Assembly (NCBI GenBank): GCA_003164135.1
Contig: PLSD01000125.1
Coordinates: forward strand, 1-64,000
From: Acetobacteraceae bacterium
GTDB lineage: Bacteria; Pseudomonadota; Alphaproteobacteria; Acetobacterales; Acetobacteraceae
Length of the DNA stretch: 64,000 nucleotides
Direction: 5' to 3'
Under the pieces are notes generated by a model. That model made no database searches, was not told the origin of the DNA, and saw nothing but the letters and a program-made list of their open reading frames with translations. Position 1 is the stretch's first letter; each line of letters starts with the position of its first letter. Both the position numbers and the translations under genes were made by a program. Shown in pieces: positions 1 through 64,000 of the stretch.

Positions 1-516
1 ATTGTGAACGACTCAGGCCACTAGGGCAGTGTTAGGGTAATTTAACTCGAAATCTCAAACCTGATAGGCTATGGTCGTTGCCTGACTTTGATCCTCAACC
101 GCCGCGCGATGCGCGCAAGGGGGCACGTCACCGGGCGGGCGATGCAGAGGGTTCACCGGGCAGCGGAAGCGCGCAGGGATGTCCGGGATCAGCCGTCGAT
201 GCTGGCTGAGGGGTTGATGAACCACCGCGTTGCAAATGCGCTCGCCGAGATTCTGTCTGGTTTGGTGGCTCAATTGCGCCGTCATGGCGGAGCGCTGGCG
301 CGGGTTGCCCGTATCGGCGCGGATGTGGCGGAACTTCTGGCCAGGGTGGCCCGTCGCCCGGTGGTCAATCACAAGGCCGAGTCGGAATTCTGGCATCGGG
401 TTGGTCAACGAGGCCAAGATTTGCGGGATCACATGGAGCATCGGAAGCAAACGAGGCGGCATAGACGATAAGGGAAGCAATCGAATTGTATTGCATAATG
501 CGCTACAGAGATCTAT
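1..516. other. Unassigned left edge, no convincing gene
   Basis: Both strands stay open across about 55-500, but the frames are rich in His, Arg and Pro (minus) or Trp (one plus frame), which is typical of antisense reading. No family was recognised. It may be the decayed end of a gene lying to the left of the window. No ribosome binding site or motif supports any one frame. Confidence 0.3.
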
Positions 517-840
517 ATGCATCCCATGACAAAAGCCACAGCCATGACCGCAACAGCCAAGCGCAAGGACCATCCGCTCTCGATGCGGCTCCCGGAAGGT
601 GACATCGCCATTATCGACCGTGCCGCCGATTTGCGCGGGCGCTCGCGGACGGATTTTGTGCGTGAGGCTGCGGTGCGGGCCGCCGAGGAAGTGCTTATGG
701 AAAGCACGCTGGTACGCATGAGCCCGGAGGGGTTTGAAGCCTTTATTCAAGCCGTCTCCGCGCCCGCCGCTCCCGTGTCGGAAATGGTGGCATCCCTTCG
801 CCGCAAGGCACCGTGGGAAAAGGGGCCGGCGAAGCGCTGA
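517..840 (+). CDS. TacA-type (DUF1778) antitoxin
   Basis: A 107-residue protein of the DUF1778 ribbon-helix-helix antitoxin family. Residues about 20-60 carry the DNA-binding part (MRLPEGDIAIIDRAADLRG, then RTDFVREAAVRAAEE), and the C-terminal third is the flexible segment that wraps the partner toxin in this family. It overlaps the GNAT toxin by one base (TGATG), so the pair is translationally coupled. Such pairs normally repress their own promoter through the RHH domain. The start is uncertain: ATG at 517, 526 or 544 would all keep the RHH domain, and none has a strong Shine-Dalgarno. Family assignment is firm from motif and context. Activity is inferred. Confidence 0.85.
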   Translation: MHPMTKATAMTATAKRKDHPLSMRLPEGDIAIIDRAADLRGRSRTDFVREAAVRAAEEVLMESTLVRMSPEGFEAFIQAVSAPAAPVSEMVASLRRKAPWEKGPAKR

Positions 841-1373
841 TGGCGGAGCCGCCGCTCTCCGCGCCGGAGCTCCTGAATGCCGGTCACGATGTATCCCAGT
901 TCTCCTGCAGCAAGCCCTCGCTCGACCATTGGCTGAAGACTCGAGCGCTGGCCAATCAGCAAAAGGGGTTCACGGTGGTCATGGTCGTTCATGTGGCGGG
1001 CCGCGTGGTCGGCTATTACGGCTTGGCGCCGACCGCCATTGTGCCAGCCACTCTGCCGCGCGCGATCCGCACGGGCCAGCCACCGAATCCGGTGCCGTGT
1101 ATTCTGCTCGGGCAGCTTGCGACGGACCGCGCTTGGGGTGGGCAAGGGATAGGCCTAGGATTGTTCAATCATGCACTGGCCCGCAGCGTGAACGGCGCCG
1201 CGTTGATCGGCGGGCGGGCGCTTATCGTCAATGCCGTTGATGGTGACGCAGCCGCGTTTTGGCGCCGCCGGGGTTTTTTGCCTTCTAAGGATGATGGGCT
1301 GGTACTGTTCCGGTCGATTGCCGATATCGCTGCTTCGCTGAGGGCTGTTGATGACCATGCCGATGGGCAGTGA
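840..1373 (+). CDS. TacT-type GNAT acetyltransferase toxin
   Basis: A 177-residue GNAT-fold protein directly downstream of a DUF1778 antitoxin. In this family the toxin acetylates the amino group of charged aminoacyl-tRNA and blocks translation. The acetyl-CoA-binding turn is visible as GGQGIGLGL after the LGQLATDRAW strand. The ATG at 840 overlaps the antitoxin stop. An upstream in-frame start at 813 would read back into the antitoxin gene and is less likely. In the C-terminal motif, where relatives read A-x-x-FY-x-x-x-GF with a catalytic Tyr, this protein reads AAFWRRRGF. The Tyr position is therefore Trp, which may weaken or abolish toxicity. Confidence 0.85.
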   Translation: MAEPPLSAPELLNAGHDVSQFSCSKPSLDHWLKTRALANQQKGFTVVMVVHVAGRVVGYYGLAPTAIVPATLPRAIRTGQPPNPVPCILLGQLATDRAWGGQGIGLGLFNHALARSVNGAALIGGRALIVNAVDGDAAAFWRRRGFLPSKDDGLVLFRSIADIAASLRAVDDHADGQ

Positions 1374-1446
1374 CTTGGCTTCGAAATTTAACGCGACGCT
1401 ATTTCACAACGGCCTTTCTACTGCAAAAAAATCCGCCAGATATTGA

Positions 1447-1947
1447 GATGTCGGTGATAGCCGGCTGATTTTTACCAAGGCTGGGGACATCTGGTGCTGG
1501 GGACCTCGCGCCGAAATCGAGAAAGTCTTCGCCGACAATCTGAACGAAATCGTAACGCAAGCTCTACCTCGCGACATCAACGCCCCAGGCAGCCTTCACG
1601 TTAAAGGATTTCTGGAAGAGGCTTTGGTTCTGGCCTTGGTAAGAGGTCGCCCTCTTTTGGCACATAGTCGCTACTCATCTTCCATTCTGATTGCCGACGG
1701 CCACTCCGTGGACCAATCTTCGCTTGATCCTATCTTCAGGTTTGTCGGCACGCTACGCTACATTATTACTGACGAGTTAGGCCGGGGCCCTCCACGGGGC
1801 TTAGGCAGTAATAGGCTCTTGATCGACAGTATAATTTGTCTGGTAGCGGATAAATGTATATGCCGGTTTACTAGCCGGGCCGAATTAGAGCCAACGAATA
1901 AGAGTTCGCGGGAATCCGCTTGCATGAGGGAAAGAGGGAGTACATGA
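1447..1947 (+). pseudogene. Possible decayed hypothetical coding remnant
   Basis: The gap between the toxin and the epimerase holds one frame, open from 1447, whose first 110 codons or so look protein-like (balanced composition, for example IEKVFADNLNEIVTQALP). It has no credible start codon, ribosome binding site or recognised domain, and its last 40 codons lose protein character. It is best read as a fragment of an unknown gene, or as chance. The stop at 1945-1947 overlaps the next gene's start. Confidence 0.25.
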
Positions 1948-2855
1948 AAGTTTACATTCTTGGTGCCACAGGCTTTATCGGTGGCAATGTCGGTGCGCAT
2001 CTTGTCCGCTCTGGCCATGAAGTCAGCGGCATGGCCCGCTCGGCGGCGGCCGCCGCCAAGTTGCAGGCGGCCGGCATCAAACCGATCCTCGGCGATTTGG
2101 AAAGCGATCTTGCAGGTGCCGTGGATGCTGCGGCGCAAGCGGATGTAACGATTTTCGCGCCGCAACTGCTCCTGGAGCAGGAACAGGTGGCCGTCAAAGC
2201 GTTTTTCGACAGGTTTGAGGGCAGCGGCAAAACATTCATCTTCACCTCCGGGACCGGCGTGCTTGGCCAGCGCACGGCGGGATTTTGGAGCCCGGATAGT
2301 TTCGCGGAGCAGGACGCGTTCACCCCGGCACGTTCCCTGGTGCAACGCGTTGAAACGGAAAATTTTGTACGCGCGGCGACCACGCGCGGCATTCGCGGCA
2401 TCGTGGTTCGGCCCCCCATGATCTGGGGGCCAGGAGACCACGGCCATATGTCCATGATCTACGAATCCGTCGCCAAGACTGGGGCAGCTTGTTATGTCGG
2501 CCCTGGCCTTAATTGCTATACCAATGTGCATATTGACGATCTGGGCCGCCTGTATGGGCTTGTGGTCGAGAAGGGCACCGGCGGGGCGCTCTACCATGCC
2601 GTGGCCGGGGAGATTGCCAACCGCTGGATTGCCGAGCGCGTGGCGCAGGATTTGGGTTGCCCGACGCGCAGCTTGAGTGTGGAAGAGGCATTCGAGGTCT
2701 GGGGTAAGTTTGCGACGTTGATTGTGATGGGCGCTTCCAGCCGCTCGCGCAGCCCGCGCTCGCGCGATGAATTGGGCTGGGTGCCGGTGCACACCGACCT
2801 GCTGAGCCAGATTGGCGAGGAGCGGCTGCGGGCGCTGGCCAAGCAGCCTGGCTGA
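1944..2855 (+). CDS. NAD(P)-dependent epimerase/dehydratase (extended SDR)
   Basis: A 303-residue extended short-chain dehydrogenase. The Rossmann start MKVYILGATGFIGGNVGAHL has the G-x-x-G-x-x-G dinucleotide motif at residues 7-13. The rest has the atypical-SDR look of sugar epimerases and NmrA/cinnamoyl-reductase relatives. I do not see a clear YxxxK, so catalysis is uncertain. The ATG at 1944 is preceded by GGGAAAGAGGGAG, a good ribosome binding site. It stands alone, left of the IS630 element. Related epimerase-like genes recur at 22002, 23979 and 27674 in the sulfotransferase modules, so it may be an outlying member of the same pathway. Substrate unknown. Confidence 0.75.
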   Translation: MKVYILGATGFIGGNVGAHLVRSGHEVSGMARSAAAAAKLQAAGIKPILGDLESDLAGAVDAAAQADVTIFAPQLLLEQEQVAVKAFFDRFEGSGKTFIFTSGTGVLGQRTAGFWSPDSFAEQDAFTPARSLVQRVETENFVRAATTRGIRGIVVRPPMIWGPGDHGHMSMIYESVAKTGAACYVGPGLNCYTNVHIDDLGRLYGLVVEKGTGGALYHAVAGEIANRWIAERVAQDLGCPTRSLSVEEAFEVWGKFATLIVMGASSRSRSPRSRDELGWVPVHTDLLSQIGEERLRALAKQPG

Positions 2856-3018
2856 AGCCGGCTGTGCGGGGGGATGAAACAAAGGGAGCGGAGAAGATGC
2901 GTTGTCGGACAGGCTGGATTTGTGCTTGCGTGACCTCGCTGGGGCCCAATATTCGCGCGCTGGTCACGCGCCGCACTTTTGGCACAACGGCATCTAGCAG
3001 ATGTTCGATGCCAGCCTG

Positions 3019-3333
3019 CTAGTACCTCGTCACAGTGGTTTTGACGGGTTGAAGGTGGCTCGGCTGTAGTGGTGGCAGCGCCATTGGGTCGACGAGCAGG
3101 CCGATGCTGCGCGCGCGGCTTGGTTCGCGTCGAATGAGTCCTGCGCGTTCGAGCGAAAGCACCATGCCGTGCACGGCGGGTGGGGTTACACGGAAGTGGC
3201 GTTGCAGATCGGCTTCCGCCGGAGGACGCCCCAGCACGAGGGTGTAGGCATGAATGAAGGCCAGATACTGGCCTTGTTTTGCCGTGAAGCTGGGCGGTGT
3301 CGCGGCGTGACCCGGCTCGGAGATGTGATTCAT
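3019..3333 (-). CDS. IS630 passenger protein, LexA/MarR-like helix-turn-helix
   Basis: A 104-residue protein divergent from the transposase inside the same element. Residues about 15-70 form a LexA-type winged helix ([19 protein letters not shown], then [20 protein letters not shown], then a wing ending in a basic segment). Such small DNA-binding passengers accompany some IS630 relatives, and a role in regulating the transposase is inferred. The stop codon is not inside the element. The last sense codon TAC ends the inverted repeat and the TAG is completed by the duplicated TA plus the flanking base of the CTAG target. Start at 3333 gives 31 bp between divergent start codons. Confidence 0.7.
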
Positions 3334-4503
3334 CGGTTTGCTCTCAACCCCAGGGGAGCTTCTGATGAACATACGGTATCGCGTCGAGCTGAGCCAAGAG
3401 GAACGCGACCAGCTCACCGCGTTTTTGAGCGGGGGCAAGCACCCGGCCCGCAAGGTCAAGCGCGCGCAGATTTTGCTGGCCGCTGACGCGGGTGTTGGCG
3501 ACCAGGTGATCGCCGCCAGTGTGTCGGTCGGCGAGTCCACCGTGTACCGCACCAAGCGCCGCTTTGTGGAAGGCAACCTCGAGCTTGCGCTGGCGGAGGA
3601 GGCGCGTCCGGGTGCGGCGCGCAAGCTAACCGGCCGGGAAGAAGCCCTGCTGGTGGCAACAGCCTGTTCAAATCCGCCCCTGGGGCGGGCGCGGTGGACG
3701 CTGGATTTGTTGGCGGGCGAGATGATCAAGCTGACCGAGCATGCGGCGGTCTCACGCGAGACGGTGCGCCGGCGCTTGGGCGAAAACAAATTGCAGCCGT
3801 GGCAGAAGGACATGTGGTGCATCCCGAAAGTGGATGGCGCCTACGTCGCCCGCATGGAAGATGTGCTCGACCTCTATTCGCAATATCCCGATCCGAAATT
3901 TCCCGTCGTGTGTTTCGATGAGAGCCCGACGCAGTTGATCGGCGAGGTCCGCGAGCCGATCCCGGCCGCACCCGGGCAGCCGGCAAGGTACGATTACGAA
4001 TACCGGCGCAATGGCACGGCGAACTTGTTTGTGTTTCTCGACGCCCACAAATCCTGGCGCCACGTGAAAGTCACCGAGCATCGCGCCGCCGCCGACTTTG
4101 CGCATTGCATGCGCGATCTGGTTGATATCCACTACCCAGATGCCGATCTCATTCGCGTCGTGCTGGACAATTTATCGACCCATACGGCGGGCGCGCTCTA
4201 TGAAACCTTTCCGGCACCCGAGGCGCACCGGGTACTCCAGCGGCTGGAGTTCCATTATACGCCCAAGCATGCCAGCTGGCTGAATATGGTTGAAATCGAA
4301 ATCGGCGTGCTACGCAGCCAATGCCTGGATCGCCGGATCGGCGAGCGTAAACGTCTCGACAAAGAAATAAAAGCGTGGGAAAAGCAGCGAAATGAAAGTG
4401 GCGCACGCGTGAAATGGATGTTCACCACAGAACGCGCGCGAGTGAAACTCGCCCGCGCCTATCCGCACGCCGCCAAAGAGTCAAAACCACTGTGACGAGG
4501 TAC
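3022..4503. mobile_element. IS630-family insertion sequence, apparently intact
   Basis: A 1482-bp element bounded by perfect 24-bp inverted repeats (3022-3045, starting GTACCTCGTCACAG, and its complement at 4480-4503). A duplicated TA dinucleotide flanks it (3020-3021 and 4504-4505), with C on the left and G on the right. The original target was therefore CTAG, the site favoured by IS630-type elements. It holds a full-length DDE transposase on the plus strand and a small antisense gene. Perfect ends and an undamaged transposase suggest a recent insertion. A poly-C run follows the right flank. Confidence 0.93.
3365..4495 (+). CDS. IS630-family DDE transposase
   Basis: A 376-residue transposase. 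The N-terminal third holds the helix-turn-helix ([20 protein letters not shown]). The DDE catalytic set appears as [14 protein letters not shown] and the glutamate in [13 protein letters not shown], in the order and spacing expected for IS630/Tc1-mariner enzymes. The ATG at 3365 follows GGGGAGCTTCTG. A start at 3338 would add nine residues without a better site. The stop at 4493-4495 lies inside the right inverted repeat. No frameshift is seen, so the gene is probably functional. Confidence 0.92.
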
Positions 4504-4506
4504 TAG

Positions 4507-4761
4507 CCCCCCCCCCGCGATACCAGGCAGCCGATCAGCGACGCCCTGTTCGCCGCCTGGACCGGCGGGGCGTGGAAGAATTGTAGTCACCACGAACATA
4601 CCCAGCTTGCTCACCAGCCTCGCTGTGGCCCGGGCAAATTTCTGCCCGTCTTAGCCTTCATTGCCAGCCAGCCTTTCCCGACACCGCGAACGGCATGGAA
4701 ACGCGCGGCGACGTTTCGGCTGATATCTTGAGATACCGATTCATCGCCGCAACATCTCCCT
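4507..4761. other. Intergenic stretch right of IS630, no gene seen
   Basis: Begins with a run of nine C residues right after the element. No frame has a start with a ribosome binding site and recognisable product. It separates the element from the convergent end of the leftward operon. Confidence 0.5.
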
Positions 4762-5811
4762 CTACACCATTTTGGCGCCCGGCAGTGAACGCTCAATCAT
4801 GCCGTATGTTACTTCGCCATCCCATTCATAGCGTACGCCGCCTTGATGAAATGGCAGACCAACCAACACTGGCTGTCCAGCCTGCGTCCAGTTACCAAAC
4901 ATCGGGTTATTCTCGCGAATACAGGTGGAATCATGGGTGCGGCCGCTGATCCGAACCGGCTGTCCTGCAACTTCAAGCACGATATCCACTGGCCCGTCAT
5001 GCGGGACAAACTGGTTCATCCATGGCGCTTCAACCACCTTGGCATAGTGTTTTTGCTTGCCGTCATAAATATATGCCTCGCCAAACGAGGGCGTTCCGTC
5101 TTTGCGTGGCGGAAAGCCCATCAATCCAAACGCCTTGCCGCTCGGAAACACCGCCGATTGCCAGCAGTGGCCGGGGAATTCGCCAATATCCCGTGCACCA
5201 GAGCGGCGAACGAACAGGCCGGAGCCGGTAAATTTAAGCGGCGCTTCGCCGGCGATATGAAAGCTGCCTGTGCAACGGAATAGCTGCTCGTGGCGATGCC
5301 CTCCCACCGCGCCCACCGCTTGCACGGTTGCCGCGTCGCGCGCCTGCTCGCCAGGACTCCAGGCCGGCACTACCATTGTCGCTTCAACCTCGATACGCAC
5401 GTCGCGCGGCGTGCCGGTGGTGACGCCTTGGGCCTGTTGTTGAACCGTGGTTTCATAGGTTTGGCCATCGAAAACCAGCGCCCAGCGTTTTAGAGGCTCC
5501 CGCACCTCAAAAGTCAGCGGTCCAGCATTGAGCGTGACGGCGTTGCCGTCGACGAATTTAACCGGAGCCGGCGCGTAGCCACCGGATCCGATCAAGACAC
5601 GGCCGTCGGGGAAAGCGATATTGGCTTCGACACCGCGATTATCCCATTCGCTCGAAACCGCCTCGATGGTCAGACGAGGGAAACCAAATCGCCCTTTGTC
5701 ATCCGAGATCCACATAGACGCGCTGTCGCGCATTAGCGGATTATCGGGCTTTTCACCAAGAAAGAACTCATGGGCCGGATCGTAGCCGCTGGACAAATCT
5801 TGTTCACTCAT
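4762..5811 (-). CDS. AttH/DUF7064-like beta-barrel protein (copy 1)
   Basis: A 349-residue protein without signal peptide, rich in beta-prone glycine and aromatic residues. It is related in length and layout to the product at 8245-9291: both end with a Y/F-x-W-DGE-x-x-(Y/F)GM-x-E motif (YEWDGEVTYGMIERS here). I read it as a member of the AttH-like, lipocalin-type family annotated as DUF7064/7065, which often sits in gene clusters for terpenoid or steroid-like compounds. Such folds bind hydrophobic ligands or act as isomerases or hydratases, but the role here is unknown. It is the last member of the leftward operon, after a 275-bp gap behind the SDR gene. Confidence 0.65.
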   Translation of the reverse strand: MSEQDLSSGYDPAHEFFLGEKPDNPLMRDSASMWISDDKGRFGFPRLTIEAVSSEWDNRGVEANIAFPDGRVLIGSGGYAPAPVKFVDGNAVTLNAGPLTFEVREPLKRWALVFDGQTYETTVQQQAQGVTTGTPRDVRIEVEATMVVPAWSPGEQARDAATVQAVGAVGGHRHEQLFRCTGSFHIAGEAPLKFTGSGLFVRRSGARDIGEFPGHCWQSAVFPSGKAFGLMGFPPRKDGTPSFGEAYIYDGKQKHYAKVVEAPWMNQFVPHDGPVDIVLEVAGQPVRISGRTHDSTCIRENNPMFGNWTQAGQPVLVGLPFHQGGVRYEWDGEVTYGMIERSLPGAKMV

Positions 5812-5912
5812 CGCACTCTCCTCATGTTTTGAATCTTCGGCGCAATCAGCGCCTTGCCCAGGTTGTTTTTCATCAAGATGAATACACCCGGAATTTTCTG
5901 TTGCTGTGCCAT
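5808..5912 (-). CDS. Small ORF coupled to the downstream gene
   Basis: A possible 34-residue peptide whose TGA overlaps the ATG of the 4762-5811 gene (ATGA), suggesting translational coupling. It contains a short hydrophobic stretch (IPGVFILMKNNLGKALIAPK). Its own ribosome binding site is weak. It may be a leader, or the surviving C-terminal piece of a lost gene in the gap 5913-6086. Nothing identifies its function. Confidence 0.25.
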   Translation of the reverse strand: MAQQQKIPGVFILMKNNLGKALIAPKIQNMRRVR

Positions 5913-6086
5913 TTCATTCAGTTGAAAATAAAACATTGCGGCTGAAGGGGTCGGTCGAGCCGGCATGCAAACGCACCAAACGGGATAATTTGGCCGCCCG
6001 AAGGAAAAAGGTTCGACTGGTTCACAATTAACTCCTTGGGATAACTAGGGTTTCGTTCAAAAGTCACACTACGACCGGCGCCCTCT

Positions 6087-7037
6087 TCAAATGATGATAT
6101 CCAGCGCAGCCAATATATCCGTTGACCGTTCCCACAACATGTACGCTGCCAGTTCTTCGGTGACGCTGGCATCGAACCCCGTCCATGGATGCGTCTCGGG
6201 CCCAACAGGCAAGGCCAACGCGCAATCTTCCAGAACCAGCCCCCCGCGCGATTCAAGCTCCGGCGCCGTTGCTGCCCAGATAGTCGTCGCGGCTCCCTGC
6301 TCAACGGTTTTCATCGCCGGGTTCGGCTTGCCCTGTTCGTCAAAGAAGCCAATCAGCCGTTTCAGCTCATCACCATGATAGCGTTGCAACCCGGTCAATA
6401 CCGAACCTGGCAAGACCGCATTGGCGAAAATGCCGTCGGACGACCAACGCTTGGTGGCTTCCATTGCGAACAGAATATTCGCAGTTTTAGATTCGCCATA
6501 TGCCATCAGATCGTCTCGCGGACGGCTCTGCCATTGCATATCATCAAAATGCAACGGCCGACCTTTATGCGCGGCAGAACTCAGCACAACAACCCTAGCG
6601 CCATTCAAGGCAAGTTTGCGGAACAGGAGGTTCGCCAGCAAGAAGTGCCCTAGATGGTTGGTGGCAAAACGAACATCCAGACCATCAGCGGTATGGGCAT
6701 CCAGCGTCTTGGAAACCCCCGCATTCGCCACCAGAATACCGAGCGCCTCCGGGCGGTCAGTCACGGTTTGCGCGAAGCTGACCACCGAAGAGGGGTTACT
6801 GAGATCGAGCACGCCGACAAGCACCTGCCGCCCTGTTTCAGCACAGATCTTGTTGGCCATGAGACGTCCGGCATCCCGGTCGCGCACACCCAGAATCAAG
6901 TCCGCGCCGGCCGCTGCCAAGGCATGAGCGGTCGCCACACCAAGCCCAGAGGTTGCACCGGTGACAAGGGCCGTGCGGCCCCTGAGGTCGGCTTGTGCGG
7001 CAACCTGCATGGCGGTGGAATGGCGATCAAAACCCAT
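6087..7037 (-). CDS. SDR oxidoreductase, retinol/WW-oxidoreductase-like
   Basis: A 316-residue short-chain dehydrogenase. It has the cofactor motif TGATSGLG near residue 27, VANAGV, the serine of VVLSSAAHKG and the catalytic YGESK (YxxxK). The VRFATNHLGHFLLANLL segment is characteristic of retinol-dehydrogenase and WW-domain-oxidoreductase relatives, which oxidise or reduce hydrophobic alcohols with NADP(H). It lies 10 bp downstream of the sulfotransferase gene in the same leftward operon, so it likely acts on the same hydrophobic hydroxylated substrate. Substrate not inferable from sequence. Confidence 0.85.
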   Translation of the reverse strand: MGFDRHSTAMQVAAQADLRGRTALVTGATSGLGVATAHALAAAGADLILGVRDRDAGRLMANKICAETGRQVLVGVLDLSNPSSVVSFAQTVTDRPEALGILVANAGVSKTLDAHTADGLDVRFATNHLGHFLLANLLFRKLALNGARVVVLSSAAHKGRPLHFDDMQWQSRPRDDLMAYGESKTANILFAMEATKRWSSDGIFANAVLPGSVLTGLQRYHGDELKRLIGFFDEQGKPNPAMKTVEQGAATTIWAATAPELESRGGLVLEDCALALPVGPETHPWTGFDASVTEELAAYMLWERSTDILAALDIII

Positions 7038-7047
7038 GGCGTTTGTC

Positions 7048-8211
7048 CTATCTCGCCGGTTCGGACAGCAGATGCCCGAACCGCTCGCGATACTCGGGCA
7101 TCAGACCCTTCAGGGTGGCCTGATCGAGACCGAAATCCTCGGCGTTGTACTTATGCTCGCCATGCTTGCCTTGCGGATTATGGGCGATATGCTCTTCGAT
7201 ACGGTGGCCATGTTCGGCGCTGAACTCAAAGCCAAAATGGTCGTGAATCCGTTTAACGGTGCCAACAGGATCGAGGACCGTGTCGCGATAGGCGATATCG
7301 AGCACACGGCTGTCGACCGCAGGATCGCGCCGGGCGATCGTGCCGCGTTCAAGATGGGCACCAAATAATTTCAGCGCCTCCCGTCCTGCTTCTTTCTTTG
7401 ATAAATCTGGTTTGAGCATCGTCTGGATGGTCCAGACGAGGCTCGCGTTCGAGGGTAGTGTGCGTGCCGGGTCGCGATGGGTCTGCACGATACATGCATC
7501 AGGATAGATTTTAATTAATTGGTCAAGATTGAGCAGATGCATGGGCTCTTTCAAAATCCAGCGACCTTTCGGCCCCTTCCACTGAAGCTGCTGCAGCGCC
7601 CTGTTATGGCTGCGATAGATGCCGTCAGGATGGGCGGTCGCGAGCCAATGGGCATATTGCGGGACGTAGATACTCGCAAAAAACCGCGTGCAGTAAAGGC
7701 TGAACGCGAAGAAGCTCAAGCAATCCGCAGGCAGTGTTGCGCCCCAGGGGTGCATGGTGCGCAGCACCGGCATGGCCTCCAGCATGGCGTCGATCCCCGC
7801 CTGGGTTTGCGCAATCCTCGGGTCCGTGGTGTAGGTGGCGGCCTCCGGCGCCGGCCAGGGGATGGCAGACTCCCATTCCTGCGGCGCGCGGCCAGCCGGA
7901 TCGAGCGCGCAAAGATCGTGAAGGATGGTCGTCCCGGTCCGCGGCAGCCCCGTGAGGATCAGCGGCCGGACGATTTTCTGTTCGGTGATTTCAGGGTGCA
8001 GCTTTTCATCCTCGACGAAATGCAGGCGGATCGCGAGCTGCGTGAGGATCTGGTCCTGTAGCGAGGCTGCCCCGGCTTCCGAGAGTTGCGCGGCAACGGC
8101 TGCGCTCACAAGTTCGCCAAGCCCAATGCGGAAGGCCTGATCGGTTCCCCAATCCGATAACCCGGTTTGCGCTTCAGCGGCGCTTAGGAGTGTCTCTACA
8201 TCTAACATCAT
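7048..8211 (-). CDS. PAPS-dependent sulfotransferase family protein (copy 1)
   Basis: A 387-residue Sulfotransfer_3-type protein. The 5'-phosphosulfate-binding loop LPRTGTT is at residues 89-95 and the 3'-phosphate-binding region is seen as QTHRDPARTLPSNASL. An HPWGATLP segment and the HNPQGKHGEHKY tail are typical of the long bacterial members. These enzymes move sulfate from PAPS to an alcohol or phenol. It sits between an AttH-like gene (33 bp upstream) and an SDR. The PAPS-making operon cysDNC/cysQ lies about 3 kb away behind a matching TetR operator, which supports a genuine sulfotransferase function. A second family member is at 26505. Confidence 0.87.
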   Translation of the reverse strand: MMLDVETLLSAAEAQTGLSDWGTDQAFRIGLGELVSAAVAAQLSEAGAASLQDQILTQLAIRLHFVEDEKLHPEITEQKIVRPLILTGLPRTGTTILHDLCALDPAGRAPQEWESAIPWPAPEAATYTTDPRIAQTQAGIDAMLEAMPVLRTMHPWGATLPADCLSFFAFSLYCTRFFASIYVPQYAHWLATAHPDGIYRSHNRALQQLQWKGPKGRWILKEPMHLLNLDQLIKIYPDACIVQTHRDPARTLPSNASLVWTIQTMLKPDLSKKEAGREALKLFGAHLERGTIARRDPAVDSRVLDIAYRDTVLDPVGTVKRIHDHFGFEFSAEHGHRIEEHIAHNPQGKHGEHKYNAEDFGLDQATLKGLMPEYRERFGHLLSEPAR

Positions 8212-8244
8212 TTTTCCTTCTTGGACGTTTATTAAGAATTTTTA

Positions 8245-9291
8245 CTAACCAGAAAGCTCACACATGCCGAAGCCTTCCTCGCCATCCCAGATGAAGCGCG
8301 AGCAAGACTGGCTCATTATTTTCGCAGCTTCCTGGACCAGACCGTGACCAGCGGCGAACGCCCCGGTGCCTGCGGCTTTGCGCTGGACAGACGGCGCCGG
8401 CCCGCCCCAATCGCCAAGCGGAATCCAGGTTGTGTGGAAATTCATGCCCTCGATACGCGCCGTACGATTGCCCGCCTGTAATTCAACGGAGAATCCATGC
8501 TCATTGGAATCACGCGAGAATTTCGGGGAGTTTATGATCTCTGCACGGAGAATTCGGCCATCCTCTGCGAGATAAGCCTCACTGAAATAGGGCGTTCCAT
8601 CCAGGGTGAAAAGCTGCTTCAGACCAAATCCCCGCCCACCTGGAAACTGCCCAGTCACCCAGGCGTGAGAGCCCATGCCGGTGGTATCGCGCGGTCCGCG
8701 CACATGACCGCGCAAGCCGACGCCAGAGAACGCATAAGATTCTCCAGCGGCCGATATTGTTCCTTCGCCGCGGATAATCTGCTCATACTTACCAAGAAAA
8801 ATTCCATCTGCCGTCCGTGGCGGCCCGACCAAGCTTTGCGGCCCGGTTGAGAGTGGAATCAACCAGGGCTCAGTAAGCGTTTGAGCCTTAACCTCAACAA
8901 CCACTTCAGCCGTGGGGCCGGTGGTAACCGAACCCTGCGCTTCCTGCTCCTGCGTCAGCGTTATCGCTTCGGCATTCCACCGATACTCCCAGTTTTCATA
9001 CGGTTTGACACAACGGTAACGCAGACTGCGGCCACCCGGCTCGGCACCATTTTCATAACGTCCCTCAGAATGGGTGATGAACCGCCGGCCATCGGGGAAA
9101 AACAGCGTTGCACGTTCCCGGGCGATGCCATCACGGACATAATAAAGATGTAAATTGAAGCCGATCCGGCGCGGTCCATCAACCAGCCAGACATTGAATG
9201 TTTCATAGGTCAACGGGTCCGCTGGCCCATGCACGAGCGCCTGATCCAGGCTGGGATTAAGGCCACCACTACGATCGATTGAGACTGTCAT
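8245..9291 (-). CDS. AttH/DUF7064-like beta-barrel protein (copy 2)
   Basis: A 348-residue paralogue of the 4762-5811 product, with the same closing motif (FIWDGEEGFGMCELSG) and many Gly/Trp turns. I chose ATG 9291 because GGAGGG lies just upstream and the SMP-30 stop codon is one base away (stop 9293-9295). The longer open frame to 9561 runs inside the SMP-30 gene and has no start signal. Tight packing with the SMP-30 and sulfotransferase genes marks one transcription unit. Ligand binding or isomerase-type chemistry on a hydrophobic substrate is possible but unproven. Confidence 0.68.
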   Translation of the reverse strand: MTVSIDRSGGLNPSLDQALVHGPADPLTYETFNVWLVDGPRRIGFNLHLYYVRDGIARERATLFFPDGRRFITHSEGRYENGAEPGGRSLRYRCVKPYENWEYRWNAEAITLTQEQEAQGSVTTGPTAEVVVEVKAQTLTEPWLIPLSTGPQSLVGPPRTADGIFLGKYEQIIRGEGTISAAGESYAFSGVGLRGHVRGPRDTTGMGSHAWVTGQFPGGRGFGLKQLFTLDGTPYFSEAYLAEDGRILRAEIINSPKFSRDSNEHGFSVELQAGNRTARIEGMNFHTTWIPLGDWGGPAPSVQRKAAGTGAFAAGHGLVQEAAKIMSQSCSRFIWDGEEGFGMCELSG

Positions 9292-9292
9292 G

Positions 9293-10231
9293 CTAATGCC
9301 CTCCACAAACGGGGCTAGGGCCGGCCCACTTTTCCTGAAAAGCCAGTGCCAGACCTGGCGCATCCCATGTCGCCGTGAAAACAACGCCGCAATGCAGGCC
9401 GGTGATGTATGCGGTCCGCATATCGGCACCGCCAAAACAGATATTCGAAGGATCGCCGGGGACGGTTGGAATACGTTCGGCGGTGCCGTCCGGCGCGACG
9501 CGCAGGATGAGATTATTTCCTGGGCAGGCCACGCAAACCTTGCCATCCGCCTGAACGGCAAGCGAGTCCATCAGTAAACTAGCATCGCCGAACAGAAGTG
9601 CAGATGCCTGCATCGCGTTTGTGATCTTTCCAGGTTCCGTCAGAGAGAAACACCAAACTCGGCCAGAATGGGTCTCCGAGACATACAACTTGGTTCCATC
9701 CGGGCTGAGACCAACCCCATTGGGGCGCTCCAACGGCGGCGTGACGGCGTGCAACCCCGTGCCATCGGCTTGTGCGTAATACACCTGGCCCATTTGCGGC
9801 GCTGCCCTACGAAGAGAGCCAAAATCGGAGAAATAAAAGCCGCCAAATCCATCGAAGACCAGATCATTGGGAGCAACCAGCGGAACGCCATCACATTGAT
9901 TATACAGCATTTTAACCTCGCCTGTTTCGAGGTTCACCGTCTCAATTCGGCCTAAGCCGGGATCGATAGCATCGCCATCCTCGCCTTCACGCAAGCGGGC
10001 GATATCATCGGCGTCCAGGCCACCGTTATTACAAATGTAGCAAAGATTGTTTGGTCCAAAGGCAAGACCATTCGGACCTCCGCCAATCTGCCGCGTCGAA
10101 ATGACAGCCCCTGCAGCACTGAGATGGGTCATTTGCCCAGCAAGCACCTGGACACAAAGCAGGCTCCCATCACCCCGCACCACCGGCCCCTCGCTGAAAG
10201 GCAATCCAATGGCAAGAATGTCAAACTGCAC
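9293..10231 (-). CDS. SMP-30/gluconolactonase-like beta-propeller
   Basis: A 312-residue SMP-30/LRE-family protein, which are calcium- or zinc-dependent lactone hydrolases with a six-bladed propeller. Metal-site residues expected for the family are present: Glu14 in the FSEGP motif, the Asn of PNDLVFD, the Asn of RPNGVGLSPDG and the Asp of LMDSLAVQADG. It is the first gene of the leftward operon, 171 bp from the divergent TetR start, and a TetR-type inverted repeat lies in that gap. It could open a lactone made by the upstream oxidation steps. No signal peptide is seen, so it is probably cytoplasmic. Confidence 0.88.
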   Translation of the reverse strand: MQFDILAIGLPFSEGPVVRGDGSLLCVQVLAGQMTHLSAAGAVISTRQIGGGPNGLAFGPNNLCYICNNGGLDADDIARLREGEDGDAIDPGLGRIETVNLETGEVKMLYNQCDGVPLVAPNDLVFDGFGGFYFSDFGSLRRAAPQMGQVYYAQADGTGLHAVTPPLERPNGVGLSPDGTKLYVSETHSGRVWCFSLTEPGKITNAMQASALLFGDASLLMDSLAVQADGKVCVACPGNNLILRVAPDGTAERIPTVPGDPSNICFGGADMRTAYITGLHCGVVFTATWDAPGLALAFQEKWAGPSPVCGGH

Positions 10232-10343
10232 GGCAACATTGGCGCCGAGACCGCCATGTAAGCTTCAACTGTATCACTTCGCCTGTCCTCCGTCGCCGAT
10301 TATACTGCGATCAAGTCTGGATATTATGCAGAGTATCGGAAAA

Positions 10344-10361
10344 TTTGACCGATAAGTCAAC
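10344..10361. promoter_or_regulatory. TetR-type operator A1 (TTTGAC-N6-GTCAA)
   Basis: An inverted repeat, TTTGAC, six bases, GTCAAC, lying between the divergent SMP-30 operon and tetR gene. The same arms and six-base spacing recur at 11093-11110, before cysD. Placement and spacing suit a TetR dimer, so it likely lets the adjacent TetR control its own gene and the sulfotransferase operon. Confidence 0.65.
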
Positions 10362-10402
10362 GCCTGTCTGGACATTCAACGCAAAATACGGATGATCCAA
10401 AT

Positions 10403-11101
10403 ATGGCCAGCAAACCATCCACACCCAACCGGATCATTGAAGCCGCCACCGCCTTATTTTGGCGTAGTGGCTATCACGCGGTATCCGTGGACGCCATCTG
10501 TGGTGCCGCTCTCGTCCAGAAGGGCAGCCTCTACCACGCCTTTGGATCAAAAGCTGATCTGCTTACGGTTGTCATTCAGCAGATATGGGAGAGGGATCGC
10601 GGGGAGATCGAAAAGATCTATCTCACGGACGACCCATTACTGGAAAAACTCCGTAATCATTTGGAATGGTTTGGTATTTCTCAGCGGCGGCTAAAGGCAC
10701 GTTATGGCTTTGTGCCCGGCACGTTCGAAATCGTCATTGATACGAATATTCCCGAAAAAGCACAGGAATTCATGTCCGCGGCCAGTCATGACGCCATAGG
10801 TATCATGCGCGACACGATCAATACCTTACTTGCGCCAAGGCGACTAAACGCCGAGACCGTGGAATGGATTACGACGGTGATCAGACAGCTCGTCAGGGGG
10901 GCTTTGATCGAGGCGCGTCTAGGCAATTCGCTGACGCCGCTCGATGCGTTGCCTGAATCGGCTCTGGCGTTGATTGGCCTGGCACCGCCGCCGATCGTTG
11001 GTGTCAATCGGGAAGTTATGTTTCCGATAGGGTTAGGGGCTATCGAAACCGGGCTCCGCGAGATGCAGCGTAAAGAGCGTGACACAATGGGGTTTGACTA
11101 A
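10403..11101 (+). CDS. TetR/AcrR-family repressor (module I)
   Basis: A 232-residue TetR-type regulator. The N-terminal helix-turn-helix is clear (RIIEAATALFWRSGYHAVSV, then CGAALVQKGSLYHAFGSKADL). The C-terminal two-thirds is the usual all-helical ligand pocket. It is divergent from the SMP-30/sulfotransferase operon, and TTTGAC-N6-GTCAA repeats lie 42 bp before its start and across its own stop codon. A ligand from the operon's pathway is the likely inducer. The downstream operator suggests it also controls the cysDNCQ operon. Confidence 0.9.
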   Translation: MASKPSTPNRIIEAATALFWRSGYHAVSVDAICGAALVQKGSLYHAFGSKADLLTVVIQQIWERDRGEIEKIYLTDDPLLEKLRNHLEWFGISQRRLKARYGFVPGTFEIVIDTNIPEKAQEFMSAASHDAIGIMRDTINTLLAPRRLNAETVEWITTVIRQLVRGALIEARLGNSLTPLDALPESALALIGLAPPPIVGVNREVMFPIGLGAIETGLREMQRKERDTMGFD

Positions 11102-11110
11102 ATAGTCAAA
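11093..11110. promoter_or_regulatory. TetR-type operator A2, before cysD
   Basis: A perfect inverted repeat with 8-bp arms (TTTGACTA, 2 bp, TAGTCAAA) overlapping the tetR stop codon, 68 bp upstream of the cysD start. Viewed as TTTGAC-N6-GTCAAA it matches operator A1 in arms and spacing. It could act as the operator of a cysD promoter. Its overlap with the end of a coding region means the palindrome also constrains the last codons (Phe-Asp-stop). Confidence 0.65.
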
Positions 11111-11177
11111 TAATATATACGCACCCTGCGCCAGATCAGATAGACAGGCTGCGCGCAATAAAGGGGAGCTGGCAGAA

Positions 11178-12113
11178 TTGCGCCATCAACGTGATCAAGA
11201 TTTACTATCAAACGCTCCAACTCTGACCCACCTGCAGCGTTTGGAGGCTGAGTCGATTCACATTATGCGCGAGGTTGTGGCGGAGACGGAGAAACCGGTG
11301 ATGCTGTACTCCGTGGGCAAGGACTCGGCGGTGATGCTGCATCTGGCGCGCAAGGCGTTCTACCCCAGCCCGCCGCCGTTCCCGCTGCTGCATGTGGACA
11401 CGACCTGGAAGTTCCGCGCCATGTACGAGCTGCGCGACCGCATGGCGCGTGAGAGCGGCATGGAGCTGCTGGTGTACCACAACCCGGAAGCCGCCGCGCG
11501 CGGCATCAACCCGTTCGAGCATGGCGGCCTGCACACGGATATGTGGAAGACCGAAGGGCTGAAGCAGGCGCTCGACAAATACGGCTTCGACGCCGCTTTC
11601 GGCGGAGCGCGGCGCGACGAGGAAAAATCCCGCGCCAAGGAGCGGATTTTTTCCTTCCGCTCGGCCAACCACCGCTGGGACCCCAAGCAGCAACGCCCGG
11701 AATTGTGGAACCTCTACAACGCCCGCAAAGCCAAGGGGGAGAGCATCCGCGTCTTCCCCATTTCCAACTGGACCGAACTGGACATCTGGCAATACATCCA
11801 CCTGGAAAATATCCCCATCGTGCCGTTGTACTTCGCCGCCAAGCGCCCCACCGTGACGCGCGACGGCCTTATCCTTATGGTCGATGACGACCGCTTCCAA
11901 TTCCGCCCCGGCGAGAAGGTGGAGGAACGCTCCATCCGCTTCCGCACGCTGGGCTGCTATCCGCTCACCGGCGCAGTTGAATCCGAAGCCACCACCCTGC
12001 CGGAAGTGATTCAAGAAATGCTGCTCACCACCACCTCGGAACGCCAGGGCCGCGCCATCGACCACGACCAGGCGGCAAGCATGGAAAAGAAAAAGCAGGA
12101 GGGGTATTTCTAA
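11178..12113 (+). CDS. cysD: Sulfate adenylyltransferase subunit 2
   Basis: A 311-residue CysD, the PP-loop ATP sulfurylase subunit that forms adenosine phosphosulfate with CysN. The ATP-binding motif [17 protein letters not shown] is at about residues 46-62, followed by [29 protein letters not shown] and LGCYPLTGA, all typical. I start at TTG 11178 because AAGGGGAG lies about ten bases upstream and the segment [16 protein letters not shown], normal for CysD, follows. The next internal Met would cut into it. The stop overlaps cysNC by one base. It lies behind operator A2, so PAPS supply appears tied to the neighbouring sulfotransferase module rather than to cysteine need. Confidence 0.95.
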
Positions 12114-14023
12114 TGTCCGAAACCAAGGAAAGCTCCTACGTCACCGAGGCGCTGATAGCCGAGGATATCGACGCCTATCTGGAGAAACACCAGCACAAAT
12201 CCCTGCTGCGCTTCATCACCTGCGGCTCGGTCGATGACGGCAAATCCACCCTCATCGGGCGGTTGCTTTATGACTCGAAGATGATCTTCGAAGACCAGCT
12301 CGCTGCCCTCGAAGCGGACAGCAAGCGCGTCGGCACCCAGGGGCAGAATATCGACTTCGCCCTGCTGGTCGACGGCCTTGCCGCTGAGCGCGAACAAGGC
12401 ATCACCATCGACGTCGCCTACCGCTTTTTTGCCACGGAAAAACGCAAATTCATCGTCGCCGATACGCCCGGTCATGAGCAATACACCCGCAACATGGTCA
12501 CTGGCGCCTCCACGGCAGATCTCGCGGTGATCCTCATCGATGCGCGCAAAGGCGTACTGACCCAGACCCGCCGCCACAGCTACCTCGCCAACCTCATCGG
12601 CATCAAAAACATCGTGCTGGCGGTGAACAAGATGGACCTGATCGGCTACGACCAGGCGAAATATGAAGCCATCGTCGCCGACTACGCCAAATTCGCTGCC
12701 GAAATCGGCATCGCGTCCTTCACCCCCATGCCGATCTCCGGCTTCATGGGCGACAACATCACCACCCAATCGCCGAACATGCCCTGGTACAAGGGCGTGC
12801 CGCTGATCGAATTCCTCGAAACCGTCGAGCTAAACGTCACCGCCGATCAGGACAAACCCTTCCGCCTGCCGGTGCAATGGGTCAACCGCCCGAACCTCGA
12901 CTTCCGCGGCTTCTCCGGCCTCATCGCCAGCGGCACGGTGAAGCCCGGCGACGCGATCCGCGTGCTGCCTTCGGGCAAAACCAGCACCGTCACGCGCATT
13001 GTCACACTGGGCGACGATTTGCCCCAGGCCGTCGCCGGGCAGTCGATCACGCTCACCCTCGCCGATGAAATCGACTGCTCTCGCGGTGATGTCATCACGG
13101 CCGCCGAATCCCCCGTGCAAGTGGCCGACCAGTTCGAGACCACCATCGTCTGGATGGCCGACGAGCCCCTGGTCCCCGGCCGGCCCTATTGGTTGAAACT
13201 CGGCACCCAGACCGTCACCGCCACCATCCACACACCCAAATACCAGGTGAACGTCAACACGCTGGAGCATGTTGCGGTCAAAACGCTGGAGTTGAACGCC
13301 ATTGGCGTCACCAACCTCAATCTTGACCGTCCCATCCCCTTTGAGTCCTACGCGCAGAACCGCACGCTCGGCGGCTTCATCCTCATCGACAAGTTGACCA
13401 ACGCCACGGTCGGTGCCGGGATCATCCACTTCTCGCTGCGCCGCGCGCAAAACGTGCACTGGCAGGCGCTGGACATCAGCCGCGACACCCATGCGTCCTT
13501 GAAAAACCAGAAGCCCGCCGTGCTGTGGTTCACCGGCCTTTCGGGCGCCGGTAAATCCACCATCGCCAATCTGGTGGAGAAGAAGCTGGTGCGGATGAAT
13601 CGCCACACCTTCCTGCTCGATGGCGACAACGTCCGCCATGGCCTGAACAAAGACCTCGGCTTCACCCAGGCTGACCGGGTGGAAAATATCCGCCGCGTCG
13701 GCGAGGTTGCCAAGCTGATGACCGACGCCGGGCTTATCGTCATCACCGCCTTCATCAGCCCCTTCCAGGCCGAGCGGCAGATGGTGCGCGACATGATGGC
13801 CCCCGGCGAGTTCATCGAAATCCACATCGACACGCCCCTGGCCGAAGCCGAGGCGCGCGACGTGAAGGGGCTGTACAAAAAAGCCCGCGCCGGAGAGCTG
13901 AAAAATTTTACAGGTATCGACAGCCCCTATGAGCCGCCCGATAGCCCGGAAATCCGCATCGACACTGCGAAGCTGACCCCGGAGCAGGCGGCTGATTTCA
14001 TCATTGAAAGACTGATTCCGTGA
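12113..14023 (+). CDS. cysNC: Bifunctional ATP sulfurylase GTPase / APS kinase
   Basis: A 636-residue fusion. Residues about 30-450 are CysN, the GTPase that drives APS synthesis: P-loop [29 protein letters not shown] and NKMDLIG. From about residue 465 the CysC kinase follows, with its own P-loop [12 protein letters not shown] near residue 475 and the [15 protein letters not shown] segment. It makes PAPS from APS. Fused CysNC is common in proteobacteria. No assimilatory PAPS reductase or sulfite reductase is next to it, which fits a role in sulfate donation. Overlaps cysD by one base and cysQ by four. Confidence 0.96.
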
Positions 14024-14748
14024 ACGACCTCGAACTGGCGAAACATATAGCGGAGACGTCGGGCAAGCTGCTGCTGACCCTCCAGGATTCGGGGCTGTTC
14101 TCGGAGAAGGCGTTGGGAAAGGCGGGGGATCGTGTAGCCAACGCCTTCATCATGGAAGCGCTGACGGAGCAGCGGCCCGAGGACGCGATCCTCTCTGAGG
14201 AGGAGAAGGATAATGCCGAGCGCTTAAGCGCCGGGCGCGTGTGGATTGTCGATCCTCTTGATGGCACGCGGGAATATGGCGAACGGCGGACGGACTGGGC
14301 GGTGCATATCGTGCTCTCGATTGGTGGCAAGCCGGAGATTGGCGCCGTGGCGCTGCCGGGTTTGGGGCTTGTGCTCGCTTCTGAGCCGCAGGCACTGCCG
14401 GACGTGGCGCCCAAGCTGCGCATGCTGGTGAGCCGCACGCGCCCGGCGAAAGAGGCTTTGGCCGTGGCCAAGGCGCTGGATGCCGAGCTCGTGCCGATGG
14501 GCTCGGCGGGGGCGAAAGCCATGGCGGTGCTGCGCGGCGAGGCGGATATTTATCTGCACACCGGCGGGCAATATGAATGGGACAACTGCGCCCCCGCCGC
14601 CGTGGCTTTGGCCGCCGGCCTGCACGCCACCCGCGCAGATGGCACCGAGCTTGTTTACAACAACGAGAATCCGTATCTGCCGGACCTGCTGATCTGCCAA
14701 AAAGACCTCGCACCAAAAGTGCTGAAGGCGCTAGCGGCGGTAGAGTAG
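14020..14748 (+). CDS. cysQ: 3'(2'),5'-bisphosphate nucleotidase
   Basis: A 242-residue inositol-monophosphatase-fold enzyme that removes the 3'-phosphate from PAP, the inhibitory by-product of sulfotransferases. Metal-site signatures are present: [24 protein letters not shown] and, near the end, [19 protein letters not shown]. It starts at GTG 14020, whose GTGA overlaps the cysNC stop. Together cysD, cysNC and cysQ give PAPS synthesis and PAP recycling, the set needed to run a sulfotransferase. The downstream gap shows no obvious terminator. Confidence 0.94.
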
Positions 14749-14796
14749 CGCCTTCGCCTGCGTGAATTCCACGATCTTTATTTGATATTGTGTTCA

Positions 14797-15210
14797 TCAA
14801 CTGAGAATATAAAAATTATCTCTAGGGATATAGTCTACATAAAGATTTGGCGTCTCATCGCGAAGCTCTGTGTCGCAAGTGCCCGTACTGACCAGCCATG
14901 ACAGTGAGTAGGTAATCCAGCGGATCTGGGCCGTGAGCGCAACATCAGATATAGAGGCTGAGCCACCCTTTCCGAAAATAAGACGAATATCGCACGCAAA
15001 GCGCCAGATGTAAAATCTGAAAAGAGAAAATATATGTGGATTATTTTCACCTAACCACATTGGTCTGAATTGATTGGCGTTGTCGATCAAAAAGCAAAGT
15101 TGGCCAATAGAAATTCGTGAGCTATTGTCACAACCTTCAGTGGTACAGTTTTCGAGGCTCAGTAAACGAGAGGCGTTAAGAACACGTGCTTGCGACGAGC
15201 GACGCGCCAT
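14797..15210 (-). CDS. Doubtful ORF in an AT-richer gap
   Basis: A 137-codon frame overlapping the last 52 bases of the SnoaL-like gene. Composition is lower in GC than the neighbours and no domain was recognised. The overlapped start region resembles frame-shifted reading of the upstream gene, so I do not regard the start as real. The C-terminal half (for example LRDETPNLYVDYIPRDNFY) looks weakly protein-like. Either a decayed fragment or chance. Nothing else was seen in 14749-15158. Confidence 0.2.
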   Translation of the reverse strand: MARRSSQARVLNASRLLSLENCTTEGCDNSSRISIGQLCFLIDNANQFRPMWLGENNPHIFSLFRFYIWRFACDIRLIFGKGGSASISDVALTAQIRWITYSLSWLVSTGTCDTELRDETPNLYVDYIPRDNFYILS

Positions 15211-15569
15211 TTGTCATCTTGGCCTTTCGTCAACTGATCCCAATATTGGCCCATGCCGGCCAACTGCATAGTGGACCCAACCGTCATATAGAAGCAGTAG
15301 TAATTCGCTTCGGCATCTGCCTCCCCAGTCAGTGTCACGTCTACCGCACCTAACTGATGACGTAGCTGGCTGGCGCTTCCTTCCCAACTCCCGGTCAATC
15401 CAGAAATAAGGTCTGCACGGCATGAGTATTTCATTTCTTTGCCATCAAAAAAAATGACACTAAGTGACACGTCTTCTGACCAGCAGTCCGAAAAGACTTC
15501 GCGGTCCTGGGCGTCGAGCGAAAGCATAATGCGGCTGAGAACCGATACGATTTGGCCATAGCTATCCAA
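15159..15569 (-). CDS. SnoaL/NTF2-like protein
   Basis: A 136-residue protein of the SnoaL/NTF2-like superfamily: a helical start (IMLSLDAQDREVFSDCW), then curved-sheet strands and a C-terminal W-R-V-A-x-R strand. Members are small dehydratases, isomerases or cyclases for polycyclic or steroid-like substrates, or accessory subunits. I use TTG at 15569 because a GGGGGG ribosome binding site is six to seven bases upstream. An internal ATG (MLSLD) would lose the first helix. It is isolated, with no operon partner and AT-richer surroundings. Related SnoaL-like genes occur at 18145 and 26014. Confidence 0.65.
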   Translation of the reverse strand: MDSYGQIVSVLSRIMLSLDAQDREVFSDCWSEDVSLSVIFFDGKEMKYSCRADLISGLTGSWEGSASQLRHQLGAVDVTLTGEADAEANYYCFYMTVGSTMQLAGMGQYWDQLTKGQDDKWRVARRKHVFLTPLVY

Positions 15570-16061
15570 GAATTTACCCCCCGAAATGTAGCATAATGGA
15601 AAGCAACGGATGGATGCATAAATACTGTCCCCAGTTGCATCGTTTTTTAGTGTCCGCTACGTCACCCGCCGCTGTGAGCAATACTAGTTTTTTACCAGAA
15701 ATATGTAAATTCTATTTTAAAGGCCCCGAGGTCTAACGCTGGCTCTTGACCCACGATGAACTGTTGAGAGAACAGAAATGCAGCCTAAACTACGTTGGCC
15801 GGTTCGCTAAAATTTTTTACGTTGTCTTCTTTCAGTGCATGAGCTGAATTCTTCAGCTTTACGAGCAAGCGTTGTCGTGGACAAAAGCAGCAACGAAACC
15901 TTCTGTTTGGACCCATGTCGGTCAAACAGGCAAAACTTGTCCAACAAATCTTCTAGACCCAATGTCCGCTGAGTGAACGGCGGCCCCGCCCTTGGCATGT
16001 ACAATGTCGAGGGTTGTGCCGGATGGCCGGCACAAAGCCTCATACATGGAGGGCGGACCTA
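15570..16061. other. Noncoding region upstream of the IS110 remnant
   Basis: About 490 bp of AT-richer sequence without a credible gene. Its right part directly precedes the IS110-type transposase start. In IS110-group elements this left noncoding end encodes the bridge RNA that pairs with target and donor DNA, so a remnant of such an RNA could lie within about 15830-16061. No element boundary could be fixed by eye. Confidence 0.35.
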
Positions 16062-16559
16062 ATGGACAATATCACGTTTGTTGGATTGGATGTGCATGAG
16101 GCGACGGTATGCGTGGCGGTGGCTGATAGCGCCCGTGACGGCGAGGTGCGACAGGTAGGTGTCTTTGAGAACCGGCCGGATGTTTTGAGTAGAATGGTGA
16201 CATGGCTTGGCAAGAATAGTCGGCGGCTCAGTTTTTGTTACGAAGAAGGTCCATGTGGCTATGGTCTGCACCGACAGTTAACCGGTGCCGGACATGAGTG
16301 CGTTGTGGTTGCGCCATCGTTGATCCCGATCAAGGCGGGCGACCGGGTAAAGACGGATCGCCGCGATGCGATGATGCTTGCGAAGCTGCATCGGGCTGCC
16401 GAATTGACCGCCATCTGGGTTCCCGATCAGGCACACGAGGCAATGCGCGATCTGGTGCGGGCACGCGCGGCGGCGGTCCGCGTGCTGGGCAAAGCGCGGC
16501 AGCATCTACAAGGTTTTTTGCTTCGCCATGAGCGGGTTTATCACGGGCCTCGCGCCTGA
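16062..16559 (+). pseudogene. IS110-family transposase, C-terminally truncated
   Basis: A 165-residue protein corresponding to the N-terminal RuvC-like DEDD domain of IS110 recombinases: GLDVHEATVCVAV (first Asp), YEEGPCGYGLHR (Glu) and KTDRRDAMMLAKL (paired Asp). Full-length relatives are about 330-400 residues and carry a C-terminal Tnp domain with a catalytic Ser. Here the frame stops at 16557-16559 just after RHERVYHG, and no C-terminal half follows. The start ATG 16062 has GGAGGGCGGACCTA upstream. Probably an inactive relic, although the DEDD set is intact. Confidence 0.85.
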
Positions 16560-16936
16560 GAGCTTGTTCAACCGGCGTCTTCGGGTCCTGTCTCCTGCCT
16601 TGCGCATCTCTATAGCCATGCCCGGTCACCCGCAGATGCGAAACGAATAATCGCGATCAAACACTTGAATGCGGACATGAGAACAGTTCGCTGAAAAATT
16701 TCTTGCTTGCGCTGTCATGATGTGATTCATTGGTGCAGCGAAATTCTATGAGGCGCTTTGATGTGGGGTTCTTTTTGAGATCATGACGGAATGTTTTCAT
16801 ATCTGTCAGCGGAGAGCCGGGTTCCGGCGGCGCTGACGATGCGGGAAATCGCTGGAGATACCACACGGCCTGTCCTGCTTTGGGCCATTGAGGATACGCC
16901 CTTAGACTTTGAGGCGACGATTGGCATAAATTACAC
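16560..16936. other. Gap between IS110 remnant and SDR promoter
   Basis: About 380 bp with short open frames only (for example 16657-16866 minus), none with start signals or a recognised family. It may include the right end of the IS110 relic. It ends at the operator 16937-16961. Confidence 0.4.
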
Positions 16937-16961
16937 TATACAGACCACCGCGGTCTGTATA
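16937..16961. promoter_or_regulatory. TetR-type operator B1 upstream of the SDR gene
   Basis: A perfect inverted repeat: arm TATACAGACC, five-base spacer, arm GGTCTGTATA. It lies 134 bp upstream of the SDR start at 17096. The same arms and spacing, with few changes, recur at 19992-20016 in front of the TetR/P450 divergent pair. It is likely bound by the TetR encoded at 20029. Confidence 0.72.
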
Positions 16962-17095
16962 TAATTCAAGTGCGATCTGCGAGCTGACTCCAAGGTCGGC
17001 CGCAACCATCGCTAATAGATAACAAACACGCCACCGGCTTCAAAAACTGTGACGCTGCCGGATTGTGCGAGATCAATTTAAGGAAAGCTGAATCC

Positions 17096-18034
17096 ATGAC
17101 AGAGTTACGTTTTGACAACCAAGTCGCCTTCGTTACCGGCGGAGCTGTAGGACTTGGCCGCGCTTACGCCATATTGCTGGCAGAACGCGGCGCAAAGGTC
17201 GTAGTTAACGGCAATTACCGCGCGTCTGGCATTGGCCCTGAAGCCGATGTGGTGGCGGAAATCCGCGCGAAAGGTGGTGAGGCCATTGGCGTCAATGGTA
17301 GCGTTTCCGATGAGGCTGCAGTGCAGAGGATGGTGGCAAAGACCATCGAAACTTATGGCAAGCTGGACATTTTGATCAACAATGCGGGAACGGCGAGCTC
17401 CGAAGTCCTGATCCAAAATGCGCCGGACGACGTGACCGAAGCGCAACTGGATGTACATCTGCGCGGGCACCTGCGCATGGCGCGCGCCGCCTGGCCCCAT
17501 CTGGCGAAATCCGGCAACGGACGCTTGGTCAATACGGGCTCAGCAGTCACCTTTGGTTACGAGTGCCCTGATGGTTGGGATGGCGCCTATACGGTGGCCA
17601 AGTCCGCGCTCTACGGGGTTACCCGTCAGATGGCCGGCGCTGGCGCGGAGTTCGGCATCAAAGTCAATATGATCATGCCGTGGGCCAACACGCCTTTGGT
17701 TGAACGTTTGCTTGGCCATACCCCGTTTGGACGCTGGCAGCGGGAAAAGCTCGATCCGTCAAAAGTTGCCGCAGCGGTTGCCTATCTTGTCCATGAGGAC
17801 TGCCCTGTAACTGGCCAGTTCATCTCGGCGGCGGGTGGACGCATAACCCGTGTTTTGTTCGCCTCGCCGCCAGGCTACTTTAACGCCGATATCACGCCAG
17901 AAGATGTTCGCGATAACTGGGCGGCGATCTTCGGCGACGTAGACGCCCACGGCAACATCCGGGGCATGTTTGAAGTAACGGGGCAGCAGCTCGAATTTGC
18001 AAAGATCAAGGAGTGCGTGGGCGATATCGTCTAG
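17096..18034 (+). CDS. SDR, HSD17B4-like hydroxyacyl/steroid dehydrogenase
   Basis: A 312-residue short-chain dehydrogenase. It has the cofactor motif TGGAVGLGRAYA, INNAG, the Ser of VNTGSAV and the catalytic Y-T-V-A-K in WDGAYTVAKSALYG. The opening VNGNYRASGIGPEADVVAEI and the long C-terminal tail resemble the dehydrogenase part of peroxisomal multifunctional enzyme 2 (HSD17B4), which acts on 3-hydroxyacyl-CoA and 17-hydroxysteroids. ATG 17096 follows AAGGAAAG; an earlier start at 17063 lacks a site. The gene is behind operator B1 and convergent with the SnoaL/P450 pair, separated by a terminator hairpin. Confidence 0.86.
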   Translation: MTELRFDNQVAFVTGGAVGLGRAYAILLAERGAKVVVNGNYRASGIGPEADVVAEIRAKGGEAIGVNGSVSDEAAVQRMVAKTIETYGKLDILINNAGTASSEVLIQNAPDDVTEAQLDVHLRGHLRMARAAWPHLAKSGNGRLVNTGSAVTFGYECPDGWDGAYTVAKSALYGVTRQMAGAGAEFGIKVNMIMPWANTPLVERLLGHTPFGRWQREKLDPSKVAAAVAYLVHEDCPVTGQFISAAGGRITRVLFASPPGYFNADITPEDVRDNWAAIFGDVDAHGNIRGMFEVTGQQLEFAKIKECVGDIV

Positions 18035-18064
18035 CGAGCTGATCCCATACACTTGAGGTGGCCG

Positions 18065-18095
18065 GCCATCTCCGCAAGGAATTTGCGGGGATGGC
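18065..18095. terminator. Bidirectional terminator-like hairpin
   Basis: A 13-bp stem (GCCATCTCCGCAA with TTGCGGGGATGGC, one G-T wobble) around a five-base loop, between the convergent SDR and SnoaL-like genes. There is no long U tract, so termination may be weak or factor-assisted. Confidence 0.6.
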
Positions 18096-18144
18096 TGTCT
18101 CAATTGGGCACTCATGCCGCGCCATAGACCGATGACGCTGGCGG

Positions 18145-18621
18145 CTAGTGGTTGGGGAGGGTGATGCCGAACAGGTGCACTTCGCGCTCGTGAAGGCGCC
18201 ACTGGCCGTCTTCGACGCGCCAATAGTCATGGTATTTGCCATAGCCTTGGATTTCGGTCTGACCCGTCGACAAGATATGCACATATGTGGCGTAAGATCG
18301 GCAACGGATCATCTGATTGGCGGCCGGTTCAATCAGAACGGTTCCGATATGATGAACCATGGAGCCGGGCATCCAGGTTGTGTTGGCAGCCCAGCCGCTG
18401 GCGATATGGGCGATGATCGCGTCTCGGCCCCCCACGCGATAGAGTTCATCAGTTCCTTGATTCTTGAGGATCAGCATGCAGTCCGAAGCGTAGATGGATT
18501 GCAGTTCCTCCCGATTGCGCCGGTCAACGGCCCATTTCTGGCGGGCCAATTGGGCACGCACTTCATCTGGTGGGCTCAGAATCAGCCAGTCTGAGGCCGG
18601 TGTGCCGGTGTTGTTAGCCAT
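18145..18621 (-). CDS. SnoaL-like protein paired with a P450
   Basis: A 158-residue SnoaL-like protein. The N-terminal helix RAQLARQKWAVDRRN is nearly the same as in the product at 26014 (RAQLARQKWAVDTHN), and both end in WRL(H/R)EREVH-x-FG, so the two are clear paralogues in two different TetR modules. ATG 18621 has GGGAGGAG just upstream. It lies 35 bp downstream of the P450 and is co-transcribed with it. NTF2-fold members act as dehydratases or isomerases on ring substrates, or bind them. The exact reaction is unknown. Confidence 0.8.
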   Translation of the reverse strand: MANNTGTPASDWLILSPPDEVRAQLARQKWAVDRRNREELQSIYASDCMLILKNQGTDELYRVGGRDAIIAHIASGWAANTTWMPGSMVHHIGTVLIEPAANQMIRCRSYATYVHILSTGQTEIQGYGKYHDYWRVEDGQWRLHEREVHLFGITLPNH

Positions 18622-18656
18622 ATCAAGCTCCTCCCAGGGAGTTGGTTTTGGGAATG

Positions 18657-19892
18657 TCAGGCATCGAGCGGAGCCAGAATGACCGGCATGGCATTGAATG
18701 AATTGGAAAGCACCGAAGGCCGGCGTTGAGGGTTGCCCACGACTTTGTAGCGGGGAAACCGTTCGAGCAGGATCCGAAGGGCCAGCCGGCATTCGATTCG
18801 GGCTAGTATATTGCCAATGCAAAGATGCGGTCCGGCGCCGAATGTCGTGACGGCTTTGGGTGGACGTTGCAAGTCAAGATCTAGTGCATTTGGCCAGATG
18901 TCCTCGTCAACATTGCCCGCACCGAGAAGGAAAACGATCCATTGACCCTTGCGGATGGTTACGCCACGCACGTTAATATCCTTGAGCACATAGCGCGCCA
19001 CGCCGTTGGAGGGCGCGATAAAGCGAAACAACTCGTCCATCGCGCTGGGCCACAGCTCTGGGTTTTGAATGAGCAGTTGGCGTTGATCCTGATGCTCAAA
19101 CAGAATATTGGCGGCGCTCATAATGAAGCTCTTGGCGGATTCGTAACCACCCGACACTAATGTCCCGCAAAGGCCGAGGATCCACTCGTCGCTGAGCTTG
19201 ATGCCGTTGACCTCAATCGCCAGCAGCCCCGAGACGAAATCATCGCCGGGCTGAGCGCGGCGCTCCGTTACAAAGGCCTTAAAATAGGCGTGCATCTCCT
19301 CAAGCGTGCGCGTGATGGCGTCCCAGTCGGTGGTTTCGGAAAATTCAGTGGAGTCGCGCGTGGCTTGAGCCCAAGCGAAGAACTTTGGATAGATGTCACT
19401 TGGAACGTCTATTAAGCTTGCCACCACGTCCGCTGGCAGGCGCCCTGCAAAGTCTTCGGCGAAATCAAACGGAGTGTGTTTGGGTGCCTTATCCAAGACC
19501 TCATGAATGACCTGCTCCATATGTTCCTGCATCGCACGGATCTTGCGCGGCGAGAGAAGCTGCAACAGGGCGGACTTCAATTGGGTGTGTTCGGGCGGAT
19601 CGGTAAAAACCAGCGTCCGGCGGCCAGATTTAGCCAGATAGTTCTCGGCCCAGTCATCGCCTCTCGAATTGATTAAGGTGCCTTTGGTGTTGCTGAGCGC
19701 CGCCGGGTCCTGCATCAGGGTGCGGATGTCGTTATATTTCGTAATGGCCCAGAATTGCCCTGGTTCATACCAGAAGACAGGAACTTCCCGCTGCATTCGC
19801 TGGAACAGCGCACGGTTGTCGTTGACATAGAAATAGGGGTCGTCTAGACGAATTTCTCTTTTCCAGTCAATCAGTTCTTGGGATATCGACAT
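18657..19892 (-). CDS. Cytochrome P450 (module II)
   Basis: A 411-residue soluble bacterial P450. The heme-binding loop FGAGPHLCIGN places the Cys ligand near residue 358. The K-helix ExxR is seen in DELFRFIAP. The I-helix segment reads LVSGGYESAKSF, where most P450s read A-G-x-(D/E)-T. Here the acid is Glu and the following Thr is Ser, a deviation worth noting for oxygen activation. No redox partner gene is adjacent. It forms an operon with the SnoaL-like gene and is divergent from tetR across operator B2. The substrate is probably a hydrophobic ring compound, as inferred from its neighbours. Confidence 0.92.
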   Translation of the reverse strand: MSISQELIDWKREIRLDDPYFYVNDNRALFQRMQREVPVFWYEPGQFWAITKYNDIRTLMQDPAALSNTKGTLINSRGDDWAENYLAKSGRRTLVFTDPPEHTQLKSALLQLLSPRKIRAMQEHMEQVIHEVLDKAPKHTPFDFAEDFAGRLPADVVASLIDVPSDIYPKFFAWAQATRDSTEFSETTDWDAITRTLEEMHAYFKAFVTERRAQPGDDFVSGLLAIEVNGIKLSDEWILGLCGTLVSGGYESAKSFIMSAANILFEHQDQRQLLIQNPELWPSAMDELFRFIAPSNGVARYVLKDINVRGVTIRKGQWIVFLLGAGNVDEDIWPNALDLDLQRPPKAVTTFGAGPHLCIGNILARIECRLALRILLERFPRYKVVGNPQRRPSVLSNSFNAMPVILAPLDA

Positions 19893-19991
19893 GGCTGTGC
19901 TCCCCAGCGTTGCTCGTGTTCAGGTCATTTTTGCCGCGCGATTGACGCTGATCGGTCAGCTCTTCACGCTTGGCCTGTTCTGTCGTGAGAA

Positions 19992-20016
19992 TATACGGAC
20001 CTTTTCGGTCTGTAAA
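19992..20016. promoter_or_regulatory. TetR-type operator B2 in the P450/tetR gap
   Basis: An inverted repeat, TATACGGACC, five bases, GGTCTGTAAA, ending 12 bp before the tetR start and about 100 bp from the P450 start. It shares arms and the five-base spacing with operator B1. It is ideally placed for autorepression and for control of the P450/SnoaL operon. Confidence 0.72.
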
Positions 20017-20028
20017 GGTGATTCGTAG

Positions 20029-20706
20029 ATGACGGAGCCAGGTAGTGCGCCCGATGTTGCTGCCACGTCGAGTGAGGTTCGTGGCCGTCCGCGAGACCCA
20101 GCTCTGGAGGCGCGGGTGTTCGATGAGGCGATTGCAATCTACGCCCAGGGTGGATGGGCGGCCTTCACGTTTGGCGCCGTGGCGCTCGCCGCATCGGTCG
20201 GCAAGGCGGCCCTCTATCGACGTTGGAATGGGCCGGGGGAGCTGCTGGGCGAGACGCTCACAGCGCGCTGGTTTCCGCTGGACTCAGGTGACATGGGCTC
20301 ACTTAAAGGCGATCTCGTCAAATCGGCGACCATTTGGTTCGATCTTTTGACAGGTCCCCATGCCGGCGTCTTGCTACATTTGCAGGCCGATACCTGGACC
20401 AATGAAGAAGCACGTCGCTACACGGGAAAATATGGCGCGCAGTTGTTGGAACAGGGTCGAGCCGTTACCCGAAGAGCCGCGAAGCGAGGAGAAATCCCCG
20501 CCGGCGTCGATGGAAAGATGCTACAGGATCTAGTGGTTGGTGCTGTGATCAACCGGATTTATTCAATGCGCGCCGCTGACGTGCCGGCCCTTAGGCGGCG
20601 GCGTGACCGTTTCATTCAAGATGTTGTCGGAATCGTTCTTACTGGAATGCAAGGCTATCGCCCGTCAACGCCGGAAGTCGGCGCCGAGCGGATGGGCGGG
20701 GTCTAG
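20029..20706 (+). CDS. TetR/AcrR-family repressor (module II)
   Basis: A 225-residue TetR-type regulator. After a short unstructured N-terminus comes the helix-turn-helix: FDEAIAIYAQGGWAAFTFGA, then VALAASVGKAALYRRWNGPG. The rest is the helical ligand-binding part. It is divergent from the P450/SnoaL operon, and the perfect-arm repeats at 16937 and 19992 are its likely targets, which would place the 17096 SDR in the same regulon. The effector is unknown. Confidence 0.9.
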   Translation: MTEPGSAPDVAATSSEVRGRPRDPALEARVFDEAIAIYAQGGWAAFTFGAVALAASVGKAALYRRWNGPGELLGETLTARWFPLDSGDMGSLKGDLVKSATIWFDLLTGPHAGVLLHLQADTWTNEEARRYTGKYGAQLLEQGRAVTRRAAKRGEIPAGVDGKMLQDLVVGAVINRIYSMRAADVPALRRRRDRFIQDVVGIVLTGMQGYRPSTPEVGAERMGGV

Positions 20707-20938
20707 CTCAGCTTCGCCACATCGTTCCCGTCTGGATTGGCGGTCGTCCGATCTCGACTTTCGCCGCGCCGTGCCAGGCTGGCCATCCAGCTCGGCCGAG
20801 CACAGGACCAAGATCCACAGGAAAAACCCACAGAAAAGACTGAATAGGGAAATAAAGTGCCAAGCCGAACCTCCCGGCGGTCTACAAAACGGGGGCTATC
20901 CCAAACCCACCTACTCACCGACCACGCAAGCGTCAGCC

Positions 20939-20967
20939 AAACATAACGGTTGTAATGTTTAGTTGAC
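20939..20967. promoter_or_regulatory. TetR-type operator C1
   Basis: A 29-bp element with AAACAT and ATGTTT arms ten bases apart and a TTGAC tail. It matches the element at 28691-28719 (opposite strand) at 25 of 29 positions, with the shared core TGTAATGTTTA. The two copies lie before the two outward-reading transcription units of module III, which points to one regulator, probably the TetR at 25063. Confidence 0.7.
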
Positions 20968-21126
20968 GCGCGATCTGCCGTGCGTTATCTCTCGTGACAA
21001 CAAGAGTTTTTCGACTGCGAATGACCAGAGAAACGTGCCGGTTTAAAATTCTGGTCAGCGCCCGTTGAACGTGAAGAGCATAAAGGCCTCAGGAGCGGAA
21101 TCAGGCATTGGCTGGCGGTAACGCCA

Positions 21127-21142
21127 ACTAACACGCGTTAGT
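21127..21142. promoter_or_regulatory. Inverted repeat ACTAAC-N4-GTTAGT
   Basis: Six-base arms around ACGC, 47 bp upstream of the SDR start at 21190. It looks like a regulator site, but no second copy was found in the window, so the cognate protein is unknown. Confidence 0.45.
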
Positions 21143-21189
21143 GTCGAAGAAGAAGTAAATCATTATGCAACCGAAAAGTGGGGGCGACT

Positions 21190-21963
21190 ATGCGGTTAGA
21201 TGGTAAGCGTATCTTTGTAACCGGTGGTGCGAACGGATGCGGGGAAGGTGTCGTGCGCGGCTTGATTGCCGAGGGTGCGAGCGTTGTCTCCACCGATATC
21301 GACGATATTCGCGGTCGAAGCATCGTGGATGAGTTGAATGTCGGCGAGCGTCTTTCCTATATGCATCTCGACGTCTCGAAGCGCGAAGATGTCTTCGCGG
21401 TAGTCAATCAGGCGGCGGCCCATCTTGGCGCCCTCGACGGCCTGGTTAATTCAGGCGGAAACATTCTTCACTGTGCGCCGGAAGATGTCACCGATGAAAA
21501 ATGGGACACCATTTTCAATGTCCATGTCAAAGGCACGCTGTACACCAATCAAGCGGTGTTCCCCCATCTCCGGGCCGCCGGCGGTGGCACCATCGTCAAT
21601 TTCGGGTCCGCAGCCGCGATCCGCGGCGCCCCGACTTTCTCGATTTACAGTGCCGCCAAGGGCGCCGTGTTCGCCTGGACCCGCGCTCTCGCCATAGACT
21701 GGGGACAATACAACATCCGCGCCAACGCGATCGCCCCGTTTATGGAAAGCTCCCTGCAGGAGGAGTCGAAGAGAACCGGAACGCCGGAGGAGCGGGCGCG
21801 GCTGGAGGGATCGACGCGGGCGGTGACGAAAATCCGCGGCGCTTTGGGCAAAGCCGAATACGACTTAGCACCGATGATCGCGCTGCTGCTTAGCGATGGC
21901 GGCACTTATATTACAGGCCAGGTTCTCGCCGTTGATGGCGGCTTTGCGATGCTCGGCTCCTGA
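21190..21963 (+). CDS. SDR oxidoreductase (module III, first gene)
   Basis: A 257-residue classical SDR: cofactor motif TGGANGCGEGVV near residue 10, D-I-D after beta-2 (NAD preference suggested), NSGG in place of the usual NNAG, the Ser of VNFGSAAA, YSAAK as the catalytic Tyr-Lys, and a C-terminal GQVLAVDGGFA. ATG 21190 is used because GGGGGC lies seven bases upstream; a GTG at 21178 lacks a site. It opens the rightward run of four oxidoreductase genes and is 38 bp before the epimerase gene. Confidence 0.87.
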   Translation: MRLDGKRIFVTGGANGCGEGVVRGLIAEGASVVSTDIDDIRGRSIVDELNVGERLSYMHLDVSKREDVFAVVNQAAAHLGALDGLVNSGGNILHCAPEDVTDEKWDTIFNVHVKGTLYTNQAVFPHLRAAGGGTIVNFGSAAAIRGAPTFSIYSAAKGAVFAWTRALAIDWGQYNIRANAIAPFMESSLQEESKRTGTPEERARLEGSTRAVTKIRGALGKAEYDLAPMIALLLSDGGTYITGQVLAVDGGFAMLGS

Positions 21964-22001
21964 ACATCATAAACGCCGCCGTGCAGGCTGGGAGATATTG
22001 A

Positions 22002-22928
22002 ATGCTACAGGGAAATAAAATCCTTTTAACCGGCCTGACAGGCCGTATCGGTGGCGCCGCAGCCGTTGCGCTCGCGCCTTCGAACGAAGTCTGGGGCTTG
22101 GCGCGCTATACCAAGGAGGGCACGCGCGAGGCCGCCGAAAAACTCGGTGTCATACCCGTTGTCGGCGATTTTGCCCGCGGGTCGCTCGATGCCGTCCCGC
22201 GTGATTTTGACTATATCGTGCATATTGCTGCCAACGTCTCTCCGCGATCTGCCGAGGAAGGGATGCTGGATAATTCAGATGGAGCCGCGCGGCTGATGAG
22301 TCACTGCCATACTGCAAAGGCGTTCCTTCACGTGTCGGCGAGTAGTGTCTACGCGCAAAATGCGGACCCATACCATACGTACCCTGAGGACTCCGATCTC
22401 GGCGGCAGCTATGGCGGCCAATATTCACCGACTAAAGTAGCTGCCGAAGGTGCAGTGCGCGCGGCGGCGCTAATCCTGAATCTGCCTACGGCGATTTGCC
22501 GGCAGAACGTCCAGTATGGCGGCCTCACCGGTGAACCGGGTCTGATTGACCGTTTCCTCGATGTTTTTGTCGAAACGGGCGAGGTCTATTTGCCGCCGAC
22601 CGGGCCCATGGTCATCGGGCCGATTCATGAGGATGACATCGTCGATCTGATAGAGCCAAGCCTCAAAGCTGCCTCGGTTCCGGCTTTTATCGTCAACTGG
22701 GGTGGGGACGAGCGGGTTGATTGGCAGGAACTTTTTGAATATGTCGGCTTTCTGATTGATAAAACACCAAAATTTATTCGTAAACCTGAGTTTGCGTTTC
22801 CAAATTATTTTCCAGACCCAACAAAGCGCCGGGCCATGGCGGGGCCATGTAAGATTGACTGGAAAACAGGTATCCGCCGCACCCTGCAACTTCGCTTTCC
22901 AGATATGGCCTTGAAGCACGTCGATTGA
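22002..22928 (+). CDS. NAD-dependent epimerase/dehydratase-like (extended SDR)
   Basis: A 308-residue extended SDR. The Rossmann start NKILLTGLTGRIGGAAAVAL has the GxxGxxG motif at residues 11-17, HIAANVSP corresponds to the HxAA motif, and YSPTK is the catalytic YxxxK. It is paralogous with the products at 23979 and 27674: all share E(V/I)(W/Y)GLAR(Y/F) after beta-2 and an RR(R/A)(S/M)-x-GPC-x-(I/V) block near the end. These look like reductases or dehydrogenases of hydroxy-ketone or sugar-like groups. Substrate unknown. Confidence 0.82.
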   Translation: MLQGNKILLTGLTGRIGGAAAVALAPSNEVWGLARYTKEGTREAAEKLGVIPVVGDFARGSLDAVPRDFDYIVHIAANVSPRSAEEGMLDNSDGAARLMSHCHTAKAFLHVSASSVYAQNADPYHTYPEDSDLGGSYGGQYSPTKVAAEGAVRAAALILNLPTAICRQNVQYGGLTGEPGLIDRFLDVFVETGEVYLPPTGPMVIGPIHEDDIVDLIEPSLKAASVPAFIVNWGGDERVDWQELFEYVGFLIDKTPKFIRKPEFAFPNYFPDPTKRRAMAGPCKIDWKTGIRRTLQLRFPDMALKHVD

Positions 22929-23035
22929 AACAGGTCCGGTGCCGCATGCCGCGAGGGCATTTCGCGCAAAGTTAATGCAACGATATAGTAACGAAATTCA
23001 GCTCAATACCGCAATCTGACTGAAAGGAAAAATCA

Positions 23036-23887
23036 ATGTCCCATAAACTTGCCCACCAGCTTAACATCGACGCTTTGCCTCTGGACATGCCGAACAAACG
23101 CATCACGGAATTAATGGACCTGCGCGGCAAGGTGGCAGCGGTTACAGCCGGCGGCGGCCCCAGTCTTGGCCAAGCCTGCGTAAACCGGCTCGCGGGCCTT
23201 GGCGCGGCGGTGGCCGTCATCGATATTGATAGCGAGGCCGCGCAGCGGGTTGCCGCCCAGGTTGCCGAACGCTGGGGTGTGCGCACATTTGCGGTCACTG
23301 CGGATGTGACGCGCTTCGACGATGCCGTGCGGGCGGTTGCGGCTGTCAACGCGCATTTTGGAAAGATCGATATATGGGTGAATAATCTAGGCATCCCGGA
23401 GCGTGGCCTTCGCTTCGCGGAGGAATCGGAGGCGGTTCTTGATCGCATGATCGCGATCAATCTGAAAGCACCGATTTATTGCGCGCGTGCGGTCCTAGAT
23501 GTAATGCTACCGCAAAAATCCGGACGTATCATTAACATCGCGTCCGAAAGCAGCAAACGGGCAACAGCGCTCAGTGTCGTATACAGTTCCTGTAAAGCTG
23601 GCGTTGTCGGGTTCACAAGGAATCTCGCGCTGGATTTGAAAGGCAGCGGCGTTACGACCGTCGCTGTCTGTCCTGGCGTGATGCTGACCGCGGAAATTGC
23701 GGAGCATTATCGTGCGTTACCGGAAGACGAGACCCCGCAAAACCTGGTGAATGGCATCAATCGCGTCATCGCAGGACGTGCCTCGCTCGCGGAAGAGGTT
23801 GCCAACATGGTGGGGTTTCTTGCCACTGATGCAGGTGCTTACGTGCAGGCAACTGCTGTTAGCGTTGGCGGCGGTTTGTCCGACTAG
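23036..23887 (+). CDS. SDR oxidoreductase (module III)
   Basis: A 283-residue SDR with an N-terminal extension of about 30 residues before VAAVTAGGGPSLGQ, the cofactor motif. IDID after beta-2 suggests NAD. NNLG replaces NNAG, IASESS supplies the Ser, and YSSCK is the catalytic YxxxK. The start at ATG 23036 follows TGAAAGGAAAAATC. It sits between two epimerase-like genes and probably acts on the same intermediate series. Confidence 0.86.
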   Translation: MSHKLAHQLNIDALPLDMPNKRITELMDLRGKVAAVTAGGGPSLGQACVNRLAGLGAAVAVIDIDSEAAQRVAAQVAERWGVRTFAVTADVTRFDDAVRAVAAVNAHFGKIDIWVNNLGIPERGLRFAEESEAVLDRMIAINLKAPIYCARAVLDVMLPQKSGRIINIASESSKRATALSVVYSSCKAGVVGFTRNLALDLKGSGVTTVAVCPGVMLTAEIAEHYRALPEDETPQNLVNGINRVIAGRASLAEEVANMVGFLATDAGAYVQATAVSVGGGLSD

Positions 23888-23978
23888 AGTAGTCTGTCTT
23901 AGATGAATGCTCTAGGCTCTAGAACCCATATGAACCTACAATTTATTGTGCTGCAGAGTGACATGAACGGAGATGGTG

Positions 23979-24908
23979 ATGCTGTCTGGTGAGAAAATTC
24001 TGGTGACGGGTGTTGCCGGTCTTGGTCCCTTTCCCATCGCATCGATGCTGGCCAAGAACAACGAGGTCTGGGGGTTGGCGCGATTTGGCGATGCGGCGAC
24101 AAGGCGCAAGGTCGAAGCGGCCGGAATTCGCGCTTTCTCCGCTGATTTAGGCTCGGGACAATTTGACGGCTTGCCGAATAATTTCACTTATTTGCTGCAT
24201 TTTGCCTGGCGGCGAGCGGAACTCGCGCAATTGGAAGATGCCATTCGGGTGAACGTTGAAGGTTCGGGCTTGATCTTGCAACATTGCCGTAAGGCGAAGG
24301 CGGCGCTCGTTATTTCATCGATGGGCGTGTATTCGACGAATGAGGATCCGATGTACACCTACACCGAGACGGACCCGATAGGACGCGGTTCCACCCCTTA
24401 CGCGGCGACAAGCCCAGCGACAAAGGTGGGACTTGAAGGCGTTGCGCGGTTTTGTGCGCGGGCATTCAATTTACCGGTGACGATTGCCAGATTGAACACG
24501 GTTTTTGGGATTGCCGATCATTTGAGTGGAAATTACCACGCGCGCCTGATTCAAAGTGTGCGTGCGGGAGAATCGTTTCCCGTGCCGGGGGACCCCAATC
24601 CACATAGCCCGCTGCATACGGACGATATGCAAAGCCAAGTGGAAGCCTTGCTCGGTGAAGCCGGCGTACCGGCGCTGACCACGAACTGGTGTGGTGATGA
24701 GGTCGTGACGACACAGAACGCCGCGAAGCAAATCGAGCGCCTATCCGGTCTTCCAGCAATGCTGAAGATCGTGAAGACGCCGGGAGCACCACAGGGGAAT
24801 GCTGCCAACCCCACCCGCCGCCGGTCGATCACCGGCCCGTGCAATGTATCCTTCAGTGCCGGCCTGGAGCGCTTATATCACGCGCTGGCGGAAAGCCCGC
24901 CGATCTAG
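23979..24908 (+). CDS. NAD-dependent epimerase/dehydratase-like (extended SDR)
   Basis: A 309-residue paralogue of the 22002 product. GEKILVTGVAGLGPFPIASM gives a variant dinucleotide loop, and LLHFAW stands where the others have HxAA. The usual YxxxK position is hard to place (YAATSPATK), so the active site may be altered. ATG 23979 has ACGGAG six bases upstream; ATG 23973 abuts that site. Last gene of the rightward operon, convergent with tetR at 25063. Confidence 0.78.
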   Translation: MLSGEKILVTGVAGLGPFPIASMLAKNNEVWGLARFGDAATRRKVEAAGIRAFSADLGSGQFDGLPNNFTYLLHFAWRRAELAQLEDAIRVNVEGSGLILQHCRKAKAALVISSMGVYSTNEDPMYTYTETDPIGRGSTPYAATSPATKVGLEGVARFCARAFNLPVTIARLNTVFGIADHLSGNYHARLIQSVRAGESFPVPGDPNPHSPLHTDDMQSQVEALLGEAGVPALTTNWCGDEVVTTQNAAKQIERLSGLPAMLKIVKTPGAPQGNAANPTRRRSITGPCNVSFSAGLERLYHALAESPPI

Positions 24909-25062
24909 AACGATATTCAGACCCATCAGCCGGTGAGCAAAATCCTCTATGAGAGGGAGGTTTTTATGCTACACGCACAGCCCTGGTGAAGGATCAGACC
25001 GCGCCCCTCAAAAGACGCATGAAATCTAAGGCCGATTGACCACAACGGCTACCCTAGCGGGA

Positions 25063-25707
25063 TTAGTCCTCTGCTTGCGGAGAAATAAACAACGGCCGCG
25101 TCAATAGATCGATCCCCGCTTCCAAAAACCGGTGGTATACGGCGGGATCATCGAGGTCGAGATCGCTGGTGCCTTCGAGCAAGGGTCGCAAAAGCATCGG
25201 CGCGGCGGTAATCGCATGGTAAAGCAGCAGGCCGATTTCCGGATCGGGAAGCGGGCGAGCTATGCCGGCGGCAATGAGTTGCTGCATCTGGTCGCGCTGC
25301 ATAGCACCCATCGCGTGGAAAACCCGTGCCGCCGGAAGCCCGCCGACAAAATAAACATGACGCAGATAAGCTGCGATCGCCGGATTGTTGCGCATAAATG
25401 ATTCGGTGGCAGCGCGCCTCGCCCGCATCGCATCTAGTGTGGGCAGGTCAAGCCCGACACCGGTGATGGCATCGCTCATCCGCGAAAGCACGGACTCCAG
25501 CACCGCCTGCTCCAGTGCGTCCTTCGACTTATAATGATGCAATATCGCGCCCGTCGACACACCTGCGGAAGCCGCAACCATACGGATGGAGGTGGCAGCG
25601 GGTCCATTTTCGGCAAAAAGGCGCAAGGCGATCTCGCGGATACGCACTGCCGGCGCAAGGTCATCGAGGCCGACATTGAAGCTTGCTTCGGATTGATTGT
25701 CGCGCAT
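25063..25707 (-). CDS. TetR/AcrR-family repressor (module III)
   Basis: A 214-residue TetR-type regulator with the helix-turn-helix in IREIALRLFAENGPAATSIR and VAASAGVSTGAILHHYKSKD. ATG 25707 has AAAGGAGAGCG directly upstream; the longer frame to 25746 lacks such a site. It is the last gene in the leftward group (epimerase, sulfotransferase, SnoaL, SDR remnant, tetR). Operators C1 and C2, upstream of the two outward units of this module, are its likely targets, because each of the other two TetR genes already has its own distinct operator pair. Confidence 0.88.
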   Translation of the reverse strand: MRDNQSEASFNVGLDDLAPAVRIREIALRLFAENGPAATSIRMVAASAGVSTGAILHHYKSKDALEQAVLESVLSRMSDAITGVGLDLPTLDAMRARRAATESFMRNNPAIAAYLRHVYFVGGLPAARVFHAMGAMQRDQMQQLIAAGIARPLPDPEIGLLLYHAITAAPMLLRPLLEGTSDLDLDDPAVYHRFLEAGIDLLTRPLFISPQAED

Positions 25708-25742
25708 TCGCTCTCCTTTGTACGGCTCATATTGCATCTGGC

Positions 25743-25850
25743 TCACCCCACGGGTGCACTGTCATCAACGGGCACACGCGCGCTATTGATATAACAGGCC
25801 CGGTCTGAGGCCAAGAACACAATGGTATTTGCATAGCCCAGCAGCGTACC
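25743..25850 (-). pseudogene. SDR C-terminal remnant
   Basis: A leftward frame reads YANTIVFLASDRACYINSAR and then VPVDDSAPVG before a stop. This is the standard C-terminal end of a short-chain dehydrogenase, where intact genes have VDGG. No upstream SDR body follows in frame. The region up to 26013 lacks any other gene. It indicates that this module once held another SDR between the SnoaL-like gene and tetR. Confidence 0.7.
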
Positions 25851-26013
25851 TATGCGTCGCGACCAGAACAGCGCGTCGTGCGGCGCCACGCATGGATTGG
25901 TCCGTTTGTGCTGGAAGCCGCTTCTCCCGGGCAGCCCGCGCCCCCCCACATCCGTTCCCGCGCCGATCGCAAGAGCTCGATTGCTATGTAATCCTAAGTC
26001 CAAACACACCTCG

Positions 26014-26508
26014 TCATTCGGTCGTTGGCGCAAGCTTGTGAAGCTGTAGGCCAAATATATGCACCTCCCGCTCGCGTAAGCGCCAGATATGGTCCTCCTC
26101 TGCCCAAAGGTCATAATATTTTCCGTAGCCGCGCATCTCCGTGGCGCCAGTCTCCGACAGATGCACATAGGTGGCGTAACACCAGCTGCGGATCATCCCC
26201 TCCGGTGCAGTTTCCAGCAGCGATGTCCCGATGACGTGGATCATCGAGCCGGGCCGCCAGGCGTGGTCTTGATTCCAGCCTTTAACCATCATCGCGATAA
26301 CCTCGGCGCGGCCAGCCAGCCGCCCCAGTTCTTTCAACCCGTCCTGCTTGAGCAGCAGCACACAATCGCGTGCATAAATATTGTAAAGCACACCTTCATT
26401 ATGCGTGTCGACCGCCCATTTTTGGCGCGCCAACTGGGCGCGGACATGGTCGAACGGGCTCATCACCAAGCCCCCGCTTGGCGTGCCGCGATTGGGTGGA
26501 TTTGTCAT
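26014..26508 (-). CDS. SnoaL-like protein (module III)
   Basis: A 164-residue paralogue of the 18145-18621 product, sharing RAQLARQKWAVD near residue 25, C(Y)ATYVH in the middle and WRLREREVHIFGL at the end. Its ATG overlaps the sulfotransferase stop by four bases (ATGA), so it is translationally coupled to that gene. The pairing of this subfamily with a P450 in one module and with a sulfotransferase in the other suggests it acts on the common scaffold of the pathway, possibly as an isomerase or dehydratase. Mechanistic residues could not be assigned. Confidence 0.8.
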   Translation of the reverse strand: MTNPPNRGTPSGGLVMSPFDHVRAQLARQKWAVDTHNEGVLYNIYARDCVLLLKQDGLKELGRLAGRAEVIAMMVKGWNQDHAWRPGSMIHVIGTSLLETAPEGMIRSWCYATYVHLSETGATEMRGYGKYYDLWAEEDHIWRLREREVHIFGLQLHKLAPTTE

Positions 26509-27674
26509 GCTCCAGCTCCGCGCTTGTGATCCGGCTCAACGCCGAATCGCTTGATATAAAAGCCGAACCGGTCCCGCAGCCGTTCAGTGTTGAGACCATA
26601 TTGCTCCGGCGCATAATCATGCCGGCCGTGCTTATCCTGCGGATTATTGGTCTGAAAGGCGGCGACGCGGTCTAGATATTCACTGGTGAGCTGCATGCCG
26701 AAATGATGGTATATCGACGTCACGGCACCCACAGGGTCTGCCATCAGATCGTTATAGTGAAGATCGTAAAATCGGCTTTCGTCGGCCATACAGTCGCGCG
26801 CAGCCATCGCCCGCAACAGACCGATCTCTTCTAGGCTCGTCCATTCGGCACCGAACCGTGTGGGATCGTAAACCGGGCTTGTGAGCTTGCGAATTGAGCC
26901 GACGAAATTTGCAACAGATGGCAGAACCGTGCCCGGATCGCGATGGGTCCAGACGATGCGCGCGTCCGGATAGGTGGACAACAGCGCCTCCAACGAGAAA
27001 ACATGTTTCGGCCATTTCAGCACCCATTGCCCAGGGTTGCGCCATTGCAGATGTTGCAGCATGCGCCGGTGGTGCTCGTATGCGGTCCGGTGATCGGCGG
27101 CGAGGAACCATTCCAGATAGGCCGGCATGCGCTGCGGCGCTACCGCTGCGGCGTTCATAAAGCTCCAGTCGAGCAGCCCGATACATTGTTCCGGTCGCGT
27201 TGCGCCAAACGGATGGATTTTCATCAGCACGGCCGCGTTCGGGCGCGCATCCAGCTCCGTCTGAACCTTGGCGATGCGTGGATCGTTCGTAAAGCTGTCG
27301 TGCGATGGTGGCGGCGACGGTTCACTCATCTCCCATTGCAATGGCGTGCGAATTTGTGGACCGCCCGCCAGCAAGCCGTGGAGATGGGTCGAGCCGGTGC
27401 GCGGCAGACCGAGCACGATAATCGGCGCCGTGATTTTTTCCGCCATGATGGCAGGATAACGCTTGCGGTCCTCGACCAATCGTAACCGCTTGACCAGCAA
27501 CGCCTCGATGCCGCCCGTCAAATGTGGCAAGATCTCCGGGGCATGGCCGGATTCATGCTCCATACCCCAAAGCAATACCTCCAACCCTTCACGGAACGGC
27601 AAGTCACCAAAATCGGTCAAACCGGCCGCTTGCGCCGCCTGTTCAAGCAACCTGTCGACATCCAGCACAGCCAT
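26505..27674 (-). CDS. PAPS-dependent sulfotransferase family protein (copy 2)
   Basis: A 389-residue Sulfotransfer_3-type protein, homologous throughout to the 7048-8211 product. The phosphosulfate loop LPRTGST is at residues 90-96, VWTHRDPGTVLPSVANFVGS is the 3'-phosphate region, and the tail has the shared N-P-Q-(D/G)-KHG-x-H-x-Y block. ATG 27674 overlaps the epimerase stop (TGATG). Expected role: sulfation of a hydroxyl on a pathway intermediate using PAPS. It depends on the cysDNC/cysQ products encoded 12 kb to the left, unless another PAPS source exists. Confidence 0.87.
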   Translation of the reverse strand: MAVLDVDRLLEQAAQAAGLTDFGDLPFREGLEVLLWGMEHESGHAPEILPHLTGGIEALLVKRLRLVEDRKRYPAIMAEKITAPIIVLGLPRTGSTHLHGLLAGGPQIRTPLQWEMSEPSPPPSHDSFTNDPRIAKVQTELDARPNAAVLMKIHPFGATRPEQCIGLLDWSFMNAAAVAPQRMPAYLEWFLAADHRTAYEHHRRMLQHLQWRNPGQWVLKWPKHVFSLEALLSTYPDARIVWTHRDPGTVLPSVANFVGSIRKLTSPVYDPTRFGAEWTSLEEIGLLRAMAARDCMADESRFYDLHYNDLMADPVGAVTSIYHHFGMQLTSEYLDRVAAFQTNNPQDKHGRHDYAPEQYGLNTERLRDRFGFYIKRFGVEPDHKRGAGA

Positions 27675-28609
27675 CAGGAAATCTCCGCCGCAGTGAACGT
27701 AGGAAAGCGGCTGCGCAGAATCCGACGAAAACCGTCCTGCCATTTGACCTTGCATTCCCCCACCAGAGCAACGCGCCTGCTGTTATCCGTTGCGCGCGGA
27801 TAGGCCGTCGCTTCACGCGAATAGACGAAGTTGTAGTCAACCCCCATTTCTTTGGCGATCCATGGGATGATCTGCTGCACTGAAACGGCATCATCGCCCG
27901 CCCAGTTGGTGACGGTACCGCCCACCGTCGCGCCGTCGAAAAATCCGTCGATATGCGCAGCCAGATCGTCCTCATGGATTGGCCCGCCAACCATTTCCCA
28001 CTCCGGATGAATCGGGATCGGTTTGCCCTCGGCAAGCATACCCATAAGAATCGCGGGCAGGCCGCCATTGCCGCCATTGCCATACGACCAGTTCAGCCGC
28101 GGAATGGTCAACTTCACACCGTGAATGCGCGATAATGTGCGCGACACTGCCTCACCGGCGAACTTACTTGTACCGTAAGCAAAGCGCGAGGTGATGCGGG
28201 TGCTGCCGCCGAGCCGGTCGGTCTCCTTGTATTTGTACCAGGGGTCGGGATGGTCCCAATAAACTCCGGTGGTCGAGACATAGATCCAGGCTTTAGCCTT
28301 GTTCAAATGGGTGAAGAGCAGGCCGGCGCCTTCGGCATTCTGCCGGAGGCCGGTTTCGATATCGGGCGGATACACATCGGCGGCAACATGCAGAACGTAA
28401 TCAAAATCATTCGGTACGCCGTTCAGCATGCCCGTGGAATAATCGCCGACGATGGGCGTGACGCCTAGGGCTTTCACCATGTCCTGCGAACCCGGCTTGG
28501 AATACCGCGCCAGGCCGTAAATGTCATTGTCGGGCGCGAGAATCGCCGCGATTGATGAACCGACCTGTCCCGTAACGCCTGTCATAAGCAGTCTGGCACC
28601 CTTGAGCAT
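27674..28609 (-). CDS. NAD-dependent epimerase/dehydratase-like (extended SDR)
   Basis: A 311-residue extended SDR, third of the paralogous set (22002, 23979). GARLLMTGVTGQVGSSIAAI has the GxxGxxG motif and VLHVAADVYPP the HxAA region. The catalytic Tyr-Lys pair is probably in FAYGTSKFAGE, as Y-G-T-S-K. It is the first gene of the leftward operon, 82 bp downstream of operator C2, and is coupled by overlap to the sulfotransferase. ATG 28609 is preceded by AGGGGGAAAAG. Confidence 0.84.
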   Translation of the reverse strand: MLKGARLLMTGVTGQVGSSIAAILAPDNDIYGLARYSKPGSQDMVKALGVTPIVGDYSTGMLNGVPNDFDYVLHVAADVYPPDIETGLRQNAEGAGLLFTHLNKAKAWIYVSTTGVYWDHPDPWYKYKETDRLGGSTRITSRFAYGTSKFAGEAVSRTLSRIHGVKLTIPRLNWSYGNGGNGGLPAILMGMLAEGKPIPIHPEWEMVGGPIHEDDLAAHIDGFFDGATVGGTVTNWAGDDAVSVQQIIPWIAKEMGVDYNFVYSREATAYPRATDNSRRVALVGECKVKWQDGFRRILRSRFPTFTAAEIS

Positions 28610-28690
28610 CTTTTCCCCCTAGCCGCCGCATATTTTTGGTCGCTATGGCAGTGCGACGGCTAGACGAGTTTAGGAAAAGGCATAACGGAT

Positions 28691-28719
28691 GTCAATTAAA
28701 CATTACATACGTTCTGTTT
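28691..28719. promoter_or_regulatory. TetR-type operator C2
   Basis: The second copy of the 29-bp element described at 20939-20967, on the opposite strand and 25 of 29 positions identical. It lies upstream of the leftward epimerase/sulfotransferase/SnoaL/tetR operon. The two copies therefore bracket module III, each pointing inward toward its own operon. Confidence 0.7.
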
Positions 28720-28815
28720 TGCGTGTTGGGCTTTGCACAGATGCGGCAGGCCTTTTAATGGATTGGATTACGTTGCGACGGGGCGTAGCGACAAGGCGCT
28801 ACCCGTGCACAGGGC

Positions 28816-29028
28816 CTAGACGGTGCGGAGGTCATCGAGCGTCACCACCGCTTCGCGCCCGGTCCGACCTCCATCCCGGCCGACGCGACGGTTGCCCGGC
28901 AGCGTACCCTCGCTGACGGGCGGCGTTACCCATGTTCCGTTCAACAGCACGAACAACGTGCCGGCGCTGGTTTCGGCCACGCGTCCGGCGCGGCTGAACG
29001 AGAGGGCCAATTTTAATAGATTGCCCAT
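28816..29028 (-). pseudogene. Class IV aminotransferase fragment
   Basis: About 70 codons. The segment RVAETSAGTLFVLLNGTWVT followed by PPVSEGTLPGNRR matches the PLP-phosphate-binding stretch of class IV aminotransferases (branched-chain, D-amino-acid or aminodeoxychorismate lyase type, usually 270-310 residues). The N-terminal two-thirds is absent, and after NRRVG the family pattern is lost. It starts 4 bp after the LacI stop. A truncated relic. Confidence 0.6.
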
Positions 29029-29032
29029 GCGT

Positions 29033-30052
29033 TCAGGCCTGGCAGGTTGTGGCGCGGGGCACGAGACGAATGCGGCCGGTATCGCGCATGCCCGGAGCCG
29101 GTGTGCCAAGTACGATGCTCGCGACCCCGTCAGCCACGAACTCGGCAATGTCGGTGTAATCGACAGCCACGGTCGTGAGCGGCGGCACGGCTAGGGCGGC
29201 GGCTGGGATGTCATCTACCCCCACGACCGCAAGTGTTGATGGGACGCTAATTCCCGCTTCGCGCGCGCCGGCCAGAACGGCGAGTGCCACATCGTCATCG
29301 TATGCGCATATGCCTGTGAGACCGTCGGCGATGAGACGCCGCAGCACGGAGGCGGCTGCGCTCGTGTCTTGTGGGACGACCACTGTAACCAGTTCGCTGG
29401 CCGACAGCGCGTGGCAGGCCTCGCGGGCACCTTGCAGCCTCAGATCAGCGAAAGCGCGCTGGCGCATGTCCGGCGAGTAGGCATAGGCGAGCCGGCGGCG
29501 GCCACAAGCTAAGAGATGTTCGACCTGAACGCGGCCAATGCGCGATTCGTCAATCTGCAAGCCCTGTGCCTCTGGACCGGCTCGGCCGGTAAACGTAACG
29601 ATGTGGTCGATTCCACTTTGGCGAAGCCTGTCCAGGGGGGCACCCGCCATCTGGTCGAAGACAATGACCAGCGCCGGGTCGATGCTTGCCCAGAGGCGCT
29701 GGCTCGCTTCGCCTTCGGCGGATGTCTGGTGGTGGATGACCAGCACCAGCCCGCGTTTTTCCAGGAACCGGGTCAACGCGCGCATGCCCTGCTCAGCGGC
29801 GGCCGGCAAGGGGTAGTCCGGAACGAGCATGAGCACGATTTTGGAGCGCCCCGTGCGCAATGCGCGGCCCGCAGCCGACACGACATACCCAAGACGTTCA
29901 GCGACGGCACGTACCTTGGCCCGCGTGACTTCTGGGATCGTCTGCGTGATGTTGCCGTTGAGTACGTAGCTCACCGTCGCCCGCGAGACGCCGGCTTCAC
30001 GGGCTACGTCCGCACTCGTCGCGCGCCGTCGCGTTACCTGGGGATCTCGCAT
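29033..30052 (-). CDS. LacI/GalR-family transcriptional regulator
   Basis: A 339-residue LacI-type regulator. The N-terminal helix-turn-helix and hinge are textbook (TSADVAREAGVSRATVSYVL, then a hinge near LGYVVSAAGRALRTG), followed by a periplasmic-binding-protein-like effector domain to about residue 335. Its start overlaps the end of the membrane-protein gene by 19 bases, so the two are co-transcribed. A weak palindrome, TCGAGA-N6-TCTCGA at 30943-30960 upstream of the membrane-protein gene, is a candidate operator. The effector is unknown. Confidence 0.9.
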   Translation of the reverse strand: MRDPQVTRRRATSADVAREAGVSRATVSYVLNGNITQTIPEVTRAKVRAVAERLGYVVSAAGRALRTGRSKIVLMLVPDYPLPAAAEQGMRALTRFLEKRGLVLVIHHQTSAEGEASQRLWASIDPALVIVFDQMAGAPLDRLRQSGIDHIVTFTGRAGPEAQGLQIDESRIGRVQVEHLLACGRRRLAYAYSPDMRQRAFADLRLQGAREACHALSASELVTVVVPQDTSAAASVLRRLIADGLTGICAYDDDVALAVLAGAREAGISVPSTLAVVGVDDIPAAALAVPPLTTVAVDYTDIAEFVADGVASIVLGTPAPGMRDTGRIRLVPRATTCQA

Positions 30053-30885
30053 GTCTCCGGTCTCTCAGTTGCCAACGCATGAGCGGTTAGCACGTCCAAC
30101 CGCGTTTGGCTCTCTTCTGGGGTTGTCAGCGCCATTGCCACGCCGATGAGCAGAAAAGCCTGAAGAGCTGAGACCGCGCCTGCAAGGTGAATCCAGATTG
30201 TGTTCGTCCCTGGCGTGTTGAGCGCGATGAATAAGGGCCAACATGCAGCGGCATAGAAGCAGAGAACCACCGCCGGGACGCTGAGGATGACAACCAATGC
30301 ACCGCCCAAACCTTTGATCCGCTCGCGGTGGTGGTTCAGCGTCAGCGCCAGAACGATTGCCGCCCCTGGGTTCATCCACATGAACCATAGCGGGACACCC
30401 CAGTAATCGAACGGCTGTGCCCCGTAATAGACATAGATACCAAGCCAAGTCACCGCGAGGGTCTCGCCGAACAGGTCCCATGCGAAGCACAACCAGAGGA
30501 CTTTCCATTGCCAGCGCCGGCCCCGGCCGGCACGCGCGCCGTTGTAGGCCAGCAGCGTGCAGCCGCCCCAGTAGGCCACCCATCCGAACAGCACGAGAAG
30601 CGGCATCGGGCGCCCCAGCATATGGGAAAAAATCCACAAATTGTCATTCGCGTACCAAACCATGCCCAGATGGTCGAGGATTGGCTCAATGAATGGTGCA
30701 AGGAGCAGCCCGCCGGTGAGGATGTAAAGCGGAATAAGGTCTCCCGCGCGCGCGCCCGGAATCGCGCGGGCGATGATGATAAGGAACCAAATACCGATCA
30801 CGGCGGTTGCAGCGACGCTTGCCGTATGATCGACCGACAGGCCCGTCGGCGGCAGGGTGAATCCGGCTAATGGATCAATGTTCAT
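30034..30885 (-). CDS. Polytopic membrane protein, possibly AveC-like
   Basis: A 283-residue membrane protein with about seven hydrophobic segments (for example AATAVIGIWFLIIIARAI and LLVLFGWVAYWGGCTLL). Its length, the MVWYANDNLWIFSHMLGRP motif and general layout recall the AveC-type spirocyclase family, annotated in some actinobacteria and proteobacteria, but I cannot confirm that. ATG 30885 has CTGGAG seven bases upstream. It is coupled to the LacI gene. Conserved in topology rather than in any motif I can name. Confidence 0.55.
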   Translation of the reverse strand: MNIDPLAGFTLPPTGLSVDHTASVAATAVIGIWFLIIIARAIPGARAGDLIPLYILTGGLLLAPFIEPILDHLGMVWYANDNLWIFSHMLGRPMPLLVLFGWVAYWGGCTLLAYNGARAGRGRRWQWKVLWLCFAWDLFGETLAVTWLGIYVYYGAQPFDYWGVPLWFMWMNPGAAIVLALTLNHHRERIKGLGGALVVILSVPAVVLCFYAAACWPLFIALNTPGTNTIWIHLAGAVSALQAFLLIGVAMALTTPEESQTRLDVLTAHALATERPETCEIPR

Positions 30886-31197
30886 TGATGTTCTCCAGGT
30901 CAGGGTTTGAGCTATAGCCGACGGCTTACACGTTAAAGTGACTCGAGACAAATCTCTCGATTTTACTCACCCAGGGCGGCTGGCGGTTCGCTCCTTTTGG
31001 CCTGAATCGCCTTCAACACTGAGCCACATCACTGCGCCGGCGCCACGCTGGCGTGGCGGGATATCTTTCTGCGCGGTGGAAGCGTACTCAACTGCGATAG
31101 CCATCGCCCGTTCCTCTGCTGGTTCTACAAGGTCGAGCATCGGCTGGGCGACGTTCGGATTCCGGCCGCAAAATATGTACTGAACAACCCCGACACG
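30886..31197. other. Junction region upstream of fdhD remnant
   Basis: Contains the candidate palindrome at 30943-30960. From about 31008 an open plus-strand frame runs directly into the fdhD frame, but it encodes unrelated residues (for example WRDIFLRGGSVLNCDSHRP). This marks a recombination junction where the fdhD 5' end was replaced. Confidence 0.4.
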
Positions 31198-31848
31198 GTG
31201 TTCCGCTACGCCCCGTCTCGCCTGACCGAAGGGCTGGCGGCGGATACCGGAGAGATCATCTCTTGCGCGGCGGTGACACATGAGCTGGGCGTGGAAATGC
31301 GCCTGGTGCTGGCCCGTCCGGCGCTGGACCGGGTGTTACAGCGCCGCCGCCGGATTGCGGGCTATACGGGCTGCGGTGTTTGCGGGCTGGAGAGCCTGGA
31401 GCAGGCGATGCGGCCCTTGCCGAAGGTGGGGCAGGGGACCACCGTGCCGGCCGGGGCGCTGCGCGATGCCTTTGGAGTGCTTGAAGCCGCGCAGCACCTC
31501 AACAACCAGACCCGCGCCGTGCATGCCGCCGCCTTCTGGTCGCCGCAGGCGGGGTTGGGGCCGGTGCGTGAGGATGCGGGGCGGCATAATGCGCTGGACA
31601 AGTTAGCCGGCGCCCTGGCCCGAAGCGGGCAAGCGACCGGCGCGGGCGCCGTGCTGCTCACCAGCCGCATCTCCATCGAGCTCATGCAGAAGGCTGCGAT
31701 CCTTGGCGTGCCGCTGATCGCGGCCATTTCCGCGCCCACCGCGCTGGCCGTTCGCGCCGCCGATCAGGCCGGCATCACCCTGGCCGCCATTGTTCGCGTG
31801 GATGGGTTTGAGCTGCTCACCCATCCCTGGCGGATTGCGTTGGCGTAA
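31198..31848 (+). pseudogene. fdhD: FdhD, 5'-truncated
   Basis: A 216-codon frame matching the sulfurtransferase FdhD, which passes sulfur from IscS to the molybdenum cofactor of formate dehydrogenase. The conserved TGCGVCG cysteine motif is intact, as are the NNQTRAVHAA, REDAGRHNALDKL and LTSRISIELMQKA blocks to the normal C-terminus. The usual N-terminal 60 residues or so are missing. Homology begins around RLTEGLA, and the preceding in-frame sequence is foreign. No formate dehydrogenase gene is nearby. Either a relic or a fused product of unknown activity. Confidence 0.8.
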
Positions 31849-32064
31849 GCGGATGCCGGATGGCGCGCCATGATCTGGTCCGCGGCCAAGGCCTGATAGA
31901 TGCAAACCCGCCGCCTGCCTGTCATCACAGTTAATCAGACATGCAGGGCGAGAATCGGTCAGGGGTTGGTGCTGTGGGGTGCTTCGACACTCATTAGGGC
32001 ATTTTTTGCCGAAAAGCGGAACGATAGGCGATTTTTAAGTGCGTTTTCTAGGGTAGTACACATT
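31849..32064. other. Gap between fdhD and IS30
   Basis: About 215 bp. No gene with start signals was seen. Probably target DNA flanking the IS30 insertion, possibly with decayed mobile-element sequence. Confidence 0.4.
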
Positions 32065-33176
32065 GTGAATTCTAACCGAGGTGCGACACTGACCTGGCCA
32101 ATATGTCTCTGCTTTGAGCTATTGTCACGAATTCCTGAAACACTTCTGCCGGGGTCCTGTAGCTCAGACATTTCCTGGGCGTGGTGTTCATCAGATGTGT
32201 GAGGGCAGTGAGCTCGTCGGCTGTGGTGCCGGACAGGTCCGTATCAAGCGGGAGGAACCGCCGGAGCCGTCCATTGGTGTTTTCAACCGTGCCTTTCTGC
32301 CAGGGAGCTTGCGGTGCGCAGAAATAGCTTTCCACGCCAAGCCTTTCCTTCAACCGTGGATACCCGGTAAACTCCGTTCCGCGATCGAACGTGATTGTTT
32401 GGCGACATGCCGGTGGAAGTGACGCTAGGTCTTTCACCACACCGGCCATGACACCCGCGGAATGACGACTGGGGTTGCTGGTTAGGAACGTATACCGGCT
32501 CAACCGCTCGACCAAGATCGTGAGCTTATGTTTGCCGAACTCTTGTCTGAAGCCGACCAGGTCGCATTCCCAATGCCCGAAACTTACCCGTGCAGAAATT
32601 TCTGCTGGGCGCTTTGCAATTGTATTTTCCTCGGGAATATAAAAACCGCGCGCCTTTCGGGCGTATCTCGAACGGCGCTTGCGGCGACGAGGGGGGAGGA
32701 GCCGGTAAAGCTCTGCGGTACGGCCCGCCGGCCCGTAAATGTAGCGATAGATGGTTTCATGGCAAATCGTCGCAGCGTGGCCTTCACGGCGCATCCGGCC
32801 AGCAATTTGCTCCGGCGACCATGCATCCTTCAGCCGCGCCACAATGTTGGCCGCCAAACCTTCGTCACGATGAAGTTTACCCAGATGCCGACGGCGCCGG
32901 GCTGTTTCATCATGCGCCAGCACCGGGAAATATCCCCTCATCCGCGGCGCCTCGGCATCGTCATACCAGTTGCGCCGAACCTCGCGGTAGATCGTCGCGC
33001 GATGCCGGCCAAGCCGCTCGGCGATTTGCCGGATGCCCGCCTTGGCCTCGCGAAGCCGAAATATCAGACGCCGTTCATCAAGGGTGAGGCGGTCGTACTG
33101 CTTTCCCATAGGAAAATCCTTCCGACAGCTAACTAGCTGTAAAACCTCAGAAGTCGCACTTCAAAATAGAATCCAC
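32065..33176. mobile_element. IS30-family insertion sequence
   Basis: An approximately 1.1-kb element holding one full transposase. Imperfect terminal repeats of about 28 bp are visible: left GTGAATTCTA, then a GTGCGAC block; right end, read inward, GTGGATTCTA, then a GTGCGAC block. A short target duplication could not be fixed. The element ends about 50 bp left of the tRNA-derived repeat at 33228. Confidence 0.8.
32072..33109 (-). CDS. IS30-family transposase
   Basis: A 345-residue IS30-type transposase. The N-terminal helix-turn-helix is LTLDERRLIFRLREAKAG followed by RQIAERLGRHRATIYREV. The DDE catalytic core shows FGHWECDLV (first Asp), TFDRGTEF (second) and the Glu in WQKGTVENTNGRLRRFLP. 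The length is normal and no frameshift is seen, so it may be active. ATG 33109 is preceded by GGAAGGATTTTCCT. The stop lies within 8 bp of the left terminus. Confidence 0.94.
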   Translation of the reverse strand: MGKQYDRLTLDERRLIFRLREAKAGIRQIAERLGRHRATIYREVRRNWYDDAEAPRMRGYFPVLAHDETARRRRHLGKLHRDEGLAANIVARLKDAWSPEQIAGRMRREGHAATICHETIYRYIYGPAGRTAELYRLLPPRRRKRRSRYARKARGFYIPEENTIAKRPAEISARVSFGHWECDLVGFRQEFGKHKLTILVERLSRYTFLTSNPSRHSAGVMAGVVKDLASLPPACRQTITFDRGTEFTGYPRLKERLGVESYFCAPQAPWQKGTVENTNGRLRRFLPLDTDLSGTTADELTALTHLMNTTPRKCLSYRTPAEVFQEFVTIAQSRDILARSVSHLG

Positions 33177-33227
33177 CCATGCTATTTAAAAAACTTGCAG
33201 AATATATTTAAGAAAGTGTAATCGCTA

Positions 33228-33277
33228 TCAGGCTCATAACCTGAAGGCCGCACGTTCAAATCGTGCCCCTGCAACCA
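33228..33277 (+). repeat. tRNA-fMet 3' fragment, left island end (att-like)
   Basis: Contains the anticodon arm TCAGG-CTCATAA-CCTGA with a CAT anticodon, the T arm GCACG-TTCAAAT-CGTGC, the 3' acceptor strand CCCTGCA, discriminator A and encoded CCA. The 5' half of the tRNA (acceptor and D arm) is missing, so it is not a functional gene. It differs from the right copy at one base in the acceptor strand (T at 33270). Confidence 0.85.
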
Positions 33278-33677
33278 AGTTAACTAATTGAAATAACACG
33301 GGTTATTTTGGTTTTTCATTCTGAATTCGAGCGGAATCGATGGCTGCCAGGCTTTTGGCCTGACGGCCGACCGGACTTTCCGGATATTATGACAGTAAAT
33401 CAAATACTTATATAAACAAGGGCTGCGGTTTGGTGCTGGCACAAAGCTAGCACATGTAAAGCTAGCACATGTACGGTGGGAAGTTTTCGACGGAAAATCT
33501 GGAAATTGTCGTCCACACGTCACCGATGCGGATCGACAAGGCGCAGATCTGGAAACTGGCCCAGGCGCCGGTTGTGAGCGGCCCGACCGCATTCCGGCAA
33601 ACGAGGCTTAAAACCGGCCCTTCTCGAACCGATCCAACCAAACTAAGCCGGTTCGCTTTTTTGCGAGACTCTCCGCA
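33278..33677. other. Noncoding left end of the island
   Basis: About 400 bp without a supported gene. It contains the 15-bp tandem repeat at 33443-33472 and ends at the MarR-type palindrome. A 75-codon plus frame from 33469 has no family or clear ribosome binding site. Confidence 0.4.
33443..33472. repeat. 15-bp tandem duplication
   Basis: Two exact head-to-tail copies of AAAGCTAGCACATGT. No adjacent third copy. Function unknown; could be iterated binding sites or a replication-slippage duplication. Confidence 0.9.
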
Positions 33678-33705
33678 CATTATAGTTTATAGTTAAACTA
33701 TAATG
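33678..33705. promoter_or_regulatory. MarR-type operator, 12-bp perfect arms
   Basis: CATTATAGTTTA, four bases, TAAACTATAATG: a perfect inverted repeat ending 17 bp before the marR start. AT-rich long-armed palindromes at this position are typical autoregulatory MarR sites. TATAGT/TATAAT strings inside it may also serve as the -10 element, so binding would block the promoter. Confidence 0.75.
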
Positions 33706-33722
33706 GTATTAGGGGTATTGCC

Positions 33723-34250
33723 ATGCGCGGACTTGAACGACTCTCAGCAGTAAAACGCAGCACCCCGGCGATGGCGGAGGCGCTGCCGGATCTGCCTATG
33801 CCCGAAACCGTGATGGTGCGGCTGATCCGCGCCACTGTGGCTGGCATGGGCCAGTATTTCGAACCGGTCTTCCGCGCCATTGGGCTAAGCGAAAACTCCT
33901 TCCACGTGCTTTGCCTGCTTGTGGCAACCGATTCCGGCCGTGCCGCGCCGAGTGAGCTGGCCGAGTTGGTGGGTATAAGCCGTGCCAACATGACGCGCAT
34001 TCTCGACACACTGGAGAGCGATGGGCTGGTGTCGCGTGCCATCGAGGAGCGTGACGCAAGGCGCCACGCCATCCAGATTACCGATGCCGGCCGCGCAATG
34101 GCTGCGGCAGCTGTGCCGCGTGTGGCGGAACCGCTGACGCGTGCCTTTGCCGGGCTGGCGCCTGAGGAATTCGCGCAGCTCGACGCGCTGCTGCGTAAAG
34201 CCGTGAAGTCTTTCGACCAGCCGGCTTTGCCGTTGCGGGCCAGCGCCTAG
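33723..34250 (+). CDS. MarR-family transcriptional regulator
   Basis: A 175-residue MarR-type winged-helix protein: SELAELVGISRANMTRILDT is the recognition region, followed by LESDGLVSRAIEERDARRH, the wing. It is the first gene of the rightward island operon, 31 bp before a membrane protein gene. The palindrome at 33678 is its likely target. MarR proteins in aromatic catabolic islands often respond to CoA thioesters or the aromatic acid. The effector here is unknown. Confidence 0.9.
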   Translation: MRGLERLSAVKRSTPAMAEALPDLPMPETVMVRLIRATVAGMGQYFEPVFRAIGLSENSFHVLCLLVATDSGRAAPSELAELVGISRANMTRILDTLESDGLVSRAIEERDARRHAIQITDAGRAMAAAAVPRVAEPLTRAFAGLAPEEFAQLDALLRKAVKSFDQPALPLRASA

Positions 34251-34281
34251 TCTAAAACAAAAATATAAAGGAAACGTAAAC

Positions 34282-35034
34282 ATGGATGACAAAACCAGCC
34301 TTCGCTATCAGCTCTGGTGCGCCTGGAGCGGCCCCGCGTTTTTACTCACCTTCATTGTGTTCTGGGGCATTCTCGGCACCAACCTACCGGCCCCGGTTTC
34401 GCCTTCGCTTAACCCGCATGATGTCACAACGCGGTATCTGGGTTCCTGGACGGAGATGCGCATCGGGTTTGGCCTCTCGCTGATCGCCGTGGTGCTGTAT
34501 CTGCCCTGGACCGCGATGCTCACGGTGCAGATGGCGCGCATTGAGGGTAAATTCCCGGTGCTCTCGCTGCTGCAATTGCTCGGCGGCGGGCTCACCGTGA
34601 TGGTTGTTTCGTTCAGCGCGATGTTCTGGGCCGTGGCCCTGCTGCGGCCGGACCGTGATCCCTCGCAGATGCAACTGCTGAACGATACCGGCTGGCTCTG
34701 CATTGATCTGCAATATGCCTGCACCACGCTGCAGATGTACGCCATGGCCGCCGTCGGTCTCACGGATAAAAGCAGCAAGAAGCTGTTCCCCGCCTGGGTC
34801 TGCTGGCTTACCATCTTCTGCGGCACCAGCTTTTTCCCAGCCTCGCTCACCGGCTTTGTCACCACCGGCGCTTTTGCCTGGGACGGCATCGGCAGCTACT
34901 ACTTCCCGTATTTCTGCTGGCTCTGCTGGTACGGCATTGCGAGCCTGTACATGATCGCGGAAATCCGCCGCCGCACGACCTCGCCGACTTTGCAGGCCGT
35001 GCCCGTGGCCTATCCTTCGTCGCTACCGGTCTAA
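34282..35034 (+). CDS. Polytopic membrane protein of unknown family
   Basis: A 250-residue protein with about six hydrophobic helices and no signal peptide. It shares layout and motifs with the product at 50864-51577: P-x-x-x-P-x-L-x-x-x-D near residue 40, (K/D)FPVL near residue 95, L-N-D-T-G or M-N-D-T-G mid-protein, and G-x-FAWDG near residue 200. The two paralogues sit at opposite ends of the island. This is a family I recognise only as a hypothetical membrane protein; substrate uptake or a membrane enzyme activity is speculative. It is followed by a hairpin and the acyl-CoA dehydrogenase gene. Confidence 0.75.
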   Translation: MDDKTSLRYQLWCAWSGPAFLLTFIVFWGILGTNLPAPVSPSLNPHDVTTRYLGSWTEMRIGFGLSLIAVVLYLPWTAMLTVQMARIEGKFPVLSLLQLLGGGLTVMVVSFSAMFWAVALLRPDRDPSQMQLLNDTGWLCIDLQYACTTLQMYAMAAVGLTDKSSKKLFPAWVCWLTIFCGTSFFPASLTGFVTTGAFAWDGIGSYYFPYFCWLCWYGIASLYMIAEIRRRTTSPTLQAVPVAYPSSLPV

Positions 35035-35062
35035 CCCGGCTCTTCCCGGCTTTGCCTGCCCC

Positions 35063-35083
35063 TCCGCCAGCCCTGCTGGCGGA
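35063..35083. terminator. Intercistronic hairpin
   Basis: TCCGCCAG, five bases, CTGGCGGA: an 8-bp perfect stem between the membrane protein and acyl-CoA dehydrogenase genes, with no T tract after it. It may attenuate or stabilise the transcript rather than end it. Confidence 0.45.
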
Positions 35084-35121
35084 AACGGAAGCCCTTTGCC
35101 TGAAGTCCAGGAGCAAGACCA

Positions 35122-36246
35122 ATGCTTTTTACCGAAGACCAGAAAACTTTGCAGGAGGCCACGCAGCTTTTCGCACGTGAGCGGCTGCTGCCCTTCTACA
35201 TGCAGCGCGAGCGTGAGGCCAAAATGGACCGCGCGTTGTTGCGCGAGATGGGCGCGCTCGGATTCATTGGTCCCGACCTGCCGGCTGAATATGGCGGCAT
35301 GGACGCCAGCGCGGTGACTACCGGCATGATCATCGAAACGCTGTCCTACGGTGACTTCAACATCGGCGCGCTGGCCGTGGTGCAGTCGCTCTGTGGCGCG
35401 GTTCTGCTCCGCAATGCCAGCAAGGCGCTGTGCGAGGAATGGTTGCCGCGCGTGACAAAAGGCGAGGCGATTCTGGCGTTGGCGGTGACCGAGCCACACG
35501 CCGGGTCGGACGCTAGCGCGCTGCGGCTGCGGGCCCGCGCCGAGGGCAATGTTTACATTATCGACGGTGAAAAAACCTCAATCACCTACGCCGACTGCGC
35601 AGATGCCTTCATGCTCTTTGCTCGGACAGGCGGAGACGGTGCCAGAGGTGTGAGCGCATTCCTTGTGCCGTCCGATACGCCAGGCATCACCCGCACGCGC
35701 TTCAACGATGTCGGCAGCCATATGTCCGGTCGTGGGTCGGTGTTTTTCGATGCCGTGCGTGTGCCTGCGGCCAACCGGCTCGGTGGCGAAGGCCAAGGCT
35801 TTTCCGAGGTGATGGCGGGGTTCGATTACAGCCGCGCGCTGATCGCATTGCAGTGCCTTGGCGCCGCCCAGGCCTCCGTGGATGAAGCCTGGGCCTACAC
35901 AAAAGAGCGCGAAGCCTTTGGCGGGCCGATCGCGCGCTTCCAGGGTGTCACCTTTCCGCTGGTGGAGGGTGAGACACAGCTCGCCGCGGGGCGCCAGCTC
36001 TCTTACCACGCGCTGGAACTGCGTGATGCCAGGGCGCCGCACACGGTCGAAGCCGCAATGGTGAAATGGTTCTGCCCGCGCACGGCCTTTGATGTCATCC
36101 ACCAGTGCCTGCTCACCTTCGGCCACTACGGGTGGTCAATGGACCTGCCGCACCAGCAACGCCTGCGCGATGTGATGGGGCTGGAAATCGGTGACGGCAT
36201 GGCCGGCATTATGAAAATGATCGTGGCCCGTGCCCGGACGAAATAG
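35122..36246 (+). CDS. Acyl-CoA dehydrogenase
   Basis: A 374-residue flavin acyl-CoA dehydrogenase. The LALAVTEPHAGSDASAL block binds FAD and substrate, and DYSRALIALQCLGAAQASVD, REAFGGPIARFQGV and QCLLTFGHYGWSMDLP are family landmarks. The position of the usual catalytic Glu near the C-terminus was not certain by eye. Length and motifs suit the group acting on cyclic or branched acyl-CoA (cyclohexanecarboxyl-CoA or glutaryl-CoA dehydrogenase-like). Neighbouring enoyl-CoA hydratase, SDR and CoA ligase genes make up a beta-oxidation-like set, so an alicyclic acyl-CoA substrate is plausible but unproven. Confidence 0.88.
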   Translation: MLFTEDQKTLQEATQLFARERLLPFYMQREREAKMDRALLREMGALGFIGPDLPAEYGGMDASAVTTGMIIETLSYGDFNIGALAVVQSLCGAVLLRNASKALCEEWLPRVTKGEAILALAVTEPHAGSDASALRLRARAEGNVYIIDGEKTSITYADCADAFMLFARTGGDGARGVSAFLVPSDTPGITRTRFNDVGSHMSGRGSVFFDAVRVPAANRLGGEGQGFSEVMAGFDYSRALIALQCLGAAQASVDEAWAYTKEREAFGGPIARFQGVTFPLVEGETQLAAGRQLSYHALELRDARAPHTVEAAMVKWFCPRTAFDVIHQCLLTFGHYGWSMDLPHQQRLRDVMGLEIGDGMAGIMKMIVARARTK

Positions 36247-36259
36247 AGAGGATTATGTT

Positions 36260-37135
36260 ATGAAATATCAATCCGTGTTTAAGCCGGGGTTGTTCGACGG
36301 CCAGGTGGTCATCGTCACCGGTAGCGGCAGCGGTATCGGCCGGTGCACCGCGCATGAGCTGGCTTCACTCGGCGCGACTATTGCTTTGGTTGGCCGCAAG
36401 ATCGAGAAGCTGGAGAAGGTTCGCGACGAGATCATCGAAGACGGTGGCAAAGCCAGCGTCCATGTGTGCGACATCCGCGAAGAGGAGCAGGTCATCACGG
36501 TCATCGACAACATGCTGGTGATGCATGGGCGCATTGATGGGTTGGTGAACAATGCCGGTGGGCAGTACAAGGCAGCGCTCAAGACCATTACCACCAAGGG
36601 TTTCGAGGCCGTGGTGCGCAGCAACCTCACTGGCGGCTTCATTTTTATGCGTGAAGTCTATGCGCGCTGGATGGAAGAGCATGGCGGTGCCATCGTCAAT
36701 ATGATTGCGGACATCTCCAATGGGTGGCCGAATTTTGCTCATTCTGGGGCCTCCCGCGGCGGCATGCTCACGCTAAGCGAAAGTGCTGCCAGCGAGTGGG
36801 CGCATGCGGGTGTGCGCGTGAATACGGTGGCGCCCGGCGCCATCGCCTCCAGCGGTCTGGACACGTATGACGCCAAACATCGTGCCTATATCCAGACTGA
36901 AATCGCGCAGGAAATCCCACTCAACCGCTTCGGGACCGAGGCCGAAGTGGCAGCGGCGATCGTGTTTCTGTTGTCGCCTGCCGCAGCATTCATCACCGGC
37001 TCATGCATCCGCATCGATGGCGGGGCGCCAAACGCCCGTCCGGTCTGGGGCAAGATGCCACACACCGATAAGAGCCGACCCTTCAATGGATTTCACCGCG
37101 CTGCACCGCCGGAAATCCTTGCCTCTTCTACGTGA
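36260..37135 (+). CDS. SDR of the peroxisomal enoyl/dienoyl-CoA reductase type
   Basis: A 291-residue SDR: cofactor motif TGSGSGIGRCTA, LVNNAGGQY, then NFAHSGASRGGMLTLSESAA where classical SDRs have YxxxK. The H-S-G-A-(A/S)-R pattern without catalytic Tyr is that of peroxisomal trans-2-enoyl-CoA reductase and dienoyl-CoA reductase relatives, so reduction of a C=C bond in a CoA thioester is a better guess than alcohol oxidation. A 40-residue C-terminal tail follows the GSCIRIDGG motif. ATG 36260 follows GAGAGG. Close packing with acyl-CoA genes supports the call. Confidence 0.82.
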   Translation: MKYQSVFKPGLFDGQVVIVTGSGSGIGRCTAHELASLGATIALVGRKIEKLEKVRDEIIEDGGKASVHVCDIREEEQVITVIDNMLVMHGRIDGLVNNAGGQYKAALKTITTKGFEAVVRSNLTGGFIFMREVYARWMEEHGGAIVNMIADISNGWPNFAHSGASRGGMLTLSESAASEWAHAGVRVNTVAPGAIASSGLDTYDAKHRAYIQTEIAQEIPLNRFGTEAEVAAAIVFLLSPAAAFITGSCIRIDGGAPNARPVWGKMPHTDKSRPFNGFHRAAPPEILASST

Positions 37136-37152
37136 TTCTACAGGAGAAAAAA

Positions 37153-37965
37153 ATGTCCGAGAAAGTGCTCTACGAAAAAAAGAATGAGATCGCCTACATC
37201 ACCCTCAACCGGCCTCAGGTAAAAAACGCCATCGATCTTGATGTGCATCATCGCCTGCGTGAAATCTGGACTGATTTTCGTGACGATGACAATATTCGTC
37301 TCGCGATTCTAACAGGCAGCGGTGACGCCTTTTGCGCCGGGGCAGATTTGCGCACGCACGTGCCTGAATGGGACGGTGTCGGCCCGAGCCTGGGGCGCGA
37401 CAAGCTGCCGGATGGCTTTGCCGGCGGCATCACGCGCGGTCTGCACCGCATTTACAAGCCGATCATTGCTGCCTGCAACGGCTGGGTGCTGGGCGGCGGG
37501 CTGGAACTGGCAATGGCCTGCGACATCCGCATCGCCTCCGAGCACGCGCAATTCGGCTCGTTCGAGCTGCGGCGCGGCATGCATCCGGCCGATGGCGGCA
37601 TCGTGCGGCTAGTGAACACCTGCGGCGTCGGCATCGCACTGGAGATGGAGCTCACCGGCGAACCTATCTCGGCGCAGCGCGCGCTGGCGGCAAATATGGT
37701 GTCCAAGGTAGTACCGCATGACGAGCTGATGGCGGCGGCCGAGGATATGGCTGCGCGGATTTTGCGAAACGACCGCCGGGCGGTAGAATCCGCCAAGGAG
37801 ACAATCTTCGAGGTGATTGGGCGGACGTTGGATGAACAGCTCAAAGTGGAATGCCTCTTTGGCTACGCGTTGTGTGGCGGCAACCTGGAACTCGTGCGCC
37901 GCTCGGCGGAGTTTTTGGACAAGAAAGACAAAGGCCGCGCTGGGGTCAACGCAAGCGCGTTATAA
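37153..37965 (+). CDS. Enoyl-CoA hydratase/isomerase
   Basis: A 270-residue crotonase-family protein. Oxyanion-hole segments are FCAGADLRTH and GWVLGGGLELAMACDIRIAS. The helix normally carrying a catalytic Glu reads FGSFELRRGMHPADGG, so one Glu is kept and the G-x-x-P-x-x-GG motif is varied. ATG 37153 has CAGGAG upstream. It likely hydrates a cyclic or branched enoyl-CoA formed by the acyl-CoA dehydrogenase. BadK-like chemistry is possible. Confidence 0.88.
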   Translation: MSEKVLYEKKNEIAYITLNRPQVKNAIDLDVHHRLREIWTDFRDDDNIRLAILTGSGDAFCAGADLRTHVPEWDGVGPSLGRDKLPDGFAGGITRGLHRIYKPIIAACNGWVLGGGLELAMACDIRIASEHAQFGSFELRRGMHPADGGIVRLVNTCGVGIALEMELTGEPISAQRALAANMVSKVVPHDELMAAAEDMAARILRNDRRAVESAKETIFEVIGRTLDEQLKVECLFGYALCGGNLELVRRSAEFLDKKDKGRAGVNASAL

Positions 37966-38006
37966 AAACCAGGAAACACCGGACAAAGAATGCCGGGGAG
38001 GCTGCC

Positions 38007-39569
38007 ATGTGGAGATTCGCCGAGATAAAGACGCTGCCCGACATTGTCCGCTATTGGGCGGACAAACGGCCAGATAAAATTGCGCTAATCGAAATATCTG
38101 GCCAGCGCAGCTATGCTGAACTGCATAGCCGCTCCAGCCAGATCGCCAGCCGGCTGATCGCTGCAGGGGTTACGCTGCAAGCGCACGTCGGATTTGTTGG
38201 CAGAAATTGTTTTGAGTTTTTCGAAATCTGGTTCGCCGCAGGCAAGGCCGGATGCGCGTTCGTACCGTTCAACTGGCGCAGCGCGGTCGAGGAAATGCGT
38301 GGTCTCATCGCCGATGCAACACCGCCGATCATGTTTGTCAGCGCCGAGTTTTTGCCCATGCTGCGCGAGGTACAGGCGCGGGCTGCGGTACCCTTTGAGA
38401 TCGTGGCATTTGATCCAGAAATGCGCGGCAAGGATGGCCTTGCCACCTGGATTGGTGATACCCAGGACACCGATCCCGGCGTGAAAGTTGCCGATACCGA
38501 TATCGCTCTGCTCTCTTACACATCGGGCACCACCGGCCAGCCGAAAGGCGTGCAGAGTGCGCACGGTGCTTTCAATCTGTCCTTTCTCTGCGGCAGCCTG
38601 GAGCCCGCCATGGCCTGGCACGATGACGACATCATGCTCATGTCGATGCCGAATTTTCATCTCGCTGGCAGCTGGGTTTCCATCGCCGCACTTTATCATG
38701 GCGCGGCGCTCTCCATCATTCCATCCTTCGAGGCGGCTGCACTGCTCACCGCGCTGCGACGCGACCGGCCGAGCATTGTGCCCATTGTTCCCGCCGCCAT
38801 GCAGATGCTCCTTAACGAACCCGGAGTTTCTGCGGGTGATTTTATATCCGTCCGGTCCATGATGTATTTTGGTTCTCCCATCAGCCCGGCGTTGTTGGAG
38901 CGCGCATTGGCCACATTCGGCTGCGAGTTTTACCAGTTCTATGGCGCAACTGAAGCATGGTTTATCGCTATTCTGCCGCATGTAGAGCATGTCGCTGGTG
39001 CGGCATCGCGCCTCACCTCCTGCGGCCGCCCCCTGCCGCTGGTGAGCATGAAGGTCGTTGACCTCGACGGCGAAGAGGTGCCGGACGGCACAATTGGCGA
39101 ATTAATGGTCCGCACGCCGATGGCGTTTTCCGGCTATTGGCAACGCCCCGCCGCCACGGCGGAGGTGCTGCGCGAAGGCTGGTACCGCACCGGCGATATG
39201 GGGCGCCGCGATGCCGGCGGATTTTACTATCTTGTAGATCGTACCAAGGACATGATCATCACCGGTGGCGAGAATGTGTATTCCGTCGAGGTTGAGCAAG
39301 CGCTGCTGATGCACCCGGCCATCGCCATGGCAGCAGTCATCGGCCTGCCGGATGAACGATGGGGCGAGAAGGTGACGGCAGTCGTTGTGCCGCATGAGGG
39401 TGCGGCGGTGACGGAAGATGAGTTGCGGCAGCATTGCCGGCTTCATCTCGCGGGGTTCAAGGTGCCAAAGACGATCTATTTCGAAGCCTCGCTACCGGTA
39501 ACGCCGGCCGGAAAAATCCAGAAACCAGCTTTGCGGGCACGGCTGAGAGCGGAGGAAAAAGTACCATGA
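38007..39569 (+). CDS. Acyl-CoA synthetase (AMP-forming)
   Basis: A 520-residue ANL-superfamily ligase. The P-loop is LSYTSGTTGQPKGVQS, followed by FYGATEAW (A5-type motif), TGDMGRRDAGGFYYLVDRTKD and the hinge/lysine region near TPAGKIQKPALR. It forms a CoA thioester from a carboxylic acid with ATP. I chose ATG 38007, with GGGGAG upstream, over a longer frame that overlaps the hydratase gene. The substrate is probably the carboxylic acid entering the beta-oxidation-like genes here (medium-chain, alicyclic or aromatic). Confidence 0.92.
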   Translation: MWRFAEIKTLPDIVRYWADKRPDKIALIEISGQRSYAELHSRSSQIASRLIAAGVTLQAHVGFVGRNCFEFFEIWFAAGKAGCAFVPFNWRSAVEEMRGLIADATPPIMFVSAEFLPMLREVQARAAVPFEIVAFDPEMRGKDGLATWIGDTQDTDPGVKVADTDIALLSYTSGTTGQPKGVQSAHGAFNLSFLCGSLEPAMAWHDDDIMLMSMPNFHLAGSWVSIAALYHGAALSIIPSFEAAALLTALRRDRPSIVPIVPAAMQMLLNEPGVSAGDFISVRSMMYFGSPISPALLERALATFGCEFYQFYGATEAWFIAILPHVEHVAGAASRLTSCGRPLPLVSMKVVDLDGEEVPDGTIGELMVRTPMAFSGYWQRPAATAEVLREGWYRTGDMGRRDAGGFYYLVDRTKDMIITGGENVYSVEVEQALLMHPAIAMAAVIGLPDERWGEKVTAVVVPHEGAAVTEDELRQHCRLHLAGFKVPKTIYFEASLPVTPAGKIQKPALRARLRAEEKVP

Positions 39570-40342
39570 TCACTACGGATATTGCAAATGCCGGTGTCGT
39601 TATTCTGGGCGGCACGGCAGGGGTCGGGCTGGAATGCGCCCGGCAGTTCGCGGCAGGGGGCGCGCGGGCCGTGCTGCTCGGCCGCAATGCCGAGCGCGGG
39701 GCGGCGGCGTGTGCTCAGGTGCGCGCGCACGTGCCGGGCGCGCGGGTTGAGTTTGTGCCCGTGGATGCGATGGACCCTGCCGCGACGCAACGTGCGGAGG
39801 TGGCAGCGCGCGGCATGCTCGGCGCTATTAACGTTCTGGTTTGCACCACTGGACCCAGCCAGCCGCCCCGGCTGCTGCAAAACATCCCCATTGAGCAAAT
39901 CCGTCCGCGGCTGGAAGAGATCATCCTGCCGCCGCTGCATATGATGCACGCGGTGCTGCCCGCCATGCGCGCGCAAAAATCTGGCGCGATCATCAACGTC
40001 GCCTCCGACGCCGCGAAAATTGCCACACCGGGCGAAACGCTCATCGGCGCGGCCATGGCGTCGATCCTGTTGTTTTCCCGCGCCGCGGCTTTGGAGGAGA
40101 AGCGGGATGGGATCAGGATCAATGTGCTGACCCCGTCGCTGATTGCCAGCACGCCTGGTGCCGAATTGATCTTCGCCGAGCCCTTCAGCGCGCGAATGTT
40201 CGAGAGAGCTGCGAAACTGGCGCATCTGGGCGTTCCTGAACCGGAGGATTTGGCGTCGATGATTCTCTATCTGGGCAGCCCGGCGGGGCGGCGGATCACC
40301 GGGCAGGCGATCAGCATCAATGGCGGCATCTCGGTGTCCTGA
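39566..40342 (+). CDS. SDR-fold protein lacking YxxxK
   Basis: A 258-residue SDR-like protein whose ATGA overlaps the ligase stop. The cofactor loop ILGGTAGVGLECARQF and the terminal ITGQAISINGG are normal, but VCTTGPSQPP replaces NNAG and the catalytic Tyr-Lys position reads GETLIGAAMASILL with no Tyr or Lys. It may be a non-classical reductase or a binding protein. Last gene of the MarR-led run. Confidence 0.75.
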   Translation: MITTDIANAGVVILGGTAGVGLECARQFAAGGARAVLLGRNAERGAAACAQVRAHVPGARVEFVPVDAMDPAATQRAEVAARGMLGAINVLVCTTGPSQPPRLLQNIPIEQIRPRLEEIILPPLHMMHAVLPAMRAQKSGAIINVASDAAKIATPGETLIGAAMASILLFSRAAALEEKRDGIRINVLTPSLIASTPGAELIFAEPFSARMFERAAKLAHLGVPEPEDLASMILYLGSPAGRRITGQAISINGGISVS

Positions 40343-40426
40343 CAGAGCCGCCGCACGTTACATGCTGACCTGCCGCGGGGTGAATGACTGGGGCGGCGTG
40401 TCGCCGGTAACGGCGGATCATGATTG

Positions 40427-40440
40427 ACATGCTGACATTT
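40427..40440. promoter_or_regulatory. GntR-type site 1 with overlapping promoter
   Basis: Reads AAATGTCAGCATGT on the minus strand, one of four copies of ACATG-T(C)AG-CATGT in the island. It overlaps a TTGACA -35 candidate (40424-40429), with CATAAG 16 bases further as the -10. It precedes the phosphotransferase-like gene at 40537 and suggests repression by the GntR at 46225. Confidence 0.6.
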
Positions 40441-40536
40441 TAGTACATAAGATCATGCAAAGATTTGCCGTAAGGCAGACGAAGCCAGGGCGTCAATCCC
40501 TGGGACTGGGGCGTTATCCGCGTAGGAAAATTCGAG

Positions 40537-41742
40537 ATGAATCACAAAGAACTACAGAGAAATCCGACATCTGAGTGGATCAACGCGCTGCGTTTACGCT
40601 ATCCGATGGAACGGACGATGGACGACACGCTCACGCGCAAGCTGCGCCGCCGCGCCGCGCCGTCACCAGCCGGGGGCGAGGACTTCCCCGCGCAGGTGCA
40701 AAACTTCCTGGCCAAGCGGATCGACGGCCCCTTCACGATGAAAAACCTCCGGCCGCTGACCGGCGGCGCCTCGAAAGAGCAGTTCGTGTTCGACCTTGAC
40801 TGGACCTGCAACGGCGAGCAGCGCACTGCTGAGCGCATGGTCATCCGGCGCGAGCCCGAGGAATCCGTTGTCGAAACCAGCCGGCTACGTGAATATCAGC
40901 TCATCGCGGCGGTGAAGGACATACTTCCGGTTCCGCCGGTTTACTGGCTGGACGAAACCGGCGCCGAGCTCACGCGCCCGACGATGATCTGCGGCTTTGT
41001 CACCGGCGTGCAAAAACCCCCCGCCGGAACGAGCAATGTCACCGGCGTTGGTATCCAGTTCGACGAGGCGCATCGCGCCGCCATCGGCCCGCAATTCATC
41101 GAGTACCTTGCCAAAATCCACAATTTCTCCAACCCGACGGCTGATCTTTCGGCTTTCGACATGCCGCGCCTGGGTACGACTGACGATGTTGATTGGCAGA
41201 TCAACTGGTGGTCGCGCGTCTGGCGGGAAGACTCTCTTGAAGCCGTGCCACTGTTCACCTTCGCTGAGCGCTGGCTAAGGGCTAACCGCAAGCCGTTGGA
41301 CAAGATCTCTCTCGTGCATGGTGATTTCCGCACCGGAAATTATCTGTTCGATGCCACGACCAAAAAGATCACCGCGATCCTCGATTGGGAGCTGGGTTAT
41401 TTCGGCGACCGGCACATGGATCTTGCCTGGATACTGATGGAGATTTTCTCGACCACTGATGCACAGGGCAACAAATTCAGCTCCTCGCTTTTCGACGAGG
41501 CAGATTTCCTCGCCGAATATTCGCGCGTGAGCGGCCTCACCGTCGACCCCGAGCGCCTGCGCTACTATAAGGTTTTCGTGGCCTGGAAAGGCGTCGTGCA
41601 TACCCAGGCGACCGCGCTGCGTGTGGCCAGCGGCGCCAAATCGCATCAGGACGTTCTGCTTTCATGGTTTTCCGGCCTCAGCTACCCGTTGCTGGAAAGC
41701 CTACGCCGGACCTTGGCGGTTGCCATCGATGCCAAAGCATAA
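40537..41742 (+). CDS. Aminoglycoside-phosphotransferase-fold kinase (ACAD10-like)
   Basis: An APH/choline-kinase-fold protein of up to 401 residues. The catalytic loop is SLVHGDFRTGNYL and the metal-binding segment ILDWELGYFGD; EQFVF near residue 90 fits the nucleotide-binding region. This subgroup is common next to acyl-CoA dehydrogenases and P450s in catabolic clusters and is related to the kinase domain of human ACAD10/11, which phosphorylates 4-hydroxyacyl-CoA. Antibiotic resistance is unlikely. The start is uncertain (40537, 40606 or 40618); none has a strong site. It is followed by a 173-residue partner. Confidence 0.82.
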   Translation: MNHKELQRNPTSEWINALRLRYPMERTMDDTLTRKLRRRAAPSPAGGEDFPAQVQNFLAKRIDGPFTMKNLRPLTGGASKEQFVFDLDWTCNGEQRTAERMVIRREPEESVVETSRLREYQLIAAVKDILPVPPVYWLDETGAELTRPTMICGFVTGVQKPPAGTSNVTGVGIQFDEAHRAAIGPQFIEYLAKIHNFSNPTADLSAFDMPRLGTTDDVDWQINWWSRVWREDSLEAVPLFTFAERWLRANRKPLDKISLVHGDFRTGNYLFDATTKKITAILDWELGYFGDRHMDLAWILMEIFSTTDAQGNKFSSSLFDEADFLAEYSRVSGLTVDPERLRYYKVFVAWKGVVHTQATALRVASGAKSHQDVLLSWFSGLSYPLLESLRRTLAVAIDAKA

Positions 41743-41759
41743 TTCAAGGAGGATTAAAA

Positions 41760-42281
41760 ATGCAGCCAGGATTTGACCTGCGGATCAAGGCCATGAACAG
41801 GGCGATGAAAGAGGTTGTGCTGCCCGCCATCGGAGTTGGAAACAGTACGGCGGTGGAGCAAGCCTCCATCATCATGGCGACGCTGGAGATGATGCGCGAC
41901 CAGATTGACCATGCCCATTGGTTCGAGGTCGAGGATCTTCTCTCGCTCTGCGATTTTGCGCAGATTCTTGCCGACGCGGCGGGTCTTCCGCCGGATTCGG
42001 CTTTATGCCAGGCCGCCGCCGATGCGAAGCCGTTGACCGCGCGCCATGACCTCACGCTCTCCACACTGAAGACGGCAAATGGCAAATTACGCGACGCCAT
42101 TTGCACTTTCATCGATGAGGTGTTTGACCGCGATGATGCCGCTCTGCAAACGGCGGTTCAGGAGATTATCCTGACGCGCAGCGAAAAAGACATCGGCCGC
42201 GAACGCGCCTATGTCGCCAAGGCCAATTGGGATGTCTTTCCCGAAAGCCTGAAGCCGCTTCACGAGGCTCTCGCAGGATAA
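41760..42281 (+). CDS. Hypothetical protein partner of the APH-like kinase
   Basis: A 173-residue, mostly alpha-helical acidic protein without recognised motifs. An excellent ribosome binding site (AAGGAGG) precedes ATG 41760, and the gene starts 18 bp after the kinase stop. Members of this type commonly follow ACAD10-like kinase genes, but I do not know a function. It is followed at once by a terminator. Confidence 0.6.
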   Translation: MQPGFDLRIKAMNRAMKEVVLPAIGVGNSTAVEQASIIMATLEMMRDQIDHAHWFEVEDLLSLCDFAQILADAAGLPPDSALCQAAADAKPLTARHDLTLSTLKTANGKLRDAICTFIDEVFDRDDAALQTAVQEIILTRSEKDIGRERAYVAKANWDVFPESLKPLHEALAG

Positions 42282-42283
42282 AA

Positions 42284-42315
42284 AAATGGCTGGATCTTTT
42301 CAGGTCCAGCCATTT
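42284..42315. terminator. Bidirectional intrinsic terminator
   Basis: AAATGGCTGGA, ten-base loop, TCCAGCCATTT: an 11-bp perfect stem with A-rich sequence on one side. It serves the convergent kinase/hypothetical operon and the leftward luciferase-like operon, whose last stop is at 42319. Confidence 0.85.
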
Positions 42316-42318
42316 CGT

Positions 42319-43362
42319 TCAGCCCCGGCGGCGTACCGCCTGCACAATCTCTTCCTGCTGATCTGGCGTCGTGCCGTGAAGCAGAATCTCATCGGCCCCG
42401 GCATCGAGATATTCCGCAAACCGGCGGGCGCAATTGTCGAGACTGCCAACTGCGGCCCCAGTCTCCAGCCATTCCCGCGGCAACAGTGCCGCGGCTTCCG
42501 CCATCATGCGCCGCGCAGTCGCTACATCCACCTGGCCATAATCGAGATTACCCATGCCCTTCTCGATCAGCCTGTTCATCGGCCCCTCATCCCAGCCATT
42601 CATGGCGACCACAAGCCCGCCAACCTCGCGATGCATGAAATAGGACACGGCGCGAGCTTCAAGAATGTTCGCACGCTGCGCATCGCTGAGCGTATCGGGA
42701 GCGGTAACGGTCGTCGTGTAGATGGTGATCTTCGCCGGATCGCGCCCTGCCTCCTCGGCGGCCTTGCGTACTATGCCGGCGGAGCGCGCCACACCCTCTG
42801 TGGTGAGGAACGGATGCAACACCACGCCATCAAAATGCGCCCCGGCAAGGGCGAGTGTTTTTACGCCGATCGCACCGAGGATGATTGGGGGCGGGTTCGG
42901 ACAACCCTGAGCCAGCTGCATGCTGGGATATTCGCCCGCAGGACCAGAATAGGTAACTGTCTCACCGGCCCACAGTTTACGCAAAATGCCGGCATAATCG
43001 GCCATGCCGGCATTGTTGAACACGGGGATGCCAAGCTTGCGGAACTCATGCGGAATGCCGCGCGCAAAACCCAGCACAAACCTGCCGCCACTGAGCATCT
43101 GCATGGTCGAGCCCATGCCGGCCGCCACCAGCGGATGCCGTGTACCGAAATGTGTCAATCCGGCGAACAGTTTCACGCGGCTGGTGATTTGCGTGAGCGC
43201 GCCAAGAACGCTGCCAAGCTCCTTGGATTCCCAACGTTCAGAAAGCCAAATTCCGCCAATCCCGATTCTCTCGCCCTCACGCGCCTGATCCAGGCCCGCA
43301 AGCGGACTCGTCACGCGGCCCGGCAGAATATAAGAGTTGAGCTTGTTTTCCATCGTCCCCAT
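42319..43362 (-). CDS. Luciferase-like (LLM-class) oxidoreductase
   Basis: A 347-residue TIM-barrel LLM-class flavin- or F420-dependent oxidoreductase: IGIGGIWLSERW near the start, LFAGLTHFGTRHPLVAA, then SGGRFVLGFARGIPHEFRKL. ATG 43362 is preceded by AAGGGAG. The sequence has the look of F420-dependent members common in actinobacterial clusters, so the cofactor is open (FMN or F420). Last gene of the leftward Rieske operon. It could carry out a Baeyer-Villiger-type or reductive step. Confidence 0.8.
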   Translation of the reverse strand: MGTMENKLNSYILPGRVTSPLAGLDQAREGERIGIGGIWLSERWESKELGSVLGALTQITSRVKLFAGLTHFGTRHPLVAAGMGSTMQMLSGGRFVLGFARGIPHEFRKLGIPVFNNAGMADYAGILRKLWAGETVTYSGPAGEYPSMQLAQGCPNPPPIILGAIGVKTLALAGAHFDGVVLHPFLTTEGVARSAGIVRKAAEEAGRDPAKITIYTTTVTAPDTLSDAQRANILEARAVSYFMHREVGGLVVAMNGWDEGPMNRLIEKGMGNLDYGQVDVATARRMMAEAAALLPREWLETGAAVGSLDNCARRFAEYLDAGADEILLHGTTPDQQEEIVQAVRRRG

Positions 43363-43402
43363 CGTTTTTCTCCCTTGTGTGCGGATGACTATCCGCCACA
43401 GC

Positions 43403-44245
43403 CTAACTTCCTGCCTCCAACTTAAATGTGGTTTTAGCAAATTTGTCCGGGTTTTTTCCCTGCAGCTTGCTTCGCCAATAGGGTAACTTGCTGGTCATGC
43501 CGCCGTCAACGGTCAGTGTTTGACCGGTAATCATGGAGGCGGCATCCGAGGCAAGAAATACCACAGCATTTGCCAGATCCTGCGCCACGGCGATGCGCGG
43601 CAGTGGGGTTTCCTCCGCGAATAGCGCAACCATCTCAGGCGTGAATGTCGCCCGCCCGCGCGGCGTGAGCACAAGCCCCGGTACCACGGTGTTGCAGCGA
43701 ATATTATCCCGGCCATAAGTTGCCGCAACCTCGCGGCAGAGCTGATGCACGCCGGCCTTCGCCGCGCTGTAGGCGGCCTGGTTCACGGTTGCCAGAAACC
43801 CGGCCAAAGATGAGATGTTCACAATCGATCCGCCCCCCCGCGCGATCATATGTGGCAGCACATGCTTGCAGGCCAGCATCGAACCTGTCAGATGTCCGGT
43901 AATTGTCGTCGTCCACCAGTCCAGCGGCATATCGATAACTTCGCAGTCAGGCGCAACGGTTCGCGGAATCCCTGCACTGTTGACGAGGATATCGATGCCT
44001 CCAAAGCGCTCCTGTGTGAAGTTCATCACACCGGCGATCGAGGTCTCGTCCATGATGTCGGTGTGGCAAAAGGCGCATTGCAATCCTTGCGTCGCCAGCG
44101 TCGCGGCGACCGTCTCAGCGCCCTCACGGTCGACATCGGCGATGACAACCGCCCCGCCTAATTCGCACATCGTGCGAACCGTCGCCTCGCCGATTCCGGA
44201 GGCACCACCGAGAACAATGGCAGTTTTTCCGTGTAGATCGAACAT
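43403..44245 (-). CDS. SDR, candidate cis-dihydrodiol dehydrogenase
   Basis: A 280-residue classical SDR: LGGASGIGEATV cofactor motif, IADVD after beta-2 (NAD), NSAG, the ISS serine, YSAAK catalytic pair and GQTLTVDGG near the end. It lies 17 bp downstream of the Rieske beta-subunit gene. Oxidation of the cis-dihydrodiol made by the oxygenase to a catechol is the expected role in such operons. The match is by context, since SDR substrates cannot be read from sequence. Confidence 0.83.
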   Translation of the reverse strand: MFDLHGKTAIVLGGASGIGEATVRTMCELGGAVVIADVDREGAETVAATLATQGLQCAFCHTDIMDETSIAGVMNFTQERFGGIDILVNSAGIPRTVAPDCEVIDMPLDWWTTTITGHLTGSMLACKHVLPHMIARGGGSIVNISSLAGFLATVNQAAYSAAKAGVHQLCREVAATYGRDNIRCNTVVPGLVLTPRGRATFTPEMVALFAEETPLPRIAVAQDLANAVVFLASDAASMITGQTLTVDGGMTSKLPYWRSKLQGKNPDKFAKTTFKLEAGS

Positions 44246-44262
44246 TCGCTCACCCTCCCCGT

Positions 44263-44757
44263 CTAAACGGAATAGATGTCCAGAAGGCTAGGAATCTTGT
44301 CATTCATCACGATGATCTTGCGCTTGAGAATGCGTAAGCCCTCTCCCGCATGGCGCAGAACATGGCGCTGATGGCCATAAAAATACGACGTCTCATCGAG
44401 CTTGTAACTGAAGGTAGCCCAGTTGGACTCCACCACAATGTCACCTTCGGCTGTCACGTCGCTGCTCAATATTGTCAGCAGGCGGGAGGTGCGCGGCAAC
44501 GGCATGGATGCCAGGGATTTTTCGGTCCGAATACGAAACACGCGATCCTCCAACCCCGCACGGCTTGAATAATAAATCAACGAGATCTGGGTGAGTGGAT
44601 CAGATGTCGGCTCGTATTCATCAAGCCAGCAAGGCAGCCAGTATTCCGCCGTCTCCATATATAGCGCCAGCCAACTGTCCCAGTCGCGGCGATCGAGCAG
44701 TGCCGCTTCACGCACCACAAGCTCACGTGCGGCTATCAGACTTTCCCCTGTATTCAT
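44263..44757 (-). CDS. Aromatic-ring-hydroxylating dioxygenase beta subunit
   Basis: A 164-residue SnoaL-fold beta subunit of Rieske oxygenases. The N-terminal VREAALLDRRDWDSWLALYM with EYWLPC and the C-terminal SYFYGHQRHVLR and ILKRKIIVMND blocks are characteristic. It packs with the alpha subunit to form the alpha3-beta3 terminal oxygenase. It starts 3 bp after the alpha stop. No ferredoxin or reductase gene is in this operon, so electrons must come from elsewhere. Confidence 0.92.
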   Translation of the reverse strand: MNTGESLIAARELVVREAALLDRRDWDSWLALYMETAEYWLPCWLDEYEPTSDPLTQISLIYYSSRAGLEDRVFRIRTEKSLASMPLPRTSRLLTILSSDVTAEGDIVVESNWATFSYKLDETSYFYGHQRHVLRHAGEGLRILKRKIIVMNDKIPSLLDIYSV

Positions 44758-44759
44758 AA

Positions 44760-46103
44760 CTAGTTTTCCTGCTGGCTGCGGAGGCCCTGGATCATCAGGT
44801 CACGCCATTGATGATGCTGGTTGAGGTAGATGCCTTCATCTTCAAGCTTCAGCCCGTGATATTTTGGCGTAAAGCCGAGCCGGTCGGCGCGCTCATCGGC
44901 ACCCTCAGCCAAATGCTGAGCGCCCCGTGAAATATCGCTCCATTCGACGTTTGTCGCGCTAAACCCTTCCTGACTAGCATTGAAGGCGGCGAGATCATCG
45001 GGTGTTGCCATGCCCGCGGCATTGAAGAAATCCTCATACTGGCGGATACGCTGGGTCCGCAACGCCGGCGTATCGCTCGCCGGTGCAAAACACAGGGTCT
45101 TCACCTCGGTGCGATCGACCGAAATCGGCTGGATAACACGGATCTGCGTGCTCATCTGGTCCATGATAAAAACGTTTGGATAGATGAACAAATTACGCCA
45201 GCAGCTGTTCATCCAATAGGCCCGCTCCTCGCCAAATTTTTGCTTATAGACATCGTTCAGCGGCCAGGACGCCCGGATCTCCGGATTCGGGGACTGGTTC
45301 CATAGCACCACATGCCCGTTCTCAAAAGCATAGTAACCTCCGGGGAAGTCAGAAAACTTGCTGACATCCATCGGCTTCACGCGAGCATTAGCGCCGGCAA
45401 GCGCATGGCGGTTTTGGCCCGTTTTGACATAGTTCCCATGAATGGGGCCGATGTGGTAGCCGTCGACGCCGTTCTCCGCCTGAAGCTTCCAGTTGCCCTT
45501 GAAGGTGTAGGACTGAGGCCCGGGAACGATTTCGATCTTCCCGTCCGGGTCCTGATCCACGATCAAATCCAGAAATGTCGTCACAGCGCCCAGATATTCC
45601 GGTAGGCTCTGCACATTATCCGACAGGCTGGCGAAGATGAAGCCGCGATAGCTCTCCACCCGGGGCACGGATTTCAAATTCATGTTGTTCTTGTCGAAGC
45701 CAGGCCCGTATCCAGCGGCCGCTATATCGCCGCAGCCGAGCAGCTTGCCGTCATTGCGGAAGCCCCACGCATGAAACGGACACACAAACAGCCCGGCGTT
45801 GCCGGCCTTCTTCGTGGTCAGCATGGCACCCCGATGCGAACAAGTATTCAGCACTGCGCTCAGTTTTCCGGAACTCAGGCGCGTCAGGATGATAGGTTGG
45901 CGGCCGATCTTCGTCGTCAGGAAGTCATTGGGCTTCGGGACCTGGCTCTCATGAGCCACATACACCCAGTTGGACTCGAAGATGTGCTTCATCTCGAAGT
46001 CAAAAATCTCAGGGTCGGTGAACATCGTGCGCCGTACCCGGTAGAGGCCGGTATCGGGCCGCTCGTCGATCATTGCCGAAATATACGCTTCGTCGAGCGG
46101 CAT
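44760..46103 (-). CDS. Aromatic-ring-hydroxylating dioxygenase alpha subunit
   Basis: A 447-residue Rieske oxygenase alpha subunit. Rieske [2Fe-2S] ligands are C88-x-H90 and C108-x2-H111 (CSHRGA and CPFHAW). The mononuclear iron site has H217 and H222 in VDGYHIGPIH, with the bridging D214. The overall layout is of the benzoate/toluate/anthranilate type. ATG 46103 follows AGGAGGAGTTCGACC; an upstream in-frame extension to 46178 lacks a start signal. A GntR-type site lies at 46167-46180 in its promoter. It probably dihydroxylates an aromatic ring, with the SDR and extradiol dioxygenase following. Confidence 0.93.
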   Translation of the reverse strand: MPLDEAYISAMIDERPDTGLYRVRRTMFTDPEIFDFEMKHIFESNWVYVAHESQVPKPNDFLTTKIGRQPIILTRLSSGKLSAVLNTCSHRGAMLTTKKAGNAGLFVCPFHAWGFRNDGKLLGCGDIAAAGYGPGFDKNNMNLKSVPRVESYRGFIFASLSDNVQSLPEYLGAVTTFLDLIVDQDPDGKIEIVPGPQSYTFKGNWKLQAENGVDGYHIGPIHGNYVKTGQNRHALAGANARVKPMDVSKFSDFPGGYYAFENGHVVLWNQSPNPEIRASWPLNDVYKQKFGEERAYWMNSCWRNLFIYPNVFIMDQMSTQIRVIQPISVDRTEVKTLCFAPASDTPALRTQRIRQYEDFFNAAGMATPDDLAAFNASQEGFSATNVEWSDISRGAQHLAEGADERADRLGFTPKYHGLKLEDEGIYLNQHHQWRDLMIQGLRSQQEN

Positions 46104-46166
46104 CGGTCGAACTCCTCCTGTTGTCGTTCGTATCTTTTCTTGGGATGGTGGATAGGTGTAATGGTA

Positions 46167-46180
46167 ACATGTTAGCATAG
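46167..46180. promoter_or_regulatory. GntR-type site 2 (Rieske operon promoter)
   Basis: ACATGTTAGCATAG, matching the shared core ACATG-TYAG-CAT, 64 bp upstream of the oxygenase alpha start and just left of the gntR stop codon region. Confidence 0.6.
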
Positions 46181-46224
46181 GCCACGGAAGTCTGGCAAGT
46201 GCGGCGCCGTTCCGCTAAATCATT

Positions 46225-47070
46225 CTAATTGCTGGTTCGCCCGGCGCTGCGTTTACCGCCATCGCGGCTCTTTTCCTGCAATTGCTCGGCATTGAAGCCA
46301 ACCGAGACGGGCTTGCCGATGATATGCGCCTCCATCAGCCGCGCCGCCTCATCGGCATCCCGCGCCTTTATCGCCCGGGCAATCTCACGCCGCTCAGCCG
46401 AGAGTTTCTTGGCGGCTTCGGTCGTCAACGTGCCGATACCTTGCCACAGGTAGAAATGCGCCAGGCGGCGCAAGCCCGAGAATTTGGCCTCCAGCAGCGG
46501 CGCACGCGCCATCTTCCAGATCTGATTATGGTATTCATCCACATAGTGGATATAGGCTTGGCGTTGCGCCTGATGCCCGCTGAGCTCCGACAAATCGCGG
46601 GGGGGCTGAATGGCCAGAAGCCCTTCCACCTCCCGGTCCTTATGCCGCTTGGCCGCCAGGGCAGCAGTTGCGCTCTCGATTTTCCCCAGCATCAGAAAAA
46701 AGTCGAGCACTTCGCTCTCCGAGGACACCACGATCTGGCAGCCGACCTGCGGCATCACCTCCACATATCCAGCCATGCGCAGATGCGCGATCGCCGCCCC
46801 CACGGGCTGGCGGCTGACATTGAACTCCTCGGCGAGCATGGAAAACGACAGCATCTCGCCCGGGCTGTAATAGCCATGGATCAGCCGCTGCTCCATGATC
46901 GCGACAATCTGGCCGGCCTTGCCGGTTGGCCCAGTCATCTTGTTGCGCCCGATGCCGACTTCAAAGTCTTCGTCAAAGCGGTACGCGGATCTTGGCGGTG
47001 CGGTCATGTCATCCTGTAATTCAGCTAGGGGCAGTGCCTTTATAGCTATGGTTATGTAGATTTGCGACAT
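46225..47070 (-). CDS. GntR-family (FCD) transcriptional regulator
   Basis: A protein of up to 281 residues. The N-terminal winged helix is EQRLIHGYYSPGEMLSFSML followed by AEEFNVSRQPVGAAIAHLRMAGYVEV, and the C-terminal helical FCD-type domain has the usual D-x-x-x-H-pattern segment (EYHNQIWKMA). The start may be ATG 47070 (GAGGTG upstream) or ATG 47007. It is divergent from the P450 gene and read in the same direction as the Rieske operon. Four copies of ACATGYYAGCAT at island promoters are its probable targets, making it the master regulator of the oxidative half of the island. Confidence 0.88.
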   Translation of the reverse strand: MSQIYITIAIKALPLAELQDDMTAPPRSAYRFDEDFEVGIGRNKMTGPTGKAGQIVAIMEQRLIHGYYSPGEMLSFSMLAEEFNVSRQPVGAAIAHLRMAGYVEVMPQVGCQIVVSSESEVLDFFLMLGKIESATAALAAKRHKDREVEGLLAIQPPRDLSELSGHQAQRQAYIHYVDEYHNQIWKMARAPLLEAKFSGLRRLAHFYLWQGIGTLTTEAAKKLSAERREIARAIKARDADEAARLMEAHIIGKPVSVGFNAEQLQEKSRDGGKRSAGRTSN

Positions 47071-47118
47071 ATCTCAACACCTCTCGCGGGCCGGCGGTGC
47101 CTTGACGATCTATATGTG

Positions 47119-47132
47119 ACATGTCAGCATGT
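47119..47132. promoter_or_regulatory. GntR-type site 3 (gntR/P450 divergent promoter)
   Basis: ACATGTCAGCATGT, the best copy: perfect five-base arms ACATG/CATGT around TCAG. It lies 49 bp before the gntR start and 67 bp before the P450 start, as expected for an autoregulated divergent pair. Confidence 0.7.
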
Positions 47133-47199
47133 AAGCATTCAAGTGGCGTGCGCTCAGCTCTGATGCCGCGATAAAAATAGCCAGGTTAGAGGGGAAACA

Positions 47200-48486
47200 A
47201 TGACGTCGCCAACCATACCCGTGGAGCTAATTGCCCCGCTATTCAGCCCGCAAAGCTTTGCGGACCCGCAATTTATCGACGTCATGATGCGCGAGGTTCG
47301 GGAGAAATATCCCCTGGCCATCGCGCAAGTGCCCGGCTTTGCGCCGCATTGGATCGTCTCCAAATGGGCGGATCTGCGCGAGATCACCCGCCAGGACGAG
47401 ATTTTCCATAGCAACGAGAATTCCAAGACTCTGGTGACCGAGGCCGGCCAGCAGATGATTTACGACTATACCGGCGGCAAGCCGAACGTGCTGGAGACGC
47501 TAGTACACATGGACCCGCCGGTCCACGGCAAGTATCGCGCCGTGGCCGCCCCGCAATTCATGCCCGGCCCCATTGCCGCGCGCGAGGAGCAGGTGCGTGG
47601 CATTGCCCGCAAATATATCGACAAGCTCATTGCGCACGCACCGGAAGTCGATTTCGCGGCCGAAATCGCCTTCTATTACCCGCTGGAAGTCATCATGACT
47701 CTCACCGGCGCGCCGCCGGAAGATCTGCACAAGATTCTGCAGATGGCGCAGTGGTTTTTCAACTATGCCGACCCCGATTTGAAGCGCCCGGATTTCGACC
47801 CCACCGATCCGGTACAGGTTGTGAAAACCTGGACCATGGTGCTCGAATTTTTCAACGAATACGGCAACAAGATCATCGCCGACCGGCGCGCCTGCCCCAA
47901 GGATGACATCGCCACCATTCTCGCCAATGCCAAAATCGATGGCTGCCCGATGTCGGAAAGCTCGCTTGGCTCCTACTTCCTCATCCTCGGCACAGCCGGG
48001 CACGACACCACGGCGGCGAGCACGGCCACGGCAATGTGGATTCTCGCCGAGCAGCCGGAGCTGTTGGCGCGATTGAAGGCCCAGCCGGAGGATATTCCAA
48101 AATTCATCGAAGAGGTTGTGCGCTGGGCGACGCCGGTGAAGCACTTTATCCGCACCGCCGCCCGGGACTACCAGCTGCGCGGCCAGACCATAAAAAAGGG
48201 CGATCGGCTGTATCTTTCGTATGTGTCCGCCAACCGCGATGAAGAGGTGTTCAGCGACCCCTTCACCTTCAATATCGACCGCCCGGCGAACAAGCAGCAG
48301 ATCGCCTTTGGCTATGGCGCGCATATGTGCATCGGCCAGCATCTCGCCAAGATGGAATTGCGCGTGTTCTGGCAGGAGCTGCTGCCCCGCCTCGACTGGG
48401 TGACACTCGCTGGCACGCCAAAGGTAGCCATGTCCGAGCTGGTGCCGGGACCGAAATCGGTTCCCATCCGGTTCTCAGCGAAATAG
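47200..48486 (+). CDS. Cytochrome P450, CYP108 (P450terp)-like
   Basis: A 428-residue soluble P450. The I-helix TAGHDTTAAST and ExxR in EEVVRW are complete, and the heme loop FGYGAHMCIGQHLAKMEL puts the Cys ligand near residue 376. Extended similarity in remembered motifs (MDPPVHGKYR, DRRACPKDD, YVSANRDEEVFSDP, GPKSVPIRF) matches the CYP108 family, whose founder P450terp hydroxylates a methyl group of alpha-terpineol. A rubredoxin gene follows by 12 bp and an aryl-alcohol-type dehydrogenase further on, consistent with oxidising an alkyl side chain to alcohol and aldehyde. Ribosome binding site AGAGGGGAAACA. Confidence 0.93.
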   Translation: MTSPTIPVELIAPLFSPQSFADPQFIDVMMREVREKYPLAIAQVPGFAPHWIVSKWADLREITRQDEIFHSNENSKTLVTEAGQQMIYDYTGGKPNVLETLVHMDPPVHGKYRAVAAPQFMPGPIAAREEQVRGIARKYIDKLIAHAPEVDFAAEIAFYYPLEVIMTLTGAPPEDLHKILQMAQWFFNYADPDLKRPDFDPTDPVQVVKTWTMVLEFFNEYGNKIIADRRACPKDDIATILANAKIDGCPMSESSLGSYFLILGTAGHDTTAASTATAMWILAEQPELLARLKAQPEDIPKFIEEVVRWATPVKHFIRTAARDYQLRGQTIKKGDRLYLSYVSANRDEEVFSDPFTFNIDRPANKQQIAFGYGAHMCIGQHLAKMELRVFWQELLPRLDWVTLAGTPKVAMSELVPGPKSVPIRFSAK

Positions 48487-48498
48487 GCAGAACAACCC

Positions 48499-48666
48499 AT
48501 GTTCAAAAAATATATTTGCTCCATTTGCGGGCATGTCTACGATGAAGCCCTGGGCGACCCCGATTCTGGCCTCGCCCCGGGGACCCTATTCGAGGATATT
48601 CCCGAGGATTGGATTTGCCCGGACTGCGGTTCGGACAAATCAACCTACTCCCTGATTGAAGATTAA
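48499..48666 (+). CDS. Rubredoxin
   Basis: A 55-residue one-iron rubredoxin too short for many gene callers. It has [18 protein letters not shown], then [11 protein letters not shown]: two C-x-x-C-G pairs binding one Fe, and the conserved D-P-D-x-G-x-x-PGT and F-x-x-(I)P-x-DW landmarks. It sits 12 bp after the P450 stop and 23 bp before the extradiol dioxygenase. Rubredoxins normally serve alkane hydroxylases. As the only electron carrier beside this P450, it is the likely redox partner, but a rubredoxin reductase is not encoded here. Confidence 0.95.
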
Positions 48667-48689
48667 AAACAAGACGACTTGGAGGCAAC

Positions 48690-49580
48690 ATGATCAAGGT
48701 AACTGAGCTCGGCTATCTCGGCTTCAACATCTCTGACGCCCAGGCGTGGAAGACCTACGCACAGGAATGCGTGGGCCTGGAAGTTCTGGACGAGGGCGAA
48801 GCTGATCGCTTTTATCTGCGCATGGATAACTGGCACCACCGCTTCATCATGCATGTTGGCGGCGGTGATGACCTTGCCTATGTCGGCTGGCGCGTGGCCG
48901 ATGGTGAGGCGCTCAAAGGCATGGAGAAGCAACTGCGTGATGCGGGCGTGGAATACCGCGTTGCCACCAGGGAGGAAGCCGCCGAACGCAAGGTGCTGGG
49001 TCTGCTGAAGCTGCACGACCCCGCTGGTATTTCCACAGAAATCTTCTATGGCCCGCGCGTTGACGAGCATCTGCCGTTCCATCCCGGCCGGCGCATGCAT
49101 GGCCGCTTCGTCACCGGGGCGCACGGCGTGGGCCATGTCTTGGTAAATTGCAAAGACCCGGCAGATAGCTACCGCTTCTATTCGCTCCTCGGCCTCACCG
49201 GCTCCGTGGAATATCATCTGCAAACGCCGATGGGTGTCGCCGAGCCGATCTTCATGCATTGCAACGACCGCCAGCACTCCGTCGCCTTCGGCATTCCGGG
49301 TGAAAAGAACCTCAACCATCTGATGCTGGAATATGCCGAGCTGGACGATCTTGGTCTCTCGCACGACTATGTCCGGCGTACCGGCATTCCCGTGGCGCTG
49401 CAACTTGGCAAGCATTCCAATGACCGCGCGCTGACATTTTACTCAGCCACGCCCTCTGGTTGGTTGATGGAGCTAGGCTGGGGCGGCGAAAAGCCCGCGC
49501 CACAGCAGCAATACCATGTGCTCGATGTCTTCGGCCACGGACCGGAAGCAACAGGCATGGGCCTGGACGTTAAGCTATAA
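48690..49580 (+). CDS. Extradiol catechol dioxygenase (VOC/BphC type)
   Basis: A 296-residue two-domain vicinal-oxygen-chelate dioxygenase of the 2,3-dihydroxybiphenyl 1,2-dioxygenase type. Fe(II) ligands can be assigned to H149 (HGVGHVLVN), H210 (NLNHLMLE) and E261 (GWLMELGWGG). The first domain is the metal-free repeat. It should cleave a catechol next to the hydroxyls, completing the Rieske-SDR-extradiol sequence. ATG 48690 follows GGAGGCAAC. Confidence 0.92.
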   Translation: MIKVTELGYLGFNISDAQAWKTYAQECVGLEVLDEGEADRFYLRMDNWHHRFIMHVGGGDDLAYVGWRVADGEALKGMEKQLRDAGVEYRVATREEAAERKVLGLLKLHDPAGISTEIFYGPRVDEHLPFHPGRRMHGRFVTGAHGVGHVLVNCKDPADSYRFYSLLGLTGSVEYHLQTPMGVAEPIFMHCNDRQHSVAFGIPGEKNLNHLMLEYAELDDLGLSHDYVRRTGIPVALQLGKHSNDRALTFYSATPSGWLMELGWGGEKPAPQQQYHVLDVFGHGPEATGMGLDVKL

Positions 49581-49599
49581 AAAATAAGGGAGACAAAAA

Positions 49600-50706
49600 A
49601 TGTCCATGCTGAACATCCGCGCCGCCATCGTGAAAGAGATCGGTGCACCCTGGGAGATTTTCGACGTCCAGCTCGCTCCGCCCGGTCCTGACGAAATCCT
49701 CATCCGCATGGTGGGTACCGGCATGTGCCATACCGACATCATCTGCCGCACCGGCTTTCCCGTGCCGATGCCTATCGTGCTTGGGCACGAGGGCGCCGGT
49801 GTTGTCGAATCTGTTGGTAAGGCCGTGACGAAGGTAAAGCCAGGCGATCACGTTGTGCTCAGTTTTGACTCTTGCGGGTCCTGCCGCAACTGCACACATC
49901 ACCAGCCGGCCTATTGCTTCGAATTCCTGCCTCGCAATTTTGGCATTGGCCGCAAGGCCGATCATGGCAGTGCCCTGTCGCTTAACGGCGAGCCGCTCAC
50001 CGCTGGGTTCTTCGGACAATCCTCCTTCGCCACGCATGCGCTTGCCCGCGAAATCAACACGGTGGTCATAGCCAAGGATCTGCCGCTGGAAATCATGGGC
50101 CCGCTGGGCTGCGGCATCCAGACCGGCGCTGGCGCGGTGGCAAACTCGCTTGGATTGAGGGCAGGGGATTCACTTGCCGTATTCGGCGGGGGCGCGGTAG
50201 GGCTCAGCGCCGTGCTGGCGGCACGGGCGCTCGATGCGGGCACCATCGTCGTGGTCGAACCAACAGCCGAACGCCGTGCACTGGCGCTGGAGCTAGGTGC
50301 AACGCACGCCATCGACCCTCGCGTCACATCAGATGTTCTCGCCGAAATCAAATCTCTCTGCGGCGGTGTGAATTATGCCTTCGACACCACGGGCATTCCC
50401 GCCGTCATCGGCGTGGCGATCGAAACCCTACTGCCTGGCGGCGTTCTTGGCATGGTTGGCGCGCCGCCGCCGGATGCGATGATGCCTGCGAGCCTGATGA
50501 GCATGCTGGCCCGCGGCGTCGGCGCTAAATACATTCTCGAGGGGGATTCCGAACCACAGGTCTTCATTCCAAAAATGATTGATTGGTACCGCGCCGGGAA
50601 ATTCCCGTTCGACCGGCTGATCAAAAAATTCCCCTTCGAGGCAATCAACGAGGCAGCGCATGCTTCAGAAATCGGTGAGGCGATCAAGCCGGTTCTCATC
50701 TTTTAA
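49600..50706 (+). CDS. Zinc alcohol dehydrogenase, aryl-alcohol type
   Basis: A 368-residue medium-chain dehydrogenase. Catalytic zinc ligands are in GMCHTDI and LGHEGAGVVE, with a Cys in GPLGCGIQTGAGAV. The structural zinc lobe is C-G-S-C-R-N-C-x7-C, and the Rossmann motif is FGGGAVGLSA. Length and motifs suit benzyl/aryl-alcohol dehydrogenases (XylB-like). After a side-chain hydroxylation by the P450 it would oxidise the alcohol with NAD. Ends the rightward operon at a strong terminator. Confidence 0.92.
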   Translation: MSMLNIRAAIVKEIGAPWEIFDVQLAPPGPDEILIRMVGTGMCHTDIICRTGFPVPMPIVLGHEGAGVVESVGKAVTKVKPGDHVVLSFDSCGSCRNCTHHQPAYCFEFLPRNFGIGRKADHGSALSLNGEPLTAGFFGQSSFATHALAREINTVVIAKDLPLEIMGPLGCGIQTGAGAVANSLGLRAGDSLAVFGGGAVGLSAVLAARALDAGTIVVVEPTAERRALALELGATHAIDPRVTSDVLAEIKSLCGGVNYAFDTTGIPAVIGVAIETLLPGGVLGMVGAPPPDAMMPASLMSMLARGVGAKYILEGDSEPQVFIPKMIDWYRAGKFPFDRLIKKFPFEAINEAAHASEIGEAIKPVLIF

Positions 50707-50711
50707 AGCAC

Positions 50712-50743
50712 AAAGGTGGCAGCGATATAGAGCTGCCACCTTT
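50712..50743. terminator. Intrinsic terminator after the P450 operon
   Basis: AAAGGTGGCAG, ten-base loop, CTGCCACCTTT: an 11-bp perfect stem starting 6 bp after the dehydrogenase stop, with T-rich right side. It also faces the end of the convergent leftward membrane-protein gene. Confidence 0.85.
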
Positions 50744-50863
50744 GCCGCGTGTTTCATGGCCCCGTGGTGTTCCCATCGATAATGCCACATGGAAGACTCC
50801 GAGAGACAGGCAACGGTCACCGCAATGCTGCCTCGTCCATTTTCTTTCCCCATCTTGTTAGTT

Positions 50864-51577
50864 TTATGAAGCTGCGGCGGTCTGCATTCTGCTGCGAATC
50901 TCTTGCATCATTGCGGTACCCATGGAGGCCGCCCACACGAAGAAAGCGGCAAAACCGATCCAGAATGTGACGAGACCATCCCAGGCAAACGGACCCGTCT
51001 TGAAAAATGGCATCAACGTAATGGGCACAAATACAAAGCCAGTAAAGATCGCCCACAGGGACACCCAGCGCGGAAACACGGGATTCGGGCGCTTATCCAT
51101 CAGGCCAGTAATGCCTGCGGAAATCGCCTGCAACGACGTTGCCGAATAGGTGAGATTGAACAGGAAGAACCCCGTATCGTTCATCGCCTGCGTGATCATT
51201 GGATCAGCTTCCGGCCGGTATGCTGCGGCAGCCCAAATCGCGGGACAAAATATAAACGCCCAGCTGGTAATGCCACCGCCGATCACCTGTATAATCGTTA
51301 GTACGGGAAAGTCGCCTTCAATCGGTCGCATCGTCAGCGCCAGCTGCGCGGTAAAAGGTATCCACATCGCGGCAAATAGGCAGGCCAACGCATTACCCAG
51401 CAGAATCGCATTGTGGTGCAGTACATAAAACGCCGCCAGATCAACAGCACTCAACGCCGGTGATGCGGGCGGTAGATTATGCCCAATTACAGTCCAGCTC
51501 ACACCATAAAACAGATCGAACATGACGCCGCAGAGGGCGGCAATCATCTGTATCCGGAAGCCCAATTTGCTTGTCAT
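50864..51577 (-). CDS. Polytopic membrane protein, paralogue of 34282
   Basis: A 237-residue protein with about six hydrophobic helices, sharing scattered motifs and spacing with the 34282-35034 product: PPASPALSAVDLAAFY near residue 37, IEGDFPVL near 85, MNDTGFFLFNL mid-protein and KTGPFAWDG near 200. No known family function. The two copies flank the catabolic genes. A role in substrate passage or as a membrane-bound enzyme is possible. It reads leftward, convergent with the P450 operon. Confidence 0.75.
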   Translation of the reverse strand: MTSKLGFRIQMIAALCGVMFDLFYGVSWTVIGHNLPPASPALSAVDLAAFYVLHHNAILLGNALACLFAAMWIPFTAQLALTMRPIEGDFPVLTIIQVIGGGITSWAFIFCPAIWAAAAYRPEADPMITQAMNDTGFFLFNLTYSATSLQAISAGITGLMDKRPNPVFPRWVSLWAIFTGFVFVPITLMPFFKTGPFAWDGLVTFWIGFAAFFVWAASMGTAMMQEIRSRMQTAAAS

Positions 51578-51694
51578 TTTTCCCCAACGAAGTGCTTAAG
51601 GAGCACTGCTTCATTATTTATGATCGGCTAACGGCGTTGTCAGATGCGTAAAGCTGCCGCCATGCACCCGTCCCCAGATGGGACACTCAGCGAC

Positions 51695-53266
51695 TCACAG
51701 CGCCATGTGCTTGGAAGAATCCATGCCAAGATCCTCCATGATCTTCATTGCGGTGGCGCGCCCGCCGCCGGTTACCGCGCCGCCCGGATGCATGAAGGGG
51801 CCTGTGAGGTAAAGGCCATCGGCACCTGGCACGGCATATTGGGCGAGGCGTGGTGTCGGCCTCCGCCCCAGCAGCTGGTGCTGGAACATGCCGATCCCCA
51901 TGAAATCTCCGCCCGCGAAAGACGGCGACCATTCATTCTGGTCGGCCGGCGATTCCGACATGCCGGCGATGATGTTCTCCGGCCCCATATTGGTGCAGTA
52001 TTTGCTGTATTCCTGCATCATCCATTCCTGCACGCGGTCGCGCGCCGCAGGCGTCCAGCCGCCATCGCGCAGAATTTTGGGCGCGAAGGAGAAAAAATAC
52101 AGCGTATGCTTGCCCGCTGGCGCGCGCGACGGATCATGCACCGTCATATGCGCAACAATCGAGGCCAGCCTCTTGGGCATGAGGCCGTTTCCGACATCAT
52201 CGAAAATCTGCTTCAGATCAGCCAGCTTCGAGGGCACCGGCTGCACCAGCAGCGCATCATTGACCTCGGGACATTTGTATTTTGGTGCTTCGTGCAGGGC
52301 CCAATGGGTCATCACGCCGCTATGGCTCGACAATTCGCAGCGCCGTGCTTCATCCACCATGTCCGGGTCCAGGCCCGCAACCATGTCGCCAAGCAGATGC
52401 GGATGGATGCACCCGATCACCGCTTTGCGCGCCAGAATCTGCTCCCCGGTATCAAGCTCGACGCCGGTGGCCTTGCCGCCGGAGACGAGGATTTTCCGGA
52501 CCATTGTGTTGGTGCGGATTTCGCCGCCGTGATATTCGATGCACTTCCCGAGAGCATCCGAGAAGGCCTGAACGCCGCCATAGACGCCGGATTCCTCCTG
52601 CGTATGCGCGACCGCGGTGGCGCTGTAGAACATCAGCCCGGTACCGCGCTCATCAGGATGGAGCAGGAAAATGCCCATCCATTTCATGAAGTGAATCTTG
52701 ACCTTCTCGTTCTCGAACAATTCATCGAGGATGGCCGAGCAGCTCATCATCATGCCGCGCAACAGCTCCTGGCCGAGCGGGCTCTGATCCAGCATCATAG
52801 CAAACTGGCCGTAGGGAACGGGCGGTTTGAACATTGCCCCAGACAGCAGCGGCGCCATTTTGATAACGCGGGTGACAAAGGCGCGATAGGCTTCGGCGTC
52901 GCGGTTGGAAAATTTGGCAATGGATTCGCAAGTTTTATCCAGCGAGACGCAGGTGCTCATCCAGGTCTCATCGTCATACACCGTGGCGATGGTCTTTTCC
53001 GGCGTAAAAAAGCGCAGCCCGAAGCGTGATTTCAGCTCCAGCTCGTCATTCTTGATCATCGGATTGGCCATCACGATGATCAGCCCTGTGGCGTGCGGCT
53101 CATGCTTAAAGCCCGGCACCGTCAGTTCGCGGCAGACCAAACCGCCGCCGATCACCTCATTCTTCTCCAGCACGCAAACACTCATGCCGGCCTTGGCTAG
53201 ATAGGCCGCGGCCGAGAGCGAATTCGACCCACCGCCAGCGACGACGACGTCATATTGTTTTGCCAT
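51695..53266 (-). CDS. FAD-dependent oxidoreductase, phytoene desaturase (CrtI)-like
   Basis: A 523-residue flavoprotein. The N-terminal dinucleotide motif reads VVVAGGGSNSLSAAAYLAKAG followed by a CVLEKN acid, and the C-terminal GADGLYLTGPFMHPGGAVTG is the second FAD-binding block of the CrtI/retinol-saturase group. These enzymes desaturate, saturate or isomerise polyene or ring substrates. ATG 53266 has GGGGGAAACC upstream; a longer start at 53296 is less likely. Co-transcribed with the small gene at 53321. A carotenoid role is unlikely, given the absence of other carotenoid genes. Confidence 0.85.
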   Translation of the reverse strand: MAKQYDVVVAGGGSNSLSAAAYLAKAGMSVCVLEKNEVIGGGLVCRELTVPGFKHEPHATGLIIVMANPMIKNDELELKSRFGLRFFTPEKTIATVYDDETWMSTCVSLDKTCESIAKFSNRDAEAYRAFVTRVIKMAPLLSGAMFKPPVPYGQFAMMLDQSPLGQELLRGMMMSCSAILDELFENEKVKIHFMKWMGIFLLHPDERGTGLMFYSATAVAHTQEESGVYGGVQAFSDALGKCIEYHGGEIRTNTMVRKILVSGGKATGVELDTGEQILARKAVIGCIHPHLLGDMVAGLDPDMVDEARRCELSSHSGVMTHWALHEAPKYKCPEVNDALLVQPVPSKLADLKQIFDDVGNGLMPKRLASIVAHMTVHDPSRAPAGKHTLYFFSFAPKILRDGGWTPAARDRVQEWMMQEYSKYCTNMGPENIIAGMSESPADQNEWSPSFAGGDFMGIGMFQHQLLGRRPTPRLAQYAVPGADGLYLTGPFMHPGGAVTGGGRATAMKIMEDLGMDSSKHMAL

Positions 53267-53320
53267 CTTGGTTTCCCCCTCTATACGGTTCTTCATTCAC
53301 GCCACGTGGTGGGCGTTGTT

Positions 53321-53530
53321 TTAGGCTTTCCGGAACAAAAAAGTTGTCAGGAACAGAAACAGCGTCCACGGCCGGAGCAATTTCAGGCCGTTGCGCGCCT
53401 CCGATGGCGTAATCCGTCCTTTGACAGGCATGGCACCCATGACGGTGCCGCGGAATTCAATATTATTTCCTGCCCGCTCGAATGATTTGATCTCCATGAG
53501 AATGGAGCCGTCTGTGTTAAAAATCTTCAT
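53321..53530 (-). CDS. Small hypothetical protein, first gene of the FAD operon
   Basis: A 69-residue protein: two short strands (MKIFNTDGSILMEIKSFERA), a GxVMGxMPxKGRITPSEAR core and a hydrophobic C-terminus (WTLFLFLTTFLF) that may be a membrane anchor. I recall similar unnamed small proteins beside oxidoreductases in such clusters but know no function. It lies 54 bp before the FAD gene, with GntR-type site 4 77 bp upstream. Confidence 0.65.
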   Translation of the reverse strand: MKIFNTDGSILMEIKSFERAGNNIEFRGTVMGAMPVKGRITPSEARNGLKLLRPWTLFLFLTTFLFRKA

Positions 53531-53606
53531 GGTGTTCCATGTCTTGTTTACTTGCCAAAGCGTCCGGGCTCGCGGTGTGCTCGCACGGCCACTCTATCCC
53601 CAGATG

Positions 53607-53620
53607 GAATGCTGGCATGT
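53607..53620. promoter_or_regulatory. GntR-type site 4 (FAD operon promoter)
   Basis: On the minus strand reads ACATGCCAGCATTC, matching the shared ACATG-YYAG-CAT core. It lies upstream of the 53321/51695 operon, suggesting that unit belongs to the same regulon as the Rieske and P450 operons. Confidence 0.55.
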
Positions 53621-53667
53621 TAGTCGTCGTTTGGCAAGCCTGCCCCCACGGGACAGTGCTGGTAGGC

Positions 53668-53815
53668 TCACATATAGCGGCCGCCATTCACAGCCAGAAC
53701 CCGCTCTGTCATGTACGAGGCCACGGGTGCCGCCAGAGATGCGACCAAAGCGACGACGTCAGCGGGCGTTCTCTTGCGCCACATGGGGACCGTCTCCATG
53801 CCCCTTAAGCTTTGT
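53668..53815 (-). pseudogene. SDR C-terminal fragment at the island's right end
   Basis: The minus strand reads RTPADVVALVASLAAPVASY and then MTERVLAVNGGRYM before a stop, the normal end of a short-chain dehydrogenase. The body of the gene is missing to the right. It is likely the remains of an SDR lost when the island end was rearranged. Confidence 0.75.
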
Positions 53816-53821
53816 GTTTGG

Positions 53822-54059
53822 CATCGGAACCTCTGATCGGAGGGAGACTAGCGCGGCGTAACGCATTTGTCAGTGCAAACTAACTTCGCCCTACAAGTCG
53901 AGCCGAAAGGCTGGCGAGCAGCGAATGAACGAATTTTCTGAAGTTGTGAAAACTTTACACGCGCTTTAAAAGGTAAGGATTAAATTCATAATTAGCCTAC
54001 TATATAGCCCATTTTCTGAATGTGTGCCATATTATTGAATTATATCATGTACTTATGTT
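53822..54059. other. AT-rich island right end
   Basis: About 240 bp, noticeably more AT-rich than the flanks, with no gene seen. It leads into the tRNA-derived repeat. Confidence 0.4.
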
Positions 54060-54117
54060 GTAGCTCGTCAGGCTCATAACCTGAAGGCCGCACGTTCAAA
54101 TCGTGCCCCCGCAACCA
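54060..54117 (+). repeat. tRNA-fMet 3' fragment, right island end (att-like)
   Basis: Holds GTAGCTCG of the D-arm 3' side, the anticodon arm with CAT, the T arm and acceptor 3' strand CCCCGCA with encoded ACCA, typical of bacterial initiator tRNA. The 5' part is missing, so it is not an intact gene. Positions 54068-54117 match 33228-33277 with one mismatch. The recombinase reading frame ends within it on the opposite strand. Confidence 0.88.
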
Positions 54118-54590
54118 ACTTAACTTGCTCACACAGAACAGACACAGAACCATCGGCGTTCCGGCGCTGGTGGTTTTTGTCGTTTGCGGCTAAGCCAAGG
54201 ATGCCAGCCAAAGCACCGCGCAGTTCAACGCGTAGTTTGCCATCCTCTGGGATCAGACGCACTGCATCGATCAATGTACGAATAATGCCAAAGGCTTCAT
54301 CCTTAGTGCGTGGGTCGGACAAGGCCGTGTGCAATGCGGCGACCTTCTCGCGGTAAATCTCGGCAAGGTTGGGATGCAGTGACGGCTCACTTGCCGGCTG
54401 GCCGGCAATCAGGGCGTTCAGCTCGTCCTCGCGAGCCTCAAGGGCGACCAGTTTGTCTTTAACACTACGGGAGCCTCTGCCGTCGGCCAGATCATCTACC
54501 AGATGGGCCAATTTTGCTTTGATCGTTGTCAATTCCTGCTTAGCTGCTGCAAAATGCGCGTTCTGCTGCGCGAGGATGGTGCCGCCGGTG
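54074..54590 (-). pseudogene. Large serine recombinase, C-terminal remnant
   Basis: The frame encodes the coiled-coil and C-terminal tail of a large serine site-specific recombinase: ALEAREDELNALIAG, NLAEIYREKVAALHTAL, DEAFGIIRTLIDAVRLIPED and LRGALAGILGLA. The N-terminal catalytic domain with the active Ser and the zinc-ribbon region are gone; upstream of about 54590 the sequence is unrelated. The last 14 codons and the stop are the antisense of the tRNA-derived repeat (AGARFERAAFRL), so the gene ended in its own attachment site. No longer functional. Confidence 0.8.
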
Positions 54591-54708
54591 CCGTGGGGCG
54601 CCGCTAAATCTGACTGCCAGAAACGTATCGATGAGTTCCCGGCCAAGGGCGGAGCCGATAACTTTGTTCGCAGCGACCCAAGCGCCAACGCCCCTGCCAC
54701 AAAACTCT

Positions 54709-54850
54709 ACGCCGCGCTAAATCTGCCGGCGGCGACAGCTTTGGCGAAGGGAGTGATAAAGTCGGGATATTCATCCACAAGACCCAATCTACGCGGGCCA
54801 AAATCAACTATCTCGTACACCTTGCTGCGCAATGCCTCAGCTATTGCGTC
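54709..54850 (-). pseudogene. C-terminal tail of an unrecognised gene
   Basis: The minus frame reads KVYEIVDFGPRRLGLVDEYP and then DFITPFAKAVAAGRFSAA before a stop, a well-behaved protein end with no start. The family was not recognised. It lies between the recombinase remnant and the istB fragment, in a patch of recombined pieces. Confidence 0.4.
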
Positions 54851-55069
54851 TTGAGGACGACCCTATGTGGCGGCGGCGAACGCCGCCTGAGTGCGGTACA
54901 GAAACACCTCAACTCAGTCCGACTGCTGATCGTCGACGAACTTGGCTACGTGCCATTCGCCGTGGTTGGCGCCGAGCTGTTCTTCGACGTGCTCAGCCAG
55001 CGCTACGAGCGCGGCGCCGCGCTGACTCTACGCCCGCTATGGCCTCAATGCCTTCGCCTTAGCTTGTGA
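54851..55069 (+). pseudogene. IS21 helper ATPase (IstB) fragment
   Basis: The plus frame includes LLIVDELGYVPF, the Walker B region of IstB, followed by GAELFFDVLSQRYERGA, a well-known IstB stretch. Walker A and the C-terminus are missing and the frame breaks soon after. A relic of an IS21-type element. Confidence 0.75.
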
Positions 55070-56372
55070 TTGGCCGACCATAAATCCTGATCTGGTTCAA
55101 ATGGAAATAGCAAGGTTGCATTGCCCGGATTCTGATCCATCTCGCGCCTATCGCTGTGGCAGGATGCCAGACCAAAGGACGGCCGTCCGCCCCACCGAAA
55201 ATGAGATCGTCGCGCTTTTGAAATACGGAATCCCAACTCGTTGCATCAACTGAAATTTCGATCGTCAATTTCGCAGCTAGCCTGGCAAAGCCAATCTGAT
55301 CGATCCTGTTATAAACTACGATCTCATGGACCTCACAGATATTCATGAGATCGGCTTGCCACCACGGGCTGGTCTCAAAATCCGTATGGAAACTATAGTC
55401 CGCGCCGATGCTGCCAGTAAGTGCAAGCTGCGCGTCTTCCGCTGTTGTCGCGCCCCGCGCATGCTGCCAGATGGAGCTTTGGTCGGCGCTCGCCTCGTCC
55501 GAAAGGCATTCCAATCCCCCGGGAGCACTTGGAAGTGGTAGGGGGGTGCGGATTTTCTCCCGCCAGATCGCCTCCTCGGTCTCCAGCAGGGGCAGCCTTG
55601 GAGTCTCCAACATCGTGACCTCAAAGAAATTTCGCATAAAGTGCGAGTCCAGGTCGCGTGAAAAATCAAAAAACTGGTCAATTAGTTTAATCAGAACCTG
55701 GCCTTCGAGGCCTTTAATATAGGCTGGAACTTCATGCGGTGCCCCTTTTAAGTAGAAGGGATTGAAGTTTGCTGCGGAGAACATGGCGCCATGGATAAGA
55801 TCCCGCCACTCCGTAGCGCCGTATAAGATATGGCATTGGGATTTAATGGGCGTTACAGCGAAGTTCGGCCAATAATGTTTTATATTATTGCCGATGTCAT
55901 TATATCGATGATCAAAGTCGATAAAGGGAGGTTCTATCGAAAACTGCGGCGCAAAACTAAGAACTCTTGAGATATGAGACGAAAAATTCGAAAAGAGTAA
56001 CGCCGCGGAGCCGCCCATGCTCGATCCCAGCGCACCGGCATTCCTGTATTGGCTCACGGTTTTTTCTAACAGGTTGAAGACCTCGACGGATTCTTCGTGA
56101 TTGAACCATCGTAGTTTTTTGTCCGTAACAAATACCGCCGAGAGGCCGGCCGCGATGAGCGAAGCCTTGAATTCATGGAGATTTCGTTCATGCGCGGCGC
56201 CGCCCGCGCTGGTGAATGAGACGACGATATCCCTGCTGCCAGTATCCAGCAAGGCGACGTGTATATTCTCGCTTCGGTACAGAACATCCAGGTTTTGGTT
56301 CATCAGCTGCGAGATCGAAACGTTGTTTTTAGGCGAAGTGTGGTGCAGCAGCATATTATGGGGATTATCCAT
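55059..56372 (-). CDS. Alpha/beta-hydrolase-like protein with C-terminal discoidin domain
   Basis: A 437-residue protein. Residues about 30-270 have an alpha/beta-hydrolase look with the nucleophile elbow G-S-S-M-G-G-S-A (LGSSMGGSAALLF). Residues about 320-435 are an F5/8 type C (discoidin-like) carbohydrate-binding domain, with FHTDFETSPWWQADL and a C-terminal R-x-R-IR strand. It may deacylate or otherwise trim a glycan to which the discoidin part binds. No signal peptide is seen. Its start overlaps the preceding glycosyltransferase stop by 8 bases. Confidence 0.72.
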   Translation of the reverse strand: MDNPHNMLLHHTSPKNNVSISQLMNQNLDVLYRSENIHVALLDTGSRDIVVSFTSAGGAAHERNLHEFKASLIAAGLSAVFVTDKKLRWFNHEESVEVFNLLEKTVSQYRNAGALGSSMGGSAALLFSNFSSHISRVLSFAPQFSIEPPFIDFDHRYNDIGNNIKHYWPNFAVTPIKSQCHILYGATEWRDLIHGAMFSAANFNPFYLKGAPHEVPAYIKGLEGQVLIKLIDQFFDFSRDLDSHFMRNFFEVTMLETPRLPLLETEEAIWREKIRTPLPLPSAPGGLECLSDEASADQSSIWQHARGATTAEDAQLALTGSIGADYSFHTDFETSPWWQADLMNICEVHEIVVYNRIDQIGFARLAAKLTIEISVDATSWDSVFQKRDDLIFGGADGRPLVWHPATAIGARWIRIRAMQPCYFHLNQIRIYGRPITS

Positions 56373-57819
56373 GCTGCGGGCTACTCAGCAAGGTCGGCGC
56401 CGGAGCCCCCAACGCTTGCCCATAGACCTCAACCTCATCCAGATGGAGGTATCCGGTTGTATTCAGATGAACTTTCAAAAACCGGCAGGTCAGCATCGTG
56501 CCGAGGGGGATCGTCAATGGTGAGCCATTGACCCCAAATAACTCAGTACCTTTATGCTCGAATAATTGTGTCCAGGTCACATTGTCAACGCTTGCCAACA
56601 CGGTCAAGCCACTAGCCCGGGCGGCAAGTGCGGGATGATCCATGCGGTTGTAAATGCGTATTTCCGATACGGCGCAGGGTATCAGCAAGTCTAGTATCCA
56701 CCAAGGACTGTCCTCCAAATCCGTATGAAAGCCGTAAGTCCCGGTTTTGATGCCGTTCGTCGCAAAGCCGATTCGAACGCTACCGTCGGGCTCTTTCGAG
56801 ACGGGCTGATATACCGAGCTCTGACGTGAAGGCATCTTCAATGCCAAGTTCCGTAAACCAGAACTGGTACGGGTAAATCGCGTTTGGCTGGCGGGCTGCG
56901 GCACCTGCCGTTTCCAGTAATCGGAAAGATATGTATCATGAATTTCGTTTGTCTTCGTAAGAATGGACATATACACGCCGCTCTCATAGGCATTTTTCCA
57001 GGCATCGCCATTGTCAAACCCGCCGCGCCGCCAGCGCCGCAAAAAATCTTCCTCTGATTTGAATTGAAAATGTGCGACATAGGCTCTTTCGATTACCGCC
57101 TCCGTATACCCTTCCCGCAGCGCAAAGGCGCCGGCGCTCTTTGGAAAGTCGGAAGAATAGCCATCGGTTGGTGCGAGCAGGATATCCCGGCAGCGTGCAT
57201 CTGGAAGCCTGTAATTATCAAGAAAATGCCAAAAAGCGCCTTTACCGGCGCGAAGACCGGCCTCCAGCAAAGCAGCGTCTATAGCTTCCGATCGGCATAT
57301 CATTTTGGTGTGCCGATCCACACCCGCGGCCCGTTGGCAATAGGAGGTCAATATTGGGATGTTTTCACGGTGAATTCTGCCGCTATTGCCGTAAATAATC
57401 CAATTAAAATACAAACAATCAACTACACTTTTGTAGGACTCCATAAAGAGCGAGATATTATTGAGGTATTTTATAACAAAAAACTCATCGATATCCAAAA
57501 AAGAGAACCACTCCGTCTCATCTTTATAATTGTGCAGAAAATGAAGGTAGATACCAATCTGATCTCCTACGATCGGCCAATGGAAAAGCGTTACAAATGG
57601 AGAATCGCCTACTGCGTAGGGCGCCACCACGCTAAACAGCACTGTTGGATCGTCGTCGTTCGAATAGAGATAGATATGATCGAATCCTATGGATTGATGA
57701 TACTCGATCCACTCGTTAACATCATTTTCTTCCCACCGCGCACAAGCCACGATTGAGTACCGATATTTTTTTTTGGGTATTCTTCCTGCTACCAATTCCG
57801 GATTCCAGCTAACGGTCAT
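56365..57819 (-). CDS. Glycosyltransferase (GT92/DUF23-like) with discoidin domain
   Basis: A 484-residue protein. The N-terminal 280 residues match the DUF23/GT92-type or Glyco_tranf_2_4 fold: CARWEENDVNEWIEYHQSIG, the metal-binding FLDIDEFFV (DxD-type), and HFQFKSEEDFLRR near the end. Residues about 345-470 form an F5/8 type C domain similar to that of the next gene (FHTDLEDSPWWILDL, IRIYNRMD). It probably transfers a sugar in the assembly of a surface polysaccharide while the discoidin part holds the acceptor. Leftward operon with the TPR protein. Confidence 0.78.
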   Translation of the reverse strand: MTVSWNPELVAGRIPKKKYRYSIVACARWEENDVNEWIEYHQSIGFDHIYLYSNDDDPTVLFSVVAPYAVGDSPFVTLFHWPIVGDQIGIYLHFLHNYKDETEWFSFLDIDEFFVIKYLNNISLFMESYKSVVDCLYFNWIIYGNSGRIHRENIPILTSYCQRAAGVDRHTKMICRSEAIDAALLEAGLRAGKGAFWHFLDNYRLPDARCRDILLAPTDGYSSDFPKSAGAFALREGYTEAVIERAYVAHFQFKSEEDFLRRWRRGGFDNGDAWKNAYESGVYMSILTKTNEIHDTYLSDYWKRQVPQPASQTRFTRTSSGLRNLALKMPSRQSSVYQPVSKEPDGSVRIGFATNGIKTGTYGFHTDLEDSPWWILDLLIPCAVSEIRIYNRMDHPALAARASGLTVLASVDNVTWTQLFEHKGTELFGVNGSPLTIPLGTMLTCRFLKVHLNTTGYLHLDEVEVYGQALGAPAPTLLSSPQHG

Positions 57820-57835
57820 CGTTGCTCCAGTCTAA

Positions 57836-58600
57836 TCACGATGCAACAAGAAACCGGGTTACCTCAGTGAGGCGATCAAACTCGGACAAGGCACATTGAT
57901 CTTCTGGTTGCAGCTCAAGAATTTGGCGATAGACCTCTCGGGCTTCATCAAGCGTCCACATGTCAACCAGTGAGCGGGCCATCTCGTGCAGTAGGCTAAC
58001 GGAATTTGGATTTGACACTAATAGGTTTTTAAAAATCGACAATGCCTCCGACCGGCGGCCACGCCGGCGGAGGGCCATGCCGAAGCCCATGAGACCACTA
58101 GAATGAAACGGGTCTGTTTCAAGGATTTTGCAGTATACCAACTCTGACTGTTCGTATTGTGATAGAGCAAGAAATTCCGCCGCGAGTTCCGCTTGTATGT
58201 CTAGATTTTCAGGCACGGCCACGGAGGCAATCCCAAGCCATTTGCAGGAACGTTCATGATTGCCTCGCTCTCGATCAATATGCGCCATTCCTATAAGTGC
58301 GGCTGCGCAATCCGGCTCAATCGCCAATATATTGCAATAAATGCGTTCCGCTTCGTTCGGGCGCTGCAAGTCAACAAGACTCTGCGCCATTTCCAGGCGC
58401 GCGGCGTTGTGCGTGGGTTTGAGTTCCGCCGCTTTCATGAAGAAGTAGAGTGCGCCGCCGTGATCCCCCGCCTTTCGGCCGGCAGTTCCCTGGGCAAGCA
58501 GGCGGTCAAACTCCCCTGAAGCCGTCAATCCTTCCGCATTGGCGCAGCTGTTTTCAAAGGGCTCAGCTTTAACCGGAGAGGCTTTTGTGACTGTGCTCAT
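57836..58600 (-). CDS. Tetratricopeptide-repeat protein
   Basis: A 254-residue protein with about five TPR units from residue 35 on, for example ALYFFMKAAELKPTHNAARL, AERIYCNILAIEPDCAAAL and SELVYCKILETDPFHSSGLM, each with the P at the helix boundary. ATG 58600 has CGGAGA upstream. TPR proteins in polysaccharide loci serve as docking or scaffold proteins. Located between the discoidin glycosyltransferase and a small repeat protein. Confidence 0.82.
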   Translation of the reverse strand: MSTVTKASPVKAEPFENSCANAEGLTASGEFDRLLAQGTAGRKAGDHGGALYFFMKAAELKPTHNAARLEMAQSLVDLQRPNEAERIYCNILAIEPDCAAALIGMAHIDRERGNHERSCKWLGIASVAVPENLDIQAELAAEFLALSQYEQSELVYCKILETDPFHSSGLMGFGMALRRRGRRSEALSIFKNLLVSNPNSVSLLHEMARSLVDMWTLDEAREVYRQILELQPEDQCALSEFDRLTEVTRFLVAS

Positions 58601-58669
58601 GATGTCGTCTCCGCATGTATAAACATAGAAACCGATACCAGCAATAAAAGCAGACATCCGAAAGCTGGG

Positions 58670-59170
58670 TTATATCGCGTGCGCGCTCAAGCGCCAGCCC
58701 GCATAAGGAAGCCGGCCTTCCTTAAATCCGTAGGATTCGAAATGCTCCTGTAGTGCTGCGACATCTCCCGCCAACCTACGAGTATCGGGATATTCGCGTG
58801 TATAGAACTCAGGATCGATTTTTATTGGGTGAGGAATGCGATCCTCGAAGAATCCATAACGGATATAATGGTCCTTTGCACTTTCAAAATTGCCATGGAC
58901 CAATTGTGCGTAGAAGTCCGGATATTTTTCCTTGTACCATTCCTCATCTACCACGACGGCCTCCAGGGCAACGCTCAGCAGATCACGAAATAATTGCCGC
59001 GGCATACTCACCGGTGATTTGGGGTCATCGGTTTTACTGAACTCGCGGGCAAGAGCGCCGTAGAGCGCGCATTGCCGTAAACCCACATGCTTTACAATCG
59101 CATCTGGAAGCGAGAACAACTGAACGGCCGCTTCACTTGGCATTGCTGCATTCACCCAAAGCTGTTGCAA
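58670..59170 (-). CDS. Short protein with glycosyltransferase-associated YPD repeats
   Basis: A 166-residue protein whose second half has two copies of the repeat also found nine times in the giant glycosyltransferase at 60331: EWYKEKYPDFYAQL...HYIRYGFFEDRIP and EFYTREYPDTRR...HFESYGFKEGRLP. It has no glycosyltransferase domain, so it may bind the same partner or glycan. Promoter region 59171-59365 is AT-rich and divergent with the pyruvyltransferase gene. Confidence 0.7.
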   Translation of the reverse strand: MQQLWVNAAMPSEAAVQLFSLPDAIVKHVGLRQCALYGALAREFSKTDDPKSPVSMPRQLFRDLLSVALEAVVVDEEWYKEKYPDFYAQLVHGNFESAKDHYIRYGFFEDRIPHPIKIDPEFYTREYPDTRRLAGDVAALQEHFESYGFKEGRLPYAGWRLSAHAI

Positions 59171-59365
59171 TTAACTCGTCGCACGACGGACGCCAACAAG
59201 TCAATATAAAACAAAGTAGATAGACTATTAAATAAGTTTAAATCGTTCGTTGTAAACTATTTAACACAATAAAATCAGTGTACTATATCAATTGACATCA
59301 GCGTACTAATTCGGGTTATATAATCGTATTAGTATGGAATATAAAGGTTTTGGCCATGGTGATAC

Positions 59366-60253
59366 ATGAGTGAGATTGGGGGGCGCCGCTTTGCGCTGTT
59401 GACCTATGAAGATAGGGGCAATCTTGGCGACGAGATCCAAAGCCTCGCGGCGCGACGTTTTTTGCCTCGTGTTGATGATTGGGTGGATCGCGAACTGCTG
59501 GACGGCTTTCGCTCGGAGTCGGGTGTGCCGGCACAGATCATTCTGAATGGCTGGTTTTGCATCCGGCCGCAGAACTGGCCGCCCTCGCCGGACTTGCGGC
59601 CGCTGCTGGTTTCATTTCACCTTTCTCCTGGGGCGCCGCAAAAAACGCTGCTGAGCGAACCCTGTCTGTCGTATCTAAAGAAATTCGGCCCCGTTGGCGC
59701 GCGGGATCTGCCAACTTTAAGGGCCTTACAGGCTGCGAATGTTCCAAGCTGGTTTTCGGGCTGCCTAACGCTGACATTGGAGCGCCCCAATGTCGCGCGT
59801 GATGATGGGTTGGTCATTTTAAACGACGTGCCACCGCAGTTTGTGCGGGCGGTGGCGGGTAGGACGCGCAAGCGCATCGAACTAACAACACATCTTGGCG
59901 ACCCGGGGGTCAGCCAGTCCACGCGCTTCGAGATGGCGGCCGGATTGTTGGAAAAATACGCGAGTGCTAGCTGCGTGATTACCAGCCGTCTGCATTGCGC
60001 ATTGCCATGCTTGGCCATGGGTACGCCTGTCCTGCTCATTGATCTTTTTCCTGATCAATGGCGCTTTGAAGGGTTGAATAGTCTTCTGCGGCATGTTGAT
60101 CCAAAATTCTTTTTGGAGAATCTTGATTGCTTTGATACCGACAACCCCACGCCAAACGCAGAATTGCACATCCCGTACCGTTTAGACTTGATCGAGCGTG
60201 TGACACGTTTTTTGAGTGCCCCGATCGAGCAGCCAATGCCGGCGGAGTATTAA
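59366..60253 (+). CDS. Polysaccharide pyruvyl transferase family protein
   Basis: A 295-residue protein with the family signatures YEDRGNLGDEIQSLAARRF at the start and VITSRLHCALPCLAMGTPVL near residue 210. These enzymes add a pyruvate ketal to sugars from phosphoenolpyruvate, giving exopolysaccharide negative charge. It is 78 bp before the giant glycosyltransferase and divergent from the leftward glycan genes. Part of one surface-glycan locus. Confidence 0.88.
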   Translation: MSEIGGRRFALLTYEDRGNLGDEIQSLAARRFLPRVDDWVDRELLDGFRSESGVPAQIILNGWFCIRPQNWPPSPDLRPLLVSFHLSPGAPQKTLLSEPCLSYLKKFGPVGARDLPTLRALQAANVPSWFSGCLTLTLERPNVARDDGLVILNDVPPQFVRAVAGRTRKRIELTTHLGDPGVSQSTRFEMAAGLLEKYASASCVITSRLHCALPCLAMGTPVLLIDLFPDQWRFEGLNSLLRHVDPKFFLENLDCFDTDNPTPNAELHIPYRLDLIERVTRFLSAPIEQPMPAEY

Positions 60254-60330
60254 TTGATGGATGAGCCGCAGGTGGAAGACTTCAATTCAGGCCTTATAGG
60301 CAGTATCGTTCAGAGCGGAGAAGATGAATC

Positions 60331-63300
60331 TTGAAGGGAGACGCTGAAGAACTAAACCTGATTCAGCCCGCCTTCATGGCCGTATGGTATATGAGAACCT
60401 ACCAAATGAAAGCCGTGGACGAAAGGGGCGTTCTGCTTGATTACTATTCCCAGGGCGCTTTTGAGGGACGCGATCCGAATCCATTTTTCAACAGCTCCTG
60501 GTATATGAAGCAATATTTCACACCGCTGGATGCCCTGACAAACCCGCTAGTACACTATATGCGATGGGGCGCCAGGGATGGGCTTAACCCCTCGCCAGCA
60601 TTTGATGCGCAATATTATGTGGCCAAGTACAAACAAGCCAAAGATAACGCGCTGCTGCATTTTCTGGAATTTGGCCTTGCCCGCGGCTACCAAACGAGTG
60701 CCAGCCCGCAACCAAACGTCAAGGGCCACGTACTCATCCGCGAACCAGACGCAGGACTGGCGCATTTGGAGCAAGCCGCGAGGGCATTTGATGCAGAATT
60801 CTATTTGCAGGAGTATCCCGACGTTGTCAGGGCAAGGGTAGATCCTTTACGGCATTATTTGGATCATGGTGGGTTAGAGGGGCGGCGGCCCAACAGATAT
60901 TTCGATAGCTTCTGGTATTTGCAGCGTTACGCGGATGTCGTGGAGTTGGGCCAAAACCCGCTTGTGCACTACATGAGCACGGGCGCGGCAGAAGGCCGGC
61001 AGCCGTTTGCCGCATTTGATCCGCAGTATTACATTTCACAAAATCCGGAAGCGGAAGCGAATCCGTTGCTGCATTATATGCAGATTGGCAGAAATGGTGA
61101 CCTGCCGATTTATGATCCCATCAAGGGGCCACCGCAGACGAATTTTGGTGCGTCCACGGCATCGGATGCGCGCGAGCTGCTGAGAGGCATCTTTGACCCG
61201 GCATTCTATCTATCCGAGTACCCGGATGTCGCCCATGCCGGAATGGATGCGCTGGAGCATTATTTGGAACATGGCGGATTTGAGGGGCGCAATCCGAATG
61301 CCTGGTTTGATAGTGAGTGGTACTTTCAGTCGAACAAAGACTTAACCGAAAGAAGTATCAATCCGCTTCTGCACTATATGAATTGGGGGGCACCAGAGGG
61401 GCGGGACCCATCGCCAAACTTCGATGCGGCGTATTATATAACGGCATATAAGGATGCAGCGGCCAATCCGCTCAGGCATTATATGCTGTATGGCCGCGAG
61501 CAAGGATATAAAACGACGAAAGAGCCGGATATCCTGGATTATTTGCCGGCAAAACAGTCACGTGCTCCGGAAATACCGGATGTCGACATTGACATCATCA
61601 TTCCGGTCTATAAGGGAATATCGGAAGTTCAGGACTGCTTGCGATCGTTGCTGGAAGATAGCAGCCAGTGTTTCTCACGTATCATCATCATCGACGATAA
61701 ATCTCCCGAGCCGGAAGTCTCCCAGTGGCTGAGAGAGTTTTGCCCAAGTGATGAGCGCATTCACCTGTTGAGCAACGAAGTTAATCTGGGTTTTGTCGGC
61801 ACGGTAAACCGCGGCATTCGATATTCGGAACGAAATGACGTGGTGCTGCTGAATAGCGATACGATGGTACCGGACGGCTGGTTGCAGCGGCTCCGAGGCC
61901 ATGCATATGGTTCCGATAAGATTGCAACCGTCACGCCATTTTCAAATAATGCGACGATTTGCAGCTACCCCAGCGCCAAAGGCGGGCCCATGCCTTTTGG
62001 CCTGAATCTGAGCGAAATCGATGAAGCAACGGCACGCGTGAACCGGGGGAGAAGCGTATCGGTTCCAACAGGCGTGGGCTTTTGCATGTATGTCCGGCGC
62101 CAATGCCTAGATGAAGTCGGCTTGCTGGATGAAGCAAGATTCGGAAAAGGCTATGGCGAAGAGGTCGATTTCTGCAAAAGGTCCGGGCTGGCTGGCTGGG
62201 ATAATCGGCTCGCGTGCGATCTCTTTGTTTATCATGCCGGCGAGGTTAGCTTTGGCAAGAACTCGCCGCATCTGGCGGCTGGTCAACGCGCCTTGCAGGA
62301 ACTCTATCCGGATTTTAATCTGATTGTTGATAGGCACGTACGGCGAGACGAGGTGGCATCATACCGTTTCTGCCTCTCGGCTGAATTGTTATTCAAGAGC
62401 AAGAAGCCGAAGCTGTTGCATATCACGCACAACCTAGGCGGCGGCATAGAACGGCACATTCATGATATCTCCAGGGTTGTTGGGAAACAGGCGATTCATC
62501 TGGTCTTGTCCACAAGTCCGCTGGGATTCACTCTGTCTATTCCCAGTATGTTGGATATCCCGTTATTGTCAGTGAATACGCGCGATTTCGCGTTTTTGAT
62601 CAAGCTTCTGAAGCTTATAAAATTGGACCGCATCCATATTCACCACGCATTGGGGGCGCACCCGTACCTTAAAAGATTGGTACAGAACCTGAAGCTTCCC
62701 TTCGACTTCACGGTGCATGACTTCCATACCGTTTGCCCGACGATAAACTTCCTGCCATTTAGCGGGACCGATTTCTGCGGGCAGCCATCAGAACGGCACT
62801 GCAATAATTGTATCCGCCTATCCCAGAACAGCGCCTATGATATCGATACTTGGCGGCTGGAGCATGAATGGCTGCTGAAAGATGCCGGCCGGCTCATAGC
62901 ACCTAGCGAAGATACGCGGCGCAGACTGGCAATTTATCATCCGGCTTTAAAGGTCATGGTGATTAATCATGATTTTACGGCAGTGAACGTTGCTGAAGTC
63001 ACCGTTCCACGTAGGCAGGATGATGGCCGCATACGAATCGGACTTGTCGGTGTACTGTCGGAACATAAGGGGCTTTCAATCGTCAGGGCGGCACTGAAGC
63101 AAAGTTCCGAGAGTAAGCTTGATTTTATTCTGATCGGCCATAGTGAAGCACAGGATGAGCTGGTTTTGCTCGGGCTTGAGGAAACCGGTGAATACGATGA
63201 CGAGCATTTGGGAAAGCTTATTCATGATGCCGACCTGGATGTGTTATGGTACCCGGCGCGCTGGCCGGAAACTTATAGCTATACGCTGACAGCCGGATTG

Positions 63301-64000
63301 CAGACCAAGCTTCCCATCGTCGCAACGGATATCGGCGCATTTCCGGAAAGATTGAGAAATCGTCGGGGTGCGTGCCTAATCGACGTGACGAAGCCGGCGT
63401 CCGAGTGGATAGCGCGGACCATGCGGCTTATGGCTGAAACCCAAGGAGACTATGACTGGAATGAGGTGGAATTTGCCGCCGATGCGGGTAGTATCAAATT
63501 CTACGCGGATGACTATGTGCCGGAAATGGTGAAGTCTGAATGGAAGATCAGAAAAAATACTTCCGCGGTCAGGAAGGTTCTTATCGTCCCCGAATTGCTC
63601 GCCAATGGGGCGCCGACCCCATGCGCCTATATCCGGCTGATTTTGCCCTTCAGGTTGCTTCAGAAATCGCTGAAATTTGAGCTTGAATTGGGGCGCCCGG
63701 AAGATATCGGGCTCAGCAATACGGATTTGGTCGTCACCCACCGCCATGCCGCGCGCAACGTTGCCGATGCAAAGACGATCGTGAGTAGCATAAGAAAGAT
63801 AAAAGCACGGTTTTTATACGATCTCGATGACCAATTGATCACGGTATCGGAGGAGCATCCGGAATATGCCATGCTGCATAAAATTGCGGCGACCGTGAAA
63901 TATCTGACAGCCAGCGCGGACACACTATGGGTATCGACGCAGAGGCTCGGCGAGCAGGTTGGAAGTTTCGCACGGCAGTGGAGCGTGTGCGAAAATGGCC
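60331..64000 (+). CDS. Giant multidomain glycosyltransferase (partial, runs off window)
   Basis: More than 1220 codons with no stop before the window end. Residues about 1-400 hold nine copies of a roughly 36-residue repeat (FD-x-x-(F/Y)Y-x-x-x-YPD...HY(L/M)-x-x-G-x-x-EGR-x-P), arranged as three triads. Then a GT2 domain from about residue 415: IDIIIPVYKG, IIIIDDKSPE, LLNSDTMVP and GKGYGEEVDFCKR. From about residue 690 a GT4-type domain follows: LLHITHNLGGGIERHI and IGLVGVLSEHKGLSIVRAAL. Start at TTG 60331 (CGGAGAAG upstream) rather than ATG 60376, which has no site. Such enzymes extend rhamnan or other surface polysaccharides. The 3' end is missing. Confidence 0.82.
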   Translation, partial: MKGDAEELNLIQPAFMAVWYMRTYQMKAVDERGVLLDYYSQGAFEGRDPNPFFNSSWYMKQYFTPLDALTNPLVHYMRWGARDGLNPSPAFDAQYYVAKYKQAKDNALLHFLEFGLARGYQTSASPQPNVKGHVLIREPDAGLAHLEQAARAFDAEFYLQEYPDVVRARVDPLRHYLDHGGLEGRRPNRYFDSFWYLQRYADVVELGQNPLVHYMSTGAAEGRQPFAAFDPQYYISQNPEAEANPLLHYMQIGRNGDLPIYDPIKGPPQTNFGASTASDARELLRGIFDPAFYLSEYPDVAHAGMDALEHYLEHGGFEGRNPNAWFDSEWYFQSNKDLTERSINPLLHYMNWGAPEGRDPSPNFDAAYYITAYKDAAANPLRHYMLYGREQGYKTTKEPDILDYLPAKQSRAPEIPDVDIDIIIPVYKGISEVQDCLRSLLEDSSQCFSRIIIIDDKSPEPEVSQWLREFCPSDERIHLLSNEVNLGFVGTVNRGIRYSERNDVVLLNSDTMVPDGWLQRLRGHAYGSDKIATVTPFSNNATICSYPSAKGGPMPFGLNLSEIDEATARVNRGRSVSVPTGVGFCMYVRRQCLDEVGLLDEARFGKGYGEEVDFCKRSGLAGWDNRLACDLFVYHAGEVSFGKNSPHLAAGQRALQELYPDFNLIVDRHVRRDEVASYRFCLSAELLFKSKKPKLLHITHNLGGGIERHIHDISRVVGKQAIHLVLSTSPLGFTLSIPSMLDIPLLSVNTRDFAFLIKLLKLIKLDRIHIHHALGAHPYLKRLVQNLKLPFDFTVHDFHTVCPTINFLPFSGTDFCGQPSERHCNNCIRLSQNSAYDIDTWRLEHEWLLKDAGRLIAPSEDTRRRLAIYHPALKVMVINHDFTAVNVAEVTVPRRQDDGRIRIGLVGVLSEHKGLSIVRAALKQSSESKLDFILIGHSEAQDELVLLGLEETGEYDDEHLGKLIHDADLDVLWYPARWPETYSYTLTAGLQTKLPIVATDIGAFPERLRNRRGACLIDVTKPASEWIARTMRLMAETQGDYDWNEVEFAADAGSIKFYADDYVPEMVKSEWKIRKNTSAVRKVLIVPELLANGAPTPCAYIRLILPFRLLQKSLKFELELGRPEDIGLSNTDLVVTHRHAARNVADAKTIVSSIRKIKARFLYDLDDQLITVSEEHPEYAMLHKIAATVKYLTASADTLWVSTQRLGEQVGSFARQWSVCENG

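Follow-up and report, generated by a model that had tools for sequence, protein, structure and literature searches.

The sulfate-activation genes cysDNC are usually discussed as a sulfur-status gene set. Dedicated PAPS supply for a sulfotransferase is already known from the NodPQ-NodH system. S. meliloti carries duplicate ATP sulfurylase/APS kinase genes for Nod-factor sulfation by NodPQ/NodH, with other copies serving sulfur metabolism (PMC4053727), and in bacteroids cysteine synthesis may likewise draw on NodPQ for its first step (PMC6192434). Other accounts describe RaxP/RaxQ as supplying PAPS for RaxST (PMC4216712), a Cobetia capsule cluster that holds cysNC, cysD and cysQ (PMC11766843), and the V. 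vulnificus protein BrpT, an activator in biofilm/c-di-GMP control that drives cysDNC expression (PMC6113621).

The locus described here appears to share with NodPQ-NodH a duplicate of the PAPS-synthesis genes kept for one sulfotransferase pathway. The nodPQ genes are under NodD/nod-box control and belong to the Nod-factor pathway, whereas the cluster here probably forms a TetR regulon, includes cysQ and has no identified Nod-factor gene. The likeness to Cobetia is a PAPS-synthesis operon with cysQ inside the gene cluster for a sulfated product; the Cobetia cluster differs in its capsule export and glycosyltransferase genes and its sulfate permease, and the passages considered describe no operator link. 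The BrpT system likewise places cysDNC under a pathway regulator, but an activator, and the passages considered mention no second cysDNC set that is dedicated to, and lies beside, a sulfotransferase. A TetR regulon of this make-up appears to be new; we found no account of one among the titles and abstracts listed from the open-licence PMC literature.

Two palindromes on either side of tetR

The window is a 64-kb stretch of DNA, bases 1-64000 of a 79,254-bp contig from a 4.4-Mb assembly of 137 contigs with 5.4% contamination. Two divergent operons meet here at a tetR gene. Leftward lie genes for an SMP-30 protein, a 348-aa protein, a sulfotransferase of the Sulfotransfer_3 family and an SDR, and beyond a gap of 275 bp comes the gene for a second uncharacterised protein (4762-5811); rightward from tetR lie cysD, cysNC and cysQ. 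An epimerase-like gene is separated from the rest of the cluster by an IS630-type transposase frame (3338-4495). Homologs in the following list are those on L131, a 33-kb stretch of a Sphingomonas paeninsulae plasmid.

10344 to 10361, no strand: operator-like palindrome 1 (TTGAC-N6-GTCAA), TTTGACCGATAAGTCAAC, in the SMP-30/tetR gap
11093 to 11110, no strand: operator-like palindrome 2, TTTGACTAAATAGTCAAA, at the tetR/cysD junction
10403 to 11101, plus strand: tetR, 232 aa, putative repressor (PF00440, 2.7e-14, over cut-off; 48.5% to the S. paeninsulae TetR)
9293 to 10231, minus strand: SMP-30/gluconolactonase-family protein (SGL), first in the divergent operon (PF08450, 1.8e-39; 53% homolog)
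8245 to 9291 (start of span also given as 8248), minus strand: uncharacterised 348-aa protein (63% homolog)
7048 to 8211, minus strand: PAPS-type sulfotransferase, Sulfotransfer_3 (PF13469, 2.4e-34; 72% homolog)
6087 to 7037, minus strand: SDR oxidoreductase (PF00106; 57% homolog)
4762 to 5811, minus strand: uncharacterised 349-aa protein, paralog of 8245-9291 (about 25-31% identical; 58% homolog)
11178 to 12113, plus strand: cysD, ATP sulfurylase small subunit, with a mechanically called TTG start (NF009214/TIGR02039 over cut-off)
12113 to 14023, plus strand: cysNC, fusion of ATP sulfurylase GTPase subunit and APS kinase (NF004035 over cut-off)
14020 to 14748, plus strand: cysQ, probable PAP phosphatase of the inositol monophosphatase family (PF00459; 73% homolog, annotated CysQ)
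1920 to 2855, plus strand: NAD-dependent epimerase/dehydratase-like protein, outlying member of the shared cluster (55-56% homolog)

CysNC has its GTPase and P-loop motifs and is the sole APS kinase match in the bin. The sulfotransferase, with solved relatives 2zq5 and 2z6v, retains both the 5' and the 3' stretch that we presume to bind PAPS. The third gene of the rightward operon probably encodes CysQ: it scores below the curated cut-off (TIGR01331, 106.7 vs 228.8 bits) but this is still its best NCBIfam match, and relatives are annotated CysQ. The order cysD-cysNC-cysQ, with a cysQ homolog after cysNC, recurs in 12 of 17 same-genus loci; one other has cysQ first, two are cut and in two no cysQ was found.

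Several further features of the neighbourhood were recorded. Neither the 348-aa nor the 349-aa protein has a match in Pfam or NCBIfam at E<=0.001, and a predicted structure for the former (8248-9291), built from the two window paralogs, was set aside (mean pLDDT 39). Both paralogs are conserved with the sulfotransferase, and a plasmid of Mycolicibacterium madagascariense likewise has a distant relative close to a sulfotransferase gene. A second sulfotransferase-like protein (26505-27755) is 40% identical to the first, with several more elsewhere in the genome; the larger genus genomes G000, G009, G013, G015, G022, G029 and G033 have 6-9 sulfotransferase matches each. Transposase-like frames lie on both sides of the cluster (3338-4495, DDE_3/IS630 by Pfam; 16014-16559, IS110-like by eye), which is consistent with cluster mobility.

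The two palindromes are exact and rare. The initial annotation had reported two inverted repeats of the same arms and spacing, one in the tetR gap and one before cysD, and both are present exactly where it placed them. Site 1 lies in the 171-bp gap between the starts of SMP-30 (10231, minus strand) and tetR (10403). Site 2, 749 bp away on the other side of tetR, overlaps the final tetR codons (stop 11099-11101), its centre 76.5 bp 5' of the cysD start at 11178. The window contains no other exact occurrence of TTTGAC-N6-GTCAA. Allowing up to two mismatches yields 31 strand-matches (each palindrome counts twice), whereas 100 shuffles gave 12.2 on average and 27 at most. The genome-wide motif scan that the annotation had proposed places TTGAC-N6-GTCAA at seven positions in the 4,415,081-bp assembly (about 1 per 630 kb), two of them at this locus; the backwards pattern, used as a control, occurs at four.

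Repressor operators usually overlap promoters. Site 1 overlaps a minus-strand, sigma70-like match that would serve SMP-30 (TTGACT-17-GATACT, 10360..10332), and site 2 a promoter-like match on the plus strand (GTGACA-16-AATAGT, 11079-11106); three promoter-like matches were found vs 1.0 expected. Both overlaps are as repression would predict.

A second assembly of the locus, L068 (PMGP01000214.1), reproduces this junction together with identical copies of both sites, which makes an assembly slip unlikely. Its sulfotransferase frame is 14 aa shorter than that of the window. PMGP01000214.1 is titled Acidobacteriaceae, and a cluster in an acidobacterium was considered and rejected: the record is near-identical to the window until mid-cysN and then continues into an unrelated cysN. 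It is apparently chimeric from that point (12250-13503), joined in a conserved part of cysN.

A related cluster in Sphingomonas paeninsulae and the reach of the candidate operator

The closest plasmid-borne relative of the cluster combines the same functions in a different order. When the window sulfotransferase and TetR were used as tblastn queries against 72,556 plasmid records, the best match for both was the S. paeninsulae plasmid NZ_CP032828.1 (72.4% and 48.5%, respectively); the S. paeninsulae TetR itself has no other match at >=60% identity in these records. In L131, the order is epimerase, 4762-like gene, tetR, oxidoreductase, hypothetical, cysD, cysNC and cysQ, and beyond cysQ follow an SDR, the sulfotransferase, an 8248-like gene and SMP-30. 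Ten window genes have close homologs there (48-86%). The arrangement differs in that two genes separate tetR from cysD and the SMP-30 operon faces cysQ. The oxidoreductase corresponds to a window gene at 22002-22913 (72%), where we looked for an operator-type site and found none.

Operator-like sites accompany the S. paeninsulae genes. An identical 16-mer, TAGACCGATCAGTCAA, stands 5' of cysD (13791) and 5' of SMP-30 (21730), and related sites occur in the tetR gap (TTTACTGATCGGTCAA at 11459) and upstream of the oxidoreductase (TTGACTAATCAGTAAA at 12237). The centre of the cysD site is 77.5 bp 5' of the annotated start, vs 76.5 bp in the window. The total of L131 sites at up to two mismatches is not unusual (16, against a shuffle mean of 12.3; reached in 16 of 100 shuffles), and the evidence here is the placement and closeness of the sites. 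A degenerate pattern with up to one mismatch, written after the sites had been seen, matches four times in the S. paeninsulae genome, always in the cluster, and three times in the window's genome, twice at this locus; reversed as a control, it gives 1 and 0 matches. The third match in the window's genome (C3:11600) lies inside a coding frame, secF-like from its translation, and was taken as chance.

Cross-scanning, in which a matrix from the sites of one genome is applied to the other, is the fairer test. A matrix from the four S. paeninsulae sites gives its two highest scores in the 64 kb to the window sites (19.8 and 14.9), ahead of the next site at 12.1. In the converse scan of L131, with a matrix from the two window sites, the top three places go to the sites of SMP-30, cysD and the oxidoreductase, in that order; the tetR-gap site comes only fifth, outranked by a site before a TonB receptor gene. 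The S. paeninsulae site in the tetR/4762-like gap has no comparable counterpart in the window 5' of either the 4762-5811 gene or the epimerase gene.

Other features surround the plasmid cluster. Two slightly different palindromes, TAGACTATGTGGTCAA and TGGACCATGTGGTCAA (6289-6304 and 25275-25290), lie one about 84 bp 5' of a TonB receptor gene and the other about 200 bp 5' of an MFS gene; perhaps they are operators of a second TetR at 26894-27430. P450, GMC, MFS and TonB genes occur near the cluster, from which one might guess that the pathway substrate is a hydrophobic compound.

The candidate operator TTGAC-N6-GTCAA goes with this TetR subfamily. With the first few candidates scored per genome, 8 of 385 genomes of the class have a TetR match at E<=1e-10, the window's genome included (best other 8.8e-20). 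Six of eight distant TetR-relative loci, drawn from the seven other genomes, carry the palindrome 50-89 bp 5' of their own tetR, with starts picked mechanically, and for none of the six did any of 100 Markov-resampled sequences score as high. L126 carries a site identical in every letter to window site 2; L125 and L130 lack a site of this kind. The recognition-helix stretch KGSxYH is common to the window, S. paeninsulae and seven of the eight relatives. L125 reads KGAFYH; L130 has the KGSxYH stretch and lacks the palindrome. Among 29 loci of weaker TetR relatives, no top-scoring site has the form TTGAC-N6-GT[CA]AA; L007, L008 and L012 have strong palindromes, but with other half-sites. The palindrome-bearing loci L123, L124, L126, L127, L128 and L129 represent a same-class subfamily with a near-identical palindrome before its own gene.

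Operators of this form are also known from RutR-type TetR proteins, whose operator TTGACCAnnTGGTCAA is a palindrome of the TTGAC-N6-GTCAA form. The window TetR falls far below the RutR cut-off (26.9 vs 368 bits) and, unlike RutR, does not neighbour pyrimidine-use genes.

For the sulfotransferase, again with the first few candidates scored per genome, matches at E<=1e-90 occur in 10 of 397 genomes of the S. paeninsulae family, one at 72% (S. paeninsulae itself) and nine at 42-45%. In the family to which the window belongs, 2 of 397 genomes match, namely this one and G009 (41%).

These observations support the proposal of the initial annotation that cysDNCQ belongs to the same TetR regulon as the sulfotransferase operon. 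The operator before both cysD and SMP-30 in S. paeninsulae, and its recurrence at six of eight TetR relatives, are conserved shared sites that suggest common pathway control, and at the level of sequence the link holds. We assign a probability of roughly 0.8 to the following reading. TetR (10403-11101) would repress the SMP-30/sulfotransferase operon and cysD-cysNC-cysQ at the two putative operators, until released by an inducer that is probably a pathway compound. Extra PAPS would then be made as the sulfotransferase is made, and CysQ would clear the PAP by-product, as the enzyme families suggest. Judging from gene content, fully in S. paeninsulae and in part here, cysDNCQ would be an additional set dedicated to the pathway beside a housekeeping one.

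Other sulfate-activation genes and alternative explanations

The further copy beside the cluster-borne PAPS-synthesis set is complete in one host and partial in the other. The initial annotation had suggested a search for a second cysDNC copy. S. paeninsulae bears this out with a full chromosomal cysDNCQ that lacks the operator; elsewhere, the same chromosome has cysH and, from a reading of translations, cysI. In the window's genome only part of such a copy was recovered: another cysD on contig C67, 3' of fhs and an EAL-like gene, with the contig ending inside cysD. Neither a second APS kinase nor a C67 cysNC was found in the bin, and the 400 bp upstream of the C67 cysD contain no operator.

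It is unlikely that the window cysDNCQ is itself the housekeeping operon, upstream of which the tetR cluster was inserted by chance. Such a history would fit the window APS kinase being the only one in the bin and its sequence falling among the genus copies, and the C67 cysD could come from a contaminating relative, given the 5.4% contamination. However, that cysD sits in an fhs-linked context, as in G002, G011 and G023, where fhs is directly 5' of cysD, and C67 is probably native to this genome, its fhs being the only one in the bin. The S. paeninsulae cluster, moreover, also has its own cysDNCQ beside the chromosomal copy.

We find no TTGAC-N4-8-GTCAA within 400 bp upstream of cysD at 20 other loci, comprising 16 from other same-genus genomes, three from other families and C67 (L091 was omitted for too little upstream DNA). 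This bears on a second alternative, which we consider improbable: that site 2 is no operator and owes its resemblance to the -35 box (TTGACT) of a cysD promoter, leaving cysDNCQ under ordinary sulfur control. The core of site 2 does begin with TTGACT, and TATACG can be read directly at a 16-bp spacing, a pair not among the three promoter-like matches; both sites also overlap such matches on their respective strands, but this is usual for repressor operators. A -35 box leaves unexplained the second half-site at the same spacing, the genome-wide rarity of the motif and the same palindrome 5' of cysD in S. paeninsulae; at the 20 loci the motif is absent. Least probable is control of cysDNCQ solely by read-through from an autoregulated tetR promoter at site 1, with site 2 a passenger, since in spite of a tetR-cysD gap of only 76 bp and no plus-strand terminator-like site found, S. 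paeninsulae has two genes between tetR and cysD and yet a site directly 5' of cysD, at a nearly equal distance from its start.

One argument of the initial annotation, the lack of adjacent reductase genes, does not discriminate. In a survey of 31 stretches (28 with cysD; several cut by contig ends), we find no strong cysH or cysI match beside cysDNC. The absence of such neighbours therefore proves nothing, being the same in the relatives examined, and it was dropped as evidence. The sole strong match to either gene is the separate cysH of this genome on C45; weak matches in L091 and L092 fall on cysD itself.

Ancestry of the two cluster-borne operons

Neither of the two cluster-borne cysDNCQ sets has the other as its nearest relative. 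We built concatenated trees with 21 rows from protein and from codon positions 1+2, omitting G006, G011, G022, G032, G045, G048, G054 and C67 as distant or cut; L083 was omitted from the single-gene cysNC tree. Single-gene trees were inspected before the AU tests. Nine genus copies form a group with the window set (98/93 in the protein tree; 90/99 with codon positions 1+2). A branch of the DNA tree (98/97) separates the genus and the window from the Sphingomonadaceae side, where the S. paeninsulae plasmid set falls. The protein tree leaves this plasmid set without a resolved position at the base of the genus side, but placing it with Sphingomonadaceae is not rejected (p 0.42). Constraining the two cluster-borne sets to group with each other is disfavoured (AU p 0.022 protein, 0.0077 DNA), and so is a genus clade that excludes the window (p 0.040, DNA).

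Individual genes differ in what they show. The cysQ tree places the window inside the genus group (99/98). The cysNC tree also has the window in a genus group (97/95); sister to this group is the plasmid copy of S. paeninsulae, and the chromosomal copy of that species falls outside (100/99). The cysD tree does not resolve the window placement.

Because the cluster-borne sets are not closest relatives, this suggests that each cluster captured its own PAPS operon, or that an ancestral one was later replaced. Either way, the link between TetR and cysDNCQ would have been kept up. A bolder version, to which we give slightly less than even odds, is that a mobile TetR-sulfotransferase module took over a PAPS operon at least two times, from different sources and with the same operator each time.

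The cluster offers a case in which the coupling of cofactor supply to demand can be tested. A duplicate cysDNC is apparently controlled by a pathway repressor in step with a sulfotransferase, in different gene orders and in hosts that belong to two families. The palindrome provides a sequence-defined candidate operator for a TetR subfamily, and an inducer that is probably a pathway compound would give a handle on the sulfated compound. If repeated takeover is correct, PAPS supply would be a limiting and repeatedly selected part of the sulfation pathway.
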